NCBI RefSeq assembly: GCF_000223375.1
Contig: NC_017384.1
Span: 1-64,000 of the forward strand
From: Ketogulonicigenium vulgare WSH-001
GTDB lineage: Bacteria; Pseudomonadota; Alphaproteobacteria; Rhodobacterales; Rhodobacteraceae
Length of the DNA: 64,000 nt
Direction: 5' to 3'
Position 1 is the stretch's first letter. Each line of letters opens with the position of its first letter. The notes beneath the pieces are model-generated. The model was given only the letters and a program-made list of their open reading frames with translations. It was not told the DNA's origin and searched no databases. Positions 1-64,000 of the stretch are shown here, one piece after another. Both the position numbers and the translations under genes were made by a program.

Positions 1-2
1 TA

Positions 3-42
3 AAACAACAAACCCGTAGCTTACGCTGCGGGTTTTGTTGTT
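3..42. terminator. Bidirectional hairpin terminator at the left edge
   Basis: A strong inverted repeat: the CCCGTAGC arm pairs with GCTGCGGG around a TTAC loop, and the stem is extended by an A-rich left flank (AACAACAAA) matching a T-rich right flank (TTTTGTTGTT). Either strand would give a GC stem followed by a U-rich tail. It can end a gene lying left of the window and also stop readthrough from the minus-strand ABC operon. No protein binding is implied. Confidence 0.6.
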
Positions 43-74
43 ATTGCATCGCAGATCCCATGGTCAAACCAAAC

Positions 75-93
75 GCCCCGCCTCCCGCGGGGC
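75..93 (-). terminator. GC hairpin, possible terminator of the iron ABC operon
   Basis: A perfect 7-bp stem (GCCCCGC with GCGGGGC) surrounds a 5-base loop. On the minus strand it is followed by GTTTGGTTTG, a weak U-rich tail. It lies about 280 bases past the stop of the ABC ATPase gene, so it may be a second-line terminator. Confidence 0.35.
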
Positions 94-376
94 TTTCCGC
101 ATTGGCGGCACAGCACAGACAAAACCATGCACAGGCAGCCCGCAGGACAGACAAAATAGGGGCGACACCGCGCAAGGCAAGTGGATGGCGAGGCAAGCGC
201 GGCCAGCTGAAAACCGCATGTGACGAGGCCCGTCAGCAGGAAGCGCGGCTTGCGCCGCGCCATCCCTCACGGTCGGTCTGGGTGATCTTGCGGTTGGTCA
301 GAGTATGGGGCGCTATCGGGGCAGGCAAGGAAAGCTGTGCTGCTTTATGCGCGGTGCTGTGCAAAAGGCGGCGGTT
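94..376. other. No supported gene between the left terminators and the ABC ATPase gene
   Basis: Open frames exist on both strands here. None has a convincing ribosome site together with a recognisable protein. The minus-strand frame reaching 263 begins with a hydrophobic, signal-like stretch but is Cys/Arg-rich and runs into the terminator. I treat the stretch as the 3' flank of the minus-strand operon. Confidence 0.4.
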
Positions 377-1171
377 TCAATCGCGCGGGACGATCATCGG
401 CGTAGCCGTCACCGGATCGGGGATGATCAGGCAAGAGATGCCAAAGACGTCGCGGACGACCTCCTCGGTGATGACCGCACGGGGTGCGCCAGTCACAATG
501 ATCGCGCCGTCTTTCATGGCGATGATGTGATCGCCATAGCGGCAGGCTTGGTTCAAATCGTGCAAGACCGCAACCAGAGTGCGGCCTTCGTCGCGGTTCA
601 GGCGACGGCACAGGTTCAGCAGCTCGATCTGATGGGCGATATCCAAAAAGGTGGTCGGCTCGTCCAGCAACAGCAGCGGGGTTTCCTGCGCCAGGGCCAT
701 GGCGATCCAGACGCGCTGGCGTTGGCCGCCCGATAGCTGGCTGACGGCGCGATCTGCCAGATCCGCGACGCCGGTGGCGATCAGCGCCTTGGTGCAGGCG
801 CTTTCATCCTCTGATGTCCAGCGCTGGAAGAACTTTTGATGTGGAAAGCGGCCGCGCGCGACCAAATCATAAACCGTCATACCATCGGGCGCGATGGCCG
901 TCTGGGGCAGCAGGCCAAGGCGTTTGGCAACTTCCTTTTCAGGATGGGTATGAATGGCTTTGCCGTCCAGATAGACCTCGCCGCTTTTGGGCGGGCTGAG
1001 GCGCGCGAGCGAGCGCAGCAACGTCGATTTTCCGCAGGCATTGGGCCCCACGATGACGCTGAATGCGCCATCGGGGATATCGACGTTCAGCCCTTGGGAT
1101 ACGATCTTGCCGTCATAGCCGTTGGTCAAGTCGCGGGCGTAGAGGCGTGTGCTTTGGTGATCCATTATCAT
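377..1171 (-). CDS. Iron-siderophore type ABC transporter ATP-binding protein (FepC/FhuC-like)
   Basis: This is the cytoplasmic ATPase that powers the neighbouring FecCD permeases. It has 264 residues, the usual size. Walker A is GPNACGKST (42-50), the ABC signature LSGGQRQR lies at 146-153, Walker B LLLLDEP at 166-172, and the switch histidine is in VLHDLN near 204. The Walker A form with Ala in place of Gly is common in FepC-type proteins. I chose the ATG at 1171 (MIMDHQ), 10 bases after the upstream permease stop, with GCGGAA just upstream; ATG 1165 is an alternative. The open frame runs further upstream only inside the permease gene. Last gene of a three-gene minus-strand operon. Iron-chelate specificity is inferred from family and context. 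Confidence 0.9.
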   Translation of the reverse strand: MIMDHQSTRLYARDLTNGYDGKIVSQGLNVDIPDGAFSVIVGPNACGKSTLLRSLARLSPPKSGEVYLDGKAIHTHPEKEVAKRLGLLPQTAIAPDGMTVYDLVARGRFPHQKFFQRWTSEDESACTKALIATGVADLADRAVSQLSGGQRQRVWIAMALAQETPLLLLDEPTTFLDIAHQIELLNLCRRLNRDEGRTLVAVLHDLNQACRYGDHIIAMKDGAIIVTGAPRAVITEEVVRDVFGISCLIIPDPVTATPMIVPRD

Positions 1172-1181
1172 GTTTCCGCGC

Positions 1182-2234
1182 CTAATCCGTTTTGCGCCAT
1201 TCACGGCTGAGAAGATACAAAAGATAGGCGCCGCCCATCGCGCCGGTGACCAGCCCGACCGGGATCTGGAACGGGGCCAGCAGACGTTGGGCGACAAAGT
1301 CAGCGGCCAGCAGCAAAACGGCGCCGATGCTGGCGGTGCAGATCAGGTCGATGCCGGGGGATTTCGCAATCCGTTGTGCCAGTTGCGGTGCCGCAAGCGC
1401 GATGAACCCGATCGGCCCGCCGACCGCAATGGCAGCCGCCGCAAGACAGATCGACACGCCGATCAGTTGCAGTTGCGCGCGGTGGTGGTTCAGCCCTAGA
1501 CTTGCGGCGATATCTTGCCCCATCTCAAGAATGCGTAACTTTGGTGCAAGCAACAAGGACAGCGGCAGCAGCAGCGCGCACCACAAGATCAGTGGGACCA
1601 CCTGCGGCCAAGTCACGCCATTCAGATTGCCATGCAGCCAGAGGCGTGCGGCTTGGGCGGCCTCTAGCTCGGCGCGGGTCATGAGAAAGGCGTTAAAAGC
1701 CGACAGCATTGCCCCGACGCCAATGCCGACCAGAATCAGCCGCTGGCCATGCACGCCGCGCCGCAGGGCCAGCAGATAGACCGCCAGGGCTGTCGCGAAT
1801 CCGCCAAGGATCGCGCCAAAGGACAGGCTGATGCCGATGGCCGTGCCTTCGACCAGCATCAGCACCAGAACTCCGGTGCCAGCCCCGGCTGTAAAGCCGA
1901 CGATATCGGGGCTGGCAAGGGGGTTGCGCGCGAGGGCCTGAAAGATACCGCCTGAAATCCCAAGGGCGGCGCCGATGAACAGGCAGGCTATGATGCGCGG
2001 CAGGCGCAGGCCCAGCACCACCAGATCGGCCACGCTGTCTTGGCTTTGGCCTGTGATAACAGACCATACACCTAGCGGGGAAATGGCAAAGGCTCCCGTC
2101 AGTAGCGTCATCAGCACCAGCGCAAGGCTGGCGATCAGCGCGATCTGTGTCACCCAAAGGGTGCGCGGGTGATAGGGAATCGCAAGGCCGGGCAGCGGGC
2201 GAAAGACCGGGCGTTTTGATGGGGTCTGTGTCAT
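1182..2234 (-). CDS. FecCD-family ABC permease, second subunit
   Basis: Integral membrane permease of an iron-siderophore or cobalamin type importer, 350 residues with about nine to ten hydrophobic segments. The FecCD signature region GAALGISGGIFQALARNPLASP is visible in the N-terminal third (GISGGIFQALARNPLASP), as is the C-terminal GPIGFIALAAPQLAQRI stretch that meets the ATPase. The start ATG at 2234 overlaps the stop of the upstream permease as ATGA, which argues for translational coupling and against a start further upstream. It probably forms a heterodimer with the product of 2231-3292. Confidence 0.9.
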   Translation of the reverse strand: MTQTPSKRPVFRPLPGLAIPYHPRTLWVTQIALIASLALVLMTLLTGAFAISPLGVWSVITGQSQDSVADLVVLGLRLPRIIACLFIGAALGISGGIFQALARNPLASPDIVGFTAGAGTGVLVLMLVEGTAIGISLSFGAILGGFATALAVYLLALRRGVHGQRLILVGIGVGAMLSAFNAFLMTRAELEAAQAARLWLHGNLNGVTWPQVVPLILWCALLLPLSLLLAPKLRILEMGQDIAASLGLNHHRAQLQLIGVSICLAAAAIAVGGPIGFIALAAPQLAQRIAKSPGIDLICTASIGAVLLLAADFVAQRLLAPFQIPVGLVTGAMGGAYLLYLLSREWRKTD

Positions 2235-3292
2235 TTCCGGCTGCCATCCTTGCCCATAATCACCAACCACAGCAGCACCGGCGCGCCGATAAAGGCTGTC
2301 ACGATCCCGACCTCCAGCTCGCCCGGGGGGACAACGACGCGGCCCAGAATATCACTGGCCAGCACGATGACGGGGCCAAGGCCGACGCAATAGGGTAAGA
2401 TCCAGCGCCAATCAGGGCCGACAATCAGCCGCACGGCATGCGGCACCATCAGCCCGACAAAGCCAATGGGCCCGGCCGCCGCTGTTGCGCCGCCGCACAT
2501 CAGGGCAATCGCGACAAAGCTAAGGGCACGGGTCTGCCCCAGTTTGACACCAAGGCTGCGGCCGACATCATCGCCCAAGGCAACGGCATTCAGCCGTCCG
2601 CCCAATCCCACTGCAATCATCGCGCCGACCGCGATAAAGGGCAGCACCTGGAAGGCGACCTCGGGCGTGCGGTTCGACAGCGATCCCACGATCCAGAACC
2701 GATAGGAATCAAAGGTCTGGCTGTTGGACATCGTGATGATGCCAGTAATGGCGCCAAGGCAGGCGGTGATGGCCGCGCCTGCCAGAACCAGCCGCACCTG
2801 CTGCACCGCGCTGCTGCTGCGCCCCGATAGCGTATAGACCAACGCCGCCGCGCCGCCGCAGCCAACAAGGGCGAACCAGACATAGCCGGGAAAGCTGTTG
2901 ATCCCCAGCATGGATATTGCCAGAACGACCATCAACGCTGCGCCCGCATTGATCCCGAGCAGGCCCGGGGCGGCCAGCGGGTTGCGCGTCAACGCCTGCA
3001 TCACCGCGCCGCTGAGGCCCAAGGCGATCCCGACCAGCAGGCCCAGCAGCGTGCGGGGGATGCGCAATTGCCAGACGATGATCGCGTTGCGGCTGCCGTC
3101 GTTGTCGATCAGGGCGCGCCACACCTCGGGCAGGGGGATGGGCCGTGCGCCAATGCCGATGCTGAGAAAGAACAACCAGGCCAAAGCGGTCAAAATGACC
3201 ACAAGGCCGATCAAGCGCCAGGCCATCCGGCGCCCAAATGCGGCGGCGGGCCGACGATGTGTTGTCGCCTGAAGGGGTGGCAGTGCGGTCAT
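2231..3292 (-). CDS. FecCD-family ABC permease, first subunit
   Basis: Integral membrane permease, 353 residues. Family hallmarks are GIALGLSGAVMQALTRNPLA and the C-terminal GPIGFVGLMVPHAVRLI. The N-terminus has a short cytoplasmic head before the first membrane segment (LIGLVVILTALAWLFFLSIG). First gene of the minus-strand operon: permease, permease, ATPase. It is divergent from four binding-protein genes, and its start is only about 25 bases from an imperfect palindrome that could control both directions. Substrate is most likely a ferric chelate by family; the exact ligand cannot be read from sequence. Confidence 0.9.
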   Translation of the reverse strand: MTALPPLQATTHRRPAAAFGRRMAWRLIGLVVILTALAWLFFLSIGIGARPIPLPEVWRALIDNDGSRNAIIVWQLRIPRTLLGLLVGIALGLSGAVMQALTRNPLAAPGLLGINAGAALMVVLAISMLGINSFPGYVWFALVGCGGAAALVYTLSGRSSSAVQQVRLVLAGAAITACLGAITGIITMSNSQTFDSYRFWIVGSLSNRTPEVAFQVLPFIAVGAMIAVGLGGRLNAVALGDDVGRSLGVKLGQTRALSFVAIALMCGGATAAAGPIGFVGLMVPHAVRLIVGPDWRWILPYCVGLGPVIVLASDILGRVVVPPGELEVGIVTAFIGAPVLLWLVIMGKDGSRK

Positions 3293-3314
3293 CGGAAAGC
3301 AGGGTCGCCAGTTG

Positions 3315-3331
3315 TTGACTAAATTAGTAAG
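3315..3331. promoter_or_regulatory. Candidate iron-responsive operator in the divergent promoter
   Basis: The core ACTAAATTAGT (3318-3328) is a perfect odd palindrome, flanked by TTG on the left and AAG on the right. It sits in the 85-bp gap between the permease and the first binding protein, so one site could govern both units. It resembles the iron-regulatory boxes described for Rhodobacterales (Iron-Rhodo-box type) as I recall them; the match to a formal consensus was not computed. Its first bases, TTGACT, could also serve as a -35 element for the plus-strand unit. Confidence 0.5.
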
Positions 3332-3377
3332 GATGCCCTAATTGCCCTAACACCTCCCTCATGCGGATACAATCATC

Positions 3378-4367
3378 ATGAAATCTGTTCTGTTCGGACT
3401 AAGCTTTGCCAGCGCAGTATTGATCGCACTGCCGATGAACGCCTTTGCGCAAGACGTCATTCATACCGCGCCGCGTGCGCTGGTGGATATGGGCAGCGAC
3501 GCCGCTGATGGCGTCTTTCCGCGCACGGTGCGACATATGTTGGGCGCGACCGTTCTGACGCAAGAGCCGCAGCGTGTCGCCATTATCTCGACCGGGCAGT
3601 TTGATAGCGCGCTGGCCGTGGGTGTGGTGCCGACCGCCAGCACGCGGGGCGCCGGACAGGCGGGCATCGTTGATGACTATTTGCTAGACTATTATCCGCA
3701 ATATGCGTCGCAATTGGCGCAAGTCATTGATCTGGGCCTGCGCCTTGATATCGATCTGGAAGGCCTCGCCCAAACGCGCCCCGATCTGATTTTGGTCAAT
3801 GCCGCGCGCGACACGCCCGAGGAGCGCGCCCAGTATGAGCTGCTGTCGCAGATCGCGCCGACAGTGGTCACGAATGCGACCGGCGTGAACTGGAAAATCA
3901 TCTTTTTGTTGACCGCAGATGCGCTGGGGCGGCGCGAGCAGGCCCAAGCCTATCTCGATGCGTTCCATGCCGACGCCGATGCCTTTGCGGCGACGCTGGG
4001 CGACACGCCGCCAGAAGTGTCCTTTGTGATGTCCACGGGGGATCGCAATCGCATCTGGGGCGTGCCGTCCTTCTCGGGCAGCATCGCCGAGGATATGGGC
4101 CTGGCGCGCCCCGCCACGCAACGGTTTGATAAAACGTCCGAAGATATCAGTGTCGAGCTGATCGACCAAGCCGATGGCGATTGGATTTTTTACGGTGGCC
4201 GCGGGGATGGCCTGCGCATTTTGACCCAAGCACCGCTGTGGCCGACACTGGAAGGTGTGATGGCTGGCCGCGCGGTCGAGGTGGATTTCGACCCCTATTT
4301 CTTTAACGCAGGACCGACCGCTGCACGGATTGTGCTGGATCAGGTCTCGGCAACAATTGGGCAATAG
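3378..4367 (+). CDS. Iron-siderophore type ABC substrate-binding protein, paralog 1 (exported)
   Basis: Peripla_BP_2 (FepB/FecB-like) family protein of 329 residues with a clear signal peptide ending near AFA-QD (residue 24-25). It should act in the periplasm, delivering a ligand to the divergent FecCD importer. Motifs shared with the next three genes are DGVFPRTVRHMLG near the mature N-terminus, STGQFD, GVNWK, GLARP..QRF, DWIFY, and a C-terminal FFNAGPTAARIVLD. The last motif is unusual in detail and marks the four as one local subfamily. The start has no closer competitor. It is followed after 4 bases by paralog 2, so the four genes form one operon. Function is by family and context; ligand unknown. 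Confidence 0.85.
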   Translation: MKSVLFGLSFASAVLIALPMNAFAQDVIHTAPRALVDMGSDAADGVFPRTVRHMLGATVLTQEPQRVAIISTGQFDSALAVGVVPTASTRGAGQAGIVDDYLLDYYPQYASQLAQVIDLGLRLDIDLEGLAQTRPDLILVNAARDTPEERAQYELLSQIAPTVVTNATGVNWKIIFLLTADALGRREQAQAYLDAFHADADAFAATLGDTPPEVSFVMSTGDRNRIWGVPSFSGSIAEDMGLARPATQRFDKTSEDISVELIDQADGDWIFYGGRGDGLRILTQAPLWPTLEGVMAGRAVEVDFDPYFFNAGPTAARIVLDQVSATIGQ

Positions 4368-4371
4368 GCCG

Positions 4372-5358
4372 ATGCACGGGCTTGGACCTTGGGTGCTGCG
4401 CGGTGCGCTTGCGCTGGCGGTAACGTTTGGCGTGGCAACGGCGGCGATCGCGCAAACGGGCGATCACGCCTCGCCGCGCGTGCTGGTTGATATGGGCAGC
4501 GCTGCGCCCGACGGCGTGTTCCCGCGCAGCGTGCGCCATATGTTTGGCGAGACTGTGCTAGAGGCCGCGCCGCAGCGGATTATCGTCATCTCGACGGGGC
4601 AATTGGATGCGGCGATTACGCTGGGCATCGTGCCGGTTGGCGCGACAGCGGGCGACAATGCCGATATCTATCCCGCCTATTTAGGGGCGGCCTTTCCGCA
4701 GCATATTGCCGCCATGGCCGAGGTTGCGAATTTAGGCGACCGCAGTGGCCCTAATCTGGAATTGATCGCCCAGCTTCGCCCAGATCTGATCTTTATGAAC
4801 CAAGCGGTGCTGCAACAGGATTTCTTTGACACGCTGTCGCAGATTGCGCCGGTTGTCGTCACGCGCGGCAATGGGGTCAACTGGAAGGTCGATTATCTGT
4901 TACTGGCACAGGCCTTGGGTAAGGGCGGCGAGGCGCAGGCCTTTTTGGATCAGTTCCACGCCGATGCGGATGCCTTTGCGGCAAACCTGCCCGCCGATCC
5001 GCCCAGCGTGTCACTGCTGCAATCTACAGGGGCGCGCACACGTGTCATGGGTGTGACCTCGCTTGGGGGTGGTATTTTGGAGGATCTCGGCCTGTCTCGC
5101 CCGCGAAGCCAGCAGTTCGACAAAAATTCCGAGGATATCAGCCTCGAGCTGTTGGATCTGGCCGATGCGGATTGGATCTTTTACGGCACGAATGGCACAG
5201 GCGATCAGGCACTGCAGAATGCGGCCCTTTGGCCCAGCCTGTCGGCGGTGGCCGCAGATCGCGCCGTTGCGATTGATTTTGACGCTTTCTACCTCAATAC
5301 CGGCCCGACCGCTGCGCGCGTCGTGCTGGACACTGTGATCGAGACGCTGAGCGAATGA
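4372..5358 (+). CDS. Iron-siderophore type ABC substrate-binding protein, paralog 2 (exported)
   Basis: 328 residues, start ATG 4372, four bases after the stop of paralog 1. The N-terminus (LRGALALAVTFGVATAAIAQ) is a typical signal peptide with cleavage near AIA-QT. The mature part repeats all the local motifs: DGVFPRSVRHMFG, STGQLD, GVNWK, EDLGLSRP, DWIFYG and NTGPTAARVVLD. By eye it is the closest relative of paralog 1, including the shared ending of the central helix AFLDQFHADADAFAANL versus AYLDAFHADADAFAATL. It is presumably a second periplasmic receptor for the same importer. Its stop overlaps the start of paralog 3 (ATGA). Confidence 0.85.
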   Translation: MHGLGPWVLRGALALAVTFGVATAAIAQTGDHASPRVLVDMGSAAPDGVFPRSVRHMFGETVLEAAPQRIIVISTGQLDAAITLGIVPVGATAGDNADIYPAYLGAAFPQHIAAMAEVANLGDRSGPNLELIAQLRPDLIFMNQAVLQQDFFDTLSQIAPVVVTRGNGVNWKVDYLLLAQALGKGGEAQAFLDQFHADADAFAANLPADPPSVSLLQSTGARTRVMGVTSLGGGILEDLGLSRPRSQQFDKNSEDISLELLDLADADWIFYGTNGTGDQALQNAALWPSLSAVAADRAVAIDFDAFYLNTGPTAARVVLDTVIETLSE

Positions 5359-6248
5359 CCAAATCCCTTGCCCCGACCGCACTGGACAGTAATCACGGCA
5401 GCGCCGCGCCCGATGGCGTGTTTCCACGCGATGTGCAGCACGAAAACGGTATCGCTGTGATTGCCGCCGCCCCCGCGCGGATTGCTGTTATCTCGACAGG
5501 GCAGCTGGATTGCGCTGTGACATTGGGCGTGGTGCCGGTTGCGGCAACGCAAGGCCATGGCACCGGCGTGTTCGAACCCTATCTGGCACAGGCATTCCCG
5601 CAGCTGGCCCGCGCGCTTGGCAGTCTGACCGATATCGGCGACCGCAAGGCGCCGGATCTGGACAGGATGCGGGATCTGGCGCTGGATCTGATCTTTATGA
5701 ATGCGGCGGGTGATCGCAATCAGGTCTATGGGCAGATGGCCGCCCTTGCGCCGACGGTTGTGACCCGTGGCACTGGCGTGAACTGGAAGGTCGATTTCCT
5801 GCTGATGGCGCATGCTTTGGGCAAAGCAGGGGCCGCGCAGAATTACCTGCAAGACTTCGTCCGCGATGCGGCTGCTGCGCCCGTCACGCGTGGTACTGTC
5901 TCGTTCGTGCAATCCAATGGACGCCGCCTGACGGTGATGGGACGGCGGTCGTTCATCGGCAGTATCGCGGATGATATGGGCCTGACCCGGCCCGCGGCGC
6001 AGGCGTTCGAGGGCACCTCGCAGCAAATCGAGGCGTCCGATATCGCCAAGGTCGATGCCGATTGGATCATCTATGCCGGCCAAGGGGCGGGCGTGCAGAT
6101 GATCCACGCCATGCCCGGATGGAAGGCGCTGCCTGCGGTCAACGCCGGCCGCGCGATCGAGGTCGATTATCAGCCGTTTTTCAATAATGCAGGCGCCACC
6201 GCCGCCCGCATTGCACTGACGCAACTTTGTAATATTCTATCGGAGTAA
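5355..6248 (+). CDS. Substrate-binding protein paralog 3 with no signal peptide
   Basis: 297 residues of the same Peripla_BP_2 fold, with DGVFPRDVQH, STGQLD, GVNWK, GLTRP..QAF, DWIIY and NAGATAARIALTQL. Unlike the first two it begins MTKSLAPTALDSNHG and reaches the DGVFPR motif by about residue 20, with no hydrophobic leader. The ATG overlaps the stop of paralog 2 (ATGA). An upstream in-frame start would have to lie inside paralog 2, so the absence of a leader looks real and not a start error. As written the product would stay in the cytoplasm. It could bind imported chelate, act with an unseen partner, or be a decaying duplicate; the frame is intact and motifs are kept. Confidence 0.75.
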   Translation: MTKSLAPTALDSNHGSAAPDGVFPRDVQHENGIAVIAAAPARIAVISTGQLDCAVTLGVVPVAATQGHGTGVFEPYLAQAFPQLARALGSLTDIGDRKAPDLDRMRDLALDLIFMNAAGDRNQVYGQMAALAPTVVTRGTGVNWKVDFLLMAHALGKAGAAQNYLQDFVRDAAAAPVTRGTVSFVQSNGRRLTVMGRRSFIGSIADDMGLTRPAAQAFEGTSQQIEASDIAKVDADWIIYAGQGAGVQMIHAMPGWKALPAVNAGRAIEVDYQPFFNNAGATAARIALTQLCNILSE

Positions 6249-6252
6249 GACC

Positions 6253-7179
6253 ATGTCCTTTATTGCCCCCACCGACGTTCCAGTAGGCAAGGGAAGCGCG
6301 GCCTCCGATGGCGTATTCCCGCGTGATGTGACCCATTTCTTTGGTGATATGTCTGTTCCGACGCGCCCAAAGCGGGTGGTGGTTCTGGCGACCGGCCAGC
6401 TGGATCAAGCGATCAACCTGGGTGTGGTGCCCGTCGGCACGACGATCAACGGCTTTCCCGATGCCGTGCCGTCCTATCTGGCGGAGGCTTTTCCCCAGCA
6501 TGCCGATGAGATTGCACAGATCAAATCCGTCGGCGCACGCACCGCGCTTGATTTCGACGCCATCGCAGCGCTAGAGCCGGATGTCATCGTCGGGACTGCC
6601 GCGGGCGCCCATGGGCGCGCGTTTGAAACCCTCAACGCCATCGCCCCCACCTTTTTGACGGCAGGTTATGGCTATAACTGGAAGCAGGATTTCCGCCTGT
6701 TTGCCGAGCTGATGGGCGAGCGTGACGTTGCGACGCGCATCATGGCCGATTATCACGCGCGGGCAGCAGCGCTGAAAGCGCGCCTTGCCGCCGCTGGCCG
6801 CAATACGGACGAGGTCTCGTTTGGGCGTATCGCGAAAAAGGGACTAGAGGTTTATGGTCAGCGCGCCTTCGTGGGTGTGATATCGACCGATCTTGGCCTC
6901 GGGCGTCCCGCATCGCAGCAGTTCGACGCCATTATCCGCCAAGTCCCGCCCGAGGAGGCCATGGCGCTTGATGGCGATTGGCTGTTCTTCAGCCAGATCG
7001 ACGCGCCACATGCACAGCTTGCGCGCGATGCGATTGCAGCGACGTGGAACGGGCTGAAACCGGTGCAATCGGGCCGGGTCCGCCATGTGTTGATCGAGCC
7101 GTGGTTCACCATGGTCGCGCCGACGGCTGCGCACATCGTTCTGGATGGAATCGAGGCTGCACTGCTGGGCAGCGATTGA
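6253..7179 (+). CDS. Substrate-binding protein paralog 4 with no signal peptide
   Basis: 308 residues and the most divergent of the four. It keeps DGVFPRDVTHFFG, ATGQLD, YNWKQDF, DLGLGRPASQQF, DWLFF and APTAAHIVLDGI. The N-terminus (MSFIAPTDVPVGKGSAAS) has no export signal. The start is supported by CGGAGTAAG seven bases upstream and lies four bases after the paralog 3 stop. The predicted location is cytoplasmic, odd for this family. The spacing shows it is co-translated with the other three. Last gene of the operon; the 259 bases after it hold only small repeats. Confidence 0.75.
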   Translation: MSFIAPTDVPVGKGSAASDGVFPRDVTHFFGDMSVPTRPKRVVVLATGQLDQAINLGVVPVGTTINGFPDAVPSYLAEAFPQHADEIAQIKSVGARTALDFDAIAALEPDVIVGTAAGAHGRAFETLNAIAPTFLTAGYGYNWKQDFRLFAELMGERDVATRIMADYHARAAALKARLAAAGRNTDEVSFGRIAKKGLEVYGQRAFVGVISTDLGLGRPASQQFDAIIRQVPPEEAMALDGDWLFFSQIDAPHAQLARDAIAATWNGLKPVQSGRVRHVLIEPWFTMVAPTAAHIVLDGIEAALLGSD

Positions 7180-7189
7180 CCTCAGCCCT

Positions 7190-7218
7190 GTGACCAGCCC
7201 GGTGACCAGTCCTGTGAC
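7190..7218. repeat. Short tandem repeat, 12-bp unit, about 2.4 copies
   Basis: GTGACCAGCCCG (7190-7201) is followed directly by GTGACCAGTCCT and then GTGAC. It begins 11 bases after the stop of paralog 4. Just beyond, TGCAAA (7251-7256) and TTTGCA (7262-7267) form a small inverted repeat. No gene is seen between 7180 and 7438, and the role of these repeats is unknown. Confidence 0.5.
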
Positions 7219-7438
7219 GGGCGGATATTCCGCCTGTCATTTGAATTTTATGCAAAGCCATTTTGCACTTAGCGCTTTGGTCAGCGTTGCATTCTGCTAT
7301 GCCCCCGCCTGCGCTCCGAAAGGGACTGAAGGCGAGGCGCGAGAATACGGATGCCACTGCGGTTCACGGCAGAATGGCCGCTGGGTGATCGGGGCGATGA
7401 TGCGGGCCGGTGCGCCCAGGCATTGAAACCAGATGGGA

Positions 7439-7945
7439 TTAGCGCCAACGCCCGGTCACGCCCTCGATCGCGGCTGGCGGTGTGGGCTGCGTGACCAGAT
7501 GGACGGGGCGCCGCTCGTAGAACGCATTGCCGCCTGTGACCAAGACGTAGTGCATGTTGGTATAGCCCGCCCGATAATTCGCGGCGTGAAAGAACATCGC
7601 GCCCTGAATATAGGGGTGACGCTCGCCACGGATCACGGCGCGGGCGGCCTCGCGCACAAGAGGCAGTTCGCGCATGTCATTCGTCATGATGCCGGGCGCA
7701 AATTGGCCGCGCTGGCTGACGACGCCGCAAATCGATTGCGGGTACTGCCCCGATTCAACGCGATTCATCACGACGCTGCCGACGGCGATCATGCCATCGC
7801 GGCTAGACCGTATCGATTCGAAATACATAGCCCGTTCCATACATTCCTGGGCCGAGTGTCCACGCGGACCGCCGCAGGCCGCAAGCGCCAGTGCAGCAAG
7901 GCCGAGCAAGGCGATGGCGCGGATGCGGGGAATATTCAAAAACAT
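7439..7945 (-). CDS. Cell wall hydrolase of the SleB (Hydrolase_2) family, lipoprotein
   Basis: 168 residues. The leader (IRAIALLGLAALALAAC) ends in a lipobox LAAC with the acceptor Cys at 24, so an outer- or inner-membrane-anchored periplasmic protein is expected. The body carries the SleB-type domain: ECMERAMYFES near 33, then GSVVMNRVESGQYP, SICGVVSQRGQFAPG, and a terminal FHAANYRAGY region. The family cleaves peptidoglycan in spore cortex and vegetative relatives. In alphaproteobacteria these are usually small housekeeping or stress-related hydrolases. The start ATG 7945 is chosen because the upstream codons of the same frame break the leader. Stands alone. Confidence 0.8.
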   Translation of the reverse strand: MFLNIPRIRAIALLGLAALALAACGGPRGHSAQECMERAMYFESIRSSRDGMIAVGSVVMNRVESGQYPQSICGVVSQRGQFAPGIMTNDMRELPLVREAARAVIRGERHPYIQGAMFFHAANYRAGYTNMHYVLVTGGNAFYERRPVHLVTQPTPPAAIEGVTGRWR

Positions 7946-8429
7946 GGGCGGCCTATATCTATTCAAAATGCGGTATGGTCTGTGCGCCCATAAACCCATC
8001 TGGGTGGCGGGGCGTCAACCTTCTGTGGCTATCGGTCGGTTTGGCTTTGCGGGGGATCGCCTGAGCCGCATCTTGATCCGCAAAATCGCCGGGTCGCACG
8101 ATAGAATTGCGCACCGATAGAGATCAAAGGATGGGACCGCCACGCCAATGCGCGGATGCAGATGGTGAATATTGAAAGCGCGCGCCGTGATATGCGCGCC
8201 AGCAAGGATCTTTTCAGGGCGGTTGCTGCGATACCGATTGGAAAAGCGCAGCCCCTGGATGCACAGACGCCTTTCTAGACTGTTGCGTGATCCAAATCGT
8301 TGAAAAATACCAACCCGCTGAGGGTGATTTGAATAAGCTGCGGCGCGCGACTGGCATGGTATTGGCGTTCCATGCTGAACGCCGCCTAGTGCTTGACCAG
8401 AGTTCCGCCCCGGTCGCTTGAACGGTCGC
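7946..8429. other. Intergenic region with no supported gene
   Basis: About 480 bases separate the SleB-like lipoprotein and the TetR gene, both on the minus strand. A frame of about 140 codons crosses it but has Arg/Pro-rich, shadow-like composition and no known family. A GC-rich imperfect hairpin (GCGCGC arms) occurs around 8178-8200. I see no tRNA cloverleaf and no clear regulatory RNA. Confidence 0.4.
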
Positions 8430-9068
8430 TTAAACGGCAAGGCTGCGGTCTAAGCGGTCCAGATAATCGTCAAATTGCTGGATCAGATCTACCCGATCCG
8501 GCATCCGCAGCCACCAGACCTGCAGCCCGTCCATCGTCGCGGCCACTTCGGTTGCGACAACATCAGGGTCAAAGTCCTTGCGAAATTCGCCCGCGTCCTG
8601 CGCATGTCGCAGCGCGGCGGCGATCCCGTCGCGGACATAATGGGACCGCGCCTCGAACCAATCGCGGGCGGGGTGGCATTTACCCAGGCTTTCACTGTTC
8701 AAGGTCGAGAACATCTGCACGATATGCGGGATTTGAACATTGCGGCGCACCAGTTTGCGCAGCCCTTCGCGGTTGGCGGCCCAGCTAGGGCCTGCATCGG
8801 CGATCAACTCATTCGTTGCGCGGTCGCGGTCCTCGAGGATGGCCAGCAGCAAATCCGTCTTGCGTGGGAAATAGTGCAAAAGTCCGGGCAGGGTCATGCC
8901 CACACGTTCCGCGATCGCGGCGAAAGAGGCGGCATTAAACCCTTGTTGTGCAAAGGCTTCGGTCGCGGCTTCGATAATCTGTCGGCGTTTAGCGGCCGTT
9001 TCCGCCGCCGGCGGCCTGCCGCGTTTGGGGCGTATGTCGCCCTGATCCGACTTGGACGTTGTGCTCAC
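8430..9068 (-). CDS. TetR family transcriptional regulator
   Basis: 212 residues. The N-terminal TetR DNA-binding domain is clear: RRQIIEAATEAFAQQGFNAA, then SFAAIAERVGMTLPGLLHYF and the KTDLLLAILEDRD helix (about residues 28-80). The remainder is a variable helical ligand domain with a long C-terminal helix. I chose the GTG at 9068 because GGAGGCAAG lies directly upstream with good spacing; the ATG at 9116 lacks this. It is divergent from the MFS/GH3 pair, with a 22-bp palindrome between them, the standard arrangement for a local repressor. The effector is probably a sugar or oligosaccharide handled by those genes (inference). Confidence 0.85.
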   Translation of the reverse strand: MSTTSKSDQGDIRPKRGRPPAAETAAKRRQIIEAATEAFAQQGFNAASFAAIAERVGMTLPGLLHYFPRKTDLLLAILEDRDRATNELIADAGPSWAANREGLRKLVRRNVQIPHIVQMFSTLNSESLGKCHPARDWFEARSHYVRDGIAAALRHAQDAGEFRKDFDPDVVATEVAATMDGLQVWWLRMPDRVDLIQQFDDYLDRLDRSLAV

Positions 9069-9175
9069 CCTTGCCTCCCTGCTCGGTGCCCAGCAAAGTG
9101 GCAGGCCAGGCGCCAAAAGCCAACCCTCGCCAATCTTTTATTGTATTTTGCCTACTGATTGATATCTAAATTCGA

Positions 9176-9197
9176 AATCGCGGTTAATTCCGCGATT
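9176..9197. promoter_or_regulatory. Palindromic operator candidate for the TetR regulator
   Basis: Perfect 8-bp arms AATCGCGG and CCGCGATT are separated by six AT bases (TTAATT). The site lies 28 bases before the MFS start and about 107 bases from the regulator start. Length and position fit a TetR-family operator. Binding is inferred. Confidence 0.55.
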
Positions 9198-9224
9198 GGG
9201 AGTGAGATTTTTGGGAGGGCCTCT

Positions 9225-10511
9225 ATGGCCGCGGATATTTTCGCGGGCGCACAAGCGTCCGCTACCCTTGGTGCGTCGCAATCGGCGCAACCCGAGGTTT
9301 CAAAATGGTTTTTTCTGCGTTACGCGCTGGCTTATATTGGAACATTTACAGCCCTGATTACGCCGGTGGTGATGACGCTGGCGGTACGAATCGAGGCGAT
9401 TGACCCGGTGAACAAAGGTGCCAATTTGGGTATCGTACTGGGTCTGGGCGCGTTGGCCGCGCTGATTGCGAACCCGCTGTTTGGTATGTTGTCAGACCGC
9501 ACGACCTCGCGCTTTGGACGTCGTCGTCCGTGGATGGTGGGGGGCGTGCTGCTGGGGCTGATCTCGCTGCTGATCATTGCGCAATCCAGCTCGATCGCCG
9601 TGATCGCGTTGTTCTGGTGCATTACCCAAGGCGCGTTGAACGCCGCGCTATCCGCTTTGATCGCTGTGGTTGCCGATCAGGTACCCGAGCATCAGCGGGC
9701 CCGCGTCTCTGCAATTGCAGGCATGTCGACCAATATCGGTATGCTGGTTGGCACGGCAATCGTGGCAATGGTTGGCACGGGCGGCACTGCGATGTTCCTG
9801 TGGCCGACGCTGTTTGGCGTTGCGATGGTGCTGCTGTTTTGCCTGATCAACGATGATAAAGCCGTGCAGCCCGCTGTGCGCGAAAAGATCAGCGCGGCTG
9901 CTGTGCTGAAATCCTTTTGGGTCAATCCGGTGAAATTCCCCGATTACGGCTGGGCATGGCTGTCGCGCTTTTTGGTGTTCTATGGCACCTCGACCCTGCT
10001 GGCCTATCAGGTCTATGTGCTGATCGACATGTTCGCCGTCGCCCCCGAGGCGATCCCCGGCATGATGCTGCTGTCGACCATCATTACAGCCGTTTCGGTG
10101 GTGATTTTCGCCAGCATTGCGGGTTGGTATTCCGACCGCACCGGCAAGCGTAAGATCTTTGTCTTTATCGCCGCCGTCGTTTTCGCCATCGGCCTGACCG
10201 TGCTGGTCAGCACCGGCACGCTGACGGGCTTTTTCATCGGTATCGCCATTCAGGCGGCAGGCTTTGGTGTCTATCTGTCGATTGACCAGGCGCTGGTCGT
10301 TGACGTGCTGCCCAACCGCGAAACTGAGGCCGCAAAGAACCTTGGCGTCATGAACATCGCCAATGCCGTGCCGCAAACGCTGGCCCCCGCCATTGCACCG
10401 ATCATTCTGATGGTGGGCGGGCAGGGGAACTATACCCTGCTGTTCATCGTCGCGGCCATTGTGACCTTTGGCGGCGCGCTTGCGATCCTGCCGGTAAAGG
10501 GCGCGAAGTAA
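9225..10511 (+). CDS. MFS transporter, probably sugar or oligosaccharide uptake
   Basis: 428 residues with about twelve hydrophobic segments. The loop motif after the second segment reads GMLSDRTTSRFGRRRPW, the GMLSDR..RFGRRRP form seen in glycoside-type carriers of the major facilitator superfamily. The start ATG 9225 has GGGAGGG seven bases upstream; the frame stays open to 9159 but without a ribosome site. It is followed by the GH3 gene with a TAATG overlap, so carrier and glycosidase are co-translated. That suggests import of a beta-linked sugar that is then hydrolysed in the cytoplasm. The substrate is not identifiable. Confidence 0.85.
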   Translation: MAADIFAGAQASATLGASQSAQPEVSKWFFLRYALAYIGTFTALITPVVMTLAVRIEAIDPVNKGANLGIVLGLGALAALIANPLFGMLSDRTTSRFGRRRPWMVGGVLLGLISLLIIAQSSSIAVIALFWCITQGALNAALSALIAVVADQVPEHQRARVSAIAGMSTNIGMLVGTAIVAMVGTGGTAMFLWPTLFGVAMVLLFCLINDDKAVQPAVREKISAAAVLKSFWVNPVKFPDYGWAWLSRFLVFYGTSTLLAYQVYVLIDMFAVAPEAIPGMMLLSTIITAVSVVIFASIAGWYSDRTGKRKIFVFIAAVVFAIGLTVLVSTGTLTGFFIGIAIQAAGFGVYLSIDQALVVDVLPNRETEAAKNLGVMNIANAVPQTLAPAIAPIILMVGGQGNYTLLFIVAAIVTFGGALAILPVKGAK

Positions 10512-12187
10512 TGACGGATCAGACTCTGCGCGCCATGCTTTCTGGCGCGCCGTTCAACCTGGATCAGGTGGCGATTGATTGGGTCGCCGCCACCCATGCC
10601 AGCCTGTCGGATGCGGAAAAGATCGGGCAGTTGTTCGTCATCTCCTCGATGGGGTTCGACCCGACCGAGGCGGATCGCCTGCGCGATTTCGCCCCCGCTG
10701 GCATCACGCGGTTCTTTTTTGGCGACAAAGCGACAGAGGCCGGTTTCATCGACCAGCTGCGCTGCGAGGCGAAAGTCCCGTTGCTCTTCAGTGCCGATCT
10801 GGAAGGCAGCCGGATGAGCCTGCCGTTCGGGGCCGAGGCGCCGAACCCGCTGGCTTTGGCCGCTATCGATGATGTCGATGCAACGCATGAGGTCTCGACC
10901 ATCATGGCGCGCGAGGCGGCGGCTTTGGGGATGAACTGGTCGTTCACGCCGGTCATCGACATCAACCACGCCTTCCGCTCGTCCATCGTGGCGACGCGCA
11001 GCTTTGGCGCGGATGTGGCGCGGGTCCAGCGTCATGCCTTGGCCGCGATTGATGCGTTCCAGGCGCAGGGCATCGCCGCGACGGTGAAACACTGGCCGGG
11101 CGAGGGGTTTGACGACCGCGACCAGCATCTGGTCACCACGATCAACCCGCTGTCGCTAGCAGAGTGGGAGGCGAGCTTTGGCACGCTTTACCGCGCGGCG
11201 GTCGATGCGGGCGTGAAATCGGTAATGTCGGCGCATATCGCGCTGCCCGCCTTTGTGCGCGAGATGATGGCGGATGCGGGGGTCGAGGCCTTCCGCCCCG
11301 CTTCGGTCAGCCGTTACCTGAACATCGACCTGCTTCGCGGACGTTTGGGCTTTAACGGTGTCATCGTGTCCGATGCGACGATGATGGCAGGCTTTGGCGC
11401 TTGGGGCCCGCGCGCGCAGATGATCCCCGAGGTGATTGAAAACGGCTGCGATATCATCCTGTTCTCGGACGATCCGGTCGAGGATGCGGGCTTTGTCGCT
11501 GCGGCTTTGGCGGATGGTCGCCTCAGCCGCGCGCGTCTGGACGAGGCTTTGTTCCGCTCGCTGGGGCTGAAGGCTTCGCTCGGGCTGCACAAGGGCGTCC
11601 CCGCGCAGCAGTTGGATCTGATCGGCACCGCCGCCGACCGCATCCGCGCGGCCGAAATCACCCGCCGCGCACCGACGCTGGTCAAGGATGTGCAGGGGCT
11701 GCTGCCGCTGTCTGTCGAAAAGCACCGCCGAATCTATGTCTATACGACGGGTGTTGTCTCGCCGATGCATACTGCTGGCGGGCCGCTGGCGCTGGTCGAT
11801 ATGCTGCGCGCCGAGGGGTTCGAGGTCACCGTCCATGACCGTGACAATGCGCAGATGAACCCGTGGAAGGGCTATGACCTTGTGCTTTACCTGATGGCCG
11901 AGGAAACCCTGCTGTCGCGTGAGCGCATCTTCATGAACTGGGCGGGCCTTGCGGGCCAGTTCCTGCGCGCGATGGAGCGTCCATGGCATGATGTGCCGAC
12001 CGCTTTGATTTCGTTCGGCTATCCCTATTACCTTTATGATGCGCCGCGTATGCCCTGTGTCATCAACGCCTATGCCACCATGGATACGATGCAGCAGGCG
12101 GTGCTGGATGGGTTGATGGGCCGCGCGCCCTTTACAGGCACATCGCCCGTTGATCCGTTCTGCGGTCTGCCTGACGCGCCATTCTGA
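10511..12187 (+). CDS. Glycoside hydrolase family 3 protein (beta-N-acetylhexosaminidase or beta-glucosidase like)
   Basis: 558 residues with no signal peptide, so cytoplasmic. The GH3 catalytic barrel is clear: LLFSADLEGSRMS near 91-103, the substrate-binding KHWPGEG at 193-199 (KHFPGHG in NagZ), and VSDATMMAG at 286-294 with Asp288 as the likely nucleophile. The NagZ-type His of KHFPGHGxxxxDSH is replaced: here the stretch reads GEGFDDRDQH, so the acid/base arrangement may differ. About 200 further residues make a C-terminal domain smaller than in plant-type GH3 enzymes. It is translationally coupled to the MFS carrier and probably under the TetR regulator. Confidence 0.8.
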   Translation: MTDQTLRAMLSGAPFNLDQVAIDWVAATHASLSDAEKIGQLFVISSMGFDPTEADRLRDFAPAGITRFFFGDKATEAGFIDQLRCEAKVPLLFSADLEGSRMSLPFGAEAPNPLALAAIDDVDATHEVSTIMAREAAALGMNWSFTPVIDINHAFRSSIVATRSFGADVARVQRHALAAIDAFQAQGIAATVKHWPGEGFDDRDQHLVTTINPLSLAEWEASFGTLYRAAVDAGVKSVMSAHIALPAFVREMMADAGVEAFRPASVSRYLNIDLLRGRLGFNGVIVSDATMMAGFGAWGPRAQMIPEVIENGCDIILFSDDPVEDAGFVAAALADGRLSRARLDEALFRSLGLKASLGLHKGVPAQQLDLIGTAADRIRAAEITRRAPTLVKDVQGLLPLSVEKHRRIYVYTTGVVSPMHTAGGPLALVDMLRAEGFEVTVHDRDNAQMNPWKGYDLVLYLMAEETLLSRERIFMNWAGLAGQFLRAMERPWHDVPTALISFGYPYYLYDAPRMPCVINAYATMDTMQQAVLDGLMGRAPFTGTSPVDPFCGLPDAPF

Positions 12188-12215
12188 TCAACGCGCCTCT
12201 TTTGCAAAGATGCGG

Positions 12216-12244
12216 CGGCGGCTACAATCGCCCTGTAGCCGCCG
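12216..12244 (+). terminator. Hairpin between the GH3 gene and imuA
   Basis: A perfect 11-bp stem, CGGCGGCTACA with TGTAGCCGCCG, and a 7-base loop, followed by TTGTTGTAT. It begins 29 bases after the GH3 stop and ends 10 bases before the chosen imuA start. It fits an intrinsic terminator but would also tie up the imuA leader if transcription begins upstream. Confidence 0.6.
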
Positions 12245-12254
12245 TTGTTGTATC

Positions 12255-12833
12255 ATGACCCTGACTGCTTTTCCTTTGCGGCCCGGCCGCGTGCATGAAG
12301 TCGCCGGCCCCGCCGCTGCGGCCTTTGCTTTGTGCTGTGCGGCGGGTGCGGGCGATGCCGGTCTCATCTGGGTGCGTCCCGCTTGGGCAGGGGCGGCGCT
12401 GTTCCCTCATGGGCTGGCGGATCTGATCGACCCCAGCCGCATCCTGATCGCGCAGACCGCCTCTGAGGTCGATACCCTGACCGTGGCCGAAGAATCCCTG
12501 CGCGATGGTGTGCTGCCCCTTGTCATTATCGAAGTGACCAAGCCGCTGAGTTTGCGCGCCGGACGCCGTTTGCAATTGGCGGCGGGGGCGGGGCAGGCGA
12601 CGGGGCTGTGCCTGATCCCCGATGGCATGGGATCAAACGCCGCCGAGACGCGCTGGCACGCTGCGCCGGTTTTTGGCGATCAGGGGGACTCGACTCTGAT
12701 GAAATGGGAACTTAATAAGAACAAATCAGGAACTGTTGGGGCGTGGCATGTTCGGTGGAACCGGCAGACGCATTGTGTCGATATGGTTTCCCCGCTTCCC
12801 TTCGGATCGGGCGCTGCGGGCGCGCGCGGTTGA
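12255..12833 (+). CDS. imuA: ImuA-like protein of the SOS mutagenesis cassette
   Basis: 192 residues, related to the RecA/SulA-like ImuA proteins. ImuA works with ImuB and DnaE2 in damage-induced translesion synthesis. Family features are GRVHEVAGPAAAAFALC near the start, AALFPHGLADLIDPSRIL, AEESLRDGVLPLVIIEV and the RRLQLAAGAGQATGLCLIP stretch. There is no intact Walker A. The start ATG 12255 has a poor ribosome site because a hairpin ends 10 bases before it; ATG 12210 would add 15 residues (MRRRLQSPCS) unlike the family. The 3' end overlaps imuB by 86 bases in another frame. I saw no clear GTTC-N7-GTTC LexA box in the 67-base leader. Confidence 0.85.
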   Translation: MTLTAFPLRPGRVHEVAGPAAAAFALCCAAGAGDAGLIWVRPAWAGAALFPHGLADLIDPSRILIAQTASEVDTLTVAEESLRDGVLPLVIIEVTKPLSLRAGRRLQLAAGAGQATGLCLIPDGMGSNAAETRWHAAPVFGDQGDSTLMKWELNKNKSGTVGAWHVRWNRQTHCVDMVSPLPFGSGAAGARG

Positions 12834-14220
12834 GGGGCCTTTCGCCCTCAGCCTGCGCCATGGCAATGCCGATGGTCTTTACTGTCTGAACCCCGCCGCC
12901 GAGGCGCTGGGCCTGCATCTTGGCCTGTCGCTGTCAGAGGCGCGGGCCTTTGCCCCCAGCCTTATCGTGCGGCCCGCGGATCTGGCGGCTGATCGCGCGC
13001 AATTGGCGGCGCTGCGGCGCTGGGCCCTGCGCTATTGCCCGTGGGTGGGTGTTGCGGGGCGCGATGCGTTGGTGCTGGATATTACAGGTGCGGCGCATCT
13101 GATCGGGGACGAGGCGATGATGCGCGGTGACATCATGCGCCGCCTGACCCGCGCGGGGTTCACGGTGCGGATCGGGATTGCCGATACGCACGGCGCTGCG
13201 CGGGCGCTGGCGCATGCGGCCCCCGGGATCGCGGCGGCGGGGCAGAGCCGCGCCGCGCTGGCGGATCTGCCGATTGCCGCGCTGCTGATCCCGCCCCAGA
13301 TGGATACCAGCCTGCAGCGGCTGGGGCTGCGCAAGATCGGTGATCTGCTGGCTGCACCGCGCGCGCCGCTGGCGCGCAGGTTCGGGCAAGAGTTGCTGGA
13401 TATTCTGGATCGCGCTTTGGGCGATTTGCCCGATCCGATCATGCCCGAGGCCGAGCCGCCGCGCTATGGTGTGCGGATGACCCTGCCCGAACCCATTGGC
13501 CTGCTGTCCGATGTGACGGCGGGTCTTGACCGTCTGCTGATCCGGCTGTGCGAGACTCTGCGCGCCCGTGGCATGGGGGCGCGCAGCCTGCGCCTGACCC
13601 TGCGCCGTGTCGATGGCGCGGCCCAGCATGTGCCGATCCGTCTGGCCGCGCCGATGCGCGAGGCGCCCCGCATCCTGCCGCTGTTCGCCCGCGCGCTGGA
13701 ACAGGTGGATGCGGGGTTTGGCATCGACCAGCTGAGGCTCGAGGCGGATGTCGTCACCCCGATGGCCCCGCTGCAACTGGGCACAAGCGCCGCCAGCACC
13801 GACCGGGTCGAGGCGCTGATGACCCGCATCGGCACGCGCATCGGGCTGGAAAACCTGCGCCGGTTCCAGCCCATCGACAGCCATATCCCCGAAAACAGTT
13901 TTGCGCTGGCCCCTGCCAGCGATGCGCAGCGCCAAGGCGTCTGGCCCGGACGGCCCGCCCGTCCGCTGATCCTGTTCACGCCCGAACCCGTAGCGGCAAA
14001 CAGTGCCACACCGCCCGCTGCATTTCACTGGCGGCGCATGGGATTTACCACCGCCCGCGCCACCGGTCCCGAGCGCATTGCCCCCGAATGGTGGAGCACC
14101 GCGCCCAAGGCAGGCGCTTTGCGCGATTACTGGCGCATCGACACGCGCGAGGGGCGGCGGCTGTGGCTGTTCTATACGCCGCAAAACCCCGGCTGGTTCG
14201 TGCAGGGGGAATTCCTGTGA
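12748..14220 (+). CDS. imuB: ImuB, catalytically degenerate Y-family polymerase homolog
   Basis: 490 residues. The N-terminal Y-family polymerase fold is recognisable, but the first catalytic acidic motif is replaced by RRIVSIWFPRFPSDR, as expected for ImuB, which is thought to be a non-catalytic hub linking the beta clamp, ImuA and DnaE2. Further markers are GVAGRDALVLDITGAAHL, the GIADTHGAARALAHA segment and the little-finger region ending FQPIDSHIPENSF, then a C-terminal tail specific to ImuB (GWFVQGEFL). The ATG at 12748 is taken as start; a TTG at 12736 is possible. It overlaps imuA and ends in a GTGA overlap with dnaE2. Confidence 0.9.
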   Translation: MFGGTGRRIVSIWFPRFPSDRALRARAVEGPFALSLRHGNADGLYCLNPAAEALGLHLGLSLSEARAFAPSLIVRPADLAADRAQLAALRRWALRYCPWVGVAGRDALVLDITGAAHLIGDEAMMRGDIMRRLTRAGFTVRIGIADTHGAARALAHAAPGIAAAGQSRAALADLPIAALLIPPQMDTSLQRLGLRKIGDLLAAPRAPLARRFGQELLDILDRALGDLPDPIMPEAEPPRYGVRMTLPEPIGLLSDVTAGLDRLLIRLCETLRARGMGARSLRLTLRRVDGAAQHVPIRLAAPMREAPRILPLFARALEQVDAGFGIDQLRLEADVVTPMAPLQLGTSAASTDRVEALMTRIGTRIGLENLRRFQPIDSHIPENSFALAPASDAQRQGVWPGRPARPLILFTPEPVAANSATPPAAFHWRRMGFTTARATGPERIAPEWWSTAPKAGALRDYWRIDTREGRRLWLFYTPQNPGWFVQGEFL

Positions 14221-17200
14221 CCCCCGCCTATGCCGAGCTGTGCATCACCACGAATTTCACCTTTTTGCGCGGCGCCGCGCATCCCGAGGAGTTTGTCTTG
14301 CGCGCGACCGAGCTGGCGCTGCCCGCCATTGCAGTGACGGATTGGAATTCGCTGGCCGGTGTCGCGCGCGCATGGACGGCGCTGCGGAACTTGCGCGAAG
14401 ACAAGGATATGGCGCATCTGCATGCCCAATTGCCAAAGCTGCTGATCGGCACGCGGCTGATCTTGCAAGACAGTGCCATTGAATGGCTGGTGCTGCCGGT
14501 GGATATCGCGGCTTATCACCGGCTGTCGCAGCTTTTGACCCGTGGCAAGCTGCGCGCGAAAAAGGGCGAATGCCTGCTGTCGCAAGAAGACCTGTTGGAC
14601 GCGCAGGATATGATCCTGATCGCGCTGCCACCTGCGGATCTCGGCACGGCCTATGCGCAGATCAGTGCGATGCAGCGCCGCTTTCCGGGCTTTGTCTATA
14701 CGGGTGCCGCGCCGCGCTATGACGGGACGGATCAGGCGTGGTTCGACCTCTGCGCGGATCTGGCGCTGCGGGCCTCGGCCCCGATGGTGGCGGTGGGGGA
14801 TGTGCTGATGCACCGCGCCAGCCGCCGCCCCGTCGCCGATGTGCTGACCTGCCTGCGCGAGGGGATCACCATCGATAATATCGGCACCCGCGCCCTGCCC
14901 AATGCCGAACGCCGCCTGAAGGGGGTGGGCGATATGGCCCGCCTGTTTCGCAACCACCCTGCCGCGCTGCGTCGCACGGTGCAGATTGCGGATCGCATCA
15001 GTTTTGACCTTGGGGATCTGCGGTATGACTACCCCGACGAGGCGAATGATGGCGAGCTGCCCCAGGCGCGGCTGGAACGTCTAGCCCGCGCCGGCCTGAT
15101 CCGGCGCAGCAAGGGGGCTGCCCCCGACCGTTATCAGGGGCTGCTGGACAAGGAGCTGTCAGTCGTAGCAGAGCTGGGCTATGCGCCCTATTTCCTGACC
15201 GTGCATGACATTGTCGCCTATGCCCGCAGCCAAGATATCCTGTGCCAAGGGCGCGGCTCGGCGGCGAATTCGATCATCTGCTGGGCGCTGGGCATTACCG
15301 ATGTCGAGCCCAGCATGATCGGCATGGTGTTCGAGCGCTTTATCTCGCGCCACCGCCGCGAGCCGCCCGATATCGACGTCGATTTCGAACATGAACGGCG
15401 CGAAGAGGTGATCCAGTGGATTTACGATCGCTATACCCGCGACCGCGCCGGGCTTTGCGCCACCGTCATCCATTTTCGCACCCGCGCCGCCATCCGCGAG
15501 GTGGGCAAGGTCATGGGCCTGCGCGCCGATGTGACGGCGGCTTTGGCGGGGCAGATCTGGGGCACGTCGAATGCGGGCACCGACGGGGCGCTGATGCGCG
15601 AGGTGGGGCTGAACCCCGATGACCGCCGCCTGTCGCAGACCATCGCCCTGATCCGCGAGATTATCGGCTTTCCGCGCCACCTCAGCCAGCATGTCGGCGG
15701 TTTTGTCATCACACGCGGACGGCTGGATGCGCTGTGCCCGATCAGCAATGCCGCGATGGATGACCGCACCTGCATCGAATGGGACAAGGATGATATCGAC
15801 GCTTTGGGCATTCTAAAGGTCGATGTGCTGTCGCTGGGGATGCTGACCTGCATCCGTAAGGCGTTCGAGATGCTGAAAAAACAGGGCGCAGGCAGCTATA
15901 CGCTGGACAGCGTCCCCCAAGAGGATGCCGCCACTTATCAGATGCTGCAACGCGCCGATGCGATTGGCGTCTTTCAGGTCGAAAGCCGCGCGCAGATGAA
16001 TTTCCTGCCGCGCATGAAACCCGAGCAGTTCTATGATCTGGTGATCGAGGTCGCCATCGTCCGCCCCGGCCCCATTCAGGGCGGCATGGTGAAACCCTAT
16101 ATCCGTCGCCGCCAAAAGCTAGAGGAGCCCGAACCCTTCGGCCCCGCGCTCGAGGCGATTACCCGCAAGACGCTGGGCGTGCCGCTGTTTCAGGAACAGG
16201 CGCTGCAGATCGCGCAGGTCGGGGCGGGCTATAGTGCCGAGGATGCCGACAAGCTGCGCCGCTCGCTGGCCTCGTTCCGGCGCATGGGCACCATCGGCCA
16301 GCACCGCGAGATTTTCGTCCAAGGCATGATCGGCAACGGCTATGCCCGCGAGGTGGCCGAGCGGTGTTTTGGCCAGATCGAGGGTTTTGCCGATTACGGT
16401 TTCCCCGAAAGCCATGCTGCCGCTTTTGCGATGCTGACCTATGTGTCCTCGTGGCTGAAATGCCATCATCCGGCGATTTTCGCCTGTGCGCTGCTGAACA
16501 GCCAGCCGATGGGGTTTTATGCCCCCGCCCAGATCGTCCGCGACGCACGTGAACATAATGTCGAGGTGCGCCCCATCTGCGTGAACCATTCGGAATGGGA
16601 AAACACGCTGGAAAAACGCACCGATGGCGCCTTGGCGCTGCGGCTGGGGTTTCGGCAGATCAAGGGCTTTCGCGAGGAAGATGCCGATTGGATCGCGCGG
16701 GCGCGGGGCAATGGCTATGCCGATGTCGAAAGCCTGTGGCTGCGCGCCGGTATCCGCCCCGCCGTGCTGGAACGTCTGGCCGAGGCGGATGCCTTTGCCA
16801 GCCTGGGGATGACGCGCCGCGATGCCCTGTGGGATGTGCGCGCCATTCGCGCCCCCGCGCCGCTGCCGCTGTTTGCCGACCCGCTGGACGGCGAGGGGCT
16901 GCGCGAGCCTGCCGTCCATCTGCCGAACATGCATCTGGGCGAGGAGGTGGTCGAGGATTACATCGCCACCCGCCTTAGCCTGCGCGCCCATCCGATGGAG
17001 CTGCTGCGCCCGAAACTGCCGGGCCTCACGCCCCATGCCACCTTGCTGCAGGTGCCGCTGCGGCGGATCACCGTCTGCGGTCTGGTCATCACCCGCCAGC
17101 GCCCGGGAACCGCATCGGGTGTCGTGTTCCTGACGCTCGAGGATGAGACGGGCGTGTCGAATATCGTGGTGTGGAAAGCCCTTTATGAGCGGTTCCGGCG

Positions 17201-17450
17201 CGAGGTCATGGGTGGGCGGCTGCTGCGTGTGACCGGCAGGCTCGAGCGCGAGGGCATCGTCACCCATGTCATTGCCGAGCGGATCGAGGATCTGTCCCAT
17301 CACCTTGCCAGCCTCGGCCATCCGCTGAGTGAGGCGGTCGGCAAGACCATCGCACCCGCCGATGACGCGCCGAAAAAGCGCAATGTCCCAACCGCGCGAC
17401 ACCCGCGCGAACAGGCCAAGCGGCTGTTTCCCAGCCGCGACTTTCATTGA
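14217..17450 (+). CDS. dnaE2: Error-prone DNA polymerase III alpha subunit DnaE2
   Basis: 1077 residues, the normal DnaE2 length and shorter than replicative DnaE. The order is an N-terminal PHP domain (YAELCITTNFTFLRGA, AVTDWNSLAG) and the C-family polymerase core with GRGSAANSIICWALG near 345 and PPDIDVDF near 383-390 carrying the catalytic aspartates. Then come the fingers (FPRHLSQHVGGFVITRG, FGFPESHAAAFA-type region read as YGFPESHAAAFAML) and an OB fold (RITVCGLVITRQRPGTASG). The start is GTG 14217, overlapping the imuB stop as GTGA, with AGGGGGA upstream. This is the polymerase of the imuA-imuB-dnaE2 translesion system in the cytoplasm, normally SOS-induced. A strong hairpin follows the stop. 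Confidence 0.95.
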   Translation: MTPAYAELCITTNFTFLRGAAHPEEFVLRATELALPAIAVTDWNSLAGVARAWTALRNLREDKDMAHLHAQLPKLLIGTRLILQDSAIEWLVLPVDIAAYHRLSQLLTRGKLRAKKGECLLSQEDLLDAQDMILIALPPADLGTAYAQISAMQRRFPGFVYTGAAPRYDGTDQAWFDLCADLALRASAPMVAVGDVLMHRASRRPVADVLTCLREGITIDNIGTRALPNAERRLKGVGDMARLFRNHPAALRRTVQIADRISFDLGDLRYDYPDEANDGELPQARLERLARAGLIRRSKGAAPDRYQGLLDKELSVVAELGYAPYFLTVHDIVAYARSQDILCQGRGSAANSIICWALGITDVEPSMIGMVFERFISRHRREPPDIDVDFEHERREEVIQWIYDRYTRDRAGLCATVIHFRTRAAIREVGKVMGLRADVTAALAGQIWGTSNAGTDGALMREVGLNPDDRRLSQTIALIREIIGFPRHLSQHVGGFVITRGRLDALCPISNAAMDDRTCIEWDKDDIDALGILKVDVLSLGMLTCIRKAFEMLKKQGAGSYTLDSVPQEDAATYQMLQRADAIGVFQVESRAQMNFLPRMKPEQFYDLVIEVAIVRPGPIQGGMVKPYIRRRQKLEEPEPFGPALEAITRKTLGVPLFQEQALQIAQVGAGYSAEDADKLRRSLASFRRMGTIGQHREIFVQGMIGNGYAREVAERCFGQIEGFADYGFPESHAAAFAMLTYVSSWLKCHHPAIFACALLNSQPMGFYAPAQIVRDAREHNVEVRPICVNHSEWENTLEKRTDGALALRLGFRQIKGFREEDADWIARARGNGYADVESLWLRAGIRPAVLERLAEADAFASLGMTRRDALWDVRAIRAPAPLPLFADPLDGEGLREPAVHLPNMHLGEEVVEDYIATRLSLRAHPMELLRPKLPGLTPHATLLQVPLRRITVCGLVITRQRPGTASGVVFLTLEDETGVSNIVVWKALYERFRREVMGGRLLRVTGRLEREGIVTHVIAERIEDLSHHLASLGHPLSEAVGKTIAPADDAPKKRNVPTARHPREQAKRLFPSRDFH

Positions 17451-17452
17451 AA

Positions 17453-17477
17453 GGCGGGCCCCGCTTTGGGGCCCGCC
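17453..17477. terminator. Hairpin between convergent dnaE2 and the PIG-L gene
   Basis: A perfect 10-bp stem, GGCGGGCCCC with GGGGCCCGCC, around GCTTT. It lies two bases after the dnaE2 stop and six before the stop of the opposing gene. The minus strand is followed by TTTCAAT, the plus strand by ATTAGAT, so both tails are weak but the stem is very stable. Confidence 0.7.
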
Positions 17478-17483
17478 ATTAGA

Positions 17484-19991
17484 TCACGCCTTTTGCAGCA
17501 GGTTCGCCAGAATGCGGAACGCGCCGGGGGTCAGCTTGTCCAACTGGTGATGCAGCACCAGCGCGGTATGGGTGTGACGGCCCGCACCGACCTCGGCACT
17601 CAGCAGCGATCCTTCCAGCGGCTCCTCGCCGCGGTCGTTCATCGCCAGCAGCGACACATAGGCCGCATCCCATTCCGAGGCGAAATAAAGCCCCCGTTCC
17701 TTGTCCCAGCCCGCCCAGTCATCGGCCGAGATCACGTTCGGCTGGTTCAGCAAGGGGTGGTCGGGGGCCAGCACGGTGACGGCGGCATTCGGATCGGTCA
17801 CGCGATACCGGATCGAGGGCGAGCCGATCACCAGACGCGCGGCAGGCACCGTGTCGGGGTTCCAGCCATCCGAGGGGCGGTGATACAGTGTCACAAGGTG
17901 GCCGCCCGCCGCGATCCATTCATGCACCTCGGCAATGCGCGAGGTGAAATCGCGCCTGCGCCCCAGCGCAAAGACCCCGACCACGATCGTGTCGAAATCG
18001 CGATAGGCGCCCGATGCCATATCTTCGGGGGTCAGCTCGGTCAGATCGACCCCAAGGCGGCGGATCCATGTGGCGACATTGTCGTTGTTCGATCCGATAT
18101 AGGCGACGCGCGCCTCGGGGATCTTGGCATCGACAACCTGCACTTGGAACGCGACCTCGCTGGGCACGACAGCCTTGCCGGTATGGGGATATTGGAAGGT
18201 TTCGACCTTATAGGCGGTCTTGCCTTTCAATGTCGGGTTCAGCACCAGACGCGCCACACTCAGATCCGATGGCGGCGCAAGGCGGAAGGTTGCGGCAGTG
18301 CCAGCGGGGTCCGCATCCCCGGACAGCACCCAAGTTTCCGGCACCGGAATGACCAGATCGCCGATCGTTGCATTGGTGACGACGGCCTCGATCTCGGCGG
18401 GTTCTGCGCCGTTTTCCATGTTGAACACCAGCGCCTCGGGGCGCAGGGTCAGGGAATTTTCCGGCACGATGCGCAGGGCATCCTCGAGATCGACGACGAC
18501 CGTTACCGCGCGGCCGCCGACGCTAAAGGTCACGCGCATCCAGGCATCGCCATTGCCGCCCAGCGGGTCATATTGCGGCTCCATCGGGTTTGTCAGCGCG
18601 GCCGAGGTTGGCACATCGACTTTGACCTTGCCGTCGGTGCCTTCGGACGTGGGCAGATCGCCGGCGGTCAGCACCTCGACCAGATCAACGGTGACGGATG
18701 CGGGGGCATCGACGAGGGTGCGGATCTCGACCGATTGACCGGCAGGTACATCATTGCCGTCCACAAACGAGCGGATCTGCACGCCAGCGGCGATGCGGAT
18801 CACCTCGGCCACTTCACGCTGTTTGCGGGTCAGGCGGTGGGCAACTTGCGGTGCCAGCGTCTCGGGCAGGGCAGCGGTTGCAGCATCCAGCGCATTGGCC
18901 AAGGCGACGGCCTTTTCCAGCACAGATTCAGGATCGCCATAATCGCCATGCGCGGCGTCGATCAGGTCTTGGGCCTCGCGCAGGGCGGCGGCGCAATCCT
19001 CGGGCATGCCGTCCATCGTGGCCAGCGCGCCAACAGTGGCCAGCAACCCATCGCGGATGTCGTTTTCCGCGCCGCCCGCGCCGCCGCCGATGACGCGCGC
19101 CAGATGCAGCGGCCATTCGGTTTGCGGCTCGGGGCGCCAGCGACCCATGCCTTGGGTCAGGTGGCAGGACCGCGACCATTCGCCCATCTGCGGCCATGTC
19201 GCACCCGAGATCTTGTCCCGTTCCGGCGCAGTCAGCAGCAGGGTCTGCGGCGGGGGCGGGGTTTCGTCATCATAAACACCGCCGCCGCCGCCCCAGGCCG
19301 GGTCATACATTTTCGGCACTTCCCAAGGGGTCAGGCCCAGCTCGGTAAAGTGGTGGGTGTAAACATCATCGCGGCCCGACAGCTCGACCGCCTTTTTCGT
19401 CGCGACGGTCGCGGCGCGGTGCTGGCCGTGCTGGCCGGGCGTATCAAGGAAGCAGTTGAAAATCGCATCGGGACGATAGGCGCGAAAGGCCCAGACCATG
19501 CGTTCCAGCACGCGATCCTCGCCCCAGCGTTCAATCGTGTCGTCGGGGTCTTTGGTAAAGCCAAAGTCATGCACGGGATCGGTGGTGCCCATGCCGCCAA
19601 AGGCCAGCGCCGCATCGAGCGCGCGCGATGCCGCCTGCATTTCGCGTGTGCGCAAAACGCCCAGCGCAATGCCGCGCTCGGGCCCGATCGAGTTCTGGCC
19701 GCCTTCGCCGCGCGTCATGCAATACATCACAGGATGGATGCCATAGTTGAACCGCAGCGCCGCAAGCATACCCGATGGCTCGTCATCAGGATGCGCGCCC
19801 GTGGTCATGAACGTCACGGTCGAGGTCAGACGCTCCAGCGCGCGGGCAAGCTGGATGATCGAGGGTTCGCCCTGTTGGCGGGCAATCAATTGTAGGTCAG
19901 TCAGCGGCACTGCAAAGGCGGGAATCGCCGTGCTGGCAAGGGCTGCCGGCACCGTTGCCATGAACAGGCGCCGCGTCATTTTGATCGACAT
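17484..19991 (-). CDS. Exported PIG-L family (LmbE-like) deacetylase with long C-terminal extension
   Basis: 835 residues. The N-terminus KMTRRLFMATVPAALASTAI-PAFA is a signal peptide with twin arginines, possibly Tat. The PIG-L/LmbE zinc domain follows: AHPDDE at 66-71, RGEGGQN near 94, the LRTREM motif, and the HGQHRAA histidines near 166. This family removes N-acetyl groups from amino sugars. The C-terminal half has beta-sandwich-like segments and ends in a glutamine-amidotransferase-like domain (DFDTIVVGVFALGRRRDF, HEWIAAGGHLVTLYH). A low-complexity Gly/Pro stretch lies near 230. The start is supported by GGAGG seven bases upstream. It has its own AT-rich upstream region, so it may be a separate unit after the dehydrogenase genes. 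Exact substrate unknown. Confidence 0.85.
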   Translation of the reverse strand: MSIKMTRRLFMATVPAALASTAIPAFAVPLTDLQLIARQQGEPSIIQLARALERLTSTVTFMTTGAHPDDEPSGMLAALRFNYGIHPVMYCMTRGEGGQNSIGPERGIALGVLRTREMQAASRALDAALAFGGMGTTDPVHDFGFTKDPDDTIERWGEDRVLERMVWAFRAYRPDAIFNCFLDTPGQHGQHRAATVATKKAVELSGRDDVYTHHFTELGLTPWEVPKMYDPAWGGGGGVYDDETPPPPQTLLLTAPERDKISGATWPQMGEWSRSCHLTQGMGRWRPEPQTEWPLHLARVIGGGAGGAENDIRDGLLATVGALATMDGMPEDCAAALREAQDLIDAAHGDYGDPESVLEKAVALANALDAATAALPETLAPQVAHRLTRKQREVAEVIRIAAGVQIRSFVDGNDVPAGQSVEIRTLVDAPASVTVDLVEVLTAGDLPTSEGTDGKVKVDVPTSAALTNPMEPQYDPLGGNGDAWMRVTFSVGGRAVTVVVDLEDALRIVPENSLTLRPEALVFNMENGAEPAEIEAVVTNATIGDLVIPVPETWVLSGDADPAGTAATFRLAPPSDLSVARLVLNPTLKGKTAYKVETFQYPHTGKAVVPSEVAFQVQVVDAKIPEARVAYIGSNNDNVATWIRRLGVDLTELTPEDMASGAYRDFDTIVVGVFALGRRRDFTSRIAEVHEWIAAGGHLVTLYHRPSDGWNPDTVPAARLVIGSPSIRYRVTDPNAAVTVLAPDHPLLNQPNVISADDWAGWDKERGLYFASEWDAAYVSLLAMNDRGEEPLEGSLLSAEVGAGRHTHTALVLHHQLDKLTPGAFRILANLLQKA

Positions 19992-20056
19992 TTTTATACC
20001 TCCACTTGGCCCTGCGAATCGCGGGCAAGGGAAAGTCTAACAGCGTCGAATTAAAT

Positions 20057-20070
20057 AACTAAATTTACTT
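20057..20070. promoter_or_regulatory. AT-rich near-palindrome upstream of the PIG-L gene
   Basis: AACTAAATTTACTT is symmetric except at one position pair. It sits in a very AT-rich stretch about 65-80 bases before the PIG-L start, the expected promoter region. The same region follows the isomerase terminator, so PIG-L probably has its own promoter. The binding protein is unknown. Confidence 0.35.
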
Positions 20071-20099
20071 AATCATTATTGCGACGAATTTATGAACGC

Positions 20100-20134
20100 A
20101 AAAACGCCGCTGCACGGGAGGGCGTGCAGCGGCG
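20100..20134 (-). terminator. Strong intrinsic terminator after the exported isomerase gene
   Basis: A perfect 12-bp stem, CGCCGCTGCACG with CGTGCAGCGGCG, a 6-base loop, and a run of five T on the minus strand right after it. It lies 61 bases past the isomerase stop and ends the GMC operon. Confidence 0.85.
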
Positions 20135-20195
20135 AGGGGGCCCAAGGCGTATGAAACGGCGCGGGCCCGGAGGAGCACCCGCGCCGTCCATCCGA

Positions 20196-21047
20196 TTAGC
20201 GCGTCGCGCCTTCGGGCAGGTTGCCAGCCAGGAAAGCCGCGCCTTCTGCGACGACGACCGAGGCATCAACCGGCATGTCATGCTCGATGATATACCACTC
20301 TGCGCCAGCGGCTTCGGCGGCGGGCAGGATGGCGTCGAAATCGACAACGCCGGTGCCGAGGATCGCAAAGCCGCGCTCGGCCTCGCCTTCGCCGGTCGGG
20401 TAGTTGTCTTTGGCATGGATCGCGAACAGGCGACCGTCAAAGCGGCTGATGAATTCGGCCGGCTCGTATTCGGTGCGGGCAACCCAAGCGACGTCCAGCT
20501 CGGCCTCGAGGCCCTCGCCAGCGGCGTCGAACATGATTTCAAGACCGGTCTTGCCATCATAATCCACCAGCTCGAAAGCGTGGTTGTGATAGGCCATACG
20601 CATGTCCTGTGCAGCCAGCGTCGCGGCAATCTCGCCCAGTTCGGTGCCCAGTTCCGCCCAGCCCTCAGCGGTGGTCGGGCGCTGGTCTTCGGGCAGGAAA
20701 GGTACGGTGATGACATCGTTGCCGATGGCTTTGTTGAACGCGATCACGGCATCAACGTCGTCGCGCAGGGCGGCCAGTTGGGCGTGGGTCGAGATCGCCT
20801 CGATGCCATGCTTATCCAGCAGCGCCTTTAGCTCTTCGGCGGTGACATTCTGGGTGCCGACGGTTTCAACAGCGGTGACGCCCGCGGCGGCAACGGCAGC
20901 AAGCTGTTCGTCCAGCGTGCCAAAGTCGCGCAGCGTGTACATTTGCGCAGCGATCGGCAGGTCGGACACGGCACGCTCTTGTGCAAAGGCGGGGGCCGTG
21001 ATGGCGGTGGTTGCGGCCAAAATGGCGGCGTAACGGATAAAGGTCAT
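20196..21047 (-). CDS. Exported sugar phosphate isomerase/epimerase-like TIM barrel protein
   Basis: 283 residues of the xylose-isomerase-like TIM-barrel family (AP_endonuc_2 fold). Markers are the N-terminal AQMYTLRDFGTLDEQLAAVA strand-helix, KALLDKHGIEAISTHAQL, MRMAYHNHAFELVDYDG, and the C-terminal IIEHDMPVD metal-ligand region. The N-terminus FIRYAAILAATTAITAPAFA-QE is a clear Sec signal peptide, so the enzyme should work in the periplasm, unlike most relatives. It is the last gene of the GMC operon before a strong terminator. Location next to an exported flavoprotein suggests it acts on an oxidised sugar or glycoside there. The precise reaction is unproven. Confidence 0.8.
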   Translation of the reverse strand: MTFIRYAAILAATTAITAPAFAQERAVSDLPIAAQMYTLRDFGTLDEQLAAVAAAGVTAVETVGTQNVTAEELKALLDKHGIEAISTHAQLAALRDDVDAVIAFNKAIGNDVITVPFLPEDQRPTTAEGWAELGTELGEIAATLAAQDMRMAYHNHAFELVDYDGKTGLEIMFDAAGEGLEAELDVAWVARTEYEPAEFISRFDGRLFAIHAKDNYPTGEGEAERGFAILGTGVVDFDAILPAAEAAGAEWYIIEHDMPVDASVVVAEGAAFLAGNLPEGATR

Positions 21048-21077
21048 GATGTCCTCGTTCAGGGTAAAGGGGTTAAA

Positions 21078-21629
21078 TCAGGTGGCCCAAGCGCGCTGGC
21101 CGGGCTCGAGCGGGACATCCTCGTACATGCCGGGGACGGCCACGTAATCCAGAACTTCGGTTGCGCCGACGCGCGATGTGAAGAAGCCAAGCAGGGTCAG
21201 CTGCTTCATCATCGTATAGAAATGCGGGTTCGCTGCCGTGCCGACGGCCTTTGCCTCGACCTCGAGGTCGGTGACAATGGCGCGGCGCTGGTCGTCGCTG
21301 AGGCGGACAAACGCGCCGCCAAAGCGTTGGGTTGCCGTGCGTTCAATCGCGGCAATCCCATTGCGGAAGGTCGTGCGTTCGGTGCCGCTGTAACAATCAG
21401 CGACGAACACGGCCATAAAGGCGCCAACTTCGGCATCTATCGCACCGGGGGTATCGGTGCGGGGGATGATCACCTCGGCCAGATGGTCGAGGGTGGCGAT
21501 CTGGGCATCATCCAGCGCAAAAGTCGGCATATCCGCCGGATATTGCGCGGGCTCGGCGCTGACGCGGCTGCCAATCAGGGCCATGCCGGTCGTCGCTGCG
21601 ATCATTTGCAAAAGTGAGCGGCGATCCAT
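21078..21629 (-). CDS. Gluconate 2-dehydrogenase subunit 3 family protein (Tat-type small subunit)
   Basis: 183 residues. The start MDRRSLLQMIAATTGMALIG carries a twin-arginine type leader (DRRSLL) with a cut near VSA-EP. The body matches the gluconate_2-dh3 family: IATLDHLAEVIIPRTDTPGA near 47-66, VFVADCYS, and the KQLTLLGFFTSRVG stretch. In known enzymes this subunit carries the folded GMC flavoprotein across the membrane by the Tat path. The GMC gene lies directly upstream with a TAATG overlap, which fits. The start at 21629 has GGGAGACC upstream. No cytochrome c subunit gene is adjacent; electrons may go to a separate acceptor. Confidence 0.85.
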   Translation of the reverse strand: MDRRSLLQMIAATTGMALIGSRVSAEPAQYPADMPTFALDDAQIATLDHLAEVIIPRTDTPGAIDAEVGAFMAVFVADCYSGTERTTFRNGIAAIERTATQRFGGAFVRLSDDQRRAIVTDLEVEAKAVGTAANPHFYTMMKQLTLLGFFTSRVGATEVLDYVAVPGMYEDVPLEPGQRAWAT

Positions 21630-23317
21630 TACAGGTCTCCCTTTTTCAGCGCGTCGACGGCGAATTCGGCGGCGCGGGCGGTCAGTGCCATATAGGTCAG
21701 CGACGGGTTCACGCACGACCCCGAGGTCATGCAGGCGCCGTCGGTGACGAAGACGTTCGGGGCGTCCCAGACCTGGTTATTGCCGTTCAGCACCGAGGTT
21801 GCCGGATCGCGGCCCATACGGGCGGTGCCCATTTCATGGATGCCCATGCCGGGTGCGTAGGGCGTTTCAGTGCCCACGACATCCTTGACGCCTGCCGCTT
21901 CCAGCATGTCGATGGCGTCCTGTTTCATGTCCTTGCGCATTTCCAATTCGTTCTCGCGCAGCGAGACATCGAACGACAGGACGGGCAGGCCCCATTTGTC
22001 GGTCACGCCACGGTTCAGCGAGATCTTGTTGTCGTGATAGGGCAGGATCTCGCCAAAGGCGGTCATGTTGATGCCCCATGCGCCGGGGGTCGATAGCGCG
22101 TTTTTCAGCTCGGCCCCGATGCCCAGCTCTTCGGCAGGGCGGCTCCAGCCGCCACGGCTGGCCGAACCTTGATAGCCAAAGCCGCGGATATAATTGCGGC
22201 CCTCGTCGCCCGGCACGTTGCGGAAGCGGGGGATATAGAACCCGGCCGGGCGGCGGCCGTAGTAATACATATCCTCGTAACCCTCGATCGTGCCACGGGC
22301 GCCGACGCGGAAGTGGTGGTCCATGACGTTATGGCCGAGTTCCCCCGAGCTGCTGCCAAGGCCGCCTTCCCAGACATCCGTCGCCGAGTTCATCAAGATC
22401 CAAGTCGAGTTAAAGGTCGACGCGTTCAGGAAGACGATATTGGCGGTATATTCATAGGTGAGGCCCGTTTCGGCATCGATAATCTCGACGCCGGTGACGC
22501 GCTTGGTGTCCTTGTCATAGATCAGCTCGCGCACGATCGAGAAGGGGCGCAGCGTCAGGTTGCCGGTCGCAACGGCGGCGGGCAGGGTCGCCGATTGCGT
22601 GCTGAAATAGGCGCCATAGGGGCAGCCCAGCACGCATTTGTTACGGTACTGACAGGCCGAGCGGTGCTGTTCGGGGCGCGGCTCGGTGATGTTAGAGGTG
22701 CGCGAGTTGATCAGATAGCGCTTGCCGCCATAGGCCTGCTGAATGCGGGCGGCGACGTCTTTTTCAACGACGTTCAGCGGGATCGGCGGCAGGAACTCAC
22801 CATCGGGCAGCACGTCAAGGCCGTCGCGGTTGCCGGAAATACCGGCGAAACGTTCGACATAATCATACCAGGGGGCGATGTCACCGTAGCGGATGGGCCA
22901 GTCGATCGCGATGCCTTCACGGGCGTTCGCTTCGAAATCCATCACGCTGTGGCGATAGGTCTGGCGACCCCACATCAGCGAGCGGCCACCCACATGGTAG
23001 CCACGGAACCAGTCAAAGCGCTTTTCCTCGACATAGGGGTTTTCCTGCTCGTTCGCCCACATGCCATAGGTCGATTCTTGCAGCGGATAATCGCGGCGCA
23101 GGACGGGGAATTCTTCCTTCATCGCATTGGTCGGACGACCACGGTGGGGATAATCCCAAGCCTCTTTTTCGGCGTTCACGTAATCTTTGACGTGTTCAAT
23201 ATTACGCCCGCGTTCCAGCATCAGGACTTTCAGGCCCTTTTCGGTCAGCTCTTTGGCTGCCCAGCCGCCACTAATCCCCGATCCGACGACAATTGCGTCG
23301 TAATGCATATCCGCCAT
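21629..23317 (-). CDS. GMC-family FAD sugar dehydrogenase, large subunit
   Basis: 562 residues. The FAD dinucleotide motif VVGSGISGG lies at 10-18, then YHVGGRSLMWGRQ, a Cys-containing segment RNKCVLGCPYGAYFS near 235, and the C-terminal active-site block HEMGTARMG followed by SGSCVNPSLTYMAL. No leader of its own, so it is expected to be exported with the Tat-type small subunit encoded next. The arrangement matches periplasmic gluconate/fructose/glucoside dehydrogenases; glucoside 3-dehydrogenases belong to the same group. Three TIM-barrel or Gfo/Idh neighbours make sugar C3 oxidation plausible, but this is inference. The start has GAGAGGAAG upstream. First gene of its unit, behind a 461-base leader with an operator. 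Confidence 0.85.
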   Translation of the reverse strand: MADMHYDAIVVGSGISGGWAAKELTEKGLKVLMLERGRNIEHVKDYVNAEKEAWDYPHRGRPTNAMKEEFPVLRRDYPLQESTYGMWANEQENPYVEEKRFDWFRGYHVGGRSLMWGRQTYRHSVMDFEANAREGIAIDWPIRYGDIAPWYDYVERFAGISGNRDGLDVLPDGEFLPPIPLNVVEKDVAARIQQAYGGKRYLINSRTSNITEPRPEQHRSACQYRNKCVLGCPYGAYFSTQSATLPAAVATGNLTLRPFSIVRELIYDKDTKRVTGVEIIDAETGLTYEYTANIVFLNASTFNSTWILMNSATDVWEGGLGSSSGELGHNVMDHHFRVGARGTIEGYEDMYYYGRRPAGFYIPRFRNVPGDEGRNYIRGFGYQGSASRGGWSRPAEELGIGAELKNALSTPGAWGINMTAFGEILPYHDNKISLNRGVTDKWGLPVLSFDVSLRENELEMRKDMKQDAIDMLEAAGVKDVVGTETPYAPGMGIHEMGTARMGRDPATSVLNGNNQVWDAPNVFVTDGACMTSGSCVNPSLTYMALTARAAEFAVDALKKGDL

Positions 23318-23778
23318 ACTCGCTTCCTCTCAGGTTGCTCTTGGACTTGTTCGGACAAGACCTCTCTGGCGCTGACCGGAGGGCGGCAGCGAGAGGGCAT
23401 TGCAGGTTTGTATTGGGCGCGCCGCATATGGACCGGCGTAGCCCCTGATTTGCGATAGGCCGTATCATCGGACATGCGCGATCATGCGCTGCAAGAGGGC
23501 AGCGTTTGCGCAGGTTATGATATGGCAAAACCCGGTCATGCCTGATCCGCACCGCGGTATCAGGGCCATCTTGGGTTAATCGCACCGGGCCGGATTACGG
23601 CTGGCGCAAAGCGTTCCTATTCATGATTGTCTCTCCCTTCCGTCCGCCTCCTCCAAGGCGGTGTAACCGAATGTTACCGGTTACATGGATTTCTAGCACG
23701 ATTCGAACGTGGTTCAAAATGAAAAATGACAAGTTCGTGCAACTGTGGGTTGTTTTGCGCGGTTGCCCGCGCAAAAAC
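23318..23778. other. Long leader/promoter region of the GMC operon
   Basis: This 461-base stretch separates the Gfo/Idh gene stop from the GMC start, both on the minus strand. It holds the LacI-type operator at 23662-23686 and a small inverted repeat (CTTGT at 23346-23350, ACAAG at 23355-23359) near the GMC ribosome site. No coding frame in it looks real. The distance from operator to GMC start (about 345 bases) leaves room for a long untranslated leader. Confidence 0.55.
23662..23686. promoter_or_regulatory. LacI-type operator upstream of the GMC operon
   Basis: TGTTACCGGTTACA (23672-23685) is a near-perfect palindrome with a central CG, the usual form of LacI-family sites. An overlapping second symmetry pairs TGTAACCG (23662-23669) with CGGTTACA (23678-23685). 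The same ACCGGTTACA half appears before the ABC binding-protein gene at 31601-31610. The LacI gene at 25982-26998 is the obvious candidate ligand. Confidence 0.7.
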
Positions 23779-24903
23779 CTACTGGTTGATAGGCTGCCAG
23801 CGCCCATCCGCCTCGGACGATCGGATCGCAGCCATGATAAAGCGCAGTCCCTCGATGCCGTCTGCCAGTGTTGGCAAGGTGGCTGCGGGCTCCTCGCTGC
23901 GCAAGACGCCCGCGAAATCCTGATAAAGGGTCGCGAAAGCTTCCAGATACCCTTCGGGGTGGCCCGAGGGGACGCGCCCGATGCCGTTGCTGCCCGCGCC
24001 ATTGCGGGTGATGATCTGGGTCGGCGCGCCGAACTGGCTGAAATGCAGCTGGTTCGGGTTTTCCTGTTGCCAGTCCAGCGATCCCTTGTCGCCATAGATG
24101 CGCAGGCGCACGGAATTCTCGTGCCCAACGGCGACCTGACTGGCCCAGAGCATCCCCTTTGCCCCGCCCTCAAAGCGCAGCATGATATTGGCATTGTCGT
24201 CGACGCGGCGACCCGGAACAAAGGCGTCCAGATCGGCGCTGAGGGATGTGACCTGCAAGCCGCTGACAAAGCGTGTCAAATTATAAGCATGGGTGCCGAT
24301 ATCGGCGATGGCGCCGCCCGCGCCTGATTTCGCGGGATCGGCCCGCCAGGCGGTGCCGTTTTGCTCGGCCTCGGTCGCCTCGGTCAGCCAGTCTTGCGCA
24401 TATTCGGCCTGCACCATGCGGATCTTGCCCAGATCACCGCGCGCCACCATCTCGCGCGCGAGGCGTACCAGCGGGTAGCCGGTATAGGTATGGGTCAGCA
24501 GGAACCGCGCGCTGCCCTTGGGGGTGACGCTTGCCAGCGCCTCGGCATCCTCGAGGGTTGCGGCCAGCGGTTTGTCGCAGATCACATGGATGCCCGCCTC
24601 GAGGAACGCACGCGCAGGTCCTGTATGCATATGATTTGGCGTGACAATCGCCACAACCTCAATGCCATCGGGGCGCGCGGCCTCGGCCTCGGCCATCTGT
24701 TTGAAGTCGGTGTAGATGCGGTCTTCGGCAAGACCCAAGGCCAGCCCGCTTTCGCGCGCAACCTCGGGGCGCGAGGATAGGGCCCCCGCGACCAATTCAT
24801 ACTGACCGTCCAGACGGGCGGCAACGCGGTGAACATAGCCGATAAAGGCACCGGCACCGCCGCCGACCATCCCAAGGCGCAGGGGGCGTTTGAAATCCGA
24901 CAT
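23779..24903 (-). CDS. Gfo/Idh/MocA family oxidoreductase
   Basis: 374 residues, cytoplasmic. The Rossmann motif LGMVGGGAGAFIG lies at 9-21. Family signatures AIVTPNHMHTGPARAFLEAG and HVICDKPLAATLEDA (EKP-type catalytic Lys) are near 85-118, and the C-terminal domain has GGAIADIGTHAYNLTRFV near 195. Such enzymes oxidise or reduce sugars and their keto or inositol forms with NAD(P). The start ATG overlaps the stop of the isomerase gene (TAATG), so they are co-translated. Position in an ABC sugar-uptake operon indicates catabolism of the imported compound. It is the last gene before the GMC leader. Direction and substrate are not readable. Confidence 0.85.
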   Translation of the reverse strand: MSDFKRPLRLGMVGGGAGAFIGYVHRVAARLDGQYELVAGALSSRPEVARESGLALGLAEDRIYTDFKQMAEAEAARPDGIEVVAIVTPNHMHTGPARAFLEAGIHVICDKPLAATLEDAEALASVTPKGSARFLLTHTYTGYPLVRLAREMVARGDLGKIRMVQAEYAQDWLTEATEAEQNGTAWRADPAKSGAGGAIADIGTHAYNLTRFVSGLQVTSLSADLDAFVPGRRVDDNANIMLRFEGGAKGMLWASQVAVGHENSVRLRIYGDKGSLDWQQENPNQLHFSQFGAPTQIITRNGAGSNGIGRVPSGHPEGYLEAFATLYQDFAGVLRSEEPAATLPTLADGIEGLRFIMAAIRSSEADGRWQPINQ

Positions 24904-25958
24904 TATTTCAGGCCCAGCATTTTCAGGTTCATATCCGCATCGACGCCGGTATTGGCGAAATCGTCAAAGGCACGCTCGGTCACGCGGATGATGTGGTCGC
25001 TGATAAAGGCCGCACCTTCGCGGGCGCCATCCTCGGGGTGCTTGATCGCGCATTCCCATTCCAGAACGGCCCAGCCCTCATAGTTATATTGCGCCATTTT
25101 CGAGAAGATCGACTTGAAGTCGACCTGACCATCGCCAAGGCTGCGGAAGCGGCCGGCGCGGTCCAGCCAGCTTTGGAAGCCGCCGTAAACGCCCTGACGG
25201 CCGGTCGGGTTGAACTCGGCATCCTTGACGTGGAACATGCGGATGCGTTCGTGGTAAATGTCGATGAATTCAAGGTAATTCAGCTGCTGCAGGATAAAAT
25301 GGCTGGGGTCATACAGCATATTCGCGCGGCTGTGATTGCCGACGCTGTCCAGGAACATCTCGAAACTGATGCCGTCGTGGATGTCCTCGCCCGCATGGGT
25401 TTCATAGCACAGATCGACGCCGCATTCCTCGTAAACATCCAGAATCGGACGCCAGCGCTTGCCCAGTTCTGCGAATGCCGCCTCGACCAGACCTGCGGGG
25501 CGCTGCGGCCATGGGTAGAAATAGGGCCAGGCCAGCGCGCCCGAAAAGGTCGCTGCCGCATTCAGCCCAAGATTGGCCGAGGCTTTCGCCGCCAGCTTCA
25601 CCTGATCGATTGCCCATTCCGTGCGGGCGGCGGGATTGCCGCGCACGGCGGGGATGGCAAAGCCGTCAAACGCCTCGTCATAGGCGGGGTGAACGGCGAC
25701 CAACTGGCCCTGGATATGGGTCGAAAGCTCGGTGATCGACAGACCATGCGCGGCAACGCGGCCAGTCAGCTCATCTGCATAAGTCTTTGATTCAGCAGCC
25801 AGGCGCAGGTCAATCAGCGAGGTTTCGACGGTCGGAATCTGAACGCCTTTGAACCCCAGACCGGCCGCCCAGGCGCATATATTGTCGAGATTATCGAACG
25901 GAGCCTCGCTTCCCACGAACTGGGCAAGGAATACTCCGGGGCCTTTGAGCGTTTTCAT
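24903..25958 (-). CDS. Sugar phosphate isomerase/epimerase family TIM barrel protein (cytoplasmic)
   Basis: 351 residues, no signal peptide. The xylose-isomerase-like TIM barrel is seen in WAAGLGFKGVQIPTVE near 31, HIQGQLVAVHPAYDE near 95, the metal-ligand region CYETHAGEDIHDG near 210-222, NMLYDPSHFILQQ near 241 and FHVKDAEFNPTGRQG near 270. It ends VLEWECAIKHPEDGA. It is paired with the Gfo/Idh gene by a TAATG overlap, a pairing typical of keto-sugar and inositol-like catabolism. It lies 23 bases after the LacI gene. It is longer than and clearly distinct from the exported isomerase at 20196-21047. Confidence 0.85.
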   Translation of the reverse strand: MKTLKGPGVFLAQFVGSEAPFDNLDNICAWAAGLGFKGVQIPTVETSLIDLRLAAESKTYADELTGRVAAHGLSITELSTHIQGQLVAVHPAYDEAFDGFAIPAVRGNPAARTEWAIDQVKLAAKASANLGLNAAATFSGALAWPYFYPWPQRPAGLVEAAFAELGKRWRPILDVYEECGVDLCYETHAGEDIHDGISFEMFLDSVGNHSRANMLYDPSHFILQQLNYLEFIDIYHERIRMFHVKDAEFNPTGRQGVYGGFQSWLDRAGRFRSLGDGQVDFKSIFSKMAQYNYEGWAVLEWECAIKHPEDGAREGAAFISDHIIRVTERAFDDFANTGVDADMNLKMLGLK

Positions 25959-25981
25959 GATTTCCGTCTTTCTGCCCGTTT

Positions 25982-26998
25982 TCAGGGCCCTTCAGGCGCG
26001 GACACGGGCGCGACGGAATCGCGCACGATCAGCTTCGTTTCAAATTCATGAACGGGCGCGCTGGGCGTACCGCTCAATAGATTGACCAACAGGCGCATGG
26101 CGGCGCGTCCCATTTCAAGACGCGGCTGTTGCACGGTGGTTAAGGCGGGTTCAAAGGCTTGGGCGACCAGAATGTCGTCAAAGCCGATAACGGAAACATC
26201 GCTCGGCACACGCAGACCGGCGCGGCGCAATTGGCTGATTGCGCCAATTGCCATCTGGTCGCTGGCGGCCAGCACGGCGGTAAAGGGCAGGCCGGTGTCC
26301 AGCAGGGCCTGCGCGCCGCGACGGCCAGCCTCGATACTGAAATCGCCCCAGACGGTCAGGCGCGGGTCGACCGGCAGGTCTGCCTCGCGCAGTGCGCGCA
26401 GGTATCCGGTGTGGCGGTTGATCGCCAGATATTCACCCTCGACCCCGCCGATATGGGCGATTTTGCGGTGGCCCTGCGCGATCAGATAATCGACCGCATT
26501 CTTTGCAGCGGCGGCGTTATCAATGCGTACAGTGGGCAGATCGACATCGGGGATGGCCTCGGACGCCACAACCATAGGCGGAGTGAGGCCGGGCCGCTGG
26601 TCGATGTCGGCGGGCAGGTTGCGCACCATCAGGATCAGCCCGTCGGCCTGCCGTTGGCGCACCATGTCGATATAGTTGCTGATGCGCGCCTCGTCGTTGC
26701 GCGCATCAGCCATCAGCACTTTATAACCCGTCTCGGATGCGACTTCCTCGATCCCCTTATAGATCTCTAGGTAGAACGGGTTCGAAATGTCGCGGACCAG
26801 CAAAATGATGGTCTGCGTCGATTGCTGCCGGAACGACCGCGCCTGTGCATTCGCGACAAACCCCACCTGTTTGACCACGCCCAGCACGTGATCAAGGGTT
26901 TCGCGGTTCAGCTTTTCAGGCTGCCCCAGCGCGCGCGAGACTGTGGCGGTCGAGACACCGGCAAGCCTTGCGACATCGCGGATCGTTACGGGTTTCAT
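25982..26998 (-). CDS. LacI family transcriptional regulator of the sugar locus
   Basis: 338 residues. The N-terminal helix-turn-helix TIRDVARLAGVSTATVSRAL lies at 5-24 with the hinge helix NAQARSFR near 51-58. The rest is a periplasmic-binding-protein-like effector domain (IILLVRDISNPFYLEIYKG, VSVIGFDDILVAQAFEPALTTV, PRLEMGRAAMRLL). It is encoded inside the ABC operon, three bases after the second permease gene. Two LacI-type sites with the same half flank the locus, one before the binding protein and one before the GMC gene. This makes it the likely local repressor, induced by the transported sugar or a product. Confidence 0.9.
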   Translation of the reverse strand: MKPVTIRDVARLAGVSTATVSRALGQPEKLNRETLDHVLGVVKQVGFVANAQARSFRQQSTQTIILLVRDISNPFYLEIYKGIEEVASETGYKVLMADARNDEARISNYIDMVRQRQADGLILMVRNLPADIDQRPGLTPPMVVASEAIPDVDLPTVRIDNAAAAKNAVDYLIAQGHRKIAHIGGVEGEYLAINRHTGYLRALREADLPVDPRLTVWGDFSIEAGRRGAQALLDTGLPFTAVLAASDQMAIGAISQLRRAGLRVPSDVSVIGFDDILVAQAFEPALTTVQQPRLEMGRAAMRLLVNLLSGTPSAPVHEFETKLIVRDSVAPVSAPEGP

Positions 26999-27001
26999 CT
27001 T

Positions 27002-27973
27002 TTACACACGCAGTTGTTTCTGGCGCCCATAAAGAAGCATCATCAGCAGCAAGGTGACACCGAAAACCATCTGACGCGCCCAGAAATCCATATTCAGGGT
27101 GATCAGAACGCTTTGCAGCAGCGTCAGCGCAACCGCGCCCGCCATGGTGCCCCAATAGCCGCCAATGCCCCCCGCCAGCGATGTGCCACCGATCACCACC
27201 GCGATCACCGAGGGCAGCACATATTGATCGCCAACGCTGATGAACGAGCTGCCGGTATAGCCGATCACGCAAAGTCCGGTCAGACCCGCGAACAGGCCCG
27301 ACAATCCATACAGCAGCACACGCACGCGGCGCACCGGAATACCGACCAGCGTGGCGGCGCGTTCATTCGCGCCCATCGCATAGACGGCATGACCGAATGC
27401 GGTGCGGCGCAGCAGGAACCACATGAACAGCGCCAGCGCGACCCAAACGAACAGGATGCCCGGAATGCCGAACGCCAGCGGCTGGTTCACAAAGCTCGCC
27501 AGCGCAGGCGCGGCGCGGCCCGAGGGGACGCCCTGCGAATAGACCACCAGTGCGCCTTGCAGCACCGCCGTCATACCCAGCGTCATGACAAGGGGCGGGA
27601 TGCGCACGATGGTGACGCCGATGCCGTTCACGATCCCGACCAGAAACGGCACGCCAAGGGCCATCAGCATCGCAATACCGATGCCGCTGTTCATGCCGTT
27701 CATCGCGTTTCCGGCCAGCACAGCGCCCAGCGAGATCATCGCCCCCACCGACAGGTCGATCCCCTCGCGTCCGCCAAGGATCACAAGGTTCTGGCCCGCC
27801 GCGACAATGCCCAAAATGGCGGCCACGGTCAGCAGGCTGACGATTTGACGGCCACGGGCAAAGCCGGGCGAGATCAGCTCGCCAATGATCAACAGCGCGA
27901 CCGAGGCAAGAATGGCCAGTGTCAGCGGGTCCAGCAAAATGGCGCGAAGGCGGTTTTGTTTGGTATTTTCCAT
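27002..27973 (-). CDS. Ribose-type ABC transporter permease (RbsC-like), second
   Basis: 323 residues with eight to ten hydrophobic segments. Family signatures are NLVILGGREGIDLSVGAMIS (the usual ISGGIDLSVG with an extra Arg-Glu) and VIGGTSLAGGIGGYWGTMAG. It is the second of two permease genes that presumably form a heterodimer in a sugar importer of the CUT2 type. The start is 10 bases after the upstream permease stop. It ends three bases before the LacI gene. Confidence 0.9.
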   Translation of the reverse strand: MENTKQNRLRAILLDPLTLAILASVALLIIGELISPGFARGRQIVSLLTVAAILGIVAAGQNLVILGGREGIDLSVGAMISLGAVLAGNAMNGMNSGIGIAMLMALGVPFLVGIVNGIGVTIVRIPPLVMTLGMTAVLQGALVVYSQGVPSGRAAPALASFVNQPLAFGIPGILFVWVALALFMWFLLRRTAFGHAVYAMGANERAATLVGIPVRRVRVLLYGLSGLFAGLTGLCVIGYTGSSFISVGDQYVLPSVIAVVIGGTSLAGGIGGYWGTMAGAVALTLLQSVLITLNMDFWARQMVFGVTLLLMMLLYGRQKQLRV

Positions 27974-27983
27974 GATATTTTCC

Positions 27984-28928
27984 TCAGCGCCGGGTGACCA
28001 GAACGCCGCCGGCCAACGCCAGCAACACGATCAGCCCCTGCACCAGAGTCTGATATTCGAACGGCAGACCGGCAAAGAAGATCACATTGCCGATCATCCC
28101 CAGCACCAATGCGCCCAGGACCGAGCCGATAGCACTGCCAAAGCCGCCCGCCAGCGCGGTGCCGCCCAGCACAACGGCCGAGATCGACGACAGCGCCAAA
28201 GCCTGACCCAGCAGCGGGTCGCCCGAGGCGGTCTCGCCCGTCAGGCACAGCGCCGCCAGCGATGCGAAAAGGCCAGCCAGCATGTAAGAGCCGATGCGGA
28301 TGCGATCCAGCGGCAGGCCGCTTTGGAAGGCGCCGGTGCGGTTGCCGCCAACCGCCAAAATCTGCGCATGGGCGACGGTACGGCCAAAGATCAGCGCGAA
28401 GGCGACGCCGATCAGCAGCACCCAAGCCACTGTTGGCACGCCCAGCACCAGCCCGCCATAGGTGCGCCAATAGTTGGATGGCACGGCAAGGCCAGCGGTC
28501 GGCAGCACCCAGATTGCCAGCGCTGCGAACAAAATGCCGGTGGCAAAGGTGGTGACAATCGGCTGCAGCCGCAATTTGGCGATCAACAGCCCGTTGAACA
28601 GCCCGCAGGCAAGCCCGACCAGAATGCCCGCCGCAATACCGGTCAGAATCGCAATATCGGTGCCGCCCAGCGACGCAATCACCGTCACGGTGACCACGTT
28701 CGACAGCGCAACCGTGCTGCCGACCGACAGGTCGATGTCACCCGACAGGATCACATAGGTCTGGCCAATCGCGACCAGCACCAGCGGCAGGAATGTCGAC
28801 AGGTTCGACCTGATCGCACGCGGGCTGGTAAAGCTGGGCTGCAAGATCGCATTCACCACGATCAGAATGACCAATACCACAAGGGTGATCATCCACGGGT
28901 TTTTGCGGAAAAGGGTAAGCGCGTTCAT
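27984..28928 (-). CDS. Ribose-type ABC transporter permease (RbsC-like), first
   Basis: 314 residues, polytopic. Signatures are TYVILSGDIDLSVGSTVALS near 55-75 and VVLGGTALAGGFGSAIGSVLG near 240. It shares the fold with the next permease but is clearly diverged. The ATG overlaps the stop of the ATPase gene (ATGA). Works in the inner membrane with the RbsA-like ATPase and the RbsB-like receptor. Confidence 0.9.
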   Translation of the reverse strand: MNALTLFRKNPWMITLVVLVILIVVNAILQPSFTSPRAIRSNLSTFLPLVLVAIGQTYVILSGDIDLSVGSTVALSNVVTVTVIASLGGTDIAILTGIAAGILVGLACGLFNGLLIAKLRLQPIVTTFATGILFAALAIWVLPTAGLAVPSNYWRTYGGLVLGVPTVAWVLLIGVAFALIFGRTVAHAQILAVGGNRTGAFQSGLPLDRIRIGSYMLAGLFASLAALCLTGETASGDPLLGQALALSSISAVVLGGTALAGGFGSAIGSVLGALVLGMIGNVIFFAGLPFEYQTLVQGLIVLLALAGGVLVTRR

Positions 28929-30415
28929 GCGGCATCTCCGAAGGCGGCGCGGGCCAGATTGACCGCATTAATATCATCGCCGCGCAGTTCGGCCGAAATC
29001 TCGCCGCCGTTGAACACCAGCACGCGGTCGGCGTAGTCGAGGATCTCTGCATCCTCGGACGAATAGAACAGGATTGTGGCACCTGCATCGGCCTGCGCGC
29101 GCATCAGCGCGAACAAATCGGCCTTTGCGCCAAGGTCGATGCCCTTGGTCGGATCATCCAGCAGCAGCACATCGGGGCTGGTCGCCAGCCAACGCGCGAT
29201 AAAGATCTTTTGCTGATTGCCGCCTGACAACGTGCCAATTGCGGCATCAAGCCCCGCATATTTGGTACGCAGACCCGCTGCGGCCTCGGCCATGCGCGGG
29301 CGCAGGCTGCGGTGGTTCACCAGCAATTTCTTTTCGCGCACGGTGGTCGCCGCGACAAGGTTTTCAAAAATCGACCGCCCGCCGAACGACGCATCACGCC
29401 CGCGGTCGCCCGAGATATAGGCGAACCCTTGGTGGACGGCCTGGCCGGGCGCACGCAGGGAAAGCTGCTTGCCGCCATGTGCAACGCTGCCGCTGCTAAA
29501 GGGCATCGCGCCGAACAGACCTTGCAGCAAGGCGGATTGACCCTGTCCTTGCAGACCGGCAAGGCCCAGAATCTCGCCGCGATGCGCCTCAAAGCTGACG
29601 CCGCGCAGCCGCGCATTCGTCGCGCCCGAGACTTTCAGCGTGACCTCGCTTGCGCGGCCTGCGGTGCGCGGCGGCGGGGCAGGGACATCGCCGACCATGT
29701 GATGCACGACTTCGTCGCGGTTGGTTTGCGCCGTTTCCAGCGCGGCCACGGTCTTGCCGTTGCGCATCACGGTGATGCGGTCACAAACGGCAAAAACCTC
29801 GTCCAAACGGTGCGAGATCATGATCGTCGAGGCGCCTTCGGCCTTGCGGGCCTGAAGGATTTCGAAAAAGCGTGCAGCTTGGCGGCCATCCAGTGCGGCG
29901 GTGGCCTCGTCCATGATCATCAGGCGCGGTTTTTTGGCGAAAACCTTGAGAATTTCGACAATCTGGCGTTGATCGGGGGGCAGATCGCCAACGGTCGCAT
30001 CGGGGGTCAGGCCCTCGCCGGACACACCATCAAACAAAGCGATCAGCGCGGCGGCTTCGCGGTTCAGCGTGGCACGGTCAACAAACCCGGCGCGGCGCGG
30101 CTCGCGGCCCAAAAAGATATTCTCAGCGACAGAGCGCTGGGGGATCAGGCTAAGTTCTTGATAAAATAGCGCAATGCCGCGTGTTTCAGCGTCACGCGGG
30201 CCGGTGATAACAGTGGGCACGCCCTCGATCTGCAATTGACCGCCATCGGCCAGCACGGTGCCAGCGATGGATTTGCACAGGGTGCTTTTGCCGCAGCCAT
30301 TGGCGCCCATCAGGGCATGAATCTCGCCTTTGGCAACCGAAAGACTGCCATCCGTCAAAGCGCGGACCGCGCCAAAGGATTTGGTCAGGCTTTGGGCCTC
30401 GATATAAGTGAACAT
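28925..30415 (-). CDS. Ribose-type ABC transporter ATP-binding protein (RbsA-like, two nucleotide domains)
   Basis: 496 residues made of two fused ABC domains, typical of CUT2 importers. Domain 1 has Walker A MGANGCGKSTLCK near 36 and Walker B LMIMDEATAALD, but a degenerate signature LPPDQRQIVEI, as is common in RbsA. Domain 2 has a degenerate Walker A (GLQGQGQSALL) with a good signature GTLSGGNQQKIFIARW and Walker B VLLLDDPTKGID. Only one composite site is therefore likely to hydrolyse ATP well, normal for this family. It lies between the binding-protein gene and the permeases, with a 111-base gap before it that holds a hairpin. Confidence 0.9.
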   Translation of the reverse strand: MFTYIEAQSLTKSFGAVRALTDGSLSVAKGEIHALMGANGCGKSTLCKSIAGTVLADGGQLQIEGVPTVITGPRDAETRGIALFYQELSLIPQRSVAENIFLGREPRRAGFVDRATLNREAAALIALFDGVSGEGLTPDATVGDLPPDQRQIVEILKVFAKKPRLMIMDEATAALDGRQAARFFEILQARKAEGASTIMISHRLDEVFAVCDRITVMRNGKTVAALETAQTNRDEVVHHMVGDVPAPPPRTAGRASEVTLKVSGATNARLRGVSFEAHRGEILGLAGLQGQGQSALLQGLFGAMPFSSGSVAHGGKQLSLRAPGQAVHQGFAYISGDRGRDASFGGRSIFENLVAATTVREKKLLVNHRSLRPRMAEAAAGLRTKYAGLDAAIGTLSGGNQQKIFIARWLATSPDVLLLDDPTKGIDLGAKADLFALMRAQADAGATILFYSSEDAEILDYADRVLVFNGGEISAELRGDDINAVNLARAAFGDAA

Positions 30416-30481
30416 ATTCTCTCCGCGCGGATAATCGCGTCCATGGCCCTGCTCGATAGGCAGCGCATACCGGTGGCAAAG

Positions 30482-30510
30482 GCTGCGGCCGGGGGAAATC
30501 CGGCCGCAGC
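30482..30510 (-). terminator. Intercistronic hairpin after the binding-protein gene
   Basis: A perfect 11-bp stem, GCTGCGGCCGG with CCGGCCGCAGC, and a 7-base loop. It starts 17 bases past the stop of the binding protein and precedes the ATPase gene. No T run follows, so it is more likely a partial attenuator or mRNA 3'-end protector that raises receptor levels over the rest of the operon. Confidence 0.6.
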
Positions 30511-30526
30511 GTCCCGGGAGGGATGA

Positions 30527-31546
30527 TTACTGGAAGAATTCCGCAGCTTCTTCGGGGGTGACGATATCGGTCACTGACCAGTAGCCGGGCTGACCTTCGG
30601 CGGCTGCCAAGCTGTCTGCCAGGTTGTCGTTATCCACGAAGGGGATCGGAATGTAGATCGCATTGCCGTTTGCACCGGTAAACACGTCGTCGCGGAACTC
30701 GCGGCCTTGCAGACGCAGGACAGCCACGTTCAGCGCGCTGCCCATCACACCCGGAGGGTTCACCGATGCGCCCGAATTCAGGCCCAGCTCGGACCAGCGT
30801 TCCATAAAGTCTTTACGGATTTCGCCGGTTGCCGCGATGTCGGTGGTGCGGCCGGCAGCCTCGATCGCGCGCCATGCGCCATCCGCCATACCGTCCTGGA
30901 CCCAAACGCCGTTCAGGTTGGGATAGGTTGCCAGCAGGTTCTGCATGACTTGCTGACCTTGGGCCTGGTCCCAGTTTGCGTTCGCCTGGTTCAGCACGGT
31001 GATGCCGGGGTATTGGGCGAAAGCCTCGGTATAGCCTGCAACGCGCGCCTCGTTGGCGGGGTTGCCTGCGACGCCATTGATCGTGACGACATTGCCTTCG
31101 CCGTTCAGCGCTTTGGCCAGCCAATCGGCCGATTGGTACGCCCATGCCTTTTGGTCGATACCGACATAGATCGCATCGGGCGAGGTCACTTCGGCGTCGG
31201 TTGCGATGACCAGAATGCCAGCCTCGGCCGCCTGCGCGAAGACCGGATCGAATGCGGTCGGGCTTTGCGGGTTGATGATGATCGCATCAACGCCTTGGTT
31301 GATGAAATTGCGGATGTGACCGATCTGACCCTGCACATCGACGTTACCGCTTTGGACGATAACCTCAACATTGACGCCTTGCTCTCCCCAGGCGGCGGCA
31401 GCGGCTTGCGCCTCTTCGATCATCTGGGTGCGCCATTCGCTTCCCACAAAACCGTTCGACAGACCGATGGTGAAGCTATCTTGGGCATAGGCAGCCGACG
31501 ACAGCGCGATGACCGATACAGCGGCCAGCGTAAAATGTTTCTTCAT
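30527..31546 (-). CDS. Sugar ABC transporter substrate-binding protein (RbsB-like)
   Basis: 339 residues with a Sec signal peptide (HFTLAAVSVIALSSAAYA-QD, cut near 20). The mature protein is a Peripla_BP_4 type receptor: FTIGLSNGFVGSEWRTQMI, GVDAIIINPQSPTAFDP near 95-115, VYVGIDQKAWAYQSADWLA, and GVWVQDGMADGAW. The start ATG 31546 has a strong GAGGAGGAG upstream; codons back to 31615 are leader. First gene of the minus-strand ABC-lacI-isomerase-Gfo/Idh operon, with a LacI-type operator 51-64 bases before the ATG. The sugar is not predictable from sequence; the neighbours suggest a modified or oxidised sugar. Confidence 0.9.
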   Translation of the reverse strand: MKKHFTLAAVSVIALSSAAYAQDSFTIGLSNGFVGSEWRTQMIEEAQAAAAAWGEQGVNVEVIVQSGNVDVQGQIGHIRNFINQGVDAIIINPQSPTAFDPVFAQAAEAGILVIATDAEVTSPDAIYVGIDQKAWAYQSADWLAKALNGEGNVVTINGVAGNPANEARVAGYTEAFAQYPGITVLNQANANWDQAQGQQVMQNLLATYPNLNGVWVQDGMADGAWRAIEAAGRTTDIAATGEIRKDFMERWSELGLNSGASVNPPGVMGSALNVAVLRLQGREFRDDVFTGANGNAIYIPIPFVDNDNLADSLAAAEGQPGYWSVTDIVTPEEAAEFFQ

Positions 31547-31596
31547 GATCTCCTCCTCTACCCGATCGGTCATGCTCCGCCGGGTTGGATAAGTTG

Positions 31597-31610
31597 TGCA
31601 ACCGGTTACA
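31597..31610. promoter_or_regulatory. LacI-type operator before the sugar ABC operon
   Basis: TGCAACCGGTTACA has a central CG and near-perfect symmetry. It shares ACCGGTTACA with the site upstream of the GMC operon. It lies 51-64 bases before the binding-protein ATG, where a repressor would cover the promoter. Confidence 0.75.
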
Positions 31611-31823
31611 TTCACCTGTCAATTAGAATTTGCGGCGCGTTTTGCGCGGGGCGGCGGACCGCCGGGAAAGCTGACCGGAATCAAAGGCTTCATCATCGGC
31701 GAGATTTGACGGGGATCGGCAGAATTCTTTCCAAATGAGAAACAGTGAACGCCGAATCCAATGGATAATGCTGCGCGGGAACGTGTGCTAACCAGCCTCA
31801 TCCACCCATGAAAGGGATTGAAA

Positions 31824-32228
31824 ATGGTTGATACACGCACGGCGCCTGTTGCGCTGCTGATCTTGCGGGTTGTTCTGGGCCTGTTGTTTCTGGCCCATGT
31901 CTGGTTGAAGATTTTTGTATTCACGCCTGCGGGCACGGCCGGGTTCTTTGCCTCGCTCGGGCTGCCGGGCTGGTTCGCCTATGTGACGATGCTGTGGGAA
32001 ATTCTGGGCGGCCTCGCGCTGATTCTGGGCGTCTGGCCGCGTGCGGCCGCCCTTGCGATGGTGCCGCTGCTGCTGGGCACGATTGTCACGGTGCACGGCC
32101 CTGCAGGCTTTTTCTTTGACAGCCAATATGGCGGTTGGGAATATCCGGCCTTTTGGATTGTCGCGCTGATCGTGCTGGCCCTGTCGGGTGACGGGGCAAA
32201 GGCCCTGCGTCCGACGCCCCTGCGCTAA
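31824..32228 (+). CDS. DoxX family membrane protein
   Basis: 134 residues with four hydrophobic segments. The family pattern is seen in LRVVLGLLFLAHVWLKIFVF, then TAGFFASLGLPGWFAY, WEILGGLALILGVWPR and the final VALIVLALSGDGAKAL. DoxX proteins are small inner-membrane proteins. Some take part in redox or stress membrane complexes, but the role here is not defined. The start ATG 31824 has AAGGGA seven bases upstream. It stands between the sugar operon (divergent) and ychF. Confidence 0.8.
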   Translation: MVDTRTAPVALLILRVVLGLLFLAHVWLKIFVFTPAGTAGFFASLGLPGWFAYVTMLWEILGGLALILGVWPRAAALAMVPLLLGTIVTVHGPAGFFFDSQYGGWEYPAFWIVALIVLALSGDGAKALRPTPLR

Positions 32229-32318
32229 ACCATCTGGCCCCGGCAGGCCATCTTGCTTGCCGGGGCCGCATGGCCTAAGAGCGCCCTAGCTTTTATTCAA
32301 AGGGAAAAGGGGTCGCCG

Positions 32319-33416
32319 ATGGGCTTTCGCATGGGGATCGTGGGTCTGCCGAACGTGGGCAAATCCACGCTGTTCAACGCGCTGACGCGCACCGCTGCGG
32401 CGCAGGCCGCAAACTTCCCGTTCTGCACGATCGAGCCGAACGTCGGCGAGGTGGCCGTCCCCGACGCGCGCCTTGATAAACTGGCGTCGATTGCCTCGTC
32501 CAAGCAGATCATTCCCACCCGCATGACCTTTGTTGATATCGCGGGTCTGGTGAAGGGCGCCTCGCGCGGCGAGGGGCTGGGCAACCAATTCCTGCATAAT
32601 ATCCGCGAAACCGACGCCATCGCCCATGTGCTGCGCTGTTTCGAAGATGGCGACATCACCCATGTCGAGGGCCGCGTCGATCCGGTGTCGGACGCCCAGA
32701 CCATCGAGATGGAACTGATGCTGGCCGACCTCGAATCGATTGAAAAGCGTCTTGCTGGCCTTGTGCGCAAGGTGAAGGGCGGCGACAAAGAGGCGATCGA
32801 GCAGGAAGAACTGCTGAAAGCCGCGAAAGAGGCGCTGGACGCTGGCCGCCCCGCGCGCACCGTCAAGGTTTCGGACGATCAGCAAAAGCAGTGGCGTATG
32901 CTGCAGCTGCTGACCTCGAAGCCGATCCTTTATGTCTGCAACGTCGAGGAATCGGCAGCGGCGACCGGCAATGCATTCTCGGCCAAGGTCGCGGAAATGG
33001 CCGCCGCCGAAGGTAATTCCCATGTAGTGATTTCCGCCAAGATCGAGGAAGAAATCAGTCAGCTGGACGCCGATGAAGCTGCCATGTTCCTGGACGAGAT
33101 GGGGCTGGAGGAAGCGGGCCTCGACCGTCTGATCCGCGCCGGTTACGAGCTGCTGAAGCTGCAAACCTATTTCACTGTCGGCCCTAAAGAGGCCCGCGCC
33201 TGGACCATTCCGGCGGGCACATTGGCGCCGCAGGCGGCTGGCGTCATCCACGGTGATTTTGAACGCGGCTTCATCCGCGCCGAGACCATCGCCTATGACG
33301 ATTACGTCGCGCTGGGCGGCGAGAGCCAGGCGCGCGATGCCGGTAAGCTGCGGGCAGAGGGCAAGACATACCTCGTCAAAGACGGCGATGTGTTGCACTT
33401 CTTGTTCAATACCTGA
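32319..33416 (+). CDS. ychF: Redox-regulated ATPase/GTPase YchF (Obg-like)
   Basis: 365 residues, the exact size class of YchF/OLA1. G1 is GLPNVGKST (9-17), followed by FPFCTIEPNVGEVAVPD near 36-52 and the switch region DIAGLVKGASRGEGLGNQFL near 70. A coiled-coil insert follows, and the C-terminal TGS-like domain (LQTYFTVGPKEARAWT, HGDFERGFIRAE) ends HFLFNT. It is a universally conserved, ribosome-associated P-loop NTPase preferring ATP. The start ATG 32319 gives the conserved N-terminus MGFRMGIVGLP; the open frame extends further upstream without support. A bidirectional terminator follows. Confidence 0.95.
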   Translation: MGFRMGIVGLPNVGKSTLFNALTRTAAAQAANFPFCTIEPNVGEVAVPDARLDKLASIASSKQIIPTRMTFVDIAGLVKGASRGEGLGNQFLHNIRETDAIAHVLRCFEDGDITHVEGRVDPVSDAQTIEMELMLADLESIEKRLAGLVRKVKGGDKEAIEQEELLKAAKEALDAGRPARTVKVSDDQQKQWRMLQLLTSKPILYVCNVEESAAATGNAFSAKVAEMAAAEGNSHVVISAKIEEEISQLDADEAAMFLDEMGLEEAGLDRLIRAGYELLKLQTYFTVGPKEARAWTIPAGTLAPQAAGVIHGDFERGFIRAETIAYDDYVALGGESQARDAGKLRAEGKTYLVKDGDVLHFLFNT

Positions 33417-33420
33417 TGCG

Positions 33421-33448
33421 AAAAGGGGGCCGATTGGCCCCCTTTTTT
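33421..33448. terminator. Bidirectional terminator between ychF and ndh
   Basis: The stem GGGGGCC with GGCCCCC around GATT is preceded by AAAA and followed by six T. It works on both strands and overlaps the last codon of the opposing dehydrogenase gene. Confidence 0.9.
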
Positions 33449-34709
33449 ATACATCGTCTTTCAGCGTTTCTTTTTGGGTAATCAACCGGGCCGAATTCTG
33501 CCCCGAGATGAAAATCCACAGCCAGCTGAGCAGCACCACAATCCGCGAGCGGGTGCCGATCAGGAAATAGATATGGGCAAAGCCCCAGATCCACCACGCC
33601 AGCCAGCCGCGCATCTGGAATTTGCCAAATTCGATGACTGCCGAATTGCGCCCGATGGTCGCAAGATTGCCCATGTGTTTGTATTTGAACGGGGCGGGGG
33701 CGTCCTTGCCCTCTAACCGCGTGCGGATCAGCTTTGCTGCATATTCGCCTTGTTGCTTTGCGGCGGGGGCGACACCCGGCACGGGTTTGCCGTCGGATTC
33801 CACATGGGCGGTATCGCCCAGCACGAAAATATCGGGTGCACCGGCCAGCGTCAGATCGGGCTGCACCATGACGCGGCCCGCGCGGTCAGCCTCGACCCCG
33901 CCCAGCCAGTCTTTCGCGCGCGAGGCTTGCACACCCGCCGCCCAGATCACGGTGCGCGCGGCAATCGGCTCGTCTCCCAGCACGATGCCCTTGTCCGAGA
34001 TCTGCGTGACCGGCTTGCCGGTCAGCACCTCGACCCCGACTTTTTGCAGCGATTGCGCCGCATAATCCGACAGATTGGGCGAAAACGCGGGCAGGATGCG
34101 GGGGCCAGCCTCGATCAACATGATGCGGGCGCGGTCAGTGTCGATGCGGCGGAATTCGCGGGGCAGGATGCGGTGGGCGAGCTCGGCAATGATGCCGGCC
34201 AGCTCGACCCCGGTGGGGCCCGCGCCGATAATGGCGAATGTCAGCAGGGCCTCGCGCTCGGCCGGGTCGGTGGTCAGCTCGGCGCGCTCGAACGCCAGCA
34301 GCAGGCGGCGGCGAATCGTTGTGGCATCTTCCAGCGTTTTCAGGCCGGGGGCGTCAGCCTCCCATTCATCGCGGCCGAAATAGGCATGGCGCGCGCCCGT
34401 GGCCAGCACCAGCGTATCATAGGGGACGCGCGTGCCATCGCGCAGCAGCACTTCGCGCGTCTCGCGGTCGACGCCATCGACTGTCGCCAGCAGGGTCGTT
34501 ACATCCTTGCGCGGGCGCATCAGGCGGCGGATCGGCCAGGCGATTTCCGATGTGGCCAGCAGGGTTGTTGCAACCTGATACAGCAGCGGCTGGAAAAGAT
34601 GGTGGTTTCGCTGGTCAATAAGTGTAATGTCGCAACCACTGCCTTTTAGGTTTTGCACCAGTTGCAGGCCGGCAAAGCCAGCACCGACGACGACGACCCG
34701 ATGTGCCAT
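33447..34709 (-). CDS. ndh: Type II NADH dehydrogenase (NAD(P)/FAD-dependent oxidoreductase)
   Basis: 420 residues. The first dinucleotide motif VVVVGAGFAGLQL lies at 5-17, the second FAIIGAGPTGVELAG near 158-172, and the FAD-contact FVLGDTAHV near 295. A C-terminal amphipathic/hydrophobic stretch (WLAWWIWGFAHIYFLIGTR) anchors it to the inner membrane. The enzyme passes electrons from NADH to quinone without proton pumping. The family normally has 400-450 residues, so it is complete. It ends in the T-tract of the shared terminator. Divergent from the FNR-box/usp unit. Confidence 0.9.
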   Translation of the reverse strand: MAHRVVVVGAGFAGLQLVQNLKGSGCDITLIDQRNHHLFQPLLYQVATTLLATSEIAWPIRRLMRPRKDVTTLLATVDGVDRETREVLLRDGTRVPYDTLVLATGARHAYFGRDEWEADAPGLKTLEDATTIRRRLLLAFERAELTTDPAEREALLTFAIIGAGPTGVELAGIIAELAHRILPREFRRIDTDRARIMLIEAGPRILPAFSPNLSDYAAQSLQKVGVEVLTGKPVTQISDKGIVLGDEPIAARTVIWAAGVQASRAKDWLGGVEADRAGRVMVQPDLTLAGAPDIFVLGDTAHVESDGKPVPGVAPAAKQQGEYAAKLIRTRLEGKDAPAPFKYKHMGNLATIGRNSAVIEFGKFQMRGWLAWWIWGFAHIYFLIGTRSRIVVLLSWLWIFISGQNSARLITQKETLKDDV

Positions 34710-35015
34710 GTCGTTATTTCCGCCTTAACAGTAAAGCCACGCCCCGGCGGCGCAGCAAGATAGCGCTAACATGTCGAGATGCCGCGCCGGACACAAGGGG
34801 CCGGGACCCAAGCAGGGAAAATAGGTCAGCTGCTATTCGCTGGCGACATGGGTTCATGGCTGGCCTTCCAAAAAATATGCAGAAAATGGCCAAAGTTTGA
34901 TTCAAATCAAATCCTATCATGGCCAGAACCATTAGTCTTGTTAGCATGTTGCTGTGGGCCCCGCCGATCAGGGGCTGGACAACCGGCCCATCGGGGCCAC
35001 TGCGGAGAAGTTGCT
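34710..35015. other. Intergenic region between ndh and the stress protein
   Basis: This 306-base divergent region holds one recognisable element, the FNR box at 34897-34910. I see no gene in the remainder; the plus-strand frame that stays open through it has no ribosome site. Confidence 0.5.
34897..34910. promoter_or_regulatory. Perfect FNR/FnrL binding site upstream of the stress protein gene
   Basis: TTGATTCAAATCAA matches the FNR consensus TTGAT-N4-ATCAA exactly. It lies 106 bases before the universal stress protein start and 188 bases from the ndh start. An fnrL-type gene is only 1 kb downstream, so low-oxygen activation of the stress protein is likely. Confidence 0.85.
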
Positions 35016-35864
35016 ATGAGCTATAAGACCATTGCCATTTTCGTGCATGATGCCGATCGCGACTCTGTGGCGCTTGCCGCTGCGATGGAGGTTGCAGGCC
35101 GGGACAATGCGCATCTTGAGGTGTTCTGCCTAGGGATTGATCCGATTCAATATGATGCGACGCTGGCAGGGGCGATGCCGGTGTTTTTATCCTCTGGCAT
35201 AACCGAGGCGCAAGAAACCGCGAGCAAGCTGGCCGCTTGGGTCGAAACCATGGTGCCGACGGGTCAGTCGCGCGTCTATGTGCAGCCCGTGGCAACCGCG
35301 AGCGCGGGTCTGGAGCTGCTGGTGGGCCGTTACGCGCGCTATAGCGATCTGATCATTGCGCCGCAGCCTTACGGCGAGGATCGCGGTCGCATTGCCGAGG
35401 CGCTGCTGGAAGGCGCGCTGTTCAACAGCGATGCGGCCGTGCTGGTGATCCCCAACGATAGCGATCCGGCCAAATTTGCCGATCATTTCAAACGCGCGGT
35501 TGTCGCCTGGAATGAAAGCGACGAGGCGCTGTCAACCATCCGCAAGGCGCTGCCGATTCTGACAGCGGCCCAGCAGGTGGATATCCTGATGATCGACCCT
35601 GCCGTGCGTTCGGGCGAGCGGTCTGACCCCGGCGGCGCGCTGGCCATGATGCTCTCGCGTCAGGGGGCCAAAGCCGATGTGGCGATTGTCGCGCGCACCT
35701 TGCCAAAGGTCGCGGATATGATCACGCGCTATGCCGCTGACCACGGCGCGGATGTGCTGGTGATGGGGGCCTATGGTCATTCCCGCCTGCGTCAGGCGGT
35801 ACTGGGCGGCACGACACGCAGTATGCTGAACGAGATGCCGTTGCCCGTTTTGATGTCGCATTAA
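35016..35864 (+). CDS. Universal stress protein (UspA family, tandem-domain)
   Basis: 282 residues, about twice a single Usp domain. The N-terminal half (YKTIAIFVHDADRDS) is diverged, while the C-terminal half ends with the ATP-type Usp motif GADVLVMGAYGHSRLRQAVLGG near 247-268 and PLPVLMSH. Such proteins are cytoplasmic and support survival under energy or oxygen limitation. The start ATG 35016 has GGAGAAG upstream; an open frame continuing upstream lacks support. A perfect FNR box is 106 bases before. Convergent with fnrL. Confidence 0.9.
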   Translation: MSYKTIAIFVHDADRDSVALAAAMEVAGRDNAHLEVFCLGIDPIQYDATLAGAMPVFLSSGITEAQETASKLAAWVETMVPTGQSRVYVQPVATASAGLELLVGRYARYSDLIIAPQPYGEDRGRIAEALLEGALFNSDAAVLVIPNDSDPAKFADHFKRAVVAWNESDEALSTIRKALPILTAAQQVDILMIDPAVRSGERSDPGGALAMMLSRQGAKADVAIVARTLPKVADMITRYAADHGADVLVMGAYGHSRLRQAVLGGTTRSMLNEMPLPVLMSH

Positions 35865-35890
35865 CCGCGGCAAGGGGCCGGGCGTTGCGA

Positions 35891-36610
35891 TCAGATATGC
35901 AGGCCATCCCCGGCCTCGCGCCGCAGCCGCGCCATGTCAGCTATGGTGACGTGGCGCGCGCCTGCCAGCGTGATCACACCATCATGACGCAGGGCCGAAA
36001 ACTGGCGGCTGACGGTCTCTAGCGTCAGGCCAAGGTGATCGGCCATGGCTTCGCGTGTTAGTGGCAGGTCGATCTGTACATCTGCCGAAAAGGGAGGTCC
36101 GGCGTTTTGGGCGGCGCGCGTGGCCAATATCAGCAAAAGGCTCGCGATTTTTTCGCGGGCCGATTTGCGCCCCAGAACCAGCATCCAGTCGCGCGCGGCA
36201 TCCAATTCATCGAGCGTCATCTCCAGCAGACGGCTGCCAATATGCGCCGTGCTGGCGATCAGCTTTTCAAATGGGCGGCGCGCAAAACAGCACAGCAAAA
36301 CTTCGGATGCGGCGGTGATGTCATATCGCGCAATCGGCCGGCCCGGCCTTCCAATGAAATCAGAAGGTTGCAACAGACCAACCGTCTGACGGCGGCCGTC
36401 ATGCAAGTCTTGTGACAGTGTGGCAAGGCCGCTTACGACCGAGGCCATGAAGTCCAACCGGTCACCTGCGAAAACAATCGTTTGACCAGGCGGGTAGCTG
36501 CGGAAATACTTCATCTCGTCCAGCACATGCATTTCATCCGCATCGCACAGCGCGCAGATGGCTTGGGCATGGATGGCGCAAGAGGCGCAGCTTTCAAATG
36601 TTCGAGCCAT
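35891..36610 (-). CDS. fnrL: Crp/Fnr family oxygen-sensing regulator FnrL
   Basis: 239 residues. An N-terminal cysteine cluster at 8, 11, 19 and 22 and an internal LLCCF give the ligands for an oxygen-labile [4Fe-4S] centre. The cyclic-nucleotide-binding-like barrel follows (FRSYPPGQTIVFAGDRLD). The recognition helix LTLETVSRQFSAL has the E..SR pattern of FNR-type proteins, which read TTGAT-N4-ATCAA. Divergent from hemN, the arrangement known in Rhodobacter, and next to an FNR box before usp. Active without oxygen; a global regulator. Confidence 0.9.
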   Translation of the reverse strand: MARTFESCASCAIHAQAICALCDADEMHVLDEMKYFRSYPPGQTIVFAGDRLDFMASVVSGLATLSQDLHDGRRQTVGLLQPSDFIGRPGRPIARYDITAASEVLLCCFARRPFEKLIASTAHIGSRLLEMTLDELDAARDWMLVLGRKSAREKIASLLLILATRAAQNAGPPFSADVQIDLPLTREAMADHLGLTLETVSRQFSALRHDGVITLAGARHVTIADMARLRREAGDGLHI

Positions 36611-36695
36611 AGCGACACACTTATTCCATCACGGCGGCAGGTTTAAGGCCGCGCACTATTTTTAGACGTTCGGAAATACTGCAGGAATCATTATC

Positions 36696-38045
36696 GTGAC
36701 ACATTATGCGTTTAAGCATCTTGGTCTGTTTGACGCGCATGTGCCGCGCTATACCAGCTATCCACCTGCCAATCATTTCGACACGCTTGCGCCGTCGCAA
36801 AGCGAATCGTGGCTAAAAACGGTGCCGCGCAGCGGCCATATCGCGATTTACGTGCATATTCCTTATTGTCGCCGCCTGTGTTGGTTCTGTGCCGATCACA
36901 CGCATGGCCTGATGACGGATCGTCCCTTGCGGCGTTATCTGGACCATATTCTGGCCGAGCTTGCTTTGATCGCGGGCTATTTGCCACCCGATGTAAGGGT
37001 GGCCTCGGTGCATCTGGGGGGCGGCACACCCACGATCCTGTCAGCGGAAATGCTGTCAGAGCTGGGGCAGGCCCTGCGTGATTTTCGCCCCTTTACCCGC
37101 ACTGCCCGTATTTCGGTCGAGATTGACCCGGCCGCAGTGGACGATGCGCGTCTGGATGCTCTTGCCCAAATCGGGATGAATCGCGCGGCGATCGGGGTTC
37201 AGGGTTTCGACCCTCGGGTGCAAACCGTCACGGGGCGCGTGCAGCCGTTCGCGGTCACGCGCAAGGCCGTCGCTGGCCTGCGCGCGCGGGGGGTTGGCTG
37301 TGTGACGATGGATGTGCTTTACGGCCTTCCCTATCAAACGCCCGATAGTATGACGCAAACGATTGAAAAGGTGATGGATATTCGCCCGGACCGGCTAGCC
37401 CTATTTGGCCATGGGCATGCCCCATTGCGCAGCCGCCGTCAGGTGATGATCGAGGATGCTGCGCTGCCGGACCCCCAAGCCCGCCTTGCCCTGTTCGAAG
37501 CTGCGCGGCGTCAGTTGCTGGACGGTGGTTATCATCCGGTCGGTATCGATCATTTCTGCCTGCCCGGTGACAGCCTGGCTTTTGCCGCCGAGATCGGCAG
37601 CCTGCGCCGCAATTTCCAGGGGTATACCGAGGAAAATGCCGATGCGTTGATCGGGATTGGCGCCTCTAGCATTTCGCGCTTTGCGCAGGGCTATGCGCAA
37701 AATGTGGCGGCGATCTCGGATTACGGGGCCCATGTGGCCGCTGGGCGATTGCCAACGGCGCGGGGGCATAGGTTCACCTCTGACGACCTGCTGCGCGGCG
37801 CGATGATCGAGGAATTGCTGTGTAATTTCAGCGTCGACATCGCCACCCATGCGCGCCGCTTTGACCGCCCGATCGAGGCGGTCGAGGCAATTGTCCTGCC
37901 GCTTTTATCCACCTTTCATGCGCATCTGGTAAAAGACGGCAGCCGGATCGAGCTGATCGGCCCCGCTCGGCATCTGGCGCGGATGGCGGCACAGACGATG
38001 GATGCCTATGTCGCACCCGAAGGACGGCATTCCCGCGCGATTTAG
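36696..38045 (+). CDS. hemN: Oxygen-independent coproporphyrinogen III oxidase-like radical SAM protein
   Basis: 449 residues, the HemN length. The N-terminus VPRYTSYPPANHF is the HemN substrate-binding start. The radical SAM motif is YVHIPYCRRLCWFCADH with cysteines at 58, 62 and 65. The HemN family usually has a fourth Cys two residues on (CxxxCxxCxC); here this position (67) is Asp. Then LGGGTPTILS, SVEIDPA, GVQGFDP and VTMDVLYGLPYQT follow the family. A HemN C-terminal domain is present. Normally it converts coproporphyrinogen III to protoporphyrinogen IX without oxygen. The lost Cys leaves doubt whether this copy is fully active. Divergent from fnrL. Confidence 0.85.
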   Translation: MTHYAFKHLGLFDAHVPRYTSYPPANHFDTLAPSQSESWLKTVPRSGHIAIYVHIPYCRRLCWFCADHTHGLMTDRPLRRYLDHILAELALIAGYLPPDVRVASVHLGGGTPTILSAEMLSELGQALRDFRPFTRTARISVEIDPAAVDDARLDALAQIGMNRAAIGVQGFDPRVQTVTGRVQPFAVTRKAVAGLRARGVGCVTMDVLYGLPYQTPDSMTQTIEKVMDIRPDRLALFGHGHAPLRSRRQVMIEDAALPDPQARLALFEAARRQLLDGGYHPVGIDHFCLPGDSLAFAAEIGSLRRNFQGYTEENADALIGIGASSISRFAQGYAQNVAAISDYGAHVAAGRLPTARGHRFTSDDLLRGAMIEELLCNFSVDIATHARRFDRPIEAVEAIVLPLLSTFHAHLVKDGSRIELIGPARHLARMAAQTMDAYVAPEGRHSRAI

Positions 38046-38062
38046 CCGCTTATCCTCTTGCG

Positions 38063-38085
38063 CGCTGCCTGAATTTTAGGCAGCG
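38063..38085 (+). terminator. Hairpin after hemN
   Basis: A perfect 8-bp stem CGCTGCCT with AGGCAGCG and a 7-base loop (GAATTTT) lies 18 bases past the hemN stop. No U run follows, so termination strength is doubtful. Confidence 0.4.
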
Positions 38086-38137
38086 TGCGAACGCTACCCC
38101 ATCTTCGGGCGGCGCGCGCCCCGGGGAGGGGGACTTC

Positions 38138-39313
38138 ATGCGTATCGGGATTATCTGCCTGCTGCTGGCCTATGGCCTGTCGCAATTCTATCGTGCGTTT
38201 TTGGCGGTTCTGACGCCCTATCTGGGGGCCGAGATCGGCACGACACCCGAGACGCTCGCCACGGCCTCTAGCCTGTGGTTCGTGGCCTTTGCCGCGCTGC
38301 AAATCCCCGTCGGCATCGCGCTGGACAAGATCGGCCCCCGCCGCACCACGGCGTTGCTGTTCGGCCTTGGCACCGGCGGTGGCGCTGCGATTTTCGCGCT
38401 GGCCACGCAGCCGTGGCATATCACGGTGGCGATGACGCTGATCGGGGCGGGCTGTGCGCCTGTGCTGGTCTCTAGCTATTACATCTTTGCCCGCATCTAT
38501 AGCCCGGCGGTTTTTGCAACGCTGGCGGGGGCGGTGATCGCGATTGGCAGCTTTGGTAATATCTCTAGCTCTTACCCTTTGGCCTGGGCGCTGGGCTTTC
38601 TCGGCTGGCGTGAAACCGTCTGGTGCCTTGCTGCGCTATCGGTGCTGACGGCAGCGCTGATCCAGTGGCGCGTGGTCGACCCGCCAAGGGTCGAGGGTAG
38701 CACCGGATCTTTGCGCGATGTGATGGCGATCCGCTCGCTATGGCCGATTTATGCGTTGCTGTTCGTATCTTACGCGCCGGTCGCCGCGATCAGCGGGCTG
38801 TGGGTCGGGCCATATACCCATGACATCTTTGGGCTGGATGCAGCGGGGATTGGGGCTTCGGCGCTGGTCATCGGCGTCTCGATTGCGGTGGGCAGCCTGC
38901 TTTATGGCCCGGCCGAGCGGTTGCTGCGCAGCCGTAAATTCGTCGCCATGGGCGGCAGCGCGATCATGGCGGTGGCGCTGCTGGTGCTATCGGCGACGGC
39001 CGGACAGTCGCTGGCGCTGTCCATCGTGCTTTTCGCCTGTGTCGGCTTTTTCGGTGCGAATTTCCCGGTGTTGATGGCGCATGGGCGCGGCTTTCTGCCG
39101 CCGCACCTGACGGGACGGGGGGTGACATTCATGAACCTGTTCAGCATCGGCGGCGTCGGCATTTTGCAATTCACCAGCGGCCGCGTCTTTGGCGCGATCC
39201 CGCCACAGCCCGCCACCGCGCCCTATGCCGGTATTTTCCTGATGTTCGGCCTGATTGTCGCAGTGGGTGTGGCAATTTATGCCTTCTCGCGCGAGGGTGC
39301 GCGCAATATCTGA
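38138..39313 (+). CDS. MFS transporter of unknown substrate
   Basis: 391 residues with about twelve membrane segments. The N-terminus IGIICLLLAYGLSQFYRAFLAV and loop motif GIALDKIGPRRTTALLFG (segments 2-3) are typical of the major facilitator superfamily. It has a GGGGAGGGGG ribosome site directly upstream. It lies between hemN and asd with no coupling to either. A hairpin separates it from hemN. Direction of transport and substrate cannot be inferred. Confidence 0.75.
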   Translation: MRIGIICLLLAYGLSQFYRAFLAVLTPYLGAEIGTTPETLATASSLWFVAFAALQIPVGIALDKIGPRRTTALLFGLGTGGGAAIFALATQPWHITVAMTLIGAGCAPVLVSSYYIFARIYSPAVFATLAGAVIAIGSFGNISSSYPLAWALGFLGWRETVWCLAALSVLTAALIQWRVVDPPRVEGSTGSLRDVMAIRSLWPIYALLFVSYAPVAAISGLWVGPYTHDIFGLDAAGIGASALVIGVSIAVGSLLYGPAERLLRSRKFVAMGGSAIMAVALLVLSATAGQSLALSIVLFACVGFFGANFPVLMAHGRGFLPPHLTGRGVTFMNLFSIGGVGILQFTSGRVFGAIPPQPATAPYAGIFLMFGLIVAVGVAIYAFSREGARNI

Positions 39314-39373
39314 CCTTTCCCCCGCGTCCACCATCGGGTAAGAGGAGCGCCGGTCTAGCAAGGAGCCAAACGC

Positions 39374-40396
39374 ATGGGCTATAACGTCGTCGTCGTCGGC
39401 GCCACGGGTAACGTGGGTCACGAAATGCTCAATATTCTCGCCGAGCGCGAGTTTCCGGTCGATAAGATTGCCGCCGTGGCAAGCCGCCGGTCGCTGGGAA
39501 CAGAAGTGAGCTTTGGCGACAAAACCCTGAAGACCCAAGACCTTGAACAATTCGATTTCAAGGGCTGGGATATTGCGCTTTTCGCCATCGGCTCTGATGC
39601 GACCAAGGAATACGCCCCCAAGGCCGCGGCTGCGGGCTGTGTGGTCATCGATAACTCGTCGCTGTATCGCTATGATCCCGACGTGCCGCTGATCGTGCCC
39701 GAAGTGAACGCGGATGCTGTCGTCGGCTATTCGAAAAAGAACATTATCGCGAATCCCAACTGCTCGACCGCGCAGCTGGTCGTGGCGCTAAAGCCGCTGC
39801 ATGACCGCGCCAAGATCAAGCGTGTCGTGGTTGCGACCTATCAATCCGTCTCGGGCACCGGCAAAGAGGCGATTGACGAGCTGTGGAACCAGACCAAGGG
39901 CATGTATGTCCCGGGTCAAGAGGTTGCGCCAAAGGTCTACCCCAAACAGATCGCCTTCAACGTGATCCCCCATATCGATGTTTTCCTGGACGATGGCTCG
40001 ACCAAGGAAGAATGGAAGATGGTCGCCGAGACGAAGAAGATCCTTGATAAAAGCATCAAGCTGACCGCGACTTGCGTGCGCGTTCCGGTGTTCGTCGGCC
40101 ATTCCGAAGCCGTGAATATCGAATTCGAAGATTTCATCGACGAAGAAGAAGTCCGTGACATCCTGCGCGAGGCCCCCGGTATTCTGGTCGTCGATAAGCG
40201 CGAAGCGGGCGGTTACATCACCCCCGTCGAATGCGTCGGCGAATATGCCACTTTCGTCTCGCGTATCCGTCAGGATTCGACGATTGATAACGGTGTGAAC
40301 CTGTGGATCGTCTCGGATAACCTGCGCAAGGGCGCGGCGCTGAACGCGGTGCAAATCGCCGAGGTTCTGGGCCAACGTTGCCTGAAAAAAGGCTAA
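39374..40396 (+). CDS. asd: Aspartate-semialdehyde dehydrogenase
   Basis: 340 residues. It reduces aspartyl phosphate to aspartate semialdehyde, the branch point to lysine/diaminopimelate, threonine and methionine. NADP-binding GATGNVGHEML lies at 9-19, NPNCSTAQL with catalytic Cys at 130, and the substrate-binding helix SVSGTGKEAIDEL near 160. The catalytic His region is RVPVFVGHSEAVNIEFE near 237. AAGGAG lies upstream of the ATG. Followed by a strong terminator, so it is a single-gene unit. Confidence 0.95.
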   Translation: MGYNVVVVGATGNVGHEMLNILAEREFPVDKIAAVASRRSLGTEVSFGDKTLKTQDLEQFDFKGWDIALFAIGSDATKEYAPKAAAAGCVVIDNSSLYRYDPDVPLIVPEVNADAVVGYSKKNIIANPNCSTAQLVVALKPLHDRAKIKRVVVATYQSVSGTGKEAIDELWNQTKGMYVPGQEVAPKVYPKQIAFNVIPHIDVFLDDGSTKEEWKMVAETKKILDKSIKLTATCVRVPVFVGHSEAVNIEFEDFIDEEEVRDILREAPGILVVDKREAGGYITPVECVGEYATFVSRIRQDSTIDNGVNLWIVSDNLRKGAALNAVQIAEVLGQRCLKKG

Positions 40397-40405
40397 AGTG
40401 ACAAA

Positions 40406-40429
40406 GGGGCGCCCAGCGGCGCCCCTTTT
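40406..40429 (+). terminator. Intrinsic terminator after asd
   Basis: A perfect 8-bp stem GGGGCGCC with GGCGCCCC around CAGC, preceded by AAA and followed by TTTT. It begins 10 bases past the asd stop. Confidence 0.9.
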
Positions 40430-40481
40430 GCTTTTCCCGCGCTATATGCAATCATCGGGAACCCACCAGGGGAGATTGCAT

Positions 40482-40940
40482 ATGCCCATGCCATGGACCT
40501 ATCGCCATGCGTCAAAGGAATGGCGCGCGATCCTTGATGATTTAAAGGATCGAATGGATTTGGTTTCCGACAACTCGGCCTATACAGCGATGGACGGTGT
40601 GCTGCAGGTGTTCCGCCGGCGGTTGACCGCGCAGCAAGGCCTTGATTTCGCGTCTGTTCTTCCCTCTGTTCCGCGTGCTGTATTCGTCGCAGATTGGCGT
40701 TTAGCGCAGCCGCCGATGCCCTTTGAAGATCGCGGGGCCCTGGTGCAAGAGGTCAAAAAAATACGCCAGCATCATAATCTGACGCCAGATAACGCAATCG
40801 AGGCGACGGCCTGGTCCTTGCGCCGCTATATTGATCGCAACGACTTTGAACGTGTATTGTCGCGTCTTCCCGAAGGCTCAGTCGCATTTTGGCACGTTGA
40901 TGTGACTGACCCGGCCGAGATCGCGCGGCGGATTTTCTAG
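40482..40940 (+). CDS. DUF2267 family protein
   Basis: 152 residues of a small helical family, with two similar helical units: YTAMDGVLQVFRRRLTAQQGLDFASVLP (about 33-60) and NAIEATAWSLRRYIDRNDFERVLSRLP (about 105-131). Each couples a helix to an ...LP turn. No catalytic residues are evident. DUF2267 members are often listed with stress-related genes; function unknown. The start ATG 40482 has AGGGGAG upstream. The promoter must lie in the 50 bases after the asd terminator. Confidence 0.8.
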   Translation: MPMPWTYRHASKEWRAILDDLKDRMDLVSDNSAYTAMDGVLQVFRRRLTAQQGLDFASVLPSVPRAVFVADWRLAQPPMPFEDRGALVQEVKKIRQHHNLTPDNAIEATAWSLRRYIDRNDFERVLSRLPEGSVAFWHVDVTDPAEIARRIF

Positions 40941-40956
40941 CGCGCCGACGGCAAGT

Positions 40957-40982
40957 AAAAAGCCCGCCGGTCCGGGCGGGCT
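40957..40982 (-). terminator. Terminator between the DUF2267 gene and carbonic anhydrase
   Basis: The stem AGCCCGCC with GGCGGGCT around GGTCCG. On the minus strand it is followed by five T, so it ends the carbonic anhydrase unit. The stem would also slow plus-strand transcription. Confidence 0.85.
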
Positions 40983-40989
40983 TGGCACC

Positions 40990-41637
40990 TTAGACCGGCT
41001 TAAACACCGCCGCGTCGGCATCGTATTGTTCTAGCGAACCCTCGCCAATATCGTTCCACAGCCCGTGCAGCGTGAGCATACCGCTCTCGACCGCATCCGC
41101 GACAAAGGGGAAGGTCATCAGGTTGAACAGCGACCGCACGACCGAGGCCTTTTCAAACGCGCGCAGGCGCGTCGGCAGATCGCCTTTGGGCAGGTTCTCG
41201 TATTCGGGGCGCAGGATATCCATCCAACGGCCGACAAAGCTGGATTGCTCTAGCAGTTGCGGCGCGGCGCCCGAACACATGTCGTGACAGCCCTGCACGC
41301 CGCCGCAGCTGGAATGGCCCAGCACGATGACATGCGCAACTTTCAGCGCGGTGACCGCATATTCGATCGCCGCCGATGTGCCGTGCTGCTCGCCGTCCGG
41401 CTTATAGGGTGGCACGAGGTTCGCGATATTGCGGTGGATAAAGAATTCGCCCTGGTCGGCCCCAAAGATCGAGGTGACATGCACGCGGCTGTCACAGCAG
41501 GAAATCACCATGGCGCGCGGGTGCTGGCCGCCTTCGGCAAGGCGCTTATACCAGGCGCTATTCTCGGCATAGCTGGTGGCTTTCCAGCCCTGATAGCGGC
41601 GCACAAGATAATCGGGCAGGGGCCTCGCGATTTTCAT
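40990..41637 (-). CDS. Beta-class carbonic anhydrase
   Basis: 215 residues, cytoplasmic zinc enzyme interconverting CO2 and bicarbonate. Zinc ligands and dyad are visible: VISCCDSRVH with Cys47/48, Asp49 and Arg51, then VLGHSSCGGVQG with His108 and Cys111. RNIANLVPPY follows the first motif as in the family. Start chosen at ATG 41637 (GATGAGGAT upstream). It gives bicarbonate for carboxylases such as the acetyl-CoA carboxylase encoded further on. Confidence 0.95.
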   Translation of the reverse strand: MKIARPLPDYLVRRYQGWKATSYAENSAWYKRLAEGGQHPRAMVISCCDSRVHVTSIFGADQGEFFIHRNIANLVPPYKPDGEQHGTSAAIEYAVTALKVAHVIVLGHSSCGGVQGCHDMCSGAAPQLLEQSSFVGRWMDILRPEYENLPKGDLPTRLRAFEKASVVRSLFNLMTFPFVADAVESGMLTLHGLWNDIGEGSLEQYDADAAVFKPV

Positions 41638-41808
41638 GATATCCTCATCTGTGAAACTTGGCCGCGTCCGGCCCATCTGTCGTTCTATCACGCAATTCGC
41701 CGCCAAGTGCGAGGGGATTTCTAACTCGCCACGCGGGGCGCGGAAACGAATTGGGAACGAATTGCCGTTATCAGAGGGGCGGTAAGGGGCGCTGCGAAAG
41801 GTTCAGGC

Positions 41809-42201
41809 ATGGCGCAATCGGCCGAAATCGACCCACCTATTGCCCTGCGCCTGCGCGAGGGGCTGGCCCCGAACCGCGCCCGCATGTTGCAATTGGTTGC
41901 GGGCATGGGGCCAGACGCGTTTCAGATGACCCTGCGCGAAGAGGCGGCGCAGCTTGAACAGCGCTTGCTGCGCCTCAATGATGTGCAGACCTATTATGAT
42001 ATTGCGACATTCGTGCGCCATGTCGGCGTGATCGCCGAAATTGCGGAACGCTTCGGCTTTGCCGCGCTGGAACGTGTTGCGGGGAATGTGCTCGATTGTC
42101 ATGTCGCGCAGGATGATGTCGCCTTTGCCGCGACGCTTGCGCGGTTAGAGCGGCTTGGACATGCGGCGCTTTTCATGCTGGCCTGTCAGTTGGCGGATTA
42201 G
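41809..42201 (+). CDS. Hypothetical small helical protein
   Basis: 130 residues, no family recognised with confidence. The sequence is helical and leucine/alanine rich: QMTLREEAAQLEQRLLRLNDVQTYYDIATFV reads as a coiled-coil-like run, followed by RHVGVIAEIAERFGFAALERVAG. No signal peptide or membrane segment. It lies divergently from the carbonic anhydrase gene and 66 bases before the aminopeptidase gene. The coding call rests on a sound start, composition like its neighbours and no competing frame. Confidence 0.55.
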   Translation: MAQSAEIDPPIALRLREGLAPNRARMLQLVAGMGPDAFQMTLREEAAQLEQRLLRLNDVQTYYDIATFVRHVGVIAEIAERFGFAALERVAGNVLDCHVAQDDVAFAATLARLERLGHAALFMLACQLAD

Positions 42202-42267
42202 TCGGCCTGCGGTGATTGTCGGGCGGCGGCCAAGGCGATAGGGTCGGGGCAACGACAGGATGATGCT

Positions 42268-43674
42268 ATGACCTATACTTTCCCCACGCCCACACTCGCT
42301 GCCCCGCACGAGGATGCGACGCCGCTTTATCTGATCGCGCCCGAGGATTTGGCCACGTTTCTGGCGGGCCTTCCGCCCGCGCAAGGCGCCTTTGCCGGTG
42401 CCACAGGTTTTGCTGCAGGCGCGGGTGAAGTGCTGATCTTGCCCGAGGTGGACGGCAGTATCGCAGGCGTGCTGATCGGGCGCGGCAGTGCCGAGGCGCG
42501 CAGGCGTGGCCGTTTCGTCATGGCGGGCGCTGCCGCGCGCCTGCCCGCTGGCGATTATCGCCTTGTGCCGCTGCTGACCCATGACGAGGCCGAGGAATTC
42601 GCGCTGGGCTGGCTGTTCGAAAGCTATCGTTTTGATCGTTACAAGGCGCAAAACACCCCCAAAGCGCGCCTTGTCGCGCCCGAGGGTGTCGACGCGGGCC
42701 GGCTGAACGCAATCGCAGCGGGTGAATATCTGACGCGTGATCTGGTGAATACGCCCGCCGCTGATATGGGCCCCGCGCAACTGGCGAATGTTGCCGTGGC
42801 GCTGGCTGATCTGCATGGCGGAACCTCTGGTGTGACGGTGGGCGACGCGCTGCTGGATGCGAATTTCCCGATGATCCACGCCGTCGGCCGCGCCGCTGCC
42901 GCTGATCGCGCGCCGCGCCTGATCGAGATGAATTTCGGCACCACCGGCCCGCGCCTGACGTTGGTGGGCAAGGGCGTCTGCTTTGATACCGGCGGTCTTG
43001 ATATCAAACCCGCTGCCGGTATGGGATTGATGAAAAAGGATATGGGCGGTGCGGCGACGGTGCTGGGCCTTGCGCATATGATCTTGCAGCTGAACCTGCC
43101 GCTGCAATTGCGCGTGCTGGTGCCCGCCGTTGAAAACAGCATCGCGGGCGGCGCGATGCGCCCGGGCGATGTGCTGACCGCGCGCAATGGCCTGACGGTC
43201 GAGGTGAATAACACCGATGCCGAAGGCCGCCTTGTGCTTGCGGATGCGTTGGCTTTGGCCAGCGAGGATGCACCCGATCTGCTCATCTCGATGGCAACGC
43301 TGACGGGCGCGGCGCGTGTGGCGCTGGGGCCGGATGTGCCGCCGTTCTATACCGATGATGACAGCATTGCTGCGACCCTCGCCGCCGCCAGTACCGCCGC
43401 GCGCGATCCGATCTGGCGGATGCCCTTCCATCCCGCCTACGAGGCGTTGATCGAGCCCGGCATTGCCGATCTGGATAATGCGCCGGGGGGCGGTATGGCG
43501 GGCTCGATCACGGCGGCGCTGTTCCTGCGCCGTTTTGCGGCTGCGCCCTATGTGCATTTCGACATTTATGCGTGGCAACAGGCCGCTGCACCCGCACGGC
43601 CCAAGGGCGGGGTGGGGCAGGGCGCGCGCGCCCTGCTGGCTGCGCTGCCGCAATTGCTGGGTGAGGCGCAATAA
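42268..43674 (+). CDS. Leucyl aminopeptidase family protein (M17)
   Basis: 468 residues. Metal and catalytic motifs of M17 are clear: GKGVCFDTGGLDIKPA near 233, GLMKKDMGGAA near 252 and NNTDAEGRLVLADAL near 314-328 (the family NTDAEGRL). The N-terminal domain is shorter and unlike PepA, typical of the alphaproteobacterial subgroup. It is a cytoplasmic peptidase releasing N-terminal residues. Overlaps the next gene (TAATG), so it is paired with the NlpC/P60 protein, a combination seen widely in Rhodobacteraceae and suggesting peptidoglycan-peptide recycling. Confidence 0.9.
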   Translation: MTYTFPTPTLAAPHEDATPLYLIAPEDLATFLAGLPPAQGAFAGATGFAAGAGEVLILPEVDGSIAGVLIGRGSAEARRRGRFVMAGAAARLPAGDYRLVPLLTHDEAEEFALGWLFESYRFDRYKAQNTPKARLVAPEGVDAGRLNAIAAGEYLTRDLVNTPAADMGPAQLANVAVALADLHGGTSGVTVGDALLDANFPMIHAVGRAAAADRAPRLIEMNFGTTGPRLTLVGKGVCFDTGGLDIKPAAGMGLMKKDMGGAATVLGLAHMILQLNLPLQLRVLVPAVENSIAGGAMRPGDVLTARNGLTVEVNNTDAEGRLVLADALALASEDAPDLLISMATLTGAARVALGPDVPPFYTDDDSIAATLAAASTAARDPIWRMPFHPAYEALIEPGIADLDNAPGGGMAGSITAALFLRRFAAAPYVHFDIYAWQQAAAPARPKGGVGQGARALLAALPQLLGEAQ

Positions 43675-44495
43675 TGGATCGTCGTCTGACCCCCGCCAAC
43701 ACGCGTGTCGCCGCTGAATATCTGCGCGGCAAGGTCGAGGCCGCCAGCTTTGTCACCGGCACCCCGGCCCGCGTCACGCGGCCTGTGGCCGATCTGCTGG
43801 ATCAGCCCGCCGGCAAGCGCGAGCGTCAGGTGCTGTTCGGCGCGGCGGTCACCGTTTACGAGGTGATCGACGGTTGGGCCTTTGTGCAGGCCGCGCGTGA
43901 TGGCTATGTCGGGTACATTGCGGCCGATTGCATTGGCGACGCGCGCCAAGCGACCCACCGTGTCGCCACGATGGCCACGCATGTTTATCCCGATGCCAAT
44001 ATCAAACTGCATGAGGTGATGCACCTTTCGCTGGGGGCCGAGGTGACGGTGATCGCCGAGCTGCCAAAGTTTTTCGAGACGCCCGAAGGGTTTATCTTTA
44101 AATCCCACCTGCGCCCGCTGGTCCAGCCATTCCAAGATCCGGTCACCGTGGCGCAGATGCTGTTCGGCGTGCCCTATCTGTGGGGCGGCAATTCATCATT
44201 GGGGATCGACTGTTCGGGCACGGTGAATATGGCATTGACCCTCTGCGGTATCGCCTGTCCGGGTGACGCTGACCTGCAAGAGGCAGCGCTGGGCACCGCT
44301 TTGCCGCTTGATGCGCCCCTGCAGCGCGGTGATCTGATCTTTTGGAAGGGGCATGTGGCGCTGATGGTGGATGCAGATACGATGATCCACGCCAACGGCA
44401 ATGACATGGCAGTGCGCTATGAAAACTATGCCTCGGCGGTGAAACGGATCGAGGTGCAGGGCGGCGGCCCCGTGACATCCATCAAGCGGCTTTAA
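43674..44495 (+). CDS. NlpC/P60 family cysteine peptidase with SH3-like domains
   Basis: 273 residues. Two SH3-like segments come first (about 25-90 and 100-145), then the NlpC/P60 domain. Its catalytic Cys is in GIDCSGTVNMAL near 182, the His in GHVALMVDA near 223 and a third polar residue near IHANG 238. Members cut gamma-D-Glu-diaminopimelate bonds in murein peptides. No signal peptide, so it probably recycles imported muropeptides in the cytoplasm with the coupled M17 aminopeptidase. Convergent with the DUF2794 gene, overlapping it by four bases. Confidence 0.9.
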   Translation: MDRRLTPANTRVAAEYLRGKVEAASFVTGTPARVTRPVADLLDQPAGKRERQVLFGAAVTVYEVIDGWAFVQAARDGYVGYIAADCIGDARQATHRVATMATHVYPDANIKLHEVMHLSLGAEVTVIAELPKFFETPEGFIFKSHLRPLVQPFQDPVTVAQMLFGVPYLWGGNSSLGIDCSGTVNMALTLCGIACPGDADLQEAALGTALPLDAPLQRGDLIFWKGHVALMVDADTMIHANGNDMAVRYENYASAVKRIEVQGGGPVTSIKRL

Positions 44496-44824
44496 TCAAT
44501 CAGGCGCGGCTTGCCCTCTAGCACTTTTAACACGGCTTGCAGGTCATTGCCGCGCCGCAGCACCTGACCCTCGGCGCCGATTACCGCATATTGCCCCTGC
44601 CGCATCCGCAGCTTTGGCCGTTTTTCAATGCGATAGACCGGCGTTTCCGCTGCGCGGCGAAAGATCGAGAAAATCGCCACATCGCGCAAATTGGCGATGC
44701 CGTAATCACGCCATTCGCCCGCCGCCACATTGCGGCCATAGACATTCAGGATCGGTTGCAGCTCGGTGCGATGAAACGCCACCTGCTCAACCGCACCGGG
44801 TGCAAAGGGGATCGTTTGGTTCAT
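44492..44824 (-). CDS. DUF2794 family protein
   Basis: 110 residues. The family core is clear: VAFHRTELQPILNVYGRNVAAGEWRDY near 15-41, then DVAIFSIFRRAAETPVYRIEKRP and QGYAV-type strand (QYAVIGAEGQVLRRGNDL). DUF2794 occurs in alphaproteobacteria and has no known role. No signal peptide. It overlaps the end of the NlpC/P60 gene by four bases, tail to tail. Confidence 0.85.
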   Translation of the reverse strand: MNQTIPFAPGAVEQVAFHRTELQPILNVYGRNVAAGEWRDYGIANLRDVAIFSIFRRAAETPVYRIEKRPKLRMRQGQYAVIGAEGQVLRRGNDLQAVLKVLEGKPRLID

Positions 44825-44862
44825 GTCAAAATGATGACTCTGCCCGCGCCCCTTGGCAAGTC

Positions 44863-45141
44863 TCAGCCGCAGGTGATGCGCGCGATCTGGCCGTCGCCGT
44901 TAATGATAAAGTTCAACCGCCCAGATCGGTAGTCCATCGTCACGGCAGTATCGGGGTGGATGACGCGCACCTGTCCCATCAGGAAAACGCGCTCTAGCGC
45001 ATTGGCGTTCTGACCGATCAGCGCCGCATGGGGCGCGGCGCCGCAGGTGTCCTCGGCGGGCATCACGGGTGCTTCATCCATCTGCGGCGCGGCACAGGCC
45101 GCCAACAGGGCGAGGGGGATCAGGGCAAGGATCTGTTTCAT
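44863..45141 (-). CDS. Peptidase inhibitor I78 family lipoprotein
   Basis: 92 residues. Lipobox LLAAC (Cys18) after a short hydrophobic leader, so a membrane-anchored periplasmic protein. The I78 fold is marked by DTCGAAPHAALIGQNA near 43, then VIHPDTAVTMDYRSGRLNFIIN and the final RITCG, with a Cys pair (45 and 91) likely disulfide-bonded. Members inhibit serine peptidases in fungi; bacterial roles are open. The start ATG 45141 is taken, as upstream codons precede the leader. Divergent from mbfA across the ICE site. Confidence 0.8.
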   Translation of the reverse strand: MKQILALIPLALLAACAAPQMDEAPVMPAEDTCGAAPHAALIGQNANALERVFLMGQVRVIHPDTAVTMDYRSGRLNFIINGDGQIARITCG

Positions 45142-45222
45142 GGCTATAGTCTTGACCATATTGACGCAGCGCGCAATCACTCGCTTGACCCCAGGAAAAA
45201 ATCTCCCTAGGCAGAATGTATA

Positions 45223-45239
45223 TTTAGAATGATTCTAAA
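45223..45239. promoter_or_regulatory. Perfect iron control element (Irr-type ICE) before mbfA
   Basis: TTTAGAATGATTCTAAA is a perfect palindrome with a TGA centre and matches the ICE pattern bound by Irr in alphaproteobacteria. It ends 13 bases before the mbfA ATG, so bound Irr would block initiation. Iron-replete induction of mbfA is the known Irr outcome. Confidence 0.85.
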
Positions 45240-45252
45240 TTAGGAGTCTGCC

Positions 45253-46230
45253 ATGCTGCTATCCCTTTCCCCGCGCCGCAGGTTCAGCGACCTGACGGAA
45301 CAAGAGATCATCGCGCTGGCGATTTCAAACGAGGAAGATGACGCGCGCATCTATCGCAGTTTCGCCCAGCATCTGCGCGCGGATTACCCCGGATCAGCCG
45401 CCGTATTCGACGGCATGGCCGAGGAAGAGGACGCCCATCGCCAACGGCTGATCGCCCTGCACCGCATCCGCTGGGGTGATGTCATCCCGCTGATCCGGCG
45501 CGAACATGTGGCGGGCTATTTTCATCGCAAGCCGGTGTGGTTGACCGAAAACCTGTCGCTGGAGGCGATCCGCGCCGAGGCGCAGAATATGGAACGCGGC
45601 GCCGCCGATTATTACACCCGCGCTGCCATGCGCACCCAAGATGCCGCGACGCGCAAACTGCTGGGTGATCTGGCCGCCGCCGAGGCGGGCCACGACGAGG
45701 CTGCAACCGCCCTTGCGCAAAAGCATCTGGGCGATGACGCCCGTGCCGATGAGGATCAAACCGCGCGCCGTAAATTCATCCTGACCTGGGTGCAGCCCGG
45801 CCTTGCGGGTTTGATGGATGGCTCGGTCTCGACCCTCGCGCCGATCTTTGCGGTGGCTTTTGCGACGCAGAACAGCCACACGACGCTGCTGGTCGGCCTT
45901 GCGGCGGCGGTCGGGGCGGGGATCTCGATGGGGTTTACCGAGGCCGCGCATGATGATGGCGTGATCTCGGGGCGCGGCTCGCCGCTGAAACGCGGCATTG
46001 CTTCGGGCGTGATGACGACGGTCGGCGGGCTTGGCCATGCCTTGCCCTATTTGCTGGGGGATTTCTGGCTGGCGACGGTCATCGCGATCATGGTTGTGTT
46101 TGTCGAGCTGTGGGCCATTGCCTGGATTCAGAATCGCTTTATGGAAACGCCTATTTTGCGCGCAGTGACACAGGTGGTGATCGGGGGTGCGCTGGTCTTT
46201 GCAGCCGGTGTGCTGATTGGCGGCGGCTGA
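45253..46230 (+). CDS. mbfA: Membrane-bound ferritin MbfA (ferritin-like domain fused to VIT1/CCC1)
   Basis: 325 residues in two parts. Residues about 1-160 form a rubrerythrin/ferritin-like di-iron domain with EEDDARIYRSFA, MAEEEDAHRQR, NMERGAADYY and AEAGHDEAA (four helix ligands). From about 175, a CCC1/VIT1 region with several membrane segments follows (WVQPGLAGLMDGSVSTLAPIF, MGFTEAAHDDG). In Agrobacterium and Bradyrhizobium this protein exports iron from the inner membrane and protects under iron plus peroxide stress. An Irr ICE palindrome lies directly before the start. AGGAG lies before the ATG. Confidence 0.9.
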   Translation: MLLSLSPRRRFSDLTEQEIIALAISNEEDDARIYRSFAQHLRADYPGSAAVFDGMAEEEDAHRQRLIALHRIRWGDVIPLIRREHVAGYFHRKPVWLTENLSLEAIRAEAQNMERGAADYYTRAAMRTQDAATRKLLGDLAAAEAGHDEAATALAQKHLGDDARADEDQTARRKFILTWVQPGLAGLMDGSVSTLAPIFAVAFATQNSHTTLLVGLAAAVGAGISMGFTEAAHDDGVISGRGSPLKRGIASGVMTTVGGLGHALPYLLGDFWLATVIAIMVVFVELWAIAWIQNRFMETPILRAVTQVVIGGALVFAAGVLIGGG

Positions 46231-46268
46231 GCCTAGACCTTGTCGCGGGGCAGGCGTAAGGCGCGTTT

Positions 46269-47195
46269 ATGCTTGCCGTATTCTATCAAATCCTGCCGTT
46301 TTTCGGCCTTGTTGTCCTTGGCTTTGGCGCGGGCCGCACCGGCTTTTTTCCCGCCGAGGCGACGCAATATCTGACGAAGTTTGTCTTTTATTTTGCGCTC
46401 TCGGCGATGATGCTGCGCTTTGCCGCGACGATGCCGATCCACGAGGTGCTATCGCTGCCCTTCGTGCTGGCCTATGTCATCGGCACGGGTCTGGTCTACG
46501 GCCTTGTCATGCTGGTGGCGCGCCTACGCGGGCGCAGCCTTGGTGAAATGGCGATGGAGGGGTTCACCACCTCGGTCGCGAATTCCACCTTTCTGGGGTT
46601 GCCGGTCATCGTCACGCTGATGGGCGACTGGGCCATCGGGCCGCTGATGATGGTCGTGGTGCTGGATTACACCTTTTTTGTCGCGCTGATGGTCGTGTTG
46701 ATGAGCCTTGCCGAAAATGGCCGCGTGTCATGGCAGGTGGGGCCAGCCGTGCTGCGCGGGCTTTTGCGCAATCCGATGATTGTCGCGCTGGCGCTGGGGC
46801 TGGTGATTGCAGGCTTTGGCCTGACATTGCCTGAACCCGTCGATCATTTCCTGGCGCTGCTGACCAATGCCGCGACACCGGGCGCGCTGTTTGCACTGGG
46901 CGCATCCCTCGCCACCCGCCCGGCCGAGCCTGCGGGCGCGGCGATGTGGCTGGCGGGGGCAAAGCTGATCCTGCATCCGCTATCGGTTGGCATTATGGCG
47001 CTGCTGGTGTTTCATGTGCCAACGGACCCCGCCCATGTGATGATCGCTGTGGCGGCGATGCCGGTGGCCAGCTCGACCTTTATTCTGGCGCAACAATATG
47101 GGGTGGCCGTGCAGCGCATATCGACGACAATCTTGCTGACAACGCTGTTCAGCGCGCTTACGGTGCCGATCGTTATGGGGTGGCTGGGCGTATGA
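46269..47195 (+). CDS. AEC family (auxin efflux carrier-like) transporter
   Basis: 308 residues with about ten membrane segments. Fold-typical stretches are [21 protein letters not shown] near 39, the [13 protein letters not shown] crossover region near 104, and APVAS-type [15 protein letters not shown] near 260-275 in the C-half. Substrates of this family in bacteria are organic anions such as malate or malonate. Overlaps the next gene by ATGA. Confidence 0.85.
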
Positions 47196-47635
47196 TCTAT
47201 GTCGATGCCGATGCTTGCCCCGTCCGGGACGAGGTTGAACGTGTGGCCACGCGCCACGCTCATCCCGTAGTCTTGGTCACGAATGGCGGTCTGCGCCCGC
47301 CTGCGAACCCGCTGATATCGCTGCAAATCGTACCGCATGGGCCGGATGTGGCCGACCAGTGGATCGCCGATCGTGCGGGCGCGGGCGATGTTGTGATCAC
47401 CAACGACATCCCTTTGGCCGCAAAGGTGATCGCGAATGCCGCCGCCGTGCTGCGCCCCGATGGCGAGGCGCTGACCCACGCGAATATCGGTCCCACTTTG
47501 GCCGCGCGCGATTTGATGGCGGACTTGCGCGCAGCCGATCCCTTCCGTCAAGGCGGCGGGCGGCCGTTTTCCAAGGCGGACCGCAGCCGTTTTCTGGATG
47601 CGCTGGAACGCGTCTTGCGGCAGGCCCGCGCATGA
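47192..47635 (+). CDS. YaiI/YqxD family protein (DUF188)
   Basis: 147 residues. The DUF188 pattern is clear: [17 protein letters not shown] near 3-19, [19 protein letters not shown] near 44, [16 protein letters not shown] near 69, and the C-terminal [17 protein letters not shown]. The aspartates (5, 7 and 76) look like a PIN-type nuclease centre, though activity is unproven. Overlaps by ATGA at both ends, sitting between the AEC carrier and zapE. Confidence 0.9.
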
Positions 47636-48684
47636 GCGTCCTTGCCGATTACGAGGCCCGCGTCGCGGCGGGCACGATCACACCCGATGCCGCGCAGCGC
47701 GCGGTGCTGCCCGCGCTAGAGCGTTTGCGGGCCGAGATATCGAGCCCCGTCAAGCGCGGTCTGTTTCGCAAAGCGGTGCCGGTGCGGGGGCTCTATCTGT
47801 GGGGCGGTGTCGGACGCGGCAAGTCGATGCTGATGGATCTGCTGTGCCAAAGCCTGCAGGTGCCGCTGCACCGCGTCCATTTCCACGCATTTATGCAAAG
47901 CGTCCACGCTGGCCTTGCCAAGGCGCGGGCGGATGGCGTGCAAGACGCCATTCTGCCGGTGGCCGATGATCTGGCAAACCGTATCAAACTGCTGGCGCTG
48001 GACGAGATGCAGATCACCGATATCACCGATGCGATGATCGTGGGGCGGCTGTTTCAGCGGCTGTTCGATCGGGGGGTAGTGGTGGTGACAACCTCGAACC
48101 GTGCGCCGGATGATCTATATAAAAACGGGCTGAACCGGCAGATATTCCTGCCCTTTATTGCGATGATCCGTGACAGGCTGGATGTGGTCGAACTCGCCAG
48201 CCCCACCGACCACCGCCAAGGCCGCCTGCAAGGGGCGCAGCGCTATTTCGCGCCGCCGGACATGGCTGCGCTGGATGCGATCTGGGATGATCTGACCGGC
48301 CGCGCGGCCGCGCGCCCCCAGACCCTGCGTGTCTATGGCCGAGATGTGACCTTGCCCGCGTTCCACGATGGCATTGCACGGGCCCGTTTTGATGATCTGT
48401 GCGGCAAGCCCCTTGGCCCTGCCGATTATCTGGCGATCGCCGAAAGCTGCCGTGTGCTGATTTTGGACGATATCCCCCGCCTTGGCCCCGCCAATCACGA
48501 CAAGGCCAAACGGTTCGTCACGCTGATCGACGCGCTTTACGAGGCGAAGGTGCGTCTGTTTTGCAGCGCCGCCACCCTGCCCGAGGCGCTTTATGACGCC
48601 GGCGAGGGCAGTTTCGAATTTGCCCGCACCGCCAGCCGTCTGCGCGAAATGCAGGATGCGGGCTGGGGTGCGGCGCTGGCCTGA
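47632..48684 (+). CDS. zapE: Cell division protein ZapE (AFG1-like ATPase)
   Basis: 350 residues. Walker [13 protein letters not shown] near 59, Walker [12 protein letters not shown] near 121, and sensor-like [14 protein letters not shown] near 148 define the AFG1/ZapE AAA+ fold. [14 protein letters not shown] follows the P loop as in the family. Inner-face protein acting at the Z-ring and in quality control. Start ATG 47632 overlaps the DUF188 stop (ATGA). Its stop codon abuts the stop of the opposing phosphoesterase with zero spacing. Confidence 0.9.
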
Positions 48685-50034
48685 TCAGCGCTGAAGCGCG
48701 GCGGCGACAATCGCTTTCACGCGCAGATCTGGCACTTCGGTAAAGGTCAGATCGCTGCGCTGGAAATAGGCCGCTGCATTCATCGCGCCCCAGTCATTGG
48801 TGACGATGACATAGCTTTGCTTGTCTGCCAGAGCGGTTGGGTCGGCATACAGGAAATCACCCGTGCGCGATTCCAATGGCATATCGCCATCTTGGTTGCT
48901 GATCGCCAGAATCGCGGCCAGCGTGGCGGCGTCAACCTCGGCCCGCATCAGCTTGCCGTCAAAGCGCAGACCGGCATTGTAATCGAATACTGTGACATCG
49001 CCCGCAGGCAGACCCGTTCCGAACGAGGTGTGGCCGATAAAGCCGACGTCAGCGCCCACCGTCTCGGCCATGGCGCGCGCGGCAAAGCGGCCGGTCTCGC
49101 CCAGCGACATCGGGGCCTCTAGCGTTGCGACACTGGCGGTTTCCTCTGGCGTCAGATGCGCGGCCAGAACGGCGGGGATCAGATCGGCCAGCGCGGCGGA
49201 GAGGGGGGCGGCGCGGTCAATCTCGATCCGTTCGATCACGGGGGCAGTGCCGGTCGCAGTGATCGTGGCGATGGTCATCAGCGCAGACCACGCGCCAGTA
49301 TGGATATAGCGTGTCGCGCCTGCGGCATGTTCCAGCACCAGATGGTCATGGCCGCCGACCAGCAGTGCGCCATCGGGCAAGGCGGCCAAAATCTCGCGAT
49401 CGGGCACAACGCCCGCGTGGCTGAGGACGACATGCGCCGCGCCGTCGGTGAAGACTTGTGGCAGATTTTCCGCGGCCCAGGCCGCCGGGGCCGGAACAGT
49501 GATCTGCGGGCGCGTGTCGGCGGGATAGGTGTTGATCGCATCGGTCGCGATGCCTGCGATCTGCACCTGCATACCGCCCAGATCCAGCACCGCCGCAGCG
49601 GGCGCATAGGCGCTGCCGTCGCGCGCATCGATGATATTGCTGATCACGGTCACACCGATTTCATTCGCGCGCGCCGTGAAATGGCGCAGATCCGCATCGA
49701 AATCGGATTCGTGATTGCCGATATTCACGATGGTCGGTGCGACCTGTGCCAGCGCTGTGAGGAAGGCCCAGTCGATTTCACCGCCCGAGCGGCTGGCCAC
49801 CACATTGCCCTTTTCGAACACGTCGCCGTTAATCAATACGGCGACCGGCAGGCCGGAATGCGCGACATGCATCTCGATTGCGGCCAAAAGTTGGCCCATC
49901 CGCTCATAGGCAGAGTGCAGGTCGGACAGCAGAATCAACTGCATACCAGCACTTTGGGCGCGCGCACCGCACAAGGCAGGCATCAGGGCGAAAGCACTTG
50001 TCAAAGCAAGCAGTTGGCGGCGTGTGGTGCGCAT
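48685..50034 (-). CDS. Exported 5'-nucleotidase/UshA-like metallophosphoesterase
   Basis: 449 residues. The leader RTTRRQLLALTSAFALMPAL is Tat-like. Metallophosphatase signatures follow: LILLSDLHSAYERM near 34, LINGDVF near 69, NIGNHESDFD near 105, and HVVLSHAG plus GGHDH near 207-235. A C-terminal 5'-nucleotidase domain has the FDYNAGLRFDG and FLYAD regions. Probably periplasmic phosphate or nucleoside release. The start has GGAGGG upstream. Confidence 0.85.
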   Translation of the reverse strand: MRTTRRQLLALTSAFALMPALCGARAQSAGMQLILLSDLHSAYERMGQLLAAIEMHVAHSGLPVAVLINGDVFEKGNVVASRSGGEIDWAFLTALAQVAPTIVNIGNHESDFDADLRHFTARANEIGVTVISNIIDARDGSAYAPAAAVLDLGGMQVQIAGIATDAINTYPADTRPQITVPAPAAWAAENLPQVFTDGAAHVVLSHAGVVPDREILAALPDGALLVGGHDHLVLEHAAGATRYIHTGAWSALMTIATITATGTAPVIERIEIDRAAPLSAALADLIPAVLAAHLTPEETASVATLEAPMSLGETGRFAARAMAETVGADVGFIGHTSFGTGLPAGDVTVFDYNAGLRFDGKLMRAEVDAATLAAILAISNQDGDMPLESRTGDFLYADPTALADKQSYVIVTNDWGAMNAAAYFQRSDLTFTEVPDLRVKAIVAAALQR

Positions 50035-50119
50035 GGCATCCCTCCAATTCGTCGATGCGCTGCCATTAGGCGGTGCGGATGACGCTGTGGTGACACTATG
50101 GGGCCTGCCAAAAGAAATG

Positions 50120-50136
50120 GGGGGCTTTACGCCCCC
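50120..50136. terminator. GC hairpin in the gap between the phosphoesterase and folC
   Basis: A 6-bp stem GGGGGC with GCCCCC around TTTAC. The minus strand continues into ATTTCTTTT, and the plus strand into TCGTTCTTT. It would back up the folC terminator. Confidence 0.55.
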
Positions 50137-50212
50137 TCGTTCTTTGTGTCGTCGGTGACTGCCAGCTTGCCCCTTGGTTAATAGGGGTAAGCGATGGGCG
50201 ATTCGCGGGTCA

Positions 50213-50240
50213 AGAAAAATGATTCGCCAAAGACGAATCA
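50213..50240 (-). terminator. AT-rich terminator overlapping the folC stop codon
   Basis: TGATTCG (50220-50226) pairs with CGAATCA (50234-50240); the folC stop TGA is part of the stem. On the minus strand ATTTTTCTT follows. The gene end and terminator thus share bases, an economical but unusual design. Confidence 0.65.
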
Positions 50241-51542
50241 GCCCTCATTTTCCCGCAACACATGCCCGGCAAGATAGAGCGAGCCGCAAATCAGCACCCG
50301 CTCGCCCGGAAAGCGTGCGGCAATCGTTCGCAGCGCGGCTTGCAGATCATCCGCCGCGCTGGCCTGCATGCCGACGCCCTGCGCCATCGCGGCAAGGTCA
50401 GGGGCGGGGATGGTGTTCGCCTCATCCGGGATTGCGATGGCGGTAAAGCTTTTCGCCAAAGGCGCAAGCGGGCGCAGATAGCCGCTGGCGTCTTTGGTGT
50501 TCAGCATACCGCAGATCAGATGGATCGGCTTGTCGCGCATCGCGGTCAGCGTCTGGGCAATCACAAGGCCAGCCGCAGGGTTGTGCCCGCCGTCCAGCCA
50601 CAGATCACATGGCGCCACCAGTTCGGCCAAGGGGCCAGCGGTCAGATGCTGCATCCGGGCAGGCCATTCGGCGCGGGTGACGGCCGCCTCGCAAGCGGCG
50701 TCATCGGCGCCCAGCAGGCGCAGGGCCGCAATCGCGGTGCCTGCATTCATGATCTGATGCGGCCCGCGCAGGCGCGGCAGCGGCAGATCCAGCAGGCCGC
50801 GTTCGTCCTGATAGATCAGACGGCCATTTTCGGTGCCGACATGCCATTGCTGGCCATAAGCATGCAGCGGCGCGCCAAGGCGGGCGGCCTCGGCCTCGAT
50901 CACGGCCATGGATTCGTCATGCTGGGGCGCAACGACGACTGGCACGCCGCGCTTGATGATCCCGGCCTTTTCACCCGCGATCTTGGTCAGCGTATCGCCA
51001 AGATAGCCTTGGTGATCCAGATCGACCGGCGTGATGATGGTCAGCGCGGGGCGCGCGACGACATTGGTCGCATCCAGCCGCCCCCCCATGCCGACTTCCA
51101 GCAGCGTGTAATCGGCGGGCACCTCGGAAAAGGCAAGGATCGCGGCGGCGGTTGTAATCTCGAAATAGGTAATCGGCGCGCCGCCATTTTGGGCGTAAAC
51201 GCGATCAAGATAGCCTTCCAGCGCGGGCTCGGAAATCAGCGTGCCCGCCAGACGGATACGCTCGTGAAAGCGCGCCAGATGCGGCGAGGTATAGGCATGC
51301 ACGCGCGATCCGCCCGATTCCAGACCGGCACGGATCATCGCTTGGGTCGAGCCCTTGCCATTGGTGCCCGCGATATGGATCACGGGCGGCAGGCTGTCTT
51401 GCGGGTTGCCAAGTTTGCCAAGGATGTCCCACATGCGGTCCAGCACAAGGTCGATGACCTTTGGGTGCAACTGCATCATCCGGCGCAAAATGCGGTCGGA
51501 TCCGGCATCATCGGCGGCGCGGGGGGCGCCGGGAAGGCTCAT
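50238..51542 (-). CDS. folC: Folylpolyglutamate/dihydrofolate synthase
   Basis: 434 residues. The ATP motif HIAGTNGKGSTQAM lies at 57-70, the Mur-ligase-like TSPHLARFHERIR near 83, and VGMGGRLDATNV near 146. The C-terminal domain contains DLWLDGGHNPAAG near 310 and LICGMLNTKDA. It adds glutamate to folates in the cytoplasm. Start ATG 51542 lies one base from the accD stop; the Pro-rich upstream frame belongs to accD read out of frame. Second gene of accD-folC, a pairing common in proteobacteria. Confidence 0.95.
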   Translation of the reverse strand: MSLPGAPRAADDAGSDRILRRMMQLHPKVIDLVLDRMWDILGKLGNPQDSLPPVIHIAGTNGKGSTQAMIRAGLESGGSRVHAYTSPHLARFHERIRLAGTLISEPALEGYLDRVYAQNGGAPITYFEITTAAAILAFSEVPADYTLLEVGMGGRLDATNVVARPALTIITPVDLDHQGYLGDTLTKIAGEKAGIIKRGVPVVVAPQHDESMAVIEAEAARLGAPLHAYGQQWHVGTENGRLIYQDERGLLDLPLPRLRGPHQIMNAGTAIAALRLLGADDAACEAAVTRAEWPARMQHLTAGPLAELVAPCDLWLDGGHNPAAGLVIAQTLTAMRDKPIHLICGMLNTKDASGYLRPLAPLAKSFTAIAIPDEANTIPAPDLAAMAQGVGMQASAADDLQAALRTIAARFPGERVLICGSLYLAGHVLRENEG

Positions 51543-51543
51543 T

Positions 51544-52515
51544 TTATTTCTTCTCCGGCGCTGGCTTGGCGGCTTTTGCAGGTTTTTCGGCGGGCTTGGC
51601 GGCGGCTTCGGCGGCGGGCGCCTCGGCGGGCGCAGGGGCGGGAACGGGGCCAACCACATGCTGGGGCAGGCCCATCAGCATACGGATGATCGTTGCCAGT
51701 TCTTCCTTCATCTTGCCACGCGGGGTGACGCGATCCAGCATACCGTGATCCAGCAGATATTCGGCGCGCTGGAACCCTTCGGGCAGCTTTTCGCGGATGG
51801 TCTGTTCGATCACGCGGGGACCTGCGAAACAGATCAGTGCGTTGGGCTCGGCAATCTGCACATCGCCCAGCATCGCATAGGATGCGGTAACGCCGCCCGT
51901 GGTCGGGTTGGTCAGCACGACGATATAGGGCAGACCCGCTTCTTTCACCATGTCGACGGCCACGGTCGAGCGCGGCATCTGCATCAGCGAGAGGATCCCC
52001 TCTTGCATCCGCGCGCCGCCCGCGGCGGTGAACACAACCAGCGGACGCTTGGTCTCGACCGCGCGCTGCGCGGCGGCGATCAGCGCGTTGCCAACATACA
52101 TGCCCATAGAGCCGGCCATGAACTTGAATTCCTGACAGGCGACAATGGCGGGAGTTTCGAAAATCTCGCCCTCGGCGACCAGCATGGCGTCTTTCTCGCC
52201 CGAGGATTTCTGCGCGGCTTTCAGACGGTCGGTATATTTCTTTTGGTCGCGAAAATGCAGCGGGTCGACCAGCGGCTCGGGCACTTTCAACTCGGCGAAC
52301 TGGCCGCCGTCGAACAGCGCCGTCAGGCGCGCGCGGGCCGTGATCGCCATGTGATGGCCGCAATGCGTGCAGACGTTGAGGTTTTCCTCAAGCTCGCGGT
52401 GGAACAGCATGGTGCCGCATTCGTCGCACTTGCTCCACAGGTTTTCCGGCACGTCGGTGCGCCGCGAAAACAGCGAGTTCAGCGTCGGGCGGACGTAATT
52501 CGTGATCCAGTTCAT
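51544..52515 (-). CDS. accD: Acetyl-CoA carboxylase carboxyltransferase beta subunit
   Basis: 323 residues. The zinc ribbon has cysteines at 30, 33, 49 and 52 (CDECG and CTHCGHH). The carboxyltransferase core follows with FKFMAGSMGMYVGNALIAA and TAAGGARMQEG near 155-165 and NPTTGGVTASYAMLGDV near 200. The last 35 residues are an Ala/Pro/Lys tail (APAPAEAPAAEAAAKPAEK), probably flexible. Start ATG 52515 fits the family N-terminus MNWITNYVRP. First committed step of fatty acid synthesis. Confidence 0.95.
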   Translation of the reverse strand: MNWITNYVRPTLNSLFSRRTDVPENLWSKCDECGTMLFHRELEENLNVCTHCGHHMAITARARLTALFDGGQFAELKVPEPLVDPLHFRDQKKYTDRLKAAQKSSGEKDAMLVAEGEIFETPAIVACQEFKFMAGSMGMYVGNALIAAAQRAVETKRPLVVFTAAGGARMQEGILSLMQMPRSTVAVDMVKEAGLPYIVVLTNPTTGGVTASYAMLGDVQIAEPNALICFAGPRVIEQTIREKLPEGFQRAEYLLDHGMLDRVTPRGKMKEELATIIRMLMGLPQHVVGPVPAPAPAEAPAAEAAAKPAEKPAKAAKPAPEKK

Positions 52516-52582
52516 GGGTTCCTTGCCGTTCGGCCTCAATCTTTAACCCCTGAAATAAGGTGCATGGCCCAAAGATGCAATC

Positions 52583-54112
52583 ATGGGGATAGACAAGTCG
52601 GCCGCTTTCGCGTGCTATCCGCGCATGGAATGGCTCGGCATCCCCTTTGATTGGCGCACACTGGCCACCTTTGCGGTGCTGGGCTTGCATTATGCACTGG
52701 TGATTGCCGTTATTTTCCGCGTGCTGGTGCGTGACCAGATGGAGCCCGTCGTCCGTCTGTCATGGGTCATGCTGATCGCGCTGATCCCGGTTCTGGGTGT
52801 TATCGTCTATCTGCTGTTTGGCGAGATTCGCCTGAACCGCGCCAAAGGGCGCAAGATGCAGAACGTGCGCAATCAGTTAACGGCGCTGTGGGAGGCGAAT
52901 AATATCTCGCATGGCTCGGCGCATGAGGCCGCGACCAGTTTCGCCATGGGCACCGCCACCAGCGATTTTGTCCCCGTGACCGACAACCGCCTGACGATGT
53001 TGCCCCAAGGCGATGCGATGATGGATGATATGATCGCCGCCATTGATGGGGCGACCGATACGGTTCACATCCTGTTTTACATCTGGCTGCCCGATACGAT
53101 CGGCACCCGCATGGTGCAGGCGGTCAGCAATGCTGCGCGCCGCGGCGTGACCTGCCGTGTTCTTGTCGATGCGCTGGGCTCGCGTCTGCTGATCGGGTCG
53201 AAACATTGGAAGGCGATGCGCGCGGCGGGCGTGCGGCTGCACCGCGCCTTTCCGTTTCGCAACCCCTTGGTCGAGGTTTTGTTCCAGCGCGTTGACCTGC
53301 GCAATCACCGCAAGGTGGTCGTGGTGGACAACCACATCAGCTGGATCGGCAGTCGCAATTGCGCCGACGAGGCCTTTGCAATCAAGCGCCGCTATGCCCC
53401 CTGGATCGACATTCTGATGCGGGTCGAGGGGCCGCTGGTCCGCCAGATGCAGGCGGTCTTTATCGCCGATTGGATGCTGTATGATGACGATGCGCCGGTT
53501 GATCTGCTGGTCGCACCGCAGCCGCATTTCCCGCCCGAGGATGACGGGCCGGTGGTCGCGACCGGCACCACGGGGCAGGTGATCGCCTCGGGTCCCTCGC
53601 AAAGTCAGATCGGCATTGCCGATACGCTGATCGCCATGTGCTATGCCGCGCGCAGGCGGTTGACCGCCACGACGCCCTATTATCTGCCCGACCCCGCGCT
53701 GCATCAGGCGCTGCTGGCGGCCGCGCGGCGGGGCGTCGATGTGACGCTGGTGCTGCCAAAACGCAACGATTCATGGATCATCGCCGCCGCCAGCCGCAGC
53801 CTGTATCCGACGCTGCTGGCCGCGGGCGTCAAGATTTTGGAATATGAGGGCGGGCTTTTGCACGCCAAGATTATGACGGTCGACGGCATGCTCTCGATCG
53901 TCGGATCGGCCAATCTGGACCGGCGCAGCTTTGATTTGAACTATGAATGCAACATCTTGATGGATTCGCCCGAGGTGGCGGACATGCTGGACGAAAGGCA
54001 GGCGATCTATCTGCAGAACTGCAAGCCTGTGACACTGGCCGATGTGGCCCGCTGGCCAACCTGGCGCAAGGTCTACCACAATCTTGTCGCGCTGGCTGGG
54101 CCGCTTTTGTAA
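52583..54112 (+). CDS. cls: Cardiolipin synthase (phospholipase D family)
   Basis: 509 residues if started at ATG 52583; ATG 52625 (MEWLGIPFDW) would give 495, and neither has a strong ribosome site. Two N-terminal membrane segments (TFAVLGLHYALVIAVIFRVL, LSWVMLIALIPVLGVIVYLL) are followed by two PLD motifs: HRKVVVVDN near 241 and HAKIMTVDG near 427, each with the HxK-x4-D pattern. The enzyme joins phosphatidylglycerols into cardiolipin at the inner membrane. Divergent from accD. Confidence 0.9.
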   Translation: MGIDKSAAFACYPRMEWLGIPFDWRTLATFAVLGLHYALVIAVIFRVLVRDQMEPVVRLSWVMLIALIPVLGVIVYLLFGEIRLNRAKGRKMQNVRNQLTALWEANNISHGSAHEAATSFAMGTATSDFVPVTDNRLTMLPQGDAMMDDMIAAIDGATDTVHILFYIWLPDTIGTRMVQAVSNAARRGVTCRVLVDALGSRLLIGSKHWKAMRAAGVRLHRAFPFRNPLVEVLFQRVDLRNHRKVVVVDNHISWIGSRNCADEAFAIKRRYAPWIDILMRVEGPLVRQMQAVFIADWMLYDDDAPVDLLVAPQPHFPPEDDGPVVATGTTGQVIASGPSQSQIGIADTLIAMCYAARRRLTATTPYYLPDPALHQALLAAARRGVDVTLVLPKRNDSWIIAAASRSLYPTLLAAGVKILEYEGGLLHAKIMTVDGMLSIVGSANLDRRSFDLNYECNILMDSPEVADMLDERQAIYLQNCKPVTLADVARWPTWRKVYHNLVALAGPLL

Positions 54113-54214
54113 CTTGCGAAAACATTTTTGCCCGCAAAAGACATAAAGTTGTCTTGAACCCGCTCGCGCGCAGGGTTATTCCCCCCTTCAGCCATTGAAC
54201 CTGGGAAGGACCCC

Positions 54215-55948
54215 ATGCAGAACAGCCGCTTTGACAAGTCCCGCCTGCCCAGCCGCCACGTGACCGAAGGTCCCGAGCGCGCTCCGCATCGTAGCTATTT
54301 CTATGCAATGGGGATTTCCGAGGAAGAGATTCACCAGCCGTGGGTTGGTGTCGCGACCTGCTGGAACGAAGCGGCGCCGTGCAACATTGCCCTGAACCGT
54401 CAGGCGCAATCGGTGAAAATGGGTGTGAAAAAAGGTGGCGGCACGCCGCGCGAATTCACCACCATCACCGTGACCGACGGTATCGCCATGGGGCACGAGG
54501 GGATGCGCTCGTCGCTGGCGTCGCGCGATGCGATTGCCGATACGGTCGAATTGACGATGCGCGGCCACTGCTATGACGCCATCGTCGGCCTTGCCGGTTG
54601 TGATAAATCGCTGCCGGGGATGATGATGGCGATGGTGCGTCTGAACGTGCCGTCGGTGTTCATCTATGGCGGCTCGATCCTGCCGGGCAAATTGAACGGC
54701 CGCGATGTCGTAGTGCAGGACGTGTTCGAGGCTGTCGGCCAGCACGCCGCTGGCAAGATGACCTCGGCCGAGCTGGACATTCTGGAACGTATTGCTTGCC
54801 CCAGTGCCGGTGCCTGCGGTGGTCAATATACCGCGAACACCATGGCCTGCGTGTCCGAGGCCATCGGCCTTGCGCTGCTGAACAGCTCGGGCGCGCCTGC
54901 GCCTTACGAATCGCGCGACCAATATGGTGACTTCTCGGGTCAGGCCGTGATGCGTCTGATCGAAAAGAACATCCGCGCCCGTGATATCGTCACGCGCAAA
55001 TCGCTGGAAAACGCGGCGCGCGTTGTGGCTTGTACCGGCGGCTCGACCAATGCGGGGCTGCACCTGCCGGCCATCGCGCATGAGGCGGGCATCGATTTTG
55101 ACCTGTTCGACGTGTGCGATATCTTCCGCGACACGCCTTATTTCGTGAACCTGCGTCCGGGTGGCGATTACGTCGCCAAAGACCTGCACGAGGTTGGCGG
55201 CGTGCCGGTCGTGATGAAGGAGTTGGCGAAACAGGGCCTGCTGCATCTGGATTGCATCACCGCCTCGGGTCGCACTTTGGGCGAAGAGCTGGAGACCATC
55301 ACCCATGAGGCCGATGGCCGCGTGATCTATCCGATTGAAACCCCGATCACGCCCACGGGCGGCGTCGTTGGCCTGCGCGGCAACCTCGCGCCCGATGGGG
55401 CTATCGTGAAGGTCGCGGGTATGAAGCCGGAAGAACAGATCTTTACCGGCCCCGCGCTGGTATTTGAATGCGAAGAAGACGCGTTCGAGGCTGTGACCCA
55501 TCGCCAGTATAGCGTCGGCGACGTAATCGTCATTCGCAACGAGGGGCCCGCTGGCGGCCCCGGGATGCGCGAAATGCTGTCGACCACCGCCGCACTGTCG
55601 GGGCAGGGCATGGGCAAGAAAGTTGCGCTGATCACTGACGGTCGTTTCTCGGGCGCGACGCGCGGCTTCTGCGTCGGCCACGTTGGCCCCGAAGCGGCCC
55701 ATGGCGGCCCCATCGCTATGCTGAAAACCGGCGATATGATCACGATCAATGCCGTGACCGGCGAGATCTCGGTCGATCTGACGGATGAGGAACTGGCCGC
55801 GCGCAAGGCCGATTGGGCTGGTCCGCGTCAAACCGAATATGAGTCGGGTGCCTTGTGGAAATATGCCCGTCTTGTGGGCACCGCCCGCCTTGGCGCTGTC
55901 ACTCATCCGGGTGCGAAAGCCGAGCGCCACGTCTATATGGATCAGTAA
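54215..55948 (+). CDS. ilvD: Dihydroxy-acid dehydratase
   Basis: 577 residues. It dehydrates dihydroxy-isovalerate and its homolog for valine, isoleucine and leucine. Cys ligands for the Fe-S cluster appear in [14 protein letters not shown] near 45-55, [10 protein letters not shown] near 129 and [17 protein letters not shown] near 196-210. The C-terminal PGMREM (near 451) and [15 protein letters not shown] blocks are conserved. The size matches the shorter IlvD class. GGGAAGG lies upstream of the ATG. Single-gene unit with a terminator. Confidence 0.95.
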
Positions 55949-55957
55949 GCGATCAAG

Positions 55958-55987
55958 AAAGGCCCCAGCCCCCAAGCCGGGGCCTTT
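55958..55987 (+). terminator. Intrinsic terminator after ilvD
   Basis: The stem AAAGGCCCC with GGGGCCTTT around about 12 bases, ten bases past the stop. The final TTTCGTTT gives a short U tail. Confidence 0.8.
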
Positions 55988-56108
55988 CGTTTAACCAATC
56001 GCCACCCAATATTCACGCGAGCGAAGATTTGCGCTTTGCGCTAAGATATTGTTTGTTTTACACATGGGCCAAGGCGGCCTGTGGGCCGCACCGACGCTGG
56101 GGCCTCCG

Positions 56109-56873
56109 ATGTCTGAATTTTTGAACAATCTGTCGGGCCGCATTGCACGGCGCTATTGGTCGCAAGCCGCCACGCGCGCGGCTGATACCAGCACATCCCC
56201 CGCAAAGGTGAAACAAATCGCTGACGAAGCGGGCCGGTTGCGCCACGATCTTGATGCGATTGAGCGCGCTGCAGCGGCCCGACTGAATTTTGCGGCTGCG
56301 CCCGATAATGGTATAGAACAGCCGGTCAGCAGCGATTGGGCATGGCGGCCCGAATTGTGGACGGCACCCTTGCGCCCAGCCGTTTTAATTGGCCCAGAAA
56401 GCGGCACCGCTTTGGGGCAGCATATGAAGTTGTTCCACGACGGCAATGCCGGTCAGGCGCTAGTGCGTCAGTCGCGTAATACGCGCGCGGGGCTGGCATC
56501 CTATCGCTTTGAAATCGAGACGTTCCGATTTGACGCAAGTTATGTCAGCCTGGTGCTGACGCTGCCAGAGGCGCCTGTGACCGGGTTGAAGTTACGCCAT
56601 CTGATCGCGCTGAACCTTAACTATATGACCGAAGGCGGGCTGGTGGGTTTCGCGCGGTTGAACGTGAAACACGGCCCCAATGTCGAAACGATTCTGCGCG
56701 AACTGCCGCCGGGCGATTATGATACCAGCGTCGAATTCGACATGGCCTATACCAAGTTGAATGAAAAACGGGTCGAAGCGATGTGGCTGGACCTGATCTT
56801 TGAAAAACCGACGTTAAACCGCATTGTGATTAATGATTTGACGATGGCGCGTTTCCCGCGCGCAGAGATGTAG
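56109..56873 (+). CDS. Hypothetical protein, Rhodobacteraceae-type (possibly DUF6478)
   Basis: 254 residues, no signal peptide. A helical N-terminus (KVKQIADEAGRLRHDLDAIERAAAAR, about 35-60) precedes a beta-rich body with ASYRFEIETFRFDASYVSLVLTLP near 137-160 and VKHGPNVETILRELPPGDYD near 200. It resembles the DUF6478 family as I remember it; I am not certain. The end MARFPRAEM is followed after seven bases by the next gene, so both are one unit. Start ATG 56109 is chosen for the MSEFLNNLSG N-terminus; upstream codons look non-coding. Function unknown. Confidence 0.6.
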   Translation: MSEFLNNLSGRIARRYWSQAATRAADTSTSPAKVKQIADEAGRLRHDLDAIERAAAARLNFAAAPDNGIEQPVSSDWAWRPELWTAPLRPAVLIGPESGTALGQHMKLFHDGNAGQALVRQSRNTRAGLASYRFEIETFRFDASYVSLVLTLPEAPVTGLKLRHLIALNLNYMTEGGLVGFARLNVKHGPNVETILRELPPGDYDTSVEFDMAYTKLNEKRVEAMWLDLIFEKPTLNRIVINDLTMARFPRAEM

Positions 56874-56880
56874 GCTGCTC

Positions 56881-57282
56881 ATGACACTGATTGAAACGCG
56901 TATTGTCGAAGGTATATGGGAAGGGCTGCTGACGGACACGGTGCTCGAGCCACGCTTGGTCGCCAGTCATAACGGTGTGGACCTGCCCGTCGCATGGACG
57001 GCACAAGAGGGCGGCGATTATGCCCTGCGTGTCGAGGTGCCGCGTGCAATGGTCAGCGCGGGTCAGCATGTAATGATCATCCGTGATCAGGATACAGGGA
57101 TCGAGATTTCGCGGTTTGTGATGGCGGTGGGCGAAGACGCGTTGAACCCCCAGCAGGCTGAAATTGCCATTTTACGGGCCGAGCTTGACTTGCTCAAATC
57201 GGCCTTTCGCAGCTTTGCCCGCGATGCCGAAGATTTCCAACGCATCATGGTCGAACAGATGGAGGGCGAGGGCGGTATCTAA
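56881..57282 (+). CDS. Hypothetical protein with C-terminal coiled coil
   Basis: 133 residues. The first two thirds (TRIVEGIWEGLLTDT, EPRLVASHNGVDLPVAW, YALRVEVPRAMVSAG) look like a small beta sandwich; the last third (QQAEIAILRAELDLLKSAF) is a heptad-like helix. No known family assigned. It is the second gene of a pair with the 254-residue protein, so they may act together. A terminator follows. Confidence 0.6.
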   Translation: MTLIETRIVEGIWEGLLTDTVLEPRLVASHNGVDLPVAWTAQEGGDYALRVEVPRAMVSAGQHVMIIRDQDTGIEISRFVMAVGEDALNPQQAEIAILRAELDLLKSAFRSFARDAEDFQRIMVEQMEGEGGI

Positions 57283-57298
57283 TCCCCCCCCGCATGTG

Positions 57299-57323
57299 AA
57301 AAAGGGCGCTGCTGCGCCCTTTT
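57299..57323. terminator. Bidirectional terminator before map
   Basis: A 6-bp stem GGGCGC with GCGCCC around TGCT, flanked by AAAAA on the left and TTTT on the right. It serves the hypothetical gene pair on the plus strand and map on the minus strand. Confidence 0.85.
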
Positions 57324-58149
57324 ATTTTGCCAGATCTTGGGTGGGATAGAAAATCCCGCCAGGGGATGCGGTAAAGACCTCGTGCCCGTCTGCGGTAATG
57401 CCAATCGAGTGTTCGAACTGCGCCGACAGGGATTTATCGCGCGTCACCGCCGTCCAGCCATCTGCCAGAACCTTGGTCTCGTGTTTGCCCAGGTTCACCA
57501 TCGGCTCGATGGTAAAGAACATGCCTTCCTCCAGCACGGGGCCAGAGCCCGCGCGGCCATAATGCAGCACGTTTGGCGGGGCGTGGAACACGCGGCCCAG
57601 GCCGTGGCCGCAGAAATCGCGCACAACCGACATACGCTGCGCCTCGACATAGGTCTGGATCGCATGGCCGATATCGCCATAGGTATTGCCGGGTTTGGCC
57701 TGTGCAAGGCCGACCATCAACGCCTCATGCGTGACATCGATCAGACGTTGGGCTTTGCGTGAAAGGCTGCCCGCCACATACATGCGGCTGGAATCGCCAT
57801 ACCAGCCATCGACGATGACCGTGACGTCGATATTCATGATATCGCCGTCTTTCAGCACCTTGTCGCCGGGAATGCCGTGGCAGACCACATGGTTCAGCGA
57901 AATACACGACGCATGCTGATAGCCGTTATAGCCGATCGTGGCCGATGTCGCGCCATGCGCCTCAACCATCTCGAGGATCAGCTTATCCAGCGCGCCGGTT
58001 GTGACGCCGGGCTGCACATGCGGGGTGATATCGTCCAGAATCTGGGCGACGACGCGGCCAGCCTCGGCCATGCCGGCGAAATCGGCCAGCTCATGAATGC
58101 GAATCCCTTCGCGCGTCAGTCTTCCTCTGCGTTCGTCCACTGCTTTCAT
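57322..58149 (-). CDS. map: Methionine aminopeptidase, type I
   Basis: 275 residues. Metal ligands of the pita-bread fold are visible: VVCHGIPGD (His near 90), NIDVTVIVDGWYGDSSRM (two Asp, near 107 and 118), CGHGLGRVFHAPPN (His near 181), FTIEPMV (Glu near 214) and SAQFEHSIGI (Glu near 245). It removes the initiator Met from new proteins in the cytoplasm. A type I enzyme without an N-terminal extension. Its last codon lies in the terminator stem-tail. Confidence 0.95.
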   Translation of the reverse strand: MKAVDERRGRLTREGIRIHELADFAGMAEAGRVVAQILDDITPHVQPGVTTGALDKLILEMVEAHGATSATIGYNGYQHASCISLNHVVCHGIPGDKVLKDGDIMNIDVTVIVDGWYGDSSRMYVAGSLSRKAQRLIDVTHEALMVGLAQAKPGNTYGDIGHAIQTYVEAQRMSVVRDFCGHGLGRVFHAPPNVLHYGRAGSGPVLEEGMFFTIEPMVNLGKHETKVLADGWTAVTRDKSLSAQFEHSIGITADGHEVFTASPGGIFYPTQDLAK

Positions 58150-58283
58150 CCTTTCGTCTTGATCGGCAGATAGTCGATCATCGGCGACAAATCCAGACCA
58201 TGGGTCAAAGGCCGGGGTAGAAGTCGCGCCCGGCCATGCCTATACCTGAAGGAATGGGTATTTCAGGTAAATGAGGGGGCCGC

Positions 58284-59006
58284 ATGGCCAATCCGACAGC
58301 TGCAATTCTACTGATCGGCGATGAGCTGCTGTCCGGCCGCACGCGCGACAGTAATATGTTCTTTCTGGCGCAAGAGCTGACGCGCCTTGGGATTGACCTG
58401 AAACTGGCGATGATGATCCCGGACGAGGCGCAGACGATCACAGACACGGTGCGCGATGTATCGGGGCGGTTCGATCATGTCTTCACCTCGGGTGGGATCG
58501 GGCCGACGCATGACGATATCACTGCCGATGCCGTCGCCGCCGCGTTTGACACGCCCATCGGTGTGCGCGACGACGCCCGTGCCTTGCTAGAGGCCAGTTA
58601 TACCCCGCGCGGCATCGAGCTGAACGAATCGCGCCTGCGCATGGCCCGTATTCCCGATGGCGCGGCGCTGATCGACAATCCTGTCAGCGCAGCTCCCGGC
58701 TTTTCCATCGGCAATGTCCATGTGATGGCTGGCGTGCCCCGCGTGTTCGAGGCGATGTGCCACGCGCTGCTGCCGGGGCTGGCCTCTGGCCGTCCGGTGC
58801 TGTCACAGACCTGGACCGTCATGCGCGGCGAGGGCGAGATTGCCGCCCGTCTGGGCGAGATCGCGGCGGATTTCCCTGACCTTGCCATCGGCTCTTACCC
58901 CTTCTCGAAAGACAGCGTCTACGGCACCAATATCGTTGTGCGCGGCGTCGACGGCCCGCAGGTCGAGGCGGCGCTGGTTATCCTGGCCGAGGCCTTTCCC
59001 GCATGA
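58284..59006 (+). CDS. Molybdopterin-binding/CinA N-terminal domain protein
   Basis: 240 residues. The MoCF-type domain is clear: AAILLIGDELLSGRTRDSN near 5, FDHVFTSGGIGPTHDDIT near 63-80 and GVPRVFEAM near 148. It lacks the C-terminal deamidase part of full-length CinA, as in many alphaproteobacterial versions. The class includes ADP-ribose pyrophosphatase-type activity; the role here is uncertain. Overlaps the GNAT gene by ATGA. Confidence 0.85.
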   Translation: MANPTAAILLIGDELLSGRTRDSNMFFLAQELTRLGIDLKLAMMIPDEAQTITDTVRDVSGRFDHVFTSGGIGPTHDDITADAVAAAFDTPIGVRDDARALLEASYTPRGIELNESRLRMARIPDGAALIDNPVSAAPGFSIGNVHVMAGVPRVFEAMCHALLPGLASGRPVLSQTWTVMRGEGEIAARLGEIAADFPDLAIGSYPFSKDSVYGTNIVVRGVDGPQVEAALVILAEAFPA

Positions 59007-59728
59007 GTCTGATCGACCGGATGGAGCCAAGCTGGCCGCCAGTTGCCCGTTTTACACATGGCCCCTTCGTGTTGCGGCAGGGTCTGGGCGGCGGCAGCCG
59101 CGTGAGTGCCATCTCGCTCGCCGATCCGAATGTCCCAGCCGATCAGATCCAACGCGCCTTGCCGGATGTCGAGGCAGCCGCCCGCACGCTGGGCCAGCCG
59201 CCGCTGTTTCTGCTGACCGATGATGACGCTGCTGATATGGCGCTGGCAAATATCCTGCGCGCGCGCGGCTATGCCCTGTCTGACGAAGTCTTTGCCTTCG
59301 AAGGCCCGCTTGCCACCGCTGCATTGGCTGCGGGGCTAAAGGTGCATTCCGGCTGGCCGGCAGGTGCGGATGCTTTGGCGGTCTGGAACAATGACGGCCG
59401 CGTCGGCGCGGCGCGTATGGCGGTGATGGCGCGTGCGCGCGGCGAGAAGGCCGTGATCTCGCTGTGTGATGCGACGGGCCCGGTCGGGGCGCTGTTCGCT
59501 GCGATCCATGATGGCGCGGCGGTGCTCCACGCGATCGAGGTGATCCCCGCCGCCCGCGGGCGTGGTTACGGCCATGCGCTGATGATCGCGGCCAGTAACT
59601 GGGCGCGGGCGCATCGTGCAGATCGCCTGATGCTGGTCGTGACCAAACAGAACCTACCGGCTGTCACGCTGTATCTGCGGCACGGCTTGCAGGTGATCGG
59701 CGGCTATTACTATCTGAAATCCGCATGA
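59003..59728 (+). CDS. GNAT family N-acetyltransferase
   Basis: 241 residues. A diverged N-terminal half (about 1-120) is followed by the acetyl-CoA-binding GNAT core: HAIEVIPAARGRGYGHALMIAASNWA near 174-199, the RGRGYG pyrophosphate loop, and NLPAVTLYLRHGLQVIGGYYY near the C-terminus. Such proteins acetylate small molecules or peptides; target unknown. Coupled by ATGA overlaps to the CinA-like gene before and the OmpA gene after, so the three form an operon. Confidence 0.85.
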   Translation: MSLIDRMEPSWPPVARFTHGPFVLRQGLGGGSRVSAISLADPNVPADQIQRALPDVEAAARTLGQPPLFLLTDDDAADMALANILRARGYALSDEVFAFEGPLATAALAAGLKVHSGWPAGADALAVWNNDGRVGAARMAVMARARGEKAVISLCDATGPVGALFAAIHDGAAVLHAIEVIPAARGRGYGHALMIAASNWARAHRADRLMLVVTKQNLPAVTLYLRHGLQVIGGYYYLKSA

Positions 59729-60624
59729 TACGGGCGGCTTTGGCCTTGGTGTTCGGGCTATGCGCTTCGGTCGCGATGGCGTTCGAATTGCCGCTGTCCC
59801 CCAGCGCGGTCGAAACCTATGATGTTGCCGAGGCGGCGCGCAGCTATGCGCTGCCAACCGGCCCTTTCGCAGATGGCGCGCTGCCGACCCGCACTATTGA
59901 CGGCGCAGTGCAGCGACGCGCGTGGCGGATTGCCGATCCCAATCCCAATACTCTGCCCTTGATGCAGCAAATCCGCGCGAATCTACAGGCCGAAGGCTAC
60001 GATATCCTGTTCGATTGCGCGGCAAGCGCCTGTGGCGGCTTTGATTTTCGCGCAGGTGCCGAGGTGATCGCCGCCCCCGCGATGTTCGTGGATTTGGGGG
60101 ATTTCCGCTTTCTCGCGGCGCAGCGTGATGGCGCGGCGCTGTCGGTGCTGATCAGCAAAAGTGTCGCCGCGCTGCATGTGCAACTGATCGAGGCAACCGC
60201 AGGAGCCGCGCCGATGCCCATCGCCCCCATCGCAGAAGCGCTGCCGTCTTGGGCGATGACGCTCGAGGTCGAGGGACATGCGGTCATTGATGGCCTGGCG
60301 TTCGAGACGGGCAGCGCAGCCCCATTGCCCGGCGCGGATGTGGCGCTGGGGGCGCTGGCGGATTGGTTGCGCGCAGATCCCGCGCGTCGGGTGTTGATCG
60401 TCGGACACACCGATGCCAGCGGGAGCTTGGCTGCGAATATGACCATTTCGCAGGCGCGGGCCGAGGCCGTCGCTCAGCGGCTGCGCAGCGAATTCGCCGT
60501 GCCCGCCGCGCAATTGCAAGCGGCAGGTGCGGGTTACATGGCCCCGCGCGCGCCCAATGACGATGAGGCGGGCCGCGCCCTTAATCGGCGGGTCGAGGCG
60601 GTGCGTCTGCCCGCAGCAGGGTGA
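59725..60624 (+). CDS. OmpA family protein
   Basis: 299 residues with a signal peptide (ALALVFGLCASVAMA-FE). The middle region is unique (DILFDCAASACGGFDFRAGAEV near 93). The C-terminal OmpA peptidoglycan-binding domain has FETGSAAPLPGADVALGALA near 193, VLIVGHTDASGSLAANM and NRRVEAVRL at the end. It probably sits at the outer membrane and holds the murein layer. Its end overlaps the rsmD 3' end by 44 bases tail to tail. Confidence 0.85.
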   Translation: MIRAALALVFGLCASVAMAFELPLSPSAVETYDVAEAARSYALPTGPFADGALPTRTIDGAVQRRAWRIADPNPNTLPLMQQIRANLQAEGYDILFDCAASACGGFDFRAGAEVIAAPAMFVDLGDFRFLAAQRDGAALSVLISKSVAALHVQLIEATAGAAPMPIAPIAEALPSWAMTLEVEGHAVIDGLAFETGSAAPLPGADVALGALADWLRADPARRVLIVGHTDASGSLAANMTISQARAEAVAQRLRSEFAVPAAQLQAAGAGYMAPRAPNDDEAGRALNRRVEAVRLPAAG

Positions 60625-61162
60625 TATGCGTGTCGCCGTAGCGGCGGCTTTCCAACAGGGTGAAACCGGTAGGCGGCGGGAAAGGCCCGCTTTCCTCGGC
60701 CACGATCAGCGCCCCTTCGGCGATCCAGCCCCCCTTGCGGGCCGCCAGCAGTGCCGATGTGCCCAGCCCCGCGCCATAGGGCGGATCGAGGAACACCAGA
60801 TCCGCCGCCGCGCCGGAATTGGGGGGCAGGGCGCCGGTGTCCACCGCCAGCAGGCGCGTATCTGAGGCGCGGCCCATGCGGGTGATATTGTCGCGGATCA
60901 GGCGCTGCGCGACGCGGCCACTATCGACCAGCGTCACATGGGCCGCGCCGCGCGACAGCGCCTCTAACCCCAGCGCGCCGGTGCCTGCAAACAGGTCCAG
61001 CACGGTGGCCCCGCCTATCGGATCGCCAAAACGCCCGCCCGCCAGCAGGTTGAACAGCGACTCGCGCACGCGGTCGGTGGTCGGGCGCAGATGCGCGGCG
61101 GGGTCGCCGCGGCCGACCTCGGCCAGATGCAGCCCGCGATGGCGACCGGCGATAATCCTCAC
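60581..61162 (-). CDS. rsmD: 16S rRNA (guanine(966)-N(2))-methyltransferase RsmD
   Basis: 193 residues. N-terminus MRIIAGRHRGLHL and RPTTDRVRESLFNLL (26-40) are family signatures; SAM binding is DLFAGTGALGLEAL at 56-69 and the catalytic VFLDPPYG lies at 123-130. It methylates G966 of 16S rRNA. Its 5' end overlaps the ferredoxin reductase gene (ATGA). Its 3' end overlaps the OmpA gene by 44 bases convergently. Confidence 0.9.
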   Translation of the reverse strand: MRIIAGRHRGLHLAEVGRGDPAAHLRPTTDRVRESLFNLLAGGRFGDPIGGATVLDLFAGTGALGLEALSRGAAHVTLVDSGRVAQRLIRDNITRMGRASDTRLLAVDTGALPPNSGAAADLVFLDPPYGAGLGTSALLAARKGGWIAEGALIVAEESGPFPPPTGFTLLESRRYGDTHITLLRADAPPRPAD

Positions 61163-62376
61163 TTCAGCAGCGCCTTCAGATCGAGGGCGGGATCGGCGAC
61201 CAGTGCCGGATCGGCGGATTTGCCCGCCTCGATCAGGCGTTTGCCGACCATATAGGCGCGGGGGTCGTTCATCGCGTCGATGGCGACCAGCTGGCCGCCC
61301 CGATAATACCAGTTCGACTGTATCAGCCCCTCACCCTTGCGGATGGTGATATCGTCGCTGGCTGCGCCAAGCCCCGCGATCTGCAATTTGCAATCATATT
61401 GATCCGACCAGAACCACGGCTTTGGCGCATAGGGCACGCCCTGTCCCAGCATGTTCAGCGCGACGTTTTCCGCCTGATCAATCGCGTTTCCGACGCTTTC
61501 AATCCGCATCCGCACGCCTTGATAGACCAGGGCTGCCACATCGCCCGCTGCATAAATCGCGAGATCGCTGGTGCGGCCAAAGTCATCAACGGCAATGCCG
61601 TTCTCGACCAAAAGCCCTGCATCGCGGGCCAGCTGGTCGTTCGGGATGATGCCGATGCCAACAATCACCAGATCCGCCGTAACTTGCTGGCCATCCGTCA
61701 GCACAGCGCCGGTGACATGACCCGTGCCCAGCAGATGATCGACCGAGACACCTTCCAGAATCTTGACGCCATGGCTTTCATGCAGGGCGCGGAAATAATC
61801 CGACGTTGCGGGGGCTGCGACGCGCGACAGGATGCGCGCGCCAGAATGTACCAGCGTCACATCAAGGCCGCGCTTGGCGGCAACCGCCGCCGCCTCGAGA
61901 CCGATATAGCCGCCGCCTACGACCAGCAGCGATTTTCCGGCCGTCAGCAGCGGGTCGAGCGCATCGGCATCGGCCAGGTTGCGCATGGTCAAAACGCCCG
62001 CCAGCGCGCCGCCTTTGTCTGCAGGCAGCGGGCGGGGATCGGCGCCCGTGGTCAAGGCCAGCGCGTCGTAATCCAGCGCGCTGCCATCGGACAGCGTGAT
62101 ACGGCGAGCCGCGCGGTCAATCGCGGTCACGGTCAGGCCGGTGCGCAGGGTGATGTTGTGTTGCTGGTAAAAGGCGGCGGGGCGCAGGTACAGACGCTCG
62201 CGTGCCATCTCTCCGGCAAGGTAGGCTTTCGACAGCGGCGGGCGCTGATAGGGAGGGTCAACTTCCGCCCCGATGATGGTGATCGCCTGTGTGTAACCGG
62301 CTGTGCGCAGCTTTGCGACCAGCGCTGCCGCTGCCTGTCCGCCCCCGATCACAACGACATGGTTCAGCGCATCCAT
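61159..62376 (-). CDS. FAD-dependent ferredoxin/rubredoxin-type reductase
   Basis: 405 residues from ATG 62376. The FAD motif VVVIGGGQAAAALVAKL lies at 6-22, PPYQRPPLSKAYL near 46, the NAD motif LLVVGGGYIGLEAAA near 147-161 and IYAAGDVAALVY near 275. It belongs to the class that feeds electrons from NADH to ferredoxins of oxygenases (putidaredoxin-reductase type). No ferredoxin or P450 gene adjoins. The start is chosen on the conserved motif; the frame stays open far upstream without support. Overlaps rsmD by ATGA. Confidence 0.85.
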   Translation of the reverse strand: MDALNHVVVIGGGQAAAALVAKLRTAGYTQAITIIGAEVDPPYQRPPLSKAYLAGEMARERLYLRPAAFYQQHNITLRTGLTVTAIDRAARRITLSDGSALDYDALALTTGADPRPLPADKGGALAGVLTMRNLADADALDPLLTAGKSLLVVGGGYIGLEAAAVAAKRGLDVTLVHSGARILSRVAAPATSDYFRALHESHGVKILEGVSVDHLLGTGHVTGAVLTDGQQVTADLVIVGIGIIPNDQLARDAGLLVENGIAVDDFGRTSDLAIYAAGDVAALVYQGVRMRIESVGNAIDQAENVALNMLGQGVPYAPKPWFWSDQYDCKLQIAGLGAASDDITIRKGEGLIQSNWYYRGGQLVAIDAMNDPRAYMVGKRLIEAGKSADPALVADPALDLKALLK

Positions 62377-62458
62377 CAATAAATCTGCCTTCGTGCTGGA
62401 ATAAACGCGTGATGCATATACACATGAGGGGACGGACAAAAGCCCAAAGGAGGCAAGA

Positions 62459-62947
62459 ATGACCATTGCAGTCGGAGACAAGCTGCCCAGCGCGACCCTG
62501 TTGCGCCTTGGCGCGGGCGGTGTGGAACAGGTCGAGGTCGATGCCCTGACCGCGGGCCGCAAAGTCGTGATTTTCGGCCTGCCCGGCCCGTTCACCGGCA
62601 CCTGCACCACCGCGCATGTGCCCAGCTTTATTCGCACCCGCGCCGCCTTTGCCGATAAGGGCGTGGACGAGGTGATCTGTATCGCCGTCAGCGATGCATT
62701 CGTGATGAAGGCCTGGGGCGACAGCACTGGCGCGATTGCTGGCGATATCAGCATGTTGGCCGATCCGCTGTCGACCTTTACCAAGGCGATTGGCCTGAAC
62801 TTTTCCAACCCTGCGATCGGCTTTGTCGACCGCTCGCTGCGCTATGCGCTTTTTGCCGAAGATGGCGTGGTCAAGGTGCTCAGCGTCGAGGAAAACGCCG
62901 GTCAATGCACCATTTCGGGCGGCGAAGACCTGCTGTCCAAGATCTAA
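62459..62947 (+). CDS. Peroxiredoxin (Prx5-type)
   Basis: 162 residues. The peroxidatic Cys is in PGPFTGTCTTAHVPSF near 43-58, the Prx5/AhpE-like form, and a likely resolving Cys sits in GQCTISGGE near 150. The Arg of the active site lies in LNFSNPAIGFVDRSLRYAL. It reduces hydroperoxides using thioredoxin or glutaredoxin. AAGGAGG lies before the ATG. Divergent from the ferredoxin reductase, an arrangement that may share a promoter region of 82 bases. Confidence 0.9.
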   Translation: MTIAVGDKLPSATLLRLGAGGVEQVEVDALTAGRKVVIFGLPGPFTGTCTTAHVPSFIRTRAAFADKGVDEVICIAVSDAFVMKAWGDSTGAIAGDISMLADPLSTFTKAIGLNFSNPAIGFVDRSLRYALFAEDGVVKVLSVEENAGQCTISGGEDLLSKI

Positions 62948-62950
62948 GAC

Positions 62951-63226
62951 CTATTGGCCCGCGAATTCATCCATTTTGCGGGCCATTTTCACATCCAGAT
63001 CGGTCAACCCGCCCGCCGAATGCGTGGTCAGCCGCACCTCTACACGTTTATAGACATTGCTCCATTCGGGGTGGTGATCCAGCTTTTCGGCCACCATCGC
63101 GACGCGGGTCATAAAGGCGAAAGCGGCGTTAAAATTCTTGAAGATAAAGCTGCGGCGGATCGCGATTTCATCGCTCGATAATGTCCAGCCACTTTCGAGC
63201 AGCGCGTCCAATCCATCGGGTTTCAT
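62951..63226 (-). CDS. 4a-hydroxytetrahydrobiopterin dehydratase (pterin-4-alpha-carbinolamine dehydratase)
   Basis: 91 residues, the normal size. The signature is [20 protein letters not shown] near 49-68 followed by [18 protein letters not shown], giving the conserved His-His-Pro and downstream Asp. It recycles pterin cofactor or aids molybdopterin metabolism. Start ATG 63226 overlaps the stop of the upstream acyltransferase gene (ATGA). Confidence 0.9.
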
Positions 63227-64000
63227 TCCGGCTCTCTTTCCTGTCCATCGCGGCGGAAGGGGCCATAGGTGGTCAGCACTTCGATCTCTTCGTCCACGGC
63301 TGCGGTTTCGGCCTGCACGAAATCGGCGACGGCGGCGCGAAAGCCGGGATCGGCGATCCAATGCAGCGAATGCGTTGGGCGTGGCAGATAACCACGCGCC
63401 AGCTTGTGTTCACCCTGCGCGCCAGCCTCGACCAGCGGCAGGCCCTGTGCAATCGCAAAGTCGATGGCGCGGTAATAGCACAGTTCGAAATGCAAAAAGG
63501 GGTGGTTTTCCAGCGCCCCCCAATAGCGGCCATAAAGCGCGCCTGCGCCGATGAAATTCAGCGCGCCCGCAATGGGGCGGCCATCACGCAGGGCCAGTAC
63601 CATCAGCACATCATCGCGCAGATCGCGCTGGCAGATCTCGAAAAACGCCCGTGTCAGATAGGGCTGCCCCCATTTGCGTGCGCCGGTGTCTTGGTAGAAT
63701 GCCCAAAACGCATCCCAATGGGCTGGCTGTAGCTGATCGCCGGTCAGGCTGACAATCTCGCCGCCGAAATCCAGCGCCTCGGCCCGTTCGCGGCGCAGGG
63801 TCTTGCGCTTGCGCGAGGACAGCGCGGCAAGGAAAGCGTCAAAATCGCGATAGCCGTTGTTCTGCCAGTGAAATTGCGTGCCGATCCGGTGCAGCAGGCC
63901 CATTTGACTACCCGCCGCCGCCTCATCCTCGGTGCAAAAGGTGATGTGCAGCGATGACAGATCGTTCTGCGCGGCCAGTTGCACGGCGCCTGCGGTCAGG
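63223..64000 (-). CDS. GNAT/FemAB-like acyltransferase (COG3146), N-terminus beyond the window
   Basis: The visible 259 codons match the C-terminal two thirds of the COG3146 (DUF482) family: [54 protein letters not shown] and [30 protein letters not shown]. The family has about 390 residues, so roughly 130 are missing beyond 64000. A Met at 63984 is not the true start. The family shows a FemAB-type aminoacyl transferase fold; substrate unknown. Coupled by ATGA to the pterin dehydratase gene. Confidence 0.85.

Follow-up and report, generated by a model that had tools for sequence, protein, structure and literature searches.

A Ketogulonicigenium vulgare locus predicted to encode regulated, non-hydrolytic use of O-beta-glucosides across the inner membrane

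Identification of the locus

Ten same-strand genes (minus strand, 20196-31546) were identified as one locus in Ketogulonicigenium vulgare, a soil bacterium employed in making vitamin C. With a probability of about 0.85, we interpret it as a regulated locus through which O-beta-glucosides, sugar compounds of the plant type, would be used without hydrolysis, a prediction based on gene content and homology. The window analysed was a stretch of 64,000 nucleotides (contig NC_017384.1, strain WSH-001), and its features are as follows:

17484-19991, minus: PIG-L, with a Tat-like leader, 204 bp downstream of OGE on the same strand
20105-20134, minus: predicted intrinsic terminator at the end of the GMC-OGE unit, with 12 pairs in its stem (10 of them G-C) and a T run behind it
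20196-21047, minus: OGE, orthologue of an O-glycoside beta-eliminase, a Mn2+ TIM barrel with a Sec-like export leader (match to 8bvk)
21078-21629, minus: Gluconate_2-dh3 (Gdh3) small subunit with a twin-arginine leader, MDRRSLLQ (PF13618, E 2.7e-37)
21629-23317, minus: GMC flavoprotein (GMC_oxred_N/C), predicted catalytic subunit of a glycoside 3-dehydrogenase (GlycDH-like)
23672-23685, no strand: predicted LacI-type palindromic operator 2, within the intergenic gap upstream of GMC, TGTTACCGGTTACA / TGTAACCGGTAACA
23779-24903, minus: Gfo/Idh/MocA enzyme (GFO_IDH_MocA domains), predicted 3-keto-glucose reductase
24903-25958, minus: HYD, orthologue of a 2-hydroxy-3-keto-glucal hydratase, leaderless and cytoplasmic (match to 8ro4)
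25982-26998, minus: LacI-family transcriptional regulator (LacI and Peripla_BP_3), predicted to control the locus
27002-27973, minus: CUT2 permease 2 (BPD_transp_2)
27984-28928, minus: CUT2 permease 1 (BPD_transp_2)
28925-30415, minus: CUT2 double ATPase (ABC_tran in two stretches; AraG/RbsA-like, below cut-offs)
30527-31546, minus: CUT2-type periplasmic sugar-binding protein (SBP) with a Sec-like leader (Peripla_BP_4, E 6.9e-59)
31597-31610, no strand: predicted LacI-type palindromic operator 1, before the importer unit, TGCAACCGGTTACA

In the proposed pathway, a Tat-exported complex of GMC and Gluconate_2-dh3 would oxidise the C3 hydroxyl of the glucosyl residue in the periplasm, and exported OGE would remove the aglycone by Mn2+-dependent beta-elimination, resulting in 2-hydroxy-3-keto-glucal. 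This compound, or its hydrate 3-keto-glucose, would be taken up by the CUT2 ABC importer; cytoplasmic HYD would hydrate 2-hydroxy-3-keto-glucal to 3-keto-glucose, which would then be reduced to glucose by the Gfo/Idh enzyme. The LacI regulator would repress both transcription units, through one operator per unit. We infer the four chemical steps in K. vulgare from published work on orthologues. All genes named in a first-pass annotation of this DNA were recovered on the minus strand, and its proposal that a 3-keto-glycoside pathway is divided between the two sides of the inner membrane draws strong support from orthology to structurally solved Agrobacterium enzymes. A cluster with generic gene names, the only names given to its genes in the annotation of the sister species K. 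robustum, would thereby become a complete and testable glycoside pathway.

The locus was compared with 81 others, 80 related loci and that of K. robustum, most spanning 10 kb on each side and some ending at contig edges. The same ten genes occurred in nine of the 80 related loci, all from Agrobacterium/Rhizobium, with gene order as in K. vulgare except for OGE, which in these nine Rhizobiaceae loci is located between Gfo and GMC. In K. robustum the ten-gene order was exactly that of K. vulgare, with proteins 76–92% identical. As order is kept in the nine Rhizobiaceae loci and in K. robustum, the association of the ten genes is not attributable to chance.

Predicted periplasmic oxidation and elimination

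OGE aligned without gaps over 250 residues with the Agrobacterium eliminase AtOGE (8bvk; E 1.4e-92), with 146/250 residues identical (58%), and a near-identical copy of the 8bvk enzyme (E 1e-162) is encoded in one of the Agrobacterium loci compared (L069). The metal ligands H154, D185, H211 and E255 of OGE, together with the catalytic H156, correspond to H132, D163, H189, E233 and H134 of AtOGE in the numbering of PMC10628242. The first-pass annotation had described an exported TIM-barrel isomerase; the export leader was confirmed, and the isomerase assignment gives way to that of a beta-eliminase orthologue.

The GMC protein was 75–76% identical to the GMC proteins of the nine Rhizobiaceae loci, which served as reference. 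Its solved relatives are remote only, namely fructose and glucose dehydrogenases (E ~1e-34 to 1e-29), and C222, C228 and C232 aligned with cysteines of fructose dehydrogenase. Regioselectivity for C3 is predicted from the gene neighbourhood and from the resemblance to the GMC proteins encoded in the Rhizobiaceae loci. The start of the Gluconate_2-dh3 gene was corrected to ~21629 from its translation; the product was 47–51% identical to Gdh3 of the nine Rhizobiaceae loci, and an RR pair was present within the first 40 residues in all 75 Gdh3 relatives. No export signal was found in the GMC sequence itself, and the protein is predicted to reach the periplasm together with Gdh3. Of the exported GMC and Tat-type subunit originally proposed, the Tat leader on the subunit was borne out, and export of GMC would be by way of its Tat partner.

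Import and cytoplasmic steps

Identities of the importer components to their counterparts in the Rhizobiaceae loci were 75–77% for SBP, 67–70% for the ATPase, 72–74% for permease 1 and 77–79% for permease 2. The start of SBP is probably 31546, as corrected from the sequence, since a GTG at 31615 would place the operator within the gene. Importer types vary by lineage, with two divergent CUT2-like importers in alphaproteobacterial loci and an MFS symporter in gammaproteobacterial ones.

HYD matched 8ro4 with E 9.4e-182 and 252 of 350 aligned columns identical (72%). It had been called a cytoplasmic isomerase; it is indeed a leaderless TIM barrel, but a hydratase orthologue. The best solved relative of Gfo was 3v5n (E 1.1e-137); Gfo was 58–60% identical to the Gfo of Rhizobiaceae loci, in which it also adjoins HYD.

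A simple hydropathy window detected a hydrophobic leader in all 81 OGE relatives and in none of the 71 HYD relatives, a pattern that fits the compartment split. The same test was passed by 63 of 75 Gdh3 proteins; it also placed 43 of 70 Gfo proteins over threshold and fails for this family, as the first Rossmann strand is itself hydrophobic. The cargo of the CUT2 importer would be 2-hydroxy-3-keto-glucal. Somewhat short of an even chance, in our estimate, is the wider proposal that the pathway exists in two topologies: one with periplasmic oxidation and elimination, in which the reactive enone 2-hydroxy-3-keto-glucal (or 3-keto-glucose) crosses the membrane through a lineage-swapped importer to a cytoplasmic hydratase and reductase, and one in which leaderless OGE-like enzymes cleave inside the cell. 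If this is true, the importer described here would be, to our knowledge, the first CUT2 importer with an unsaturated keto-sugar as natural cargo.

Comparison with known pathways

An A. tumefaciens operon for GlycDH, OGE, HYD and Gfo that follows an oxidise-eliminate-hydrate-reduce sequence has been described (Bitter et al., 2023; PMC10628242). For the A. tumefaciens/Rhizobium enzymes the paper reports C3 oxidation and elimination, and for the hydration and reduction steps it gives evidence that it terms preliminary. The words 'periplasm' and 'transporter' do not occur in its main text, where compartments and an importer are not discussed. As in A. tumefaciens, K. vulgare has an orthologous eliminase and hydratase clustered with Gfo and GMC, and the eliminase metal site and catalytic His, the hydratase, the GMC/Tat pair and Gfo were all found. 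The earlier view that no described system has this exact set therefore fails for the enzymes, the Agrobacterium operon having been published in 2023 (PMC10628242), and since the enzymes match that pathway the K. vulgare locus adds a good further example of a known system and does not define a new one. The Agrobacterium/Rhizobium loci retrieved here share the CUT2 importer, LacI and Tat subunit of K. vulgare. In contrast to the Agrobacterium operon, OGE in K. vulgare lies downstream of Gdh3 instead of between Gfo and GMC, and the locus consists of two units with an operator-like site each. The enzymology is not new; the LacI-type palindrome pair, the leader pattern and the lineage-variable importers are what is added here.

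Kastner et al. reportedly described in 2024 a non-hydrolytic glucoside pathway, or glycoside utilisation loci, with the same four-step chemistry and Mn2+ lyases, and a 2024 Nature paper is said to present a Bacteroides pathway with periplasmic C3 oxidation. In the LacABC dehydrogenase, the third component is a cytochrome. No cytochrome c was found among the larger ORFs of 17484-34709 scanned with Pfam. Periplasmic C3 oxidation likewise opens glycoside use in Bacteroides, which has the periplasmic glycoside 3-dehydrogenase BT2158 (PMC11300592), whereas the first oxidase in K. vulgare is a predicted GMC flavoprotein and Gfo matched the BT_2158 model weakly (28.8 of 750 bits).

In the LacABC and DUF1080 system of Caulobacter, a membrane-bound dehydrogenase likewise oxidises C3 in the periplasm, where the bond is subsequently cleaved; there the dehydrogenase has a third component and a DUF1080 hydrolase is the proposed cleaving enzyme (PMC9007349), whereas in K. 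vulgare cleavage is predicted for OGE. The fate of 3-ketogalactose in the lactose system of Caulobacter is called unknown (PMC9007349). The K. vulgare locus, unlike LacABC, itself encodes uptake, hydration and reduction, and offers a concrete candidate answer to what follows C3 oxidation in the periplasm, namely elimination outside the inner membrane and then uptake, with hydration and reduction in the cytoplasm. In 65 of the 81 loci there is a gene for a relative of a protein with a match to 3-keto-disaccharide hydrolase (PF06439, DUF1080), which fits C3 oxidation; K. robustum has no such gene nearby, nor do the nine full Rhizobiaceae loci. The K. vulgare locus departs from the LacABC/DUF1080 system in that no DUF1080 gene lies beside its dehydrogenase; the sole PF06439 match in the genome is far away (C1:1074720).

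The levoglucosan operon of Bacillus smithii follows an analogous oxidise-eliminate-hydrate-reduce order (compared in PMC10628242) with different enzymes, and Gfo scored below the curated levoglucosan dehydrogenase cut-off (122.7 bits against 650). C-glycoside eliminases such as PuCGE are TIM-barrel eliminases with an Mn2+ site like that of OGE (PMC10628242). The CGE structures 7DNN, 7EXB and 7EXZ were absent among the 10 PDB matches of the OGE profile, and no gene for a second subunit was found among the locus ORFs given to Pfam.

There is a small but real chance that the substrate is something other than a phlorizin-type beta-glucoside, for example a galactoside, inositol or a sorbose-type sugar, handled by the same chemistry at another position or by a simple periplasmic dehydrogenase. 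K. vulgare is a well-known oxidiser of sorbose, and both TIM barrels (53.4 and 71.7 of 290 bits, IolE) and Gfo (71.3 of 355 bits, IolG) matched models of myo-inositol catabolism, though with scores far below the cut-offs. LacABC-type dehydrogenases with DUF1080 neighbours have been tied to the use of lactose, salicin and raffinose in Caulobacter, and Halomonas titanicae BH1, whose locus is among those compared (L050), is listed among lactose users with a dehydrogenase-DUF1080 pair (PMC9007349). Against such substrates stand the orthology of OGE (58% identity) to an enzyme that cleaves 3-keto-glucosides by elimination and of HYD (72%) to one that hydrates 2-hydroxy-3-keto-glucal, and the retained active-site residues of OGE.

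Transcription units and predicted regulation

A 461-bp gap (23318-23778) between Gfo/Idh and GMC splits the locus into two units, each with a similar operator-like site upstream. At no more than one mismatch to TGYAACCGGTTRCA, only two places in the 3.28 Mb genome were found, operators 1 and 2; the genome count of operator-pattern sites was not above that of a reversed-pattern control. A site like operator 1 precedes SBP in K. robustum and in all ten Rhizobiaceae loci tested, and operator 2 is conserved in K. robustum. The LacI regulator was 57–60% identical in the Rhizobiaceae loci and scored 327.9 bits against the CytR model, below the cut-off of 436. It may bind both operator-like sites, which would make the locus a two-operator LacI regulon open to testing.

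The gap also bears on the unlikely view that the locus holds two unrelated neighbouring systems, general scavenging of free keto-sugars by CUT2, HYD and Gfo and a separate periplasmic oxidation-elimination module releasing keto-glycal to others or to the medium. At the thresholds used (E<=1e-55 for OGE), HYD, OGE and GMC occurred in 41, 1 and 5 of 387 genomes of the class, the K. vulgare genome counted, and the first two counts imply that HYD and Gfo also function where an OGE of the K. vulgare type is missing. A Gfo relative was close by in all 20 HYD loci examined and a CUT2-like importer in few; in addition, the tree placed K. vulgare OGE nearest Rhodobacteraceae, at a node with a support of 0.0, and the importer block was closest to Rhizobiaceae. 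The like operators before both halves, also present in K. robustum, nevertheless argue for a single system, as do the linkage of all ten genes in the nine Rhizobiaceae loci and the position of OGE there.

The predicted terminator following OGE was the most G-C-rich of 18 stems in 17300-32300, against a shuffle mean of 13.9 stems. This terminator and the absence of PIG-L from all 81 loci (80/80 related loci and K. robustum) suggest that PIG-L is a separate unit, so that its initial inclusion in the locus was not borne out and the (amino-)sugar option falls with it. An amino-sugar pathway in which exported PIG-L would remove the acetyl group from an N-acetyl sugar, either ahead of its oxidation or following it, is thus highly improbable, despite the Tat-like leader, shared strand and proximity to OGE of this gene, relatives of which occurred in 27 of 150 genomes of the family, K. 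vulgare included. In K. robustum, the gene next after OGE, where K. vulgare has PIG-L, encodes a radical SAM protein.

Content and organization of the locus

The K. vulgare WSH-001 locus consists of ten genes, all on the minus strand, running from the start of the gene for the CUT2 sugar-binding protein (SBP) at about 31546 to the end of OGE, encoding an exported O-glycoside beta-eliminase orthologue, at 20196. The gene order is SBP, ATPase, permease, permease, LacI, HYD (cytoplasmic 2-hydroxy-3-keto-glucal hydratase orthologue), Gfo (predicted 3-keto-glucose reductase), a 461-bp gap, GMC (predicted glycoside 3-dehydrogenase), Gdh3 (Gluconate_2-dh3 subunit) and OGE. The first-pass annotation had proposed a 3-keto-glycoside route for this region; the locus is real and that main biochemical guess was right, as seen from the match of OGE to PDB entry 8bvk, that of HYD to 8ro4 and the existence of nine like loci. 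The enzyme pathway itself is already published. Two non-coding features were annotated:

20134-20105, minus strand: predicted terminator closing the GMC-Gdh3-OGE unit
23318-23671, minus strand (11376-11719 in the K. robustum locus, L116): leader from operator 2 to GMC, roughly 350 nt long in each of the two Ketogulonicigenium species

A hidden gene in the 461-bp gap was considered and rejected: six-frame translation of the gap gave no long frame, no Rfam family reached its gathering score within 17300-32300, the GMC leader included, and folding of the leader was not above that of shuffled sequences (z -0.94). Directly behind operator 2 the leader carries an inverted repeat, CCGCCTTGGAGGAGGCGG, invariant between both Ketogulonicigenium species. 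After it come a ribosome-site-like stretch and a small open frame of some 10 codons; much of the leader outside these three elements is divergent between the two species.

The PIG-L gene downstream, which had been counted as part of the pathway, was rejected as a locus member: the predicted terminator lies before it, and it was found in none of 81 comparison loci (0/80 among the best 80 of 572 OGE relatives, nor in the K. robustum locus). It looks like a mere neighbour. Terminator-like sites within 17300-32300 numbered 18 vs 13.9 (s.d. 4.1) in shuffled sequence, a number not clearly beyond chance. The 835-amino-acid PIG-L protein (17484-19991) begins with a Tat-like leader and has an extended C-terminal region. 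Of 150 genomes of the family, 27 encode a relative, own genome counted, with 33-47% identity in the 26 others, which also weighed against membership; a 45% paralogue lies at C1:1744776.

Identity of the enzymes

A profile of OGE built from 16 relatives matched PDB 8bvk at E 9.5e-123, and the single sequence aligned with it ungapped at E 1.4e-92 (146/250 residues identical); the eliminase of an Agrobacterium locus (L069) was almost identical to 8bvk (E 1e-162). This entry was deposited under the name 'Xylose isomerase' and is here taken as AtOGE because sequence match and residue numbering agree. For AtOGE, PMC10628242 gives H132, D163, H189 and E233 as Mn2+ ligands and H134 as catalytic residue. 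In the 8bvk alignment K. vulgare OGE keeps all five, as well as the alternative-site residues E39, H66 and E161. HYD aligned over its full length with 8ro4, deposited as 2-hydroxy-3-keto-glucal hydratase, with 252/350 residues identical.

The GMC of the Agrobacterium/Rhizobium loci is taken to be the GlycDH of PMC10628242 because of its neighbour genes; glycoside 3-oxidases are the subject of PMC10646112. Among the loci of the best 80 of 572 OGE relatives, identity to the Agrobacterium/Rhizobium counterparts was 75-76% for GMC and 58-60% for the Gfo/Idh enzyme. Three cysteines kept in GMC align with cysteines of fructose dehydrogenase, which there bind an iron-sulphur cluster.

The three contigs of the K. 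vulgare genome (2,766,400, 242,715 and 267,986 bases) were also searched. Over 12 kb, the 242,715-base contig has 100% identity to a plasmid of K. vulgare Y25, in line with the species assignment. The sole match to PF06439 (3-keto-disaccharide hydrolase) lies far from the locus (G000:C1:1074720-1075298, L137). A second GMC/Gluconate_2-dh3 pair, a putative dehydrogenase, is accompanied by a cytochrome c gene (G000:C1:88000-91400; L003 7989-11345) and adjoins a LacI-type regulator, with a MalK-like ATPase gene nearby.

Comparison with related loci

Gene neighbourhoods were compared among the best 80 of 572 OGE relatives and K. robustum, so that shares among these 81 loci describe close relatives only. 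All ten genes were present in 9/80 (L067, L069, L070, L086, L087, L089, L090, L093 and L107), in the order SBP-ATPase-permease-permease-LacI-HYD-Gfo-OGE-GMC-Gdh3 and with importers 68-79% identical to that of the window. K. robustum keeps the window's order exactly, on a plasmid, at 76-92% identity. Requiring a match to span at least half of the query, Gdh3 was found in 75 of the 81 loci, GMC in 74, HYD in 71, Gfo in 70 and DUF1080 in 65. GMC and Gdh3 were not found at L074; L056, L112 and L113, OGE loci without GMC, are all cut by contig ends. A CUT2-like importer was present in 22 of the 81 loci, an MFS symporter in 49 and neither in 10; that no locus had both is weak evidence, because the CUT2/MFS split tracks phylogeny.

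By a simple hydropathy test on the same 81 loci, a hydrophobic N-terminal stretch was present in all OGE (81/81) and SBP (22/22) proteins and the threshold was passed by 0/75 GMC and 0/71 HYD, the test being uninformative on Gfo export. Gdh3 carried a twin arginine in 75/75 cases, 63 of which passed the threshold. The export route of OGE may vary among relatives, since 27/81 also have RR within the first 40 residues. In the main text of PMC10628242 the words 'periplasm' and 'transporter' have 0 occurrences each.

Predicted regulation

The palindrome TGYAACCGGTTRCA, allowing at most one mismatch, occurs in two places only in the genome, before the importer unit (31597-31610) and before the GMC unit (23672-23685). 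Their placement is informative; their number is not above chance and carries no weight, because a reversed-pattern control matched more often (4 matches on each strand vs 2). Both operator-like sites are present in K. robustum. The motif was examined within 300 bp in 22 loci, namely the window, L116 (operator 2 of both falls outside this limit), 10/10 Rhizobiaceae and 10/13 Rhodobacteraceae; L034, L035 and L039, in which neither HYD nor an importer turned up, were omitted. In all ten Rhizobiaceae loci a pair of these sites, matching at 12 or 13 of 14 bases, lay 30-54 bases before SBP; 8/10 Rhodobacteraceae loci tested had one before HYD; L041 and L042 were the two of 22 without a site. Among 400 permuted motifs, TGYAACCGGTTRCA itself included, the runner-up matched in 9 loci and the mean was 0.12; given the relatedness of the loci and the derivation of the motif from the window, this comparison yields no independent probability. 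We infer that the LacI protein of the locus binds these predicted operator sites.

Distribution and origin

Across the class, own genome counted and at the thresholds used, HYD matched in 41/387 genomes (43 matches; 20 loci fetched), locus-type GMC in 5/387 and OGE in 1/387, counts that may be low as these searches score the best few candidates per genome only. HYD is thus commoner than GMC or OGE, and a Gfo relative lay near HYD in 20/20 HYD loci examined; the cytoplasmic HYD-Gfo pair is therefore the widespread core of the pathway. It seems to be fed in several ways, of which the periplasmic front end would be one, and this speaks against regarding all ten genes as inseparable.

At family level OGE matches occurred in 44/150 genomes, own genome counted, the others all at most 38% identical. 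A cytosolic version of the OGE-like enzyme appears to exist in the family, as in 26/29 of the fetched loci the OGE-like protein starts directly at the barrel, with an ATG at most 12 residues from the barrel's beginning. In another alphaproteobacterium (L117, 7473-8201) a seemingly leaderless OGE-like gene (37%) lies near HYD and Gfo, and the pathway may run there in an all-cytoplasmic form.

Trees of OGE, GMC, HYD, Gfo and Gdh3 gave mixed sister groups. For K. vulgare OGE the sister group comprised three Rhodobacteraceae (support 0.0). HYD was nearest to Rhizobiaceae by distance yet sister to Rhodobacteraceae, and Gfo was sister to Rhizobiaceae; a mosaic origin of the locus is suggested only.
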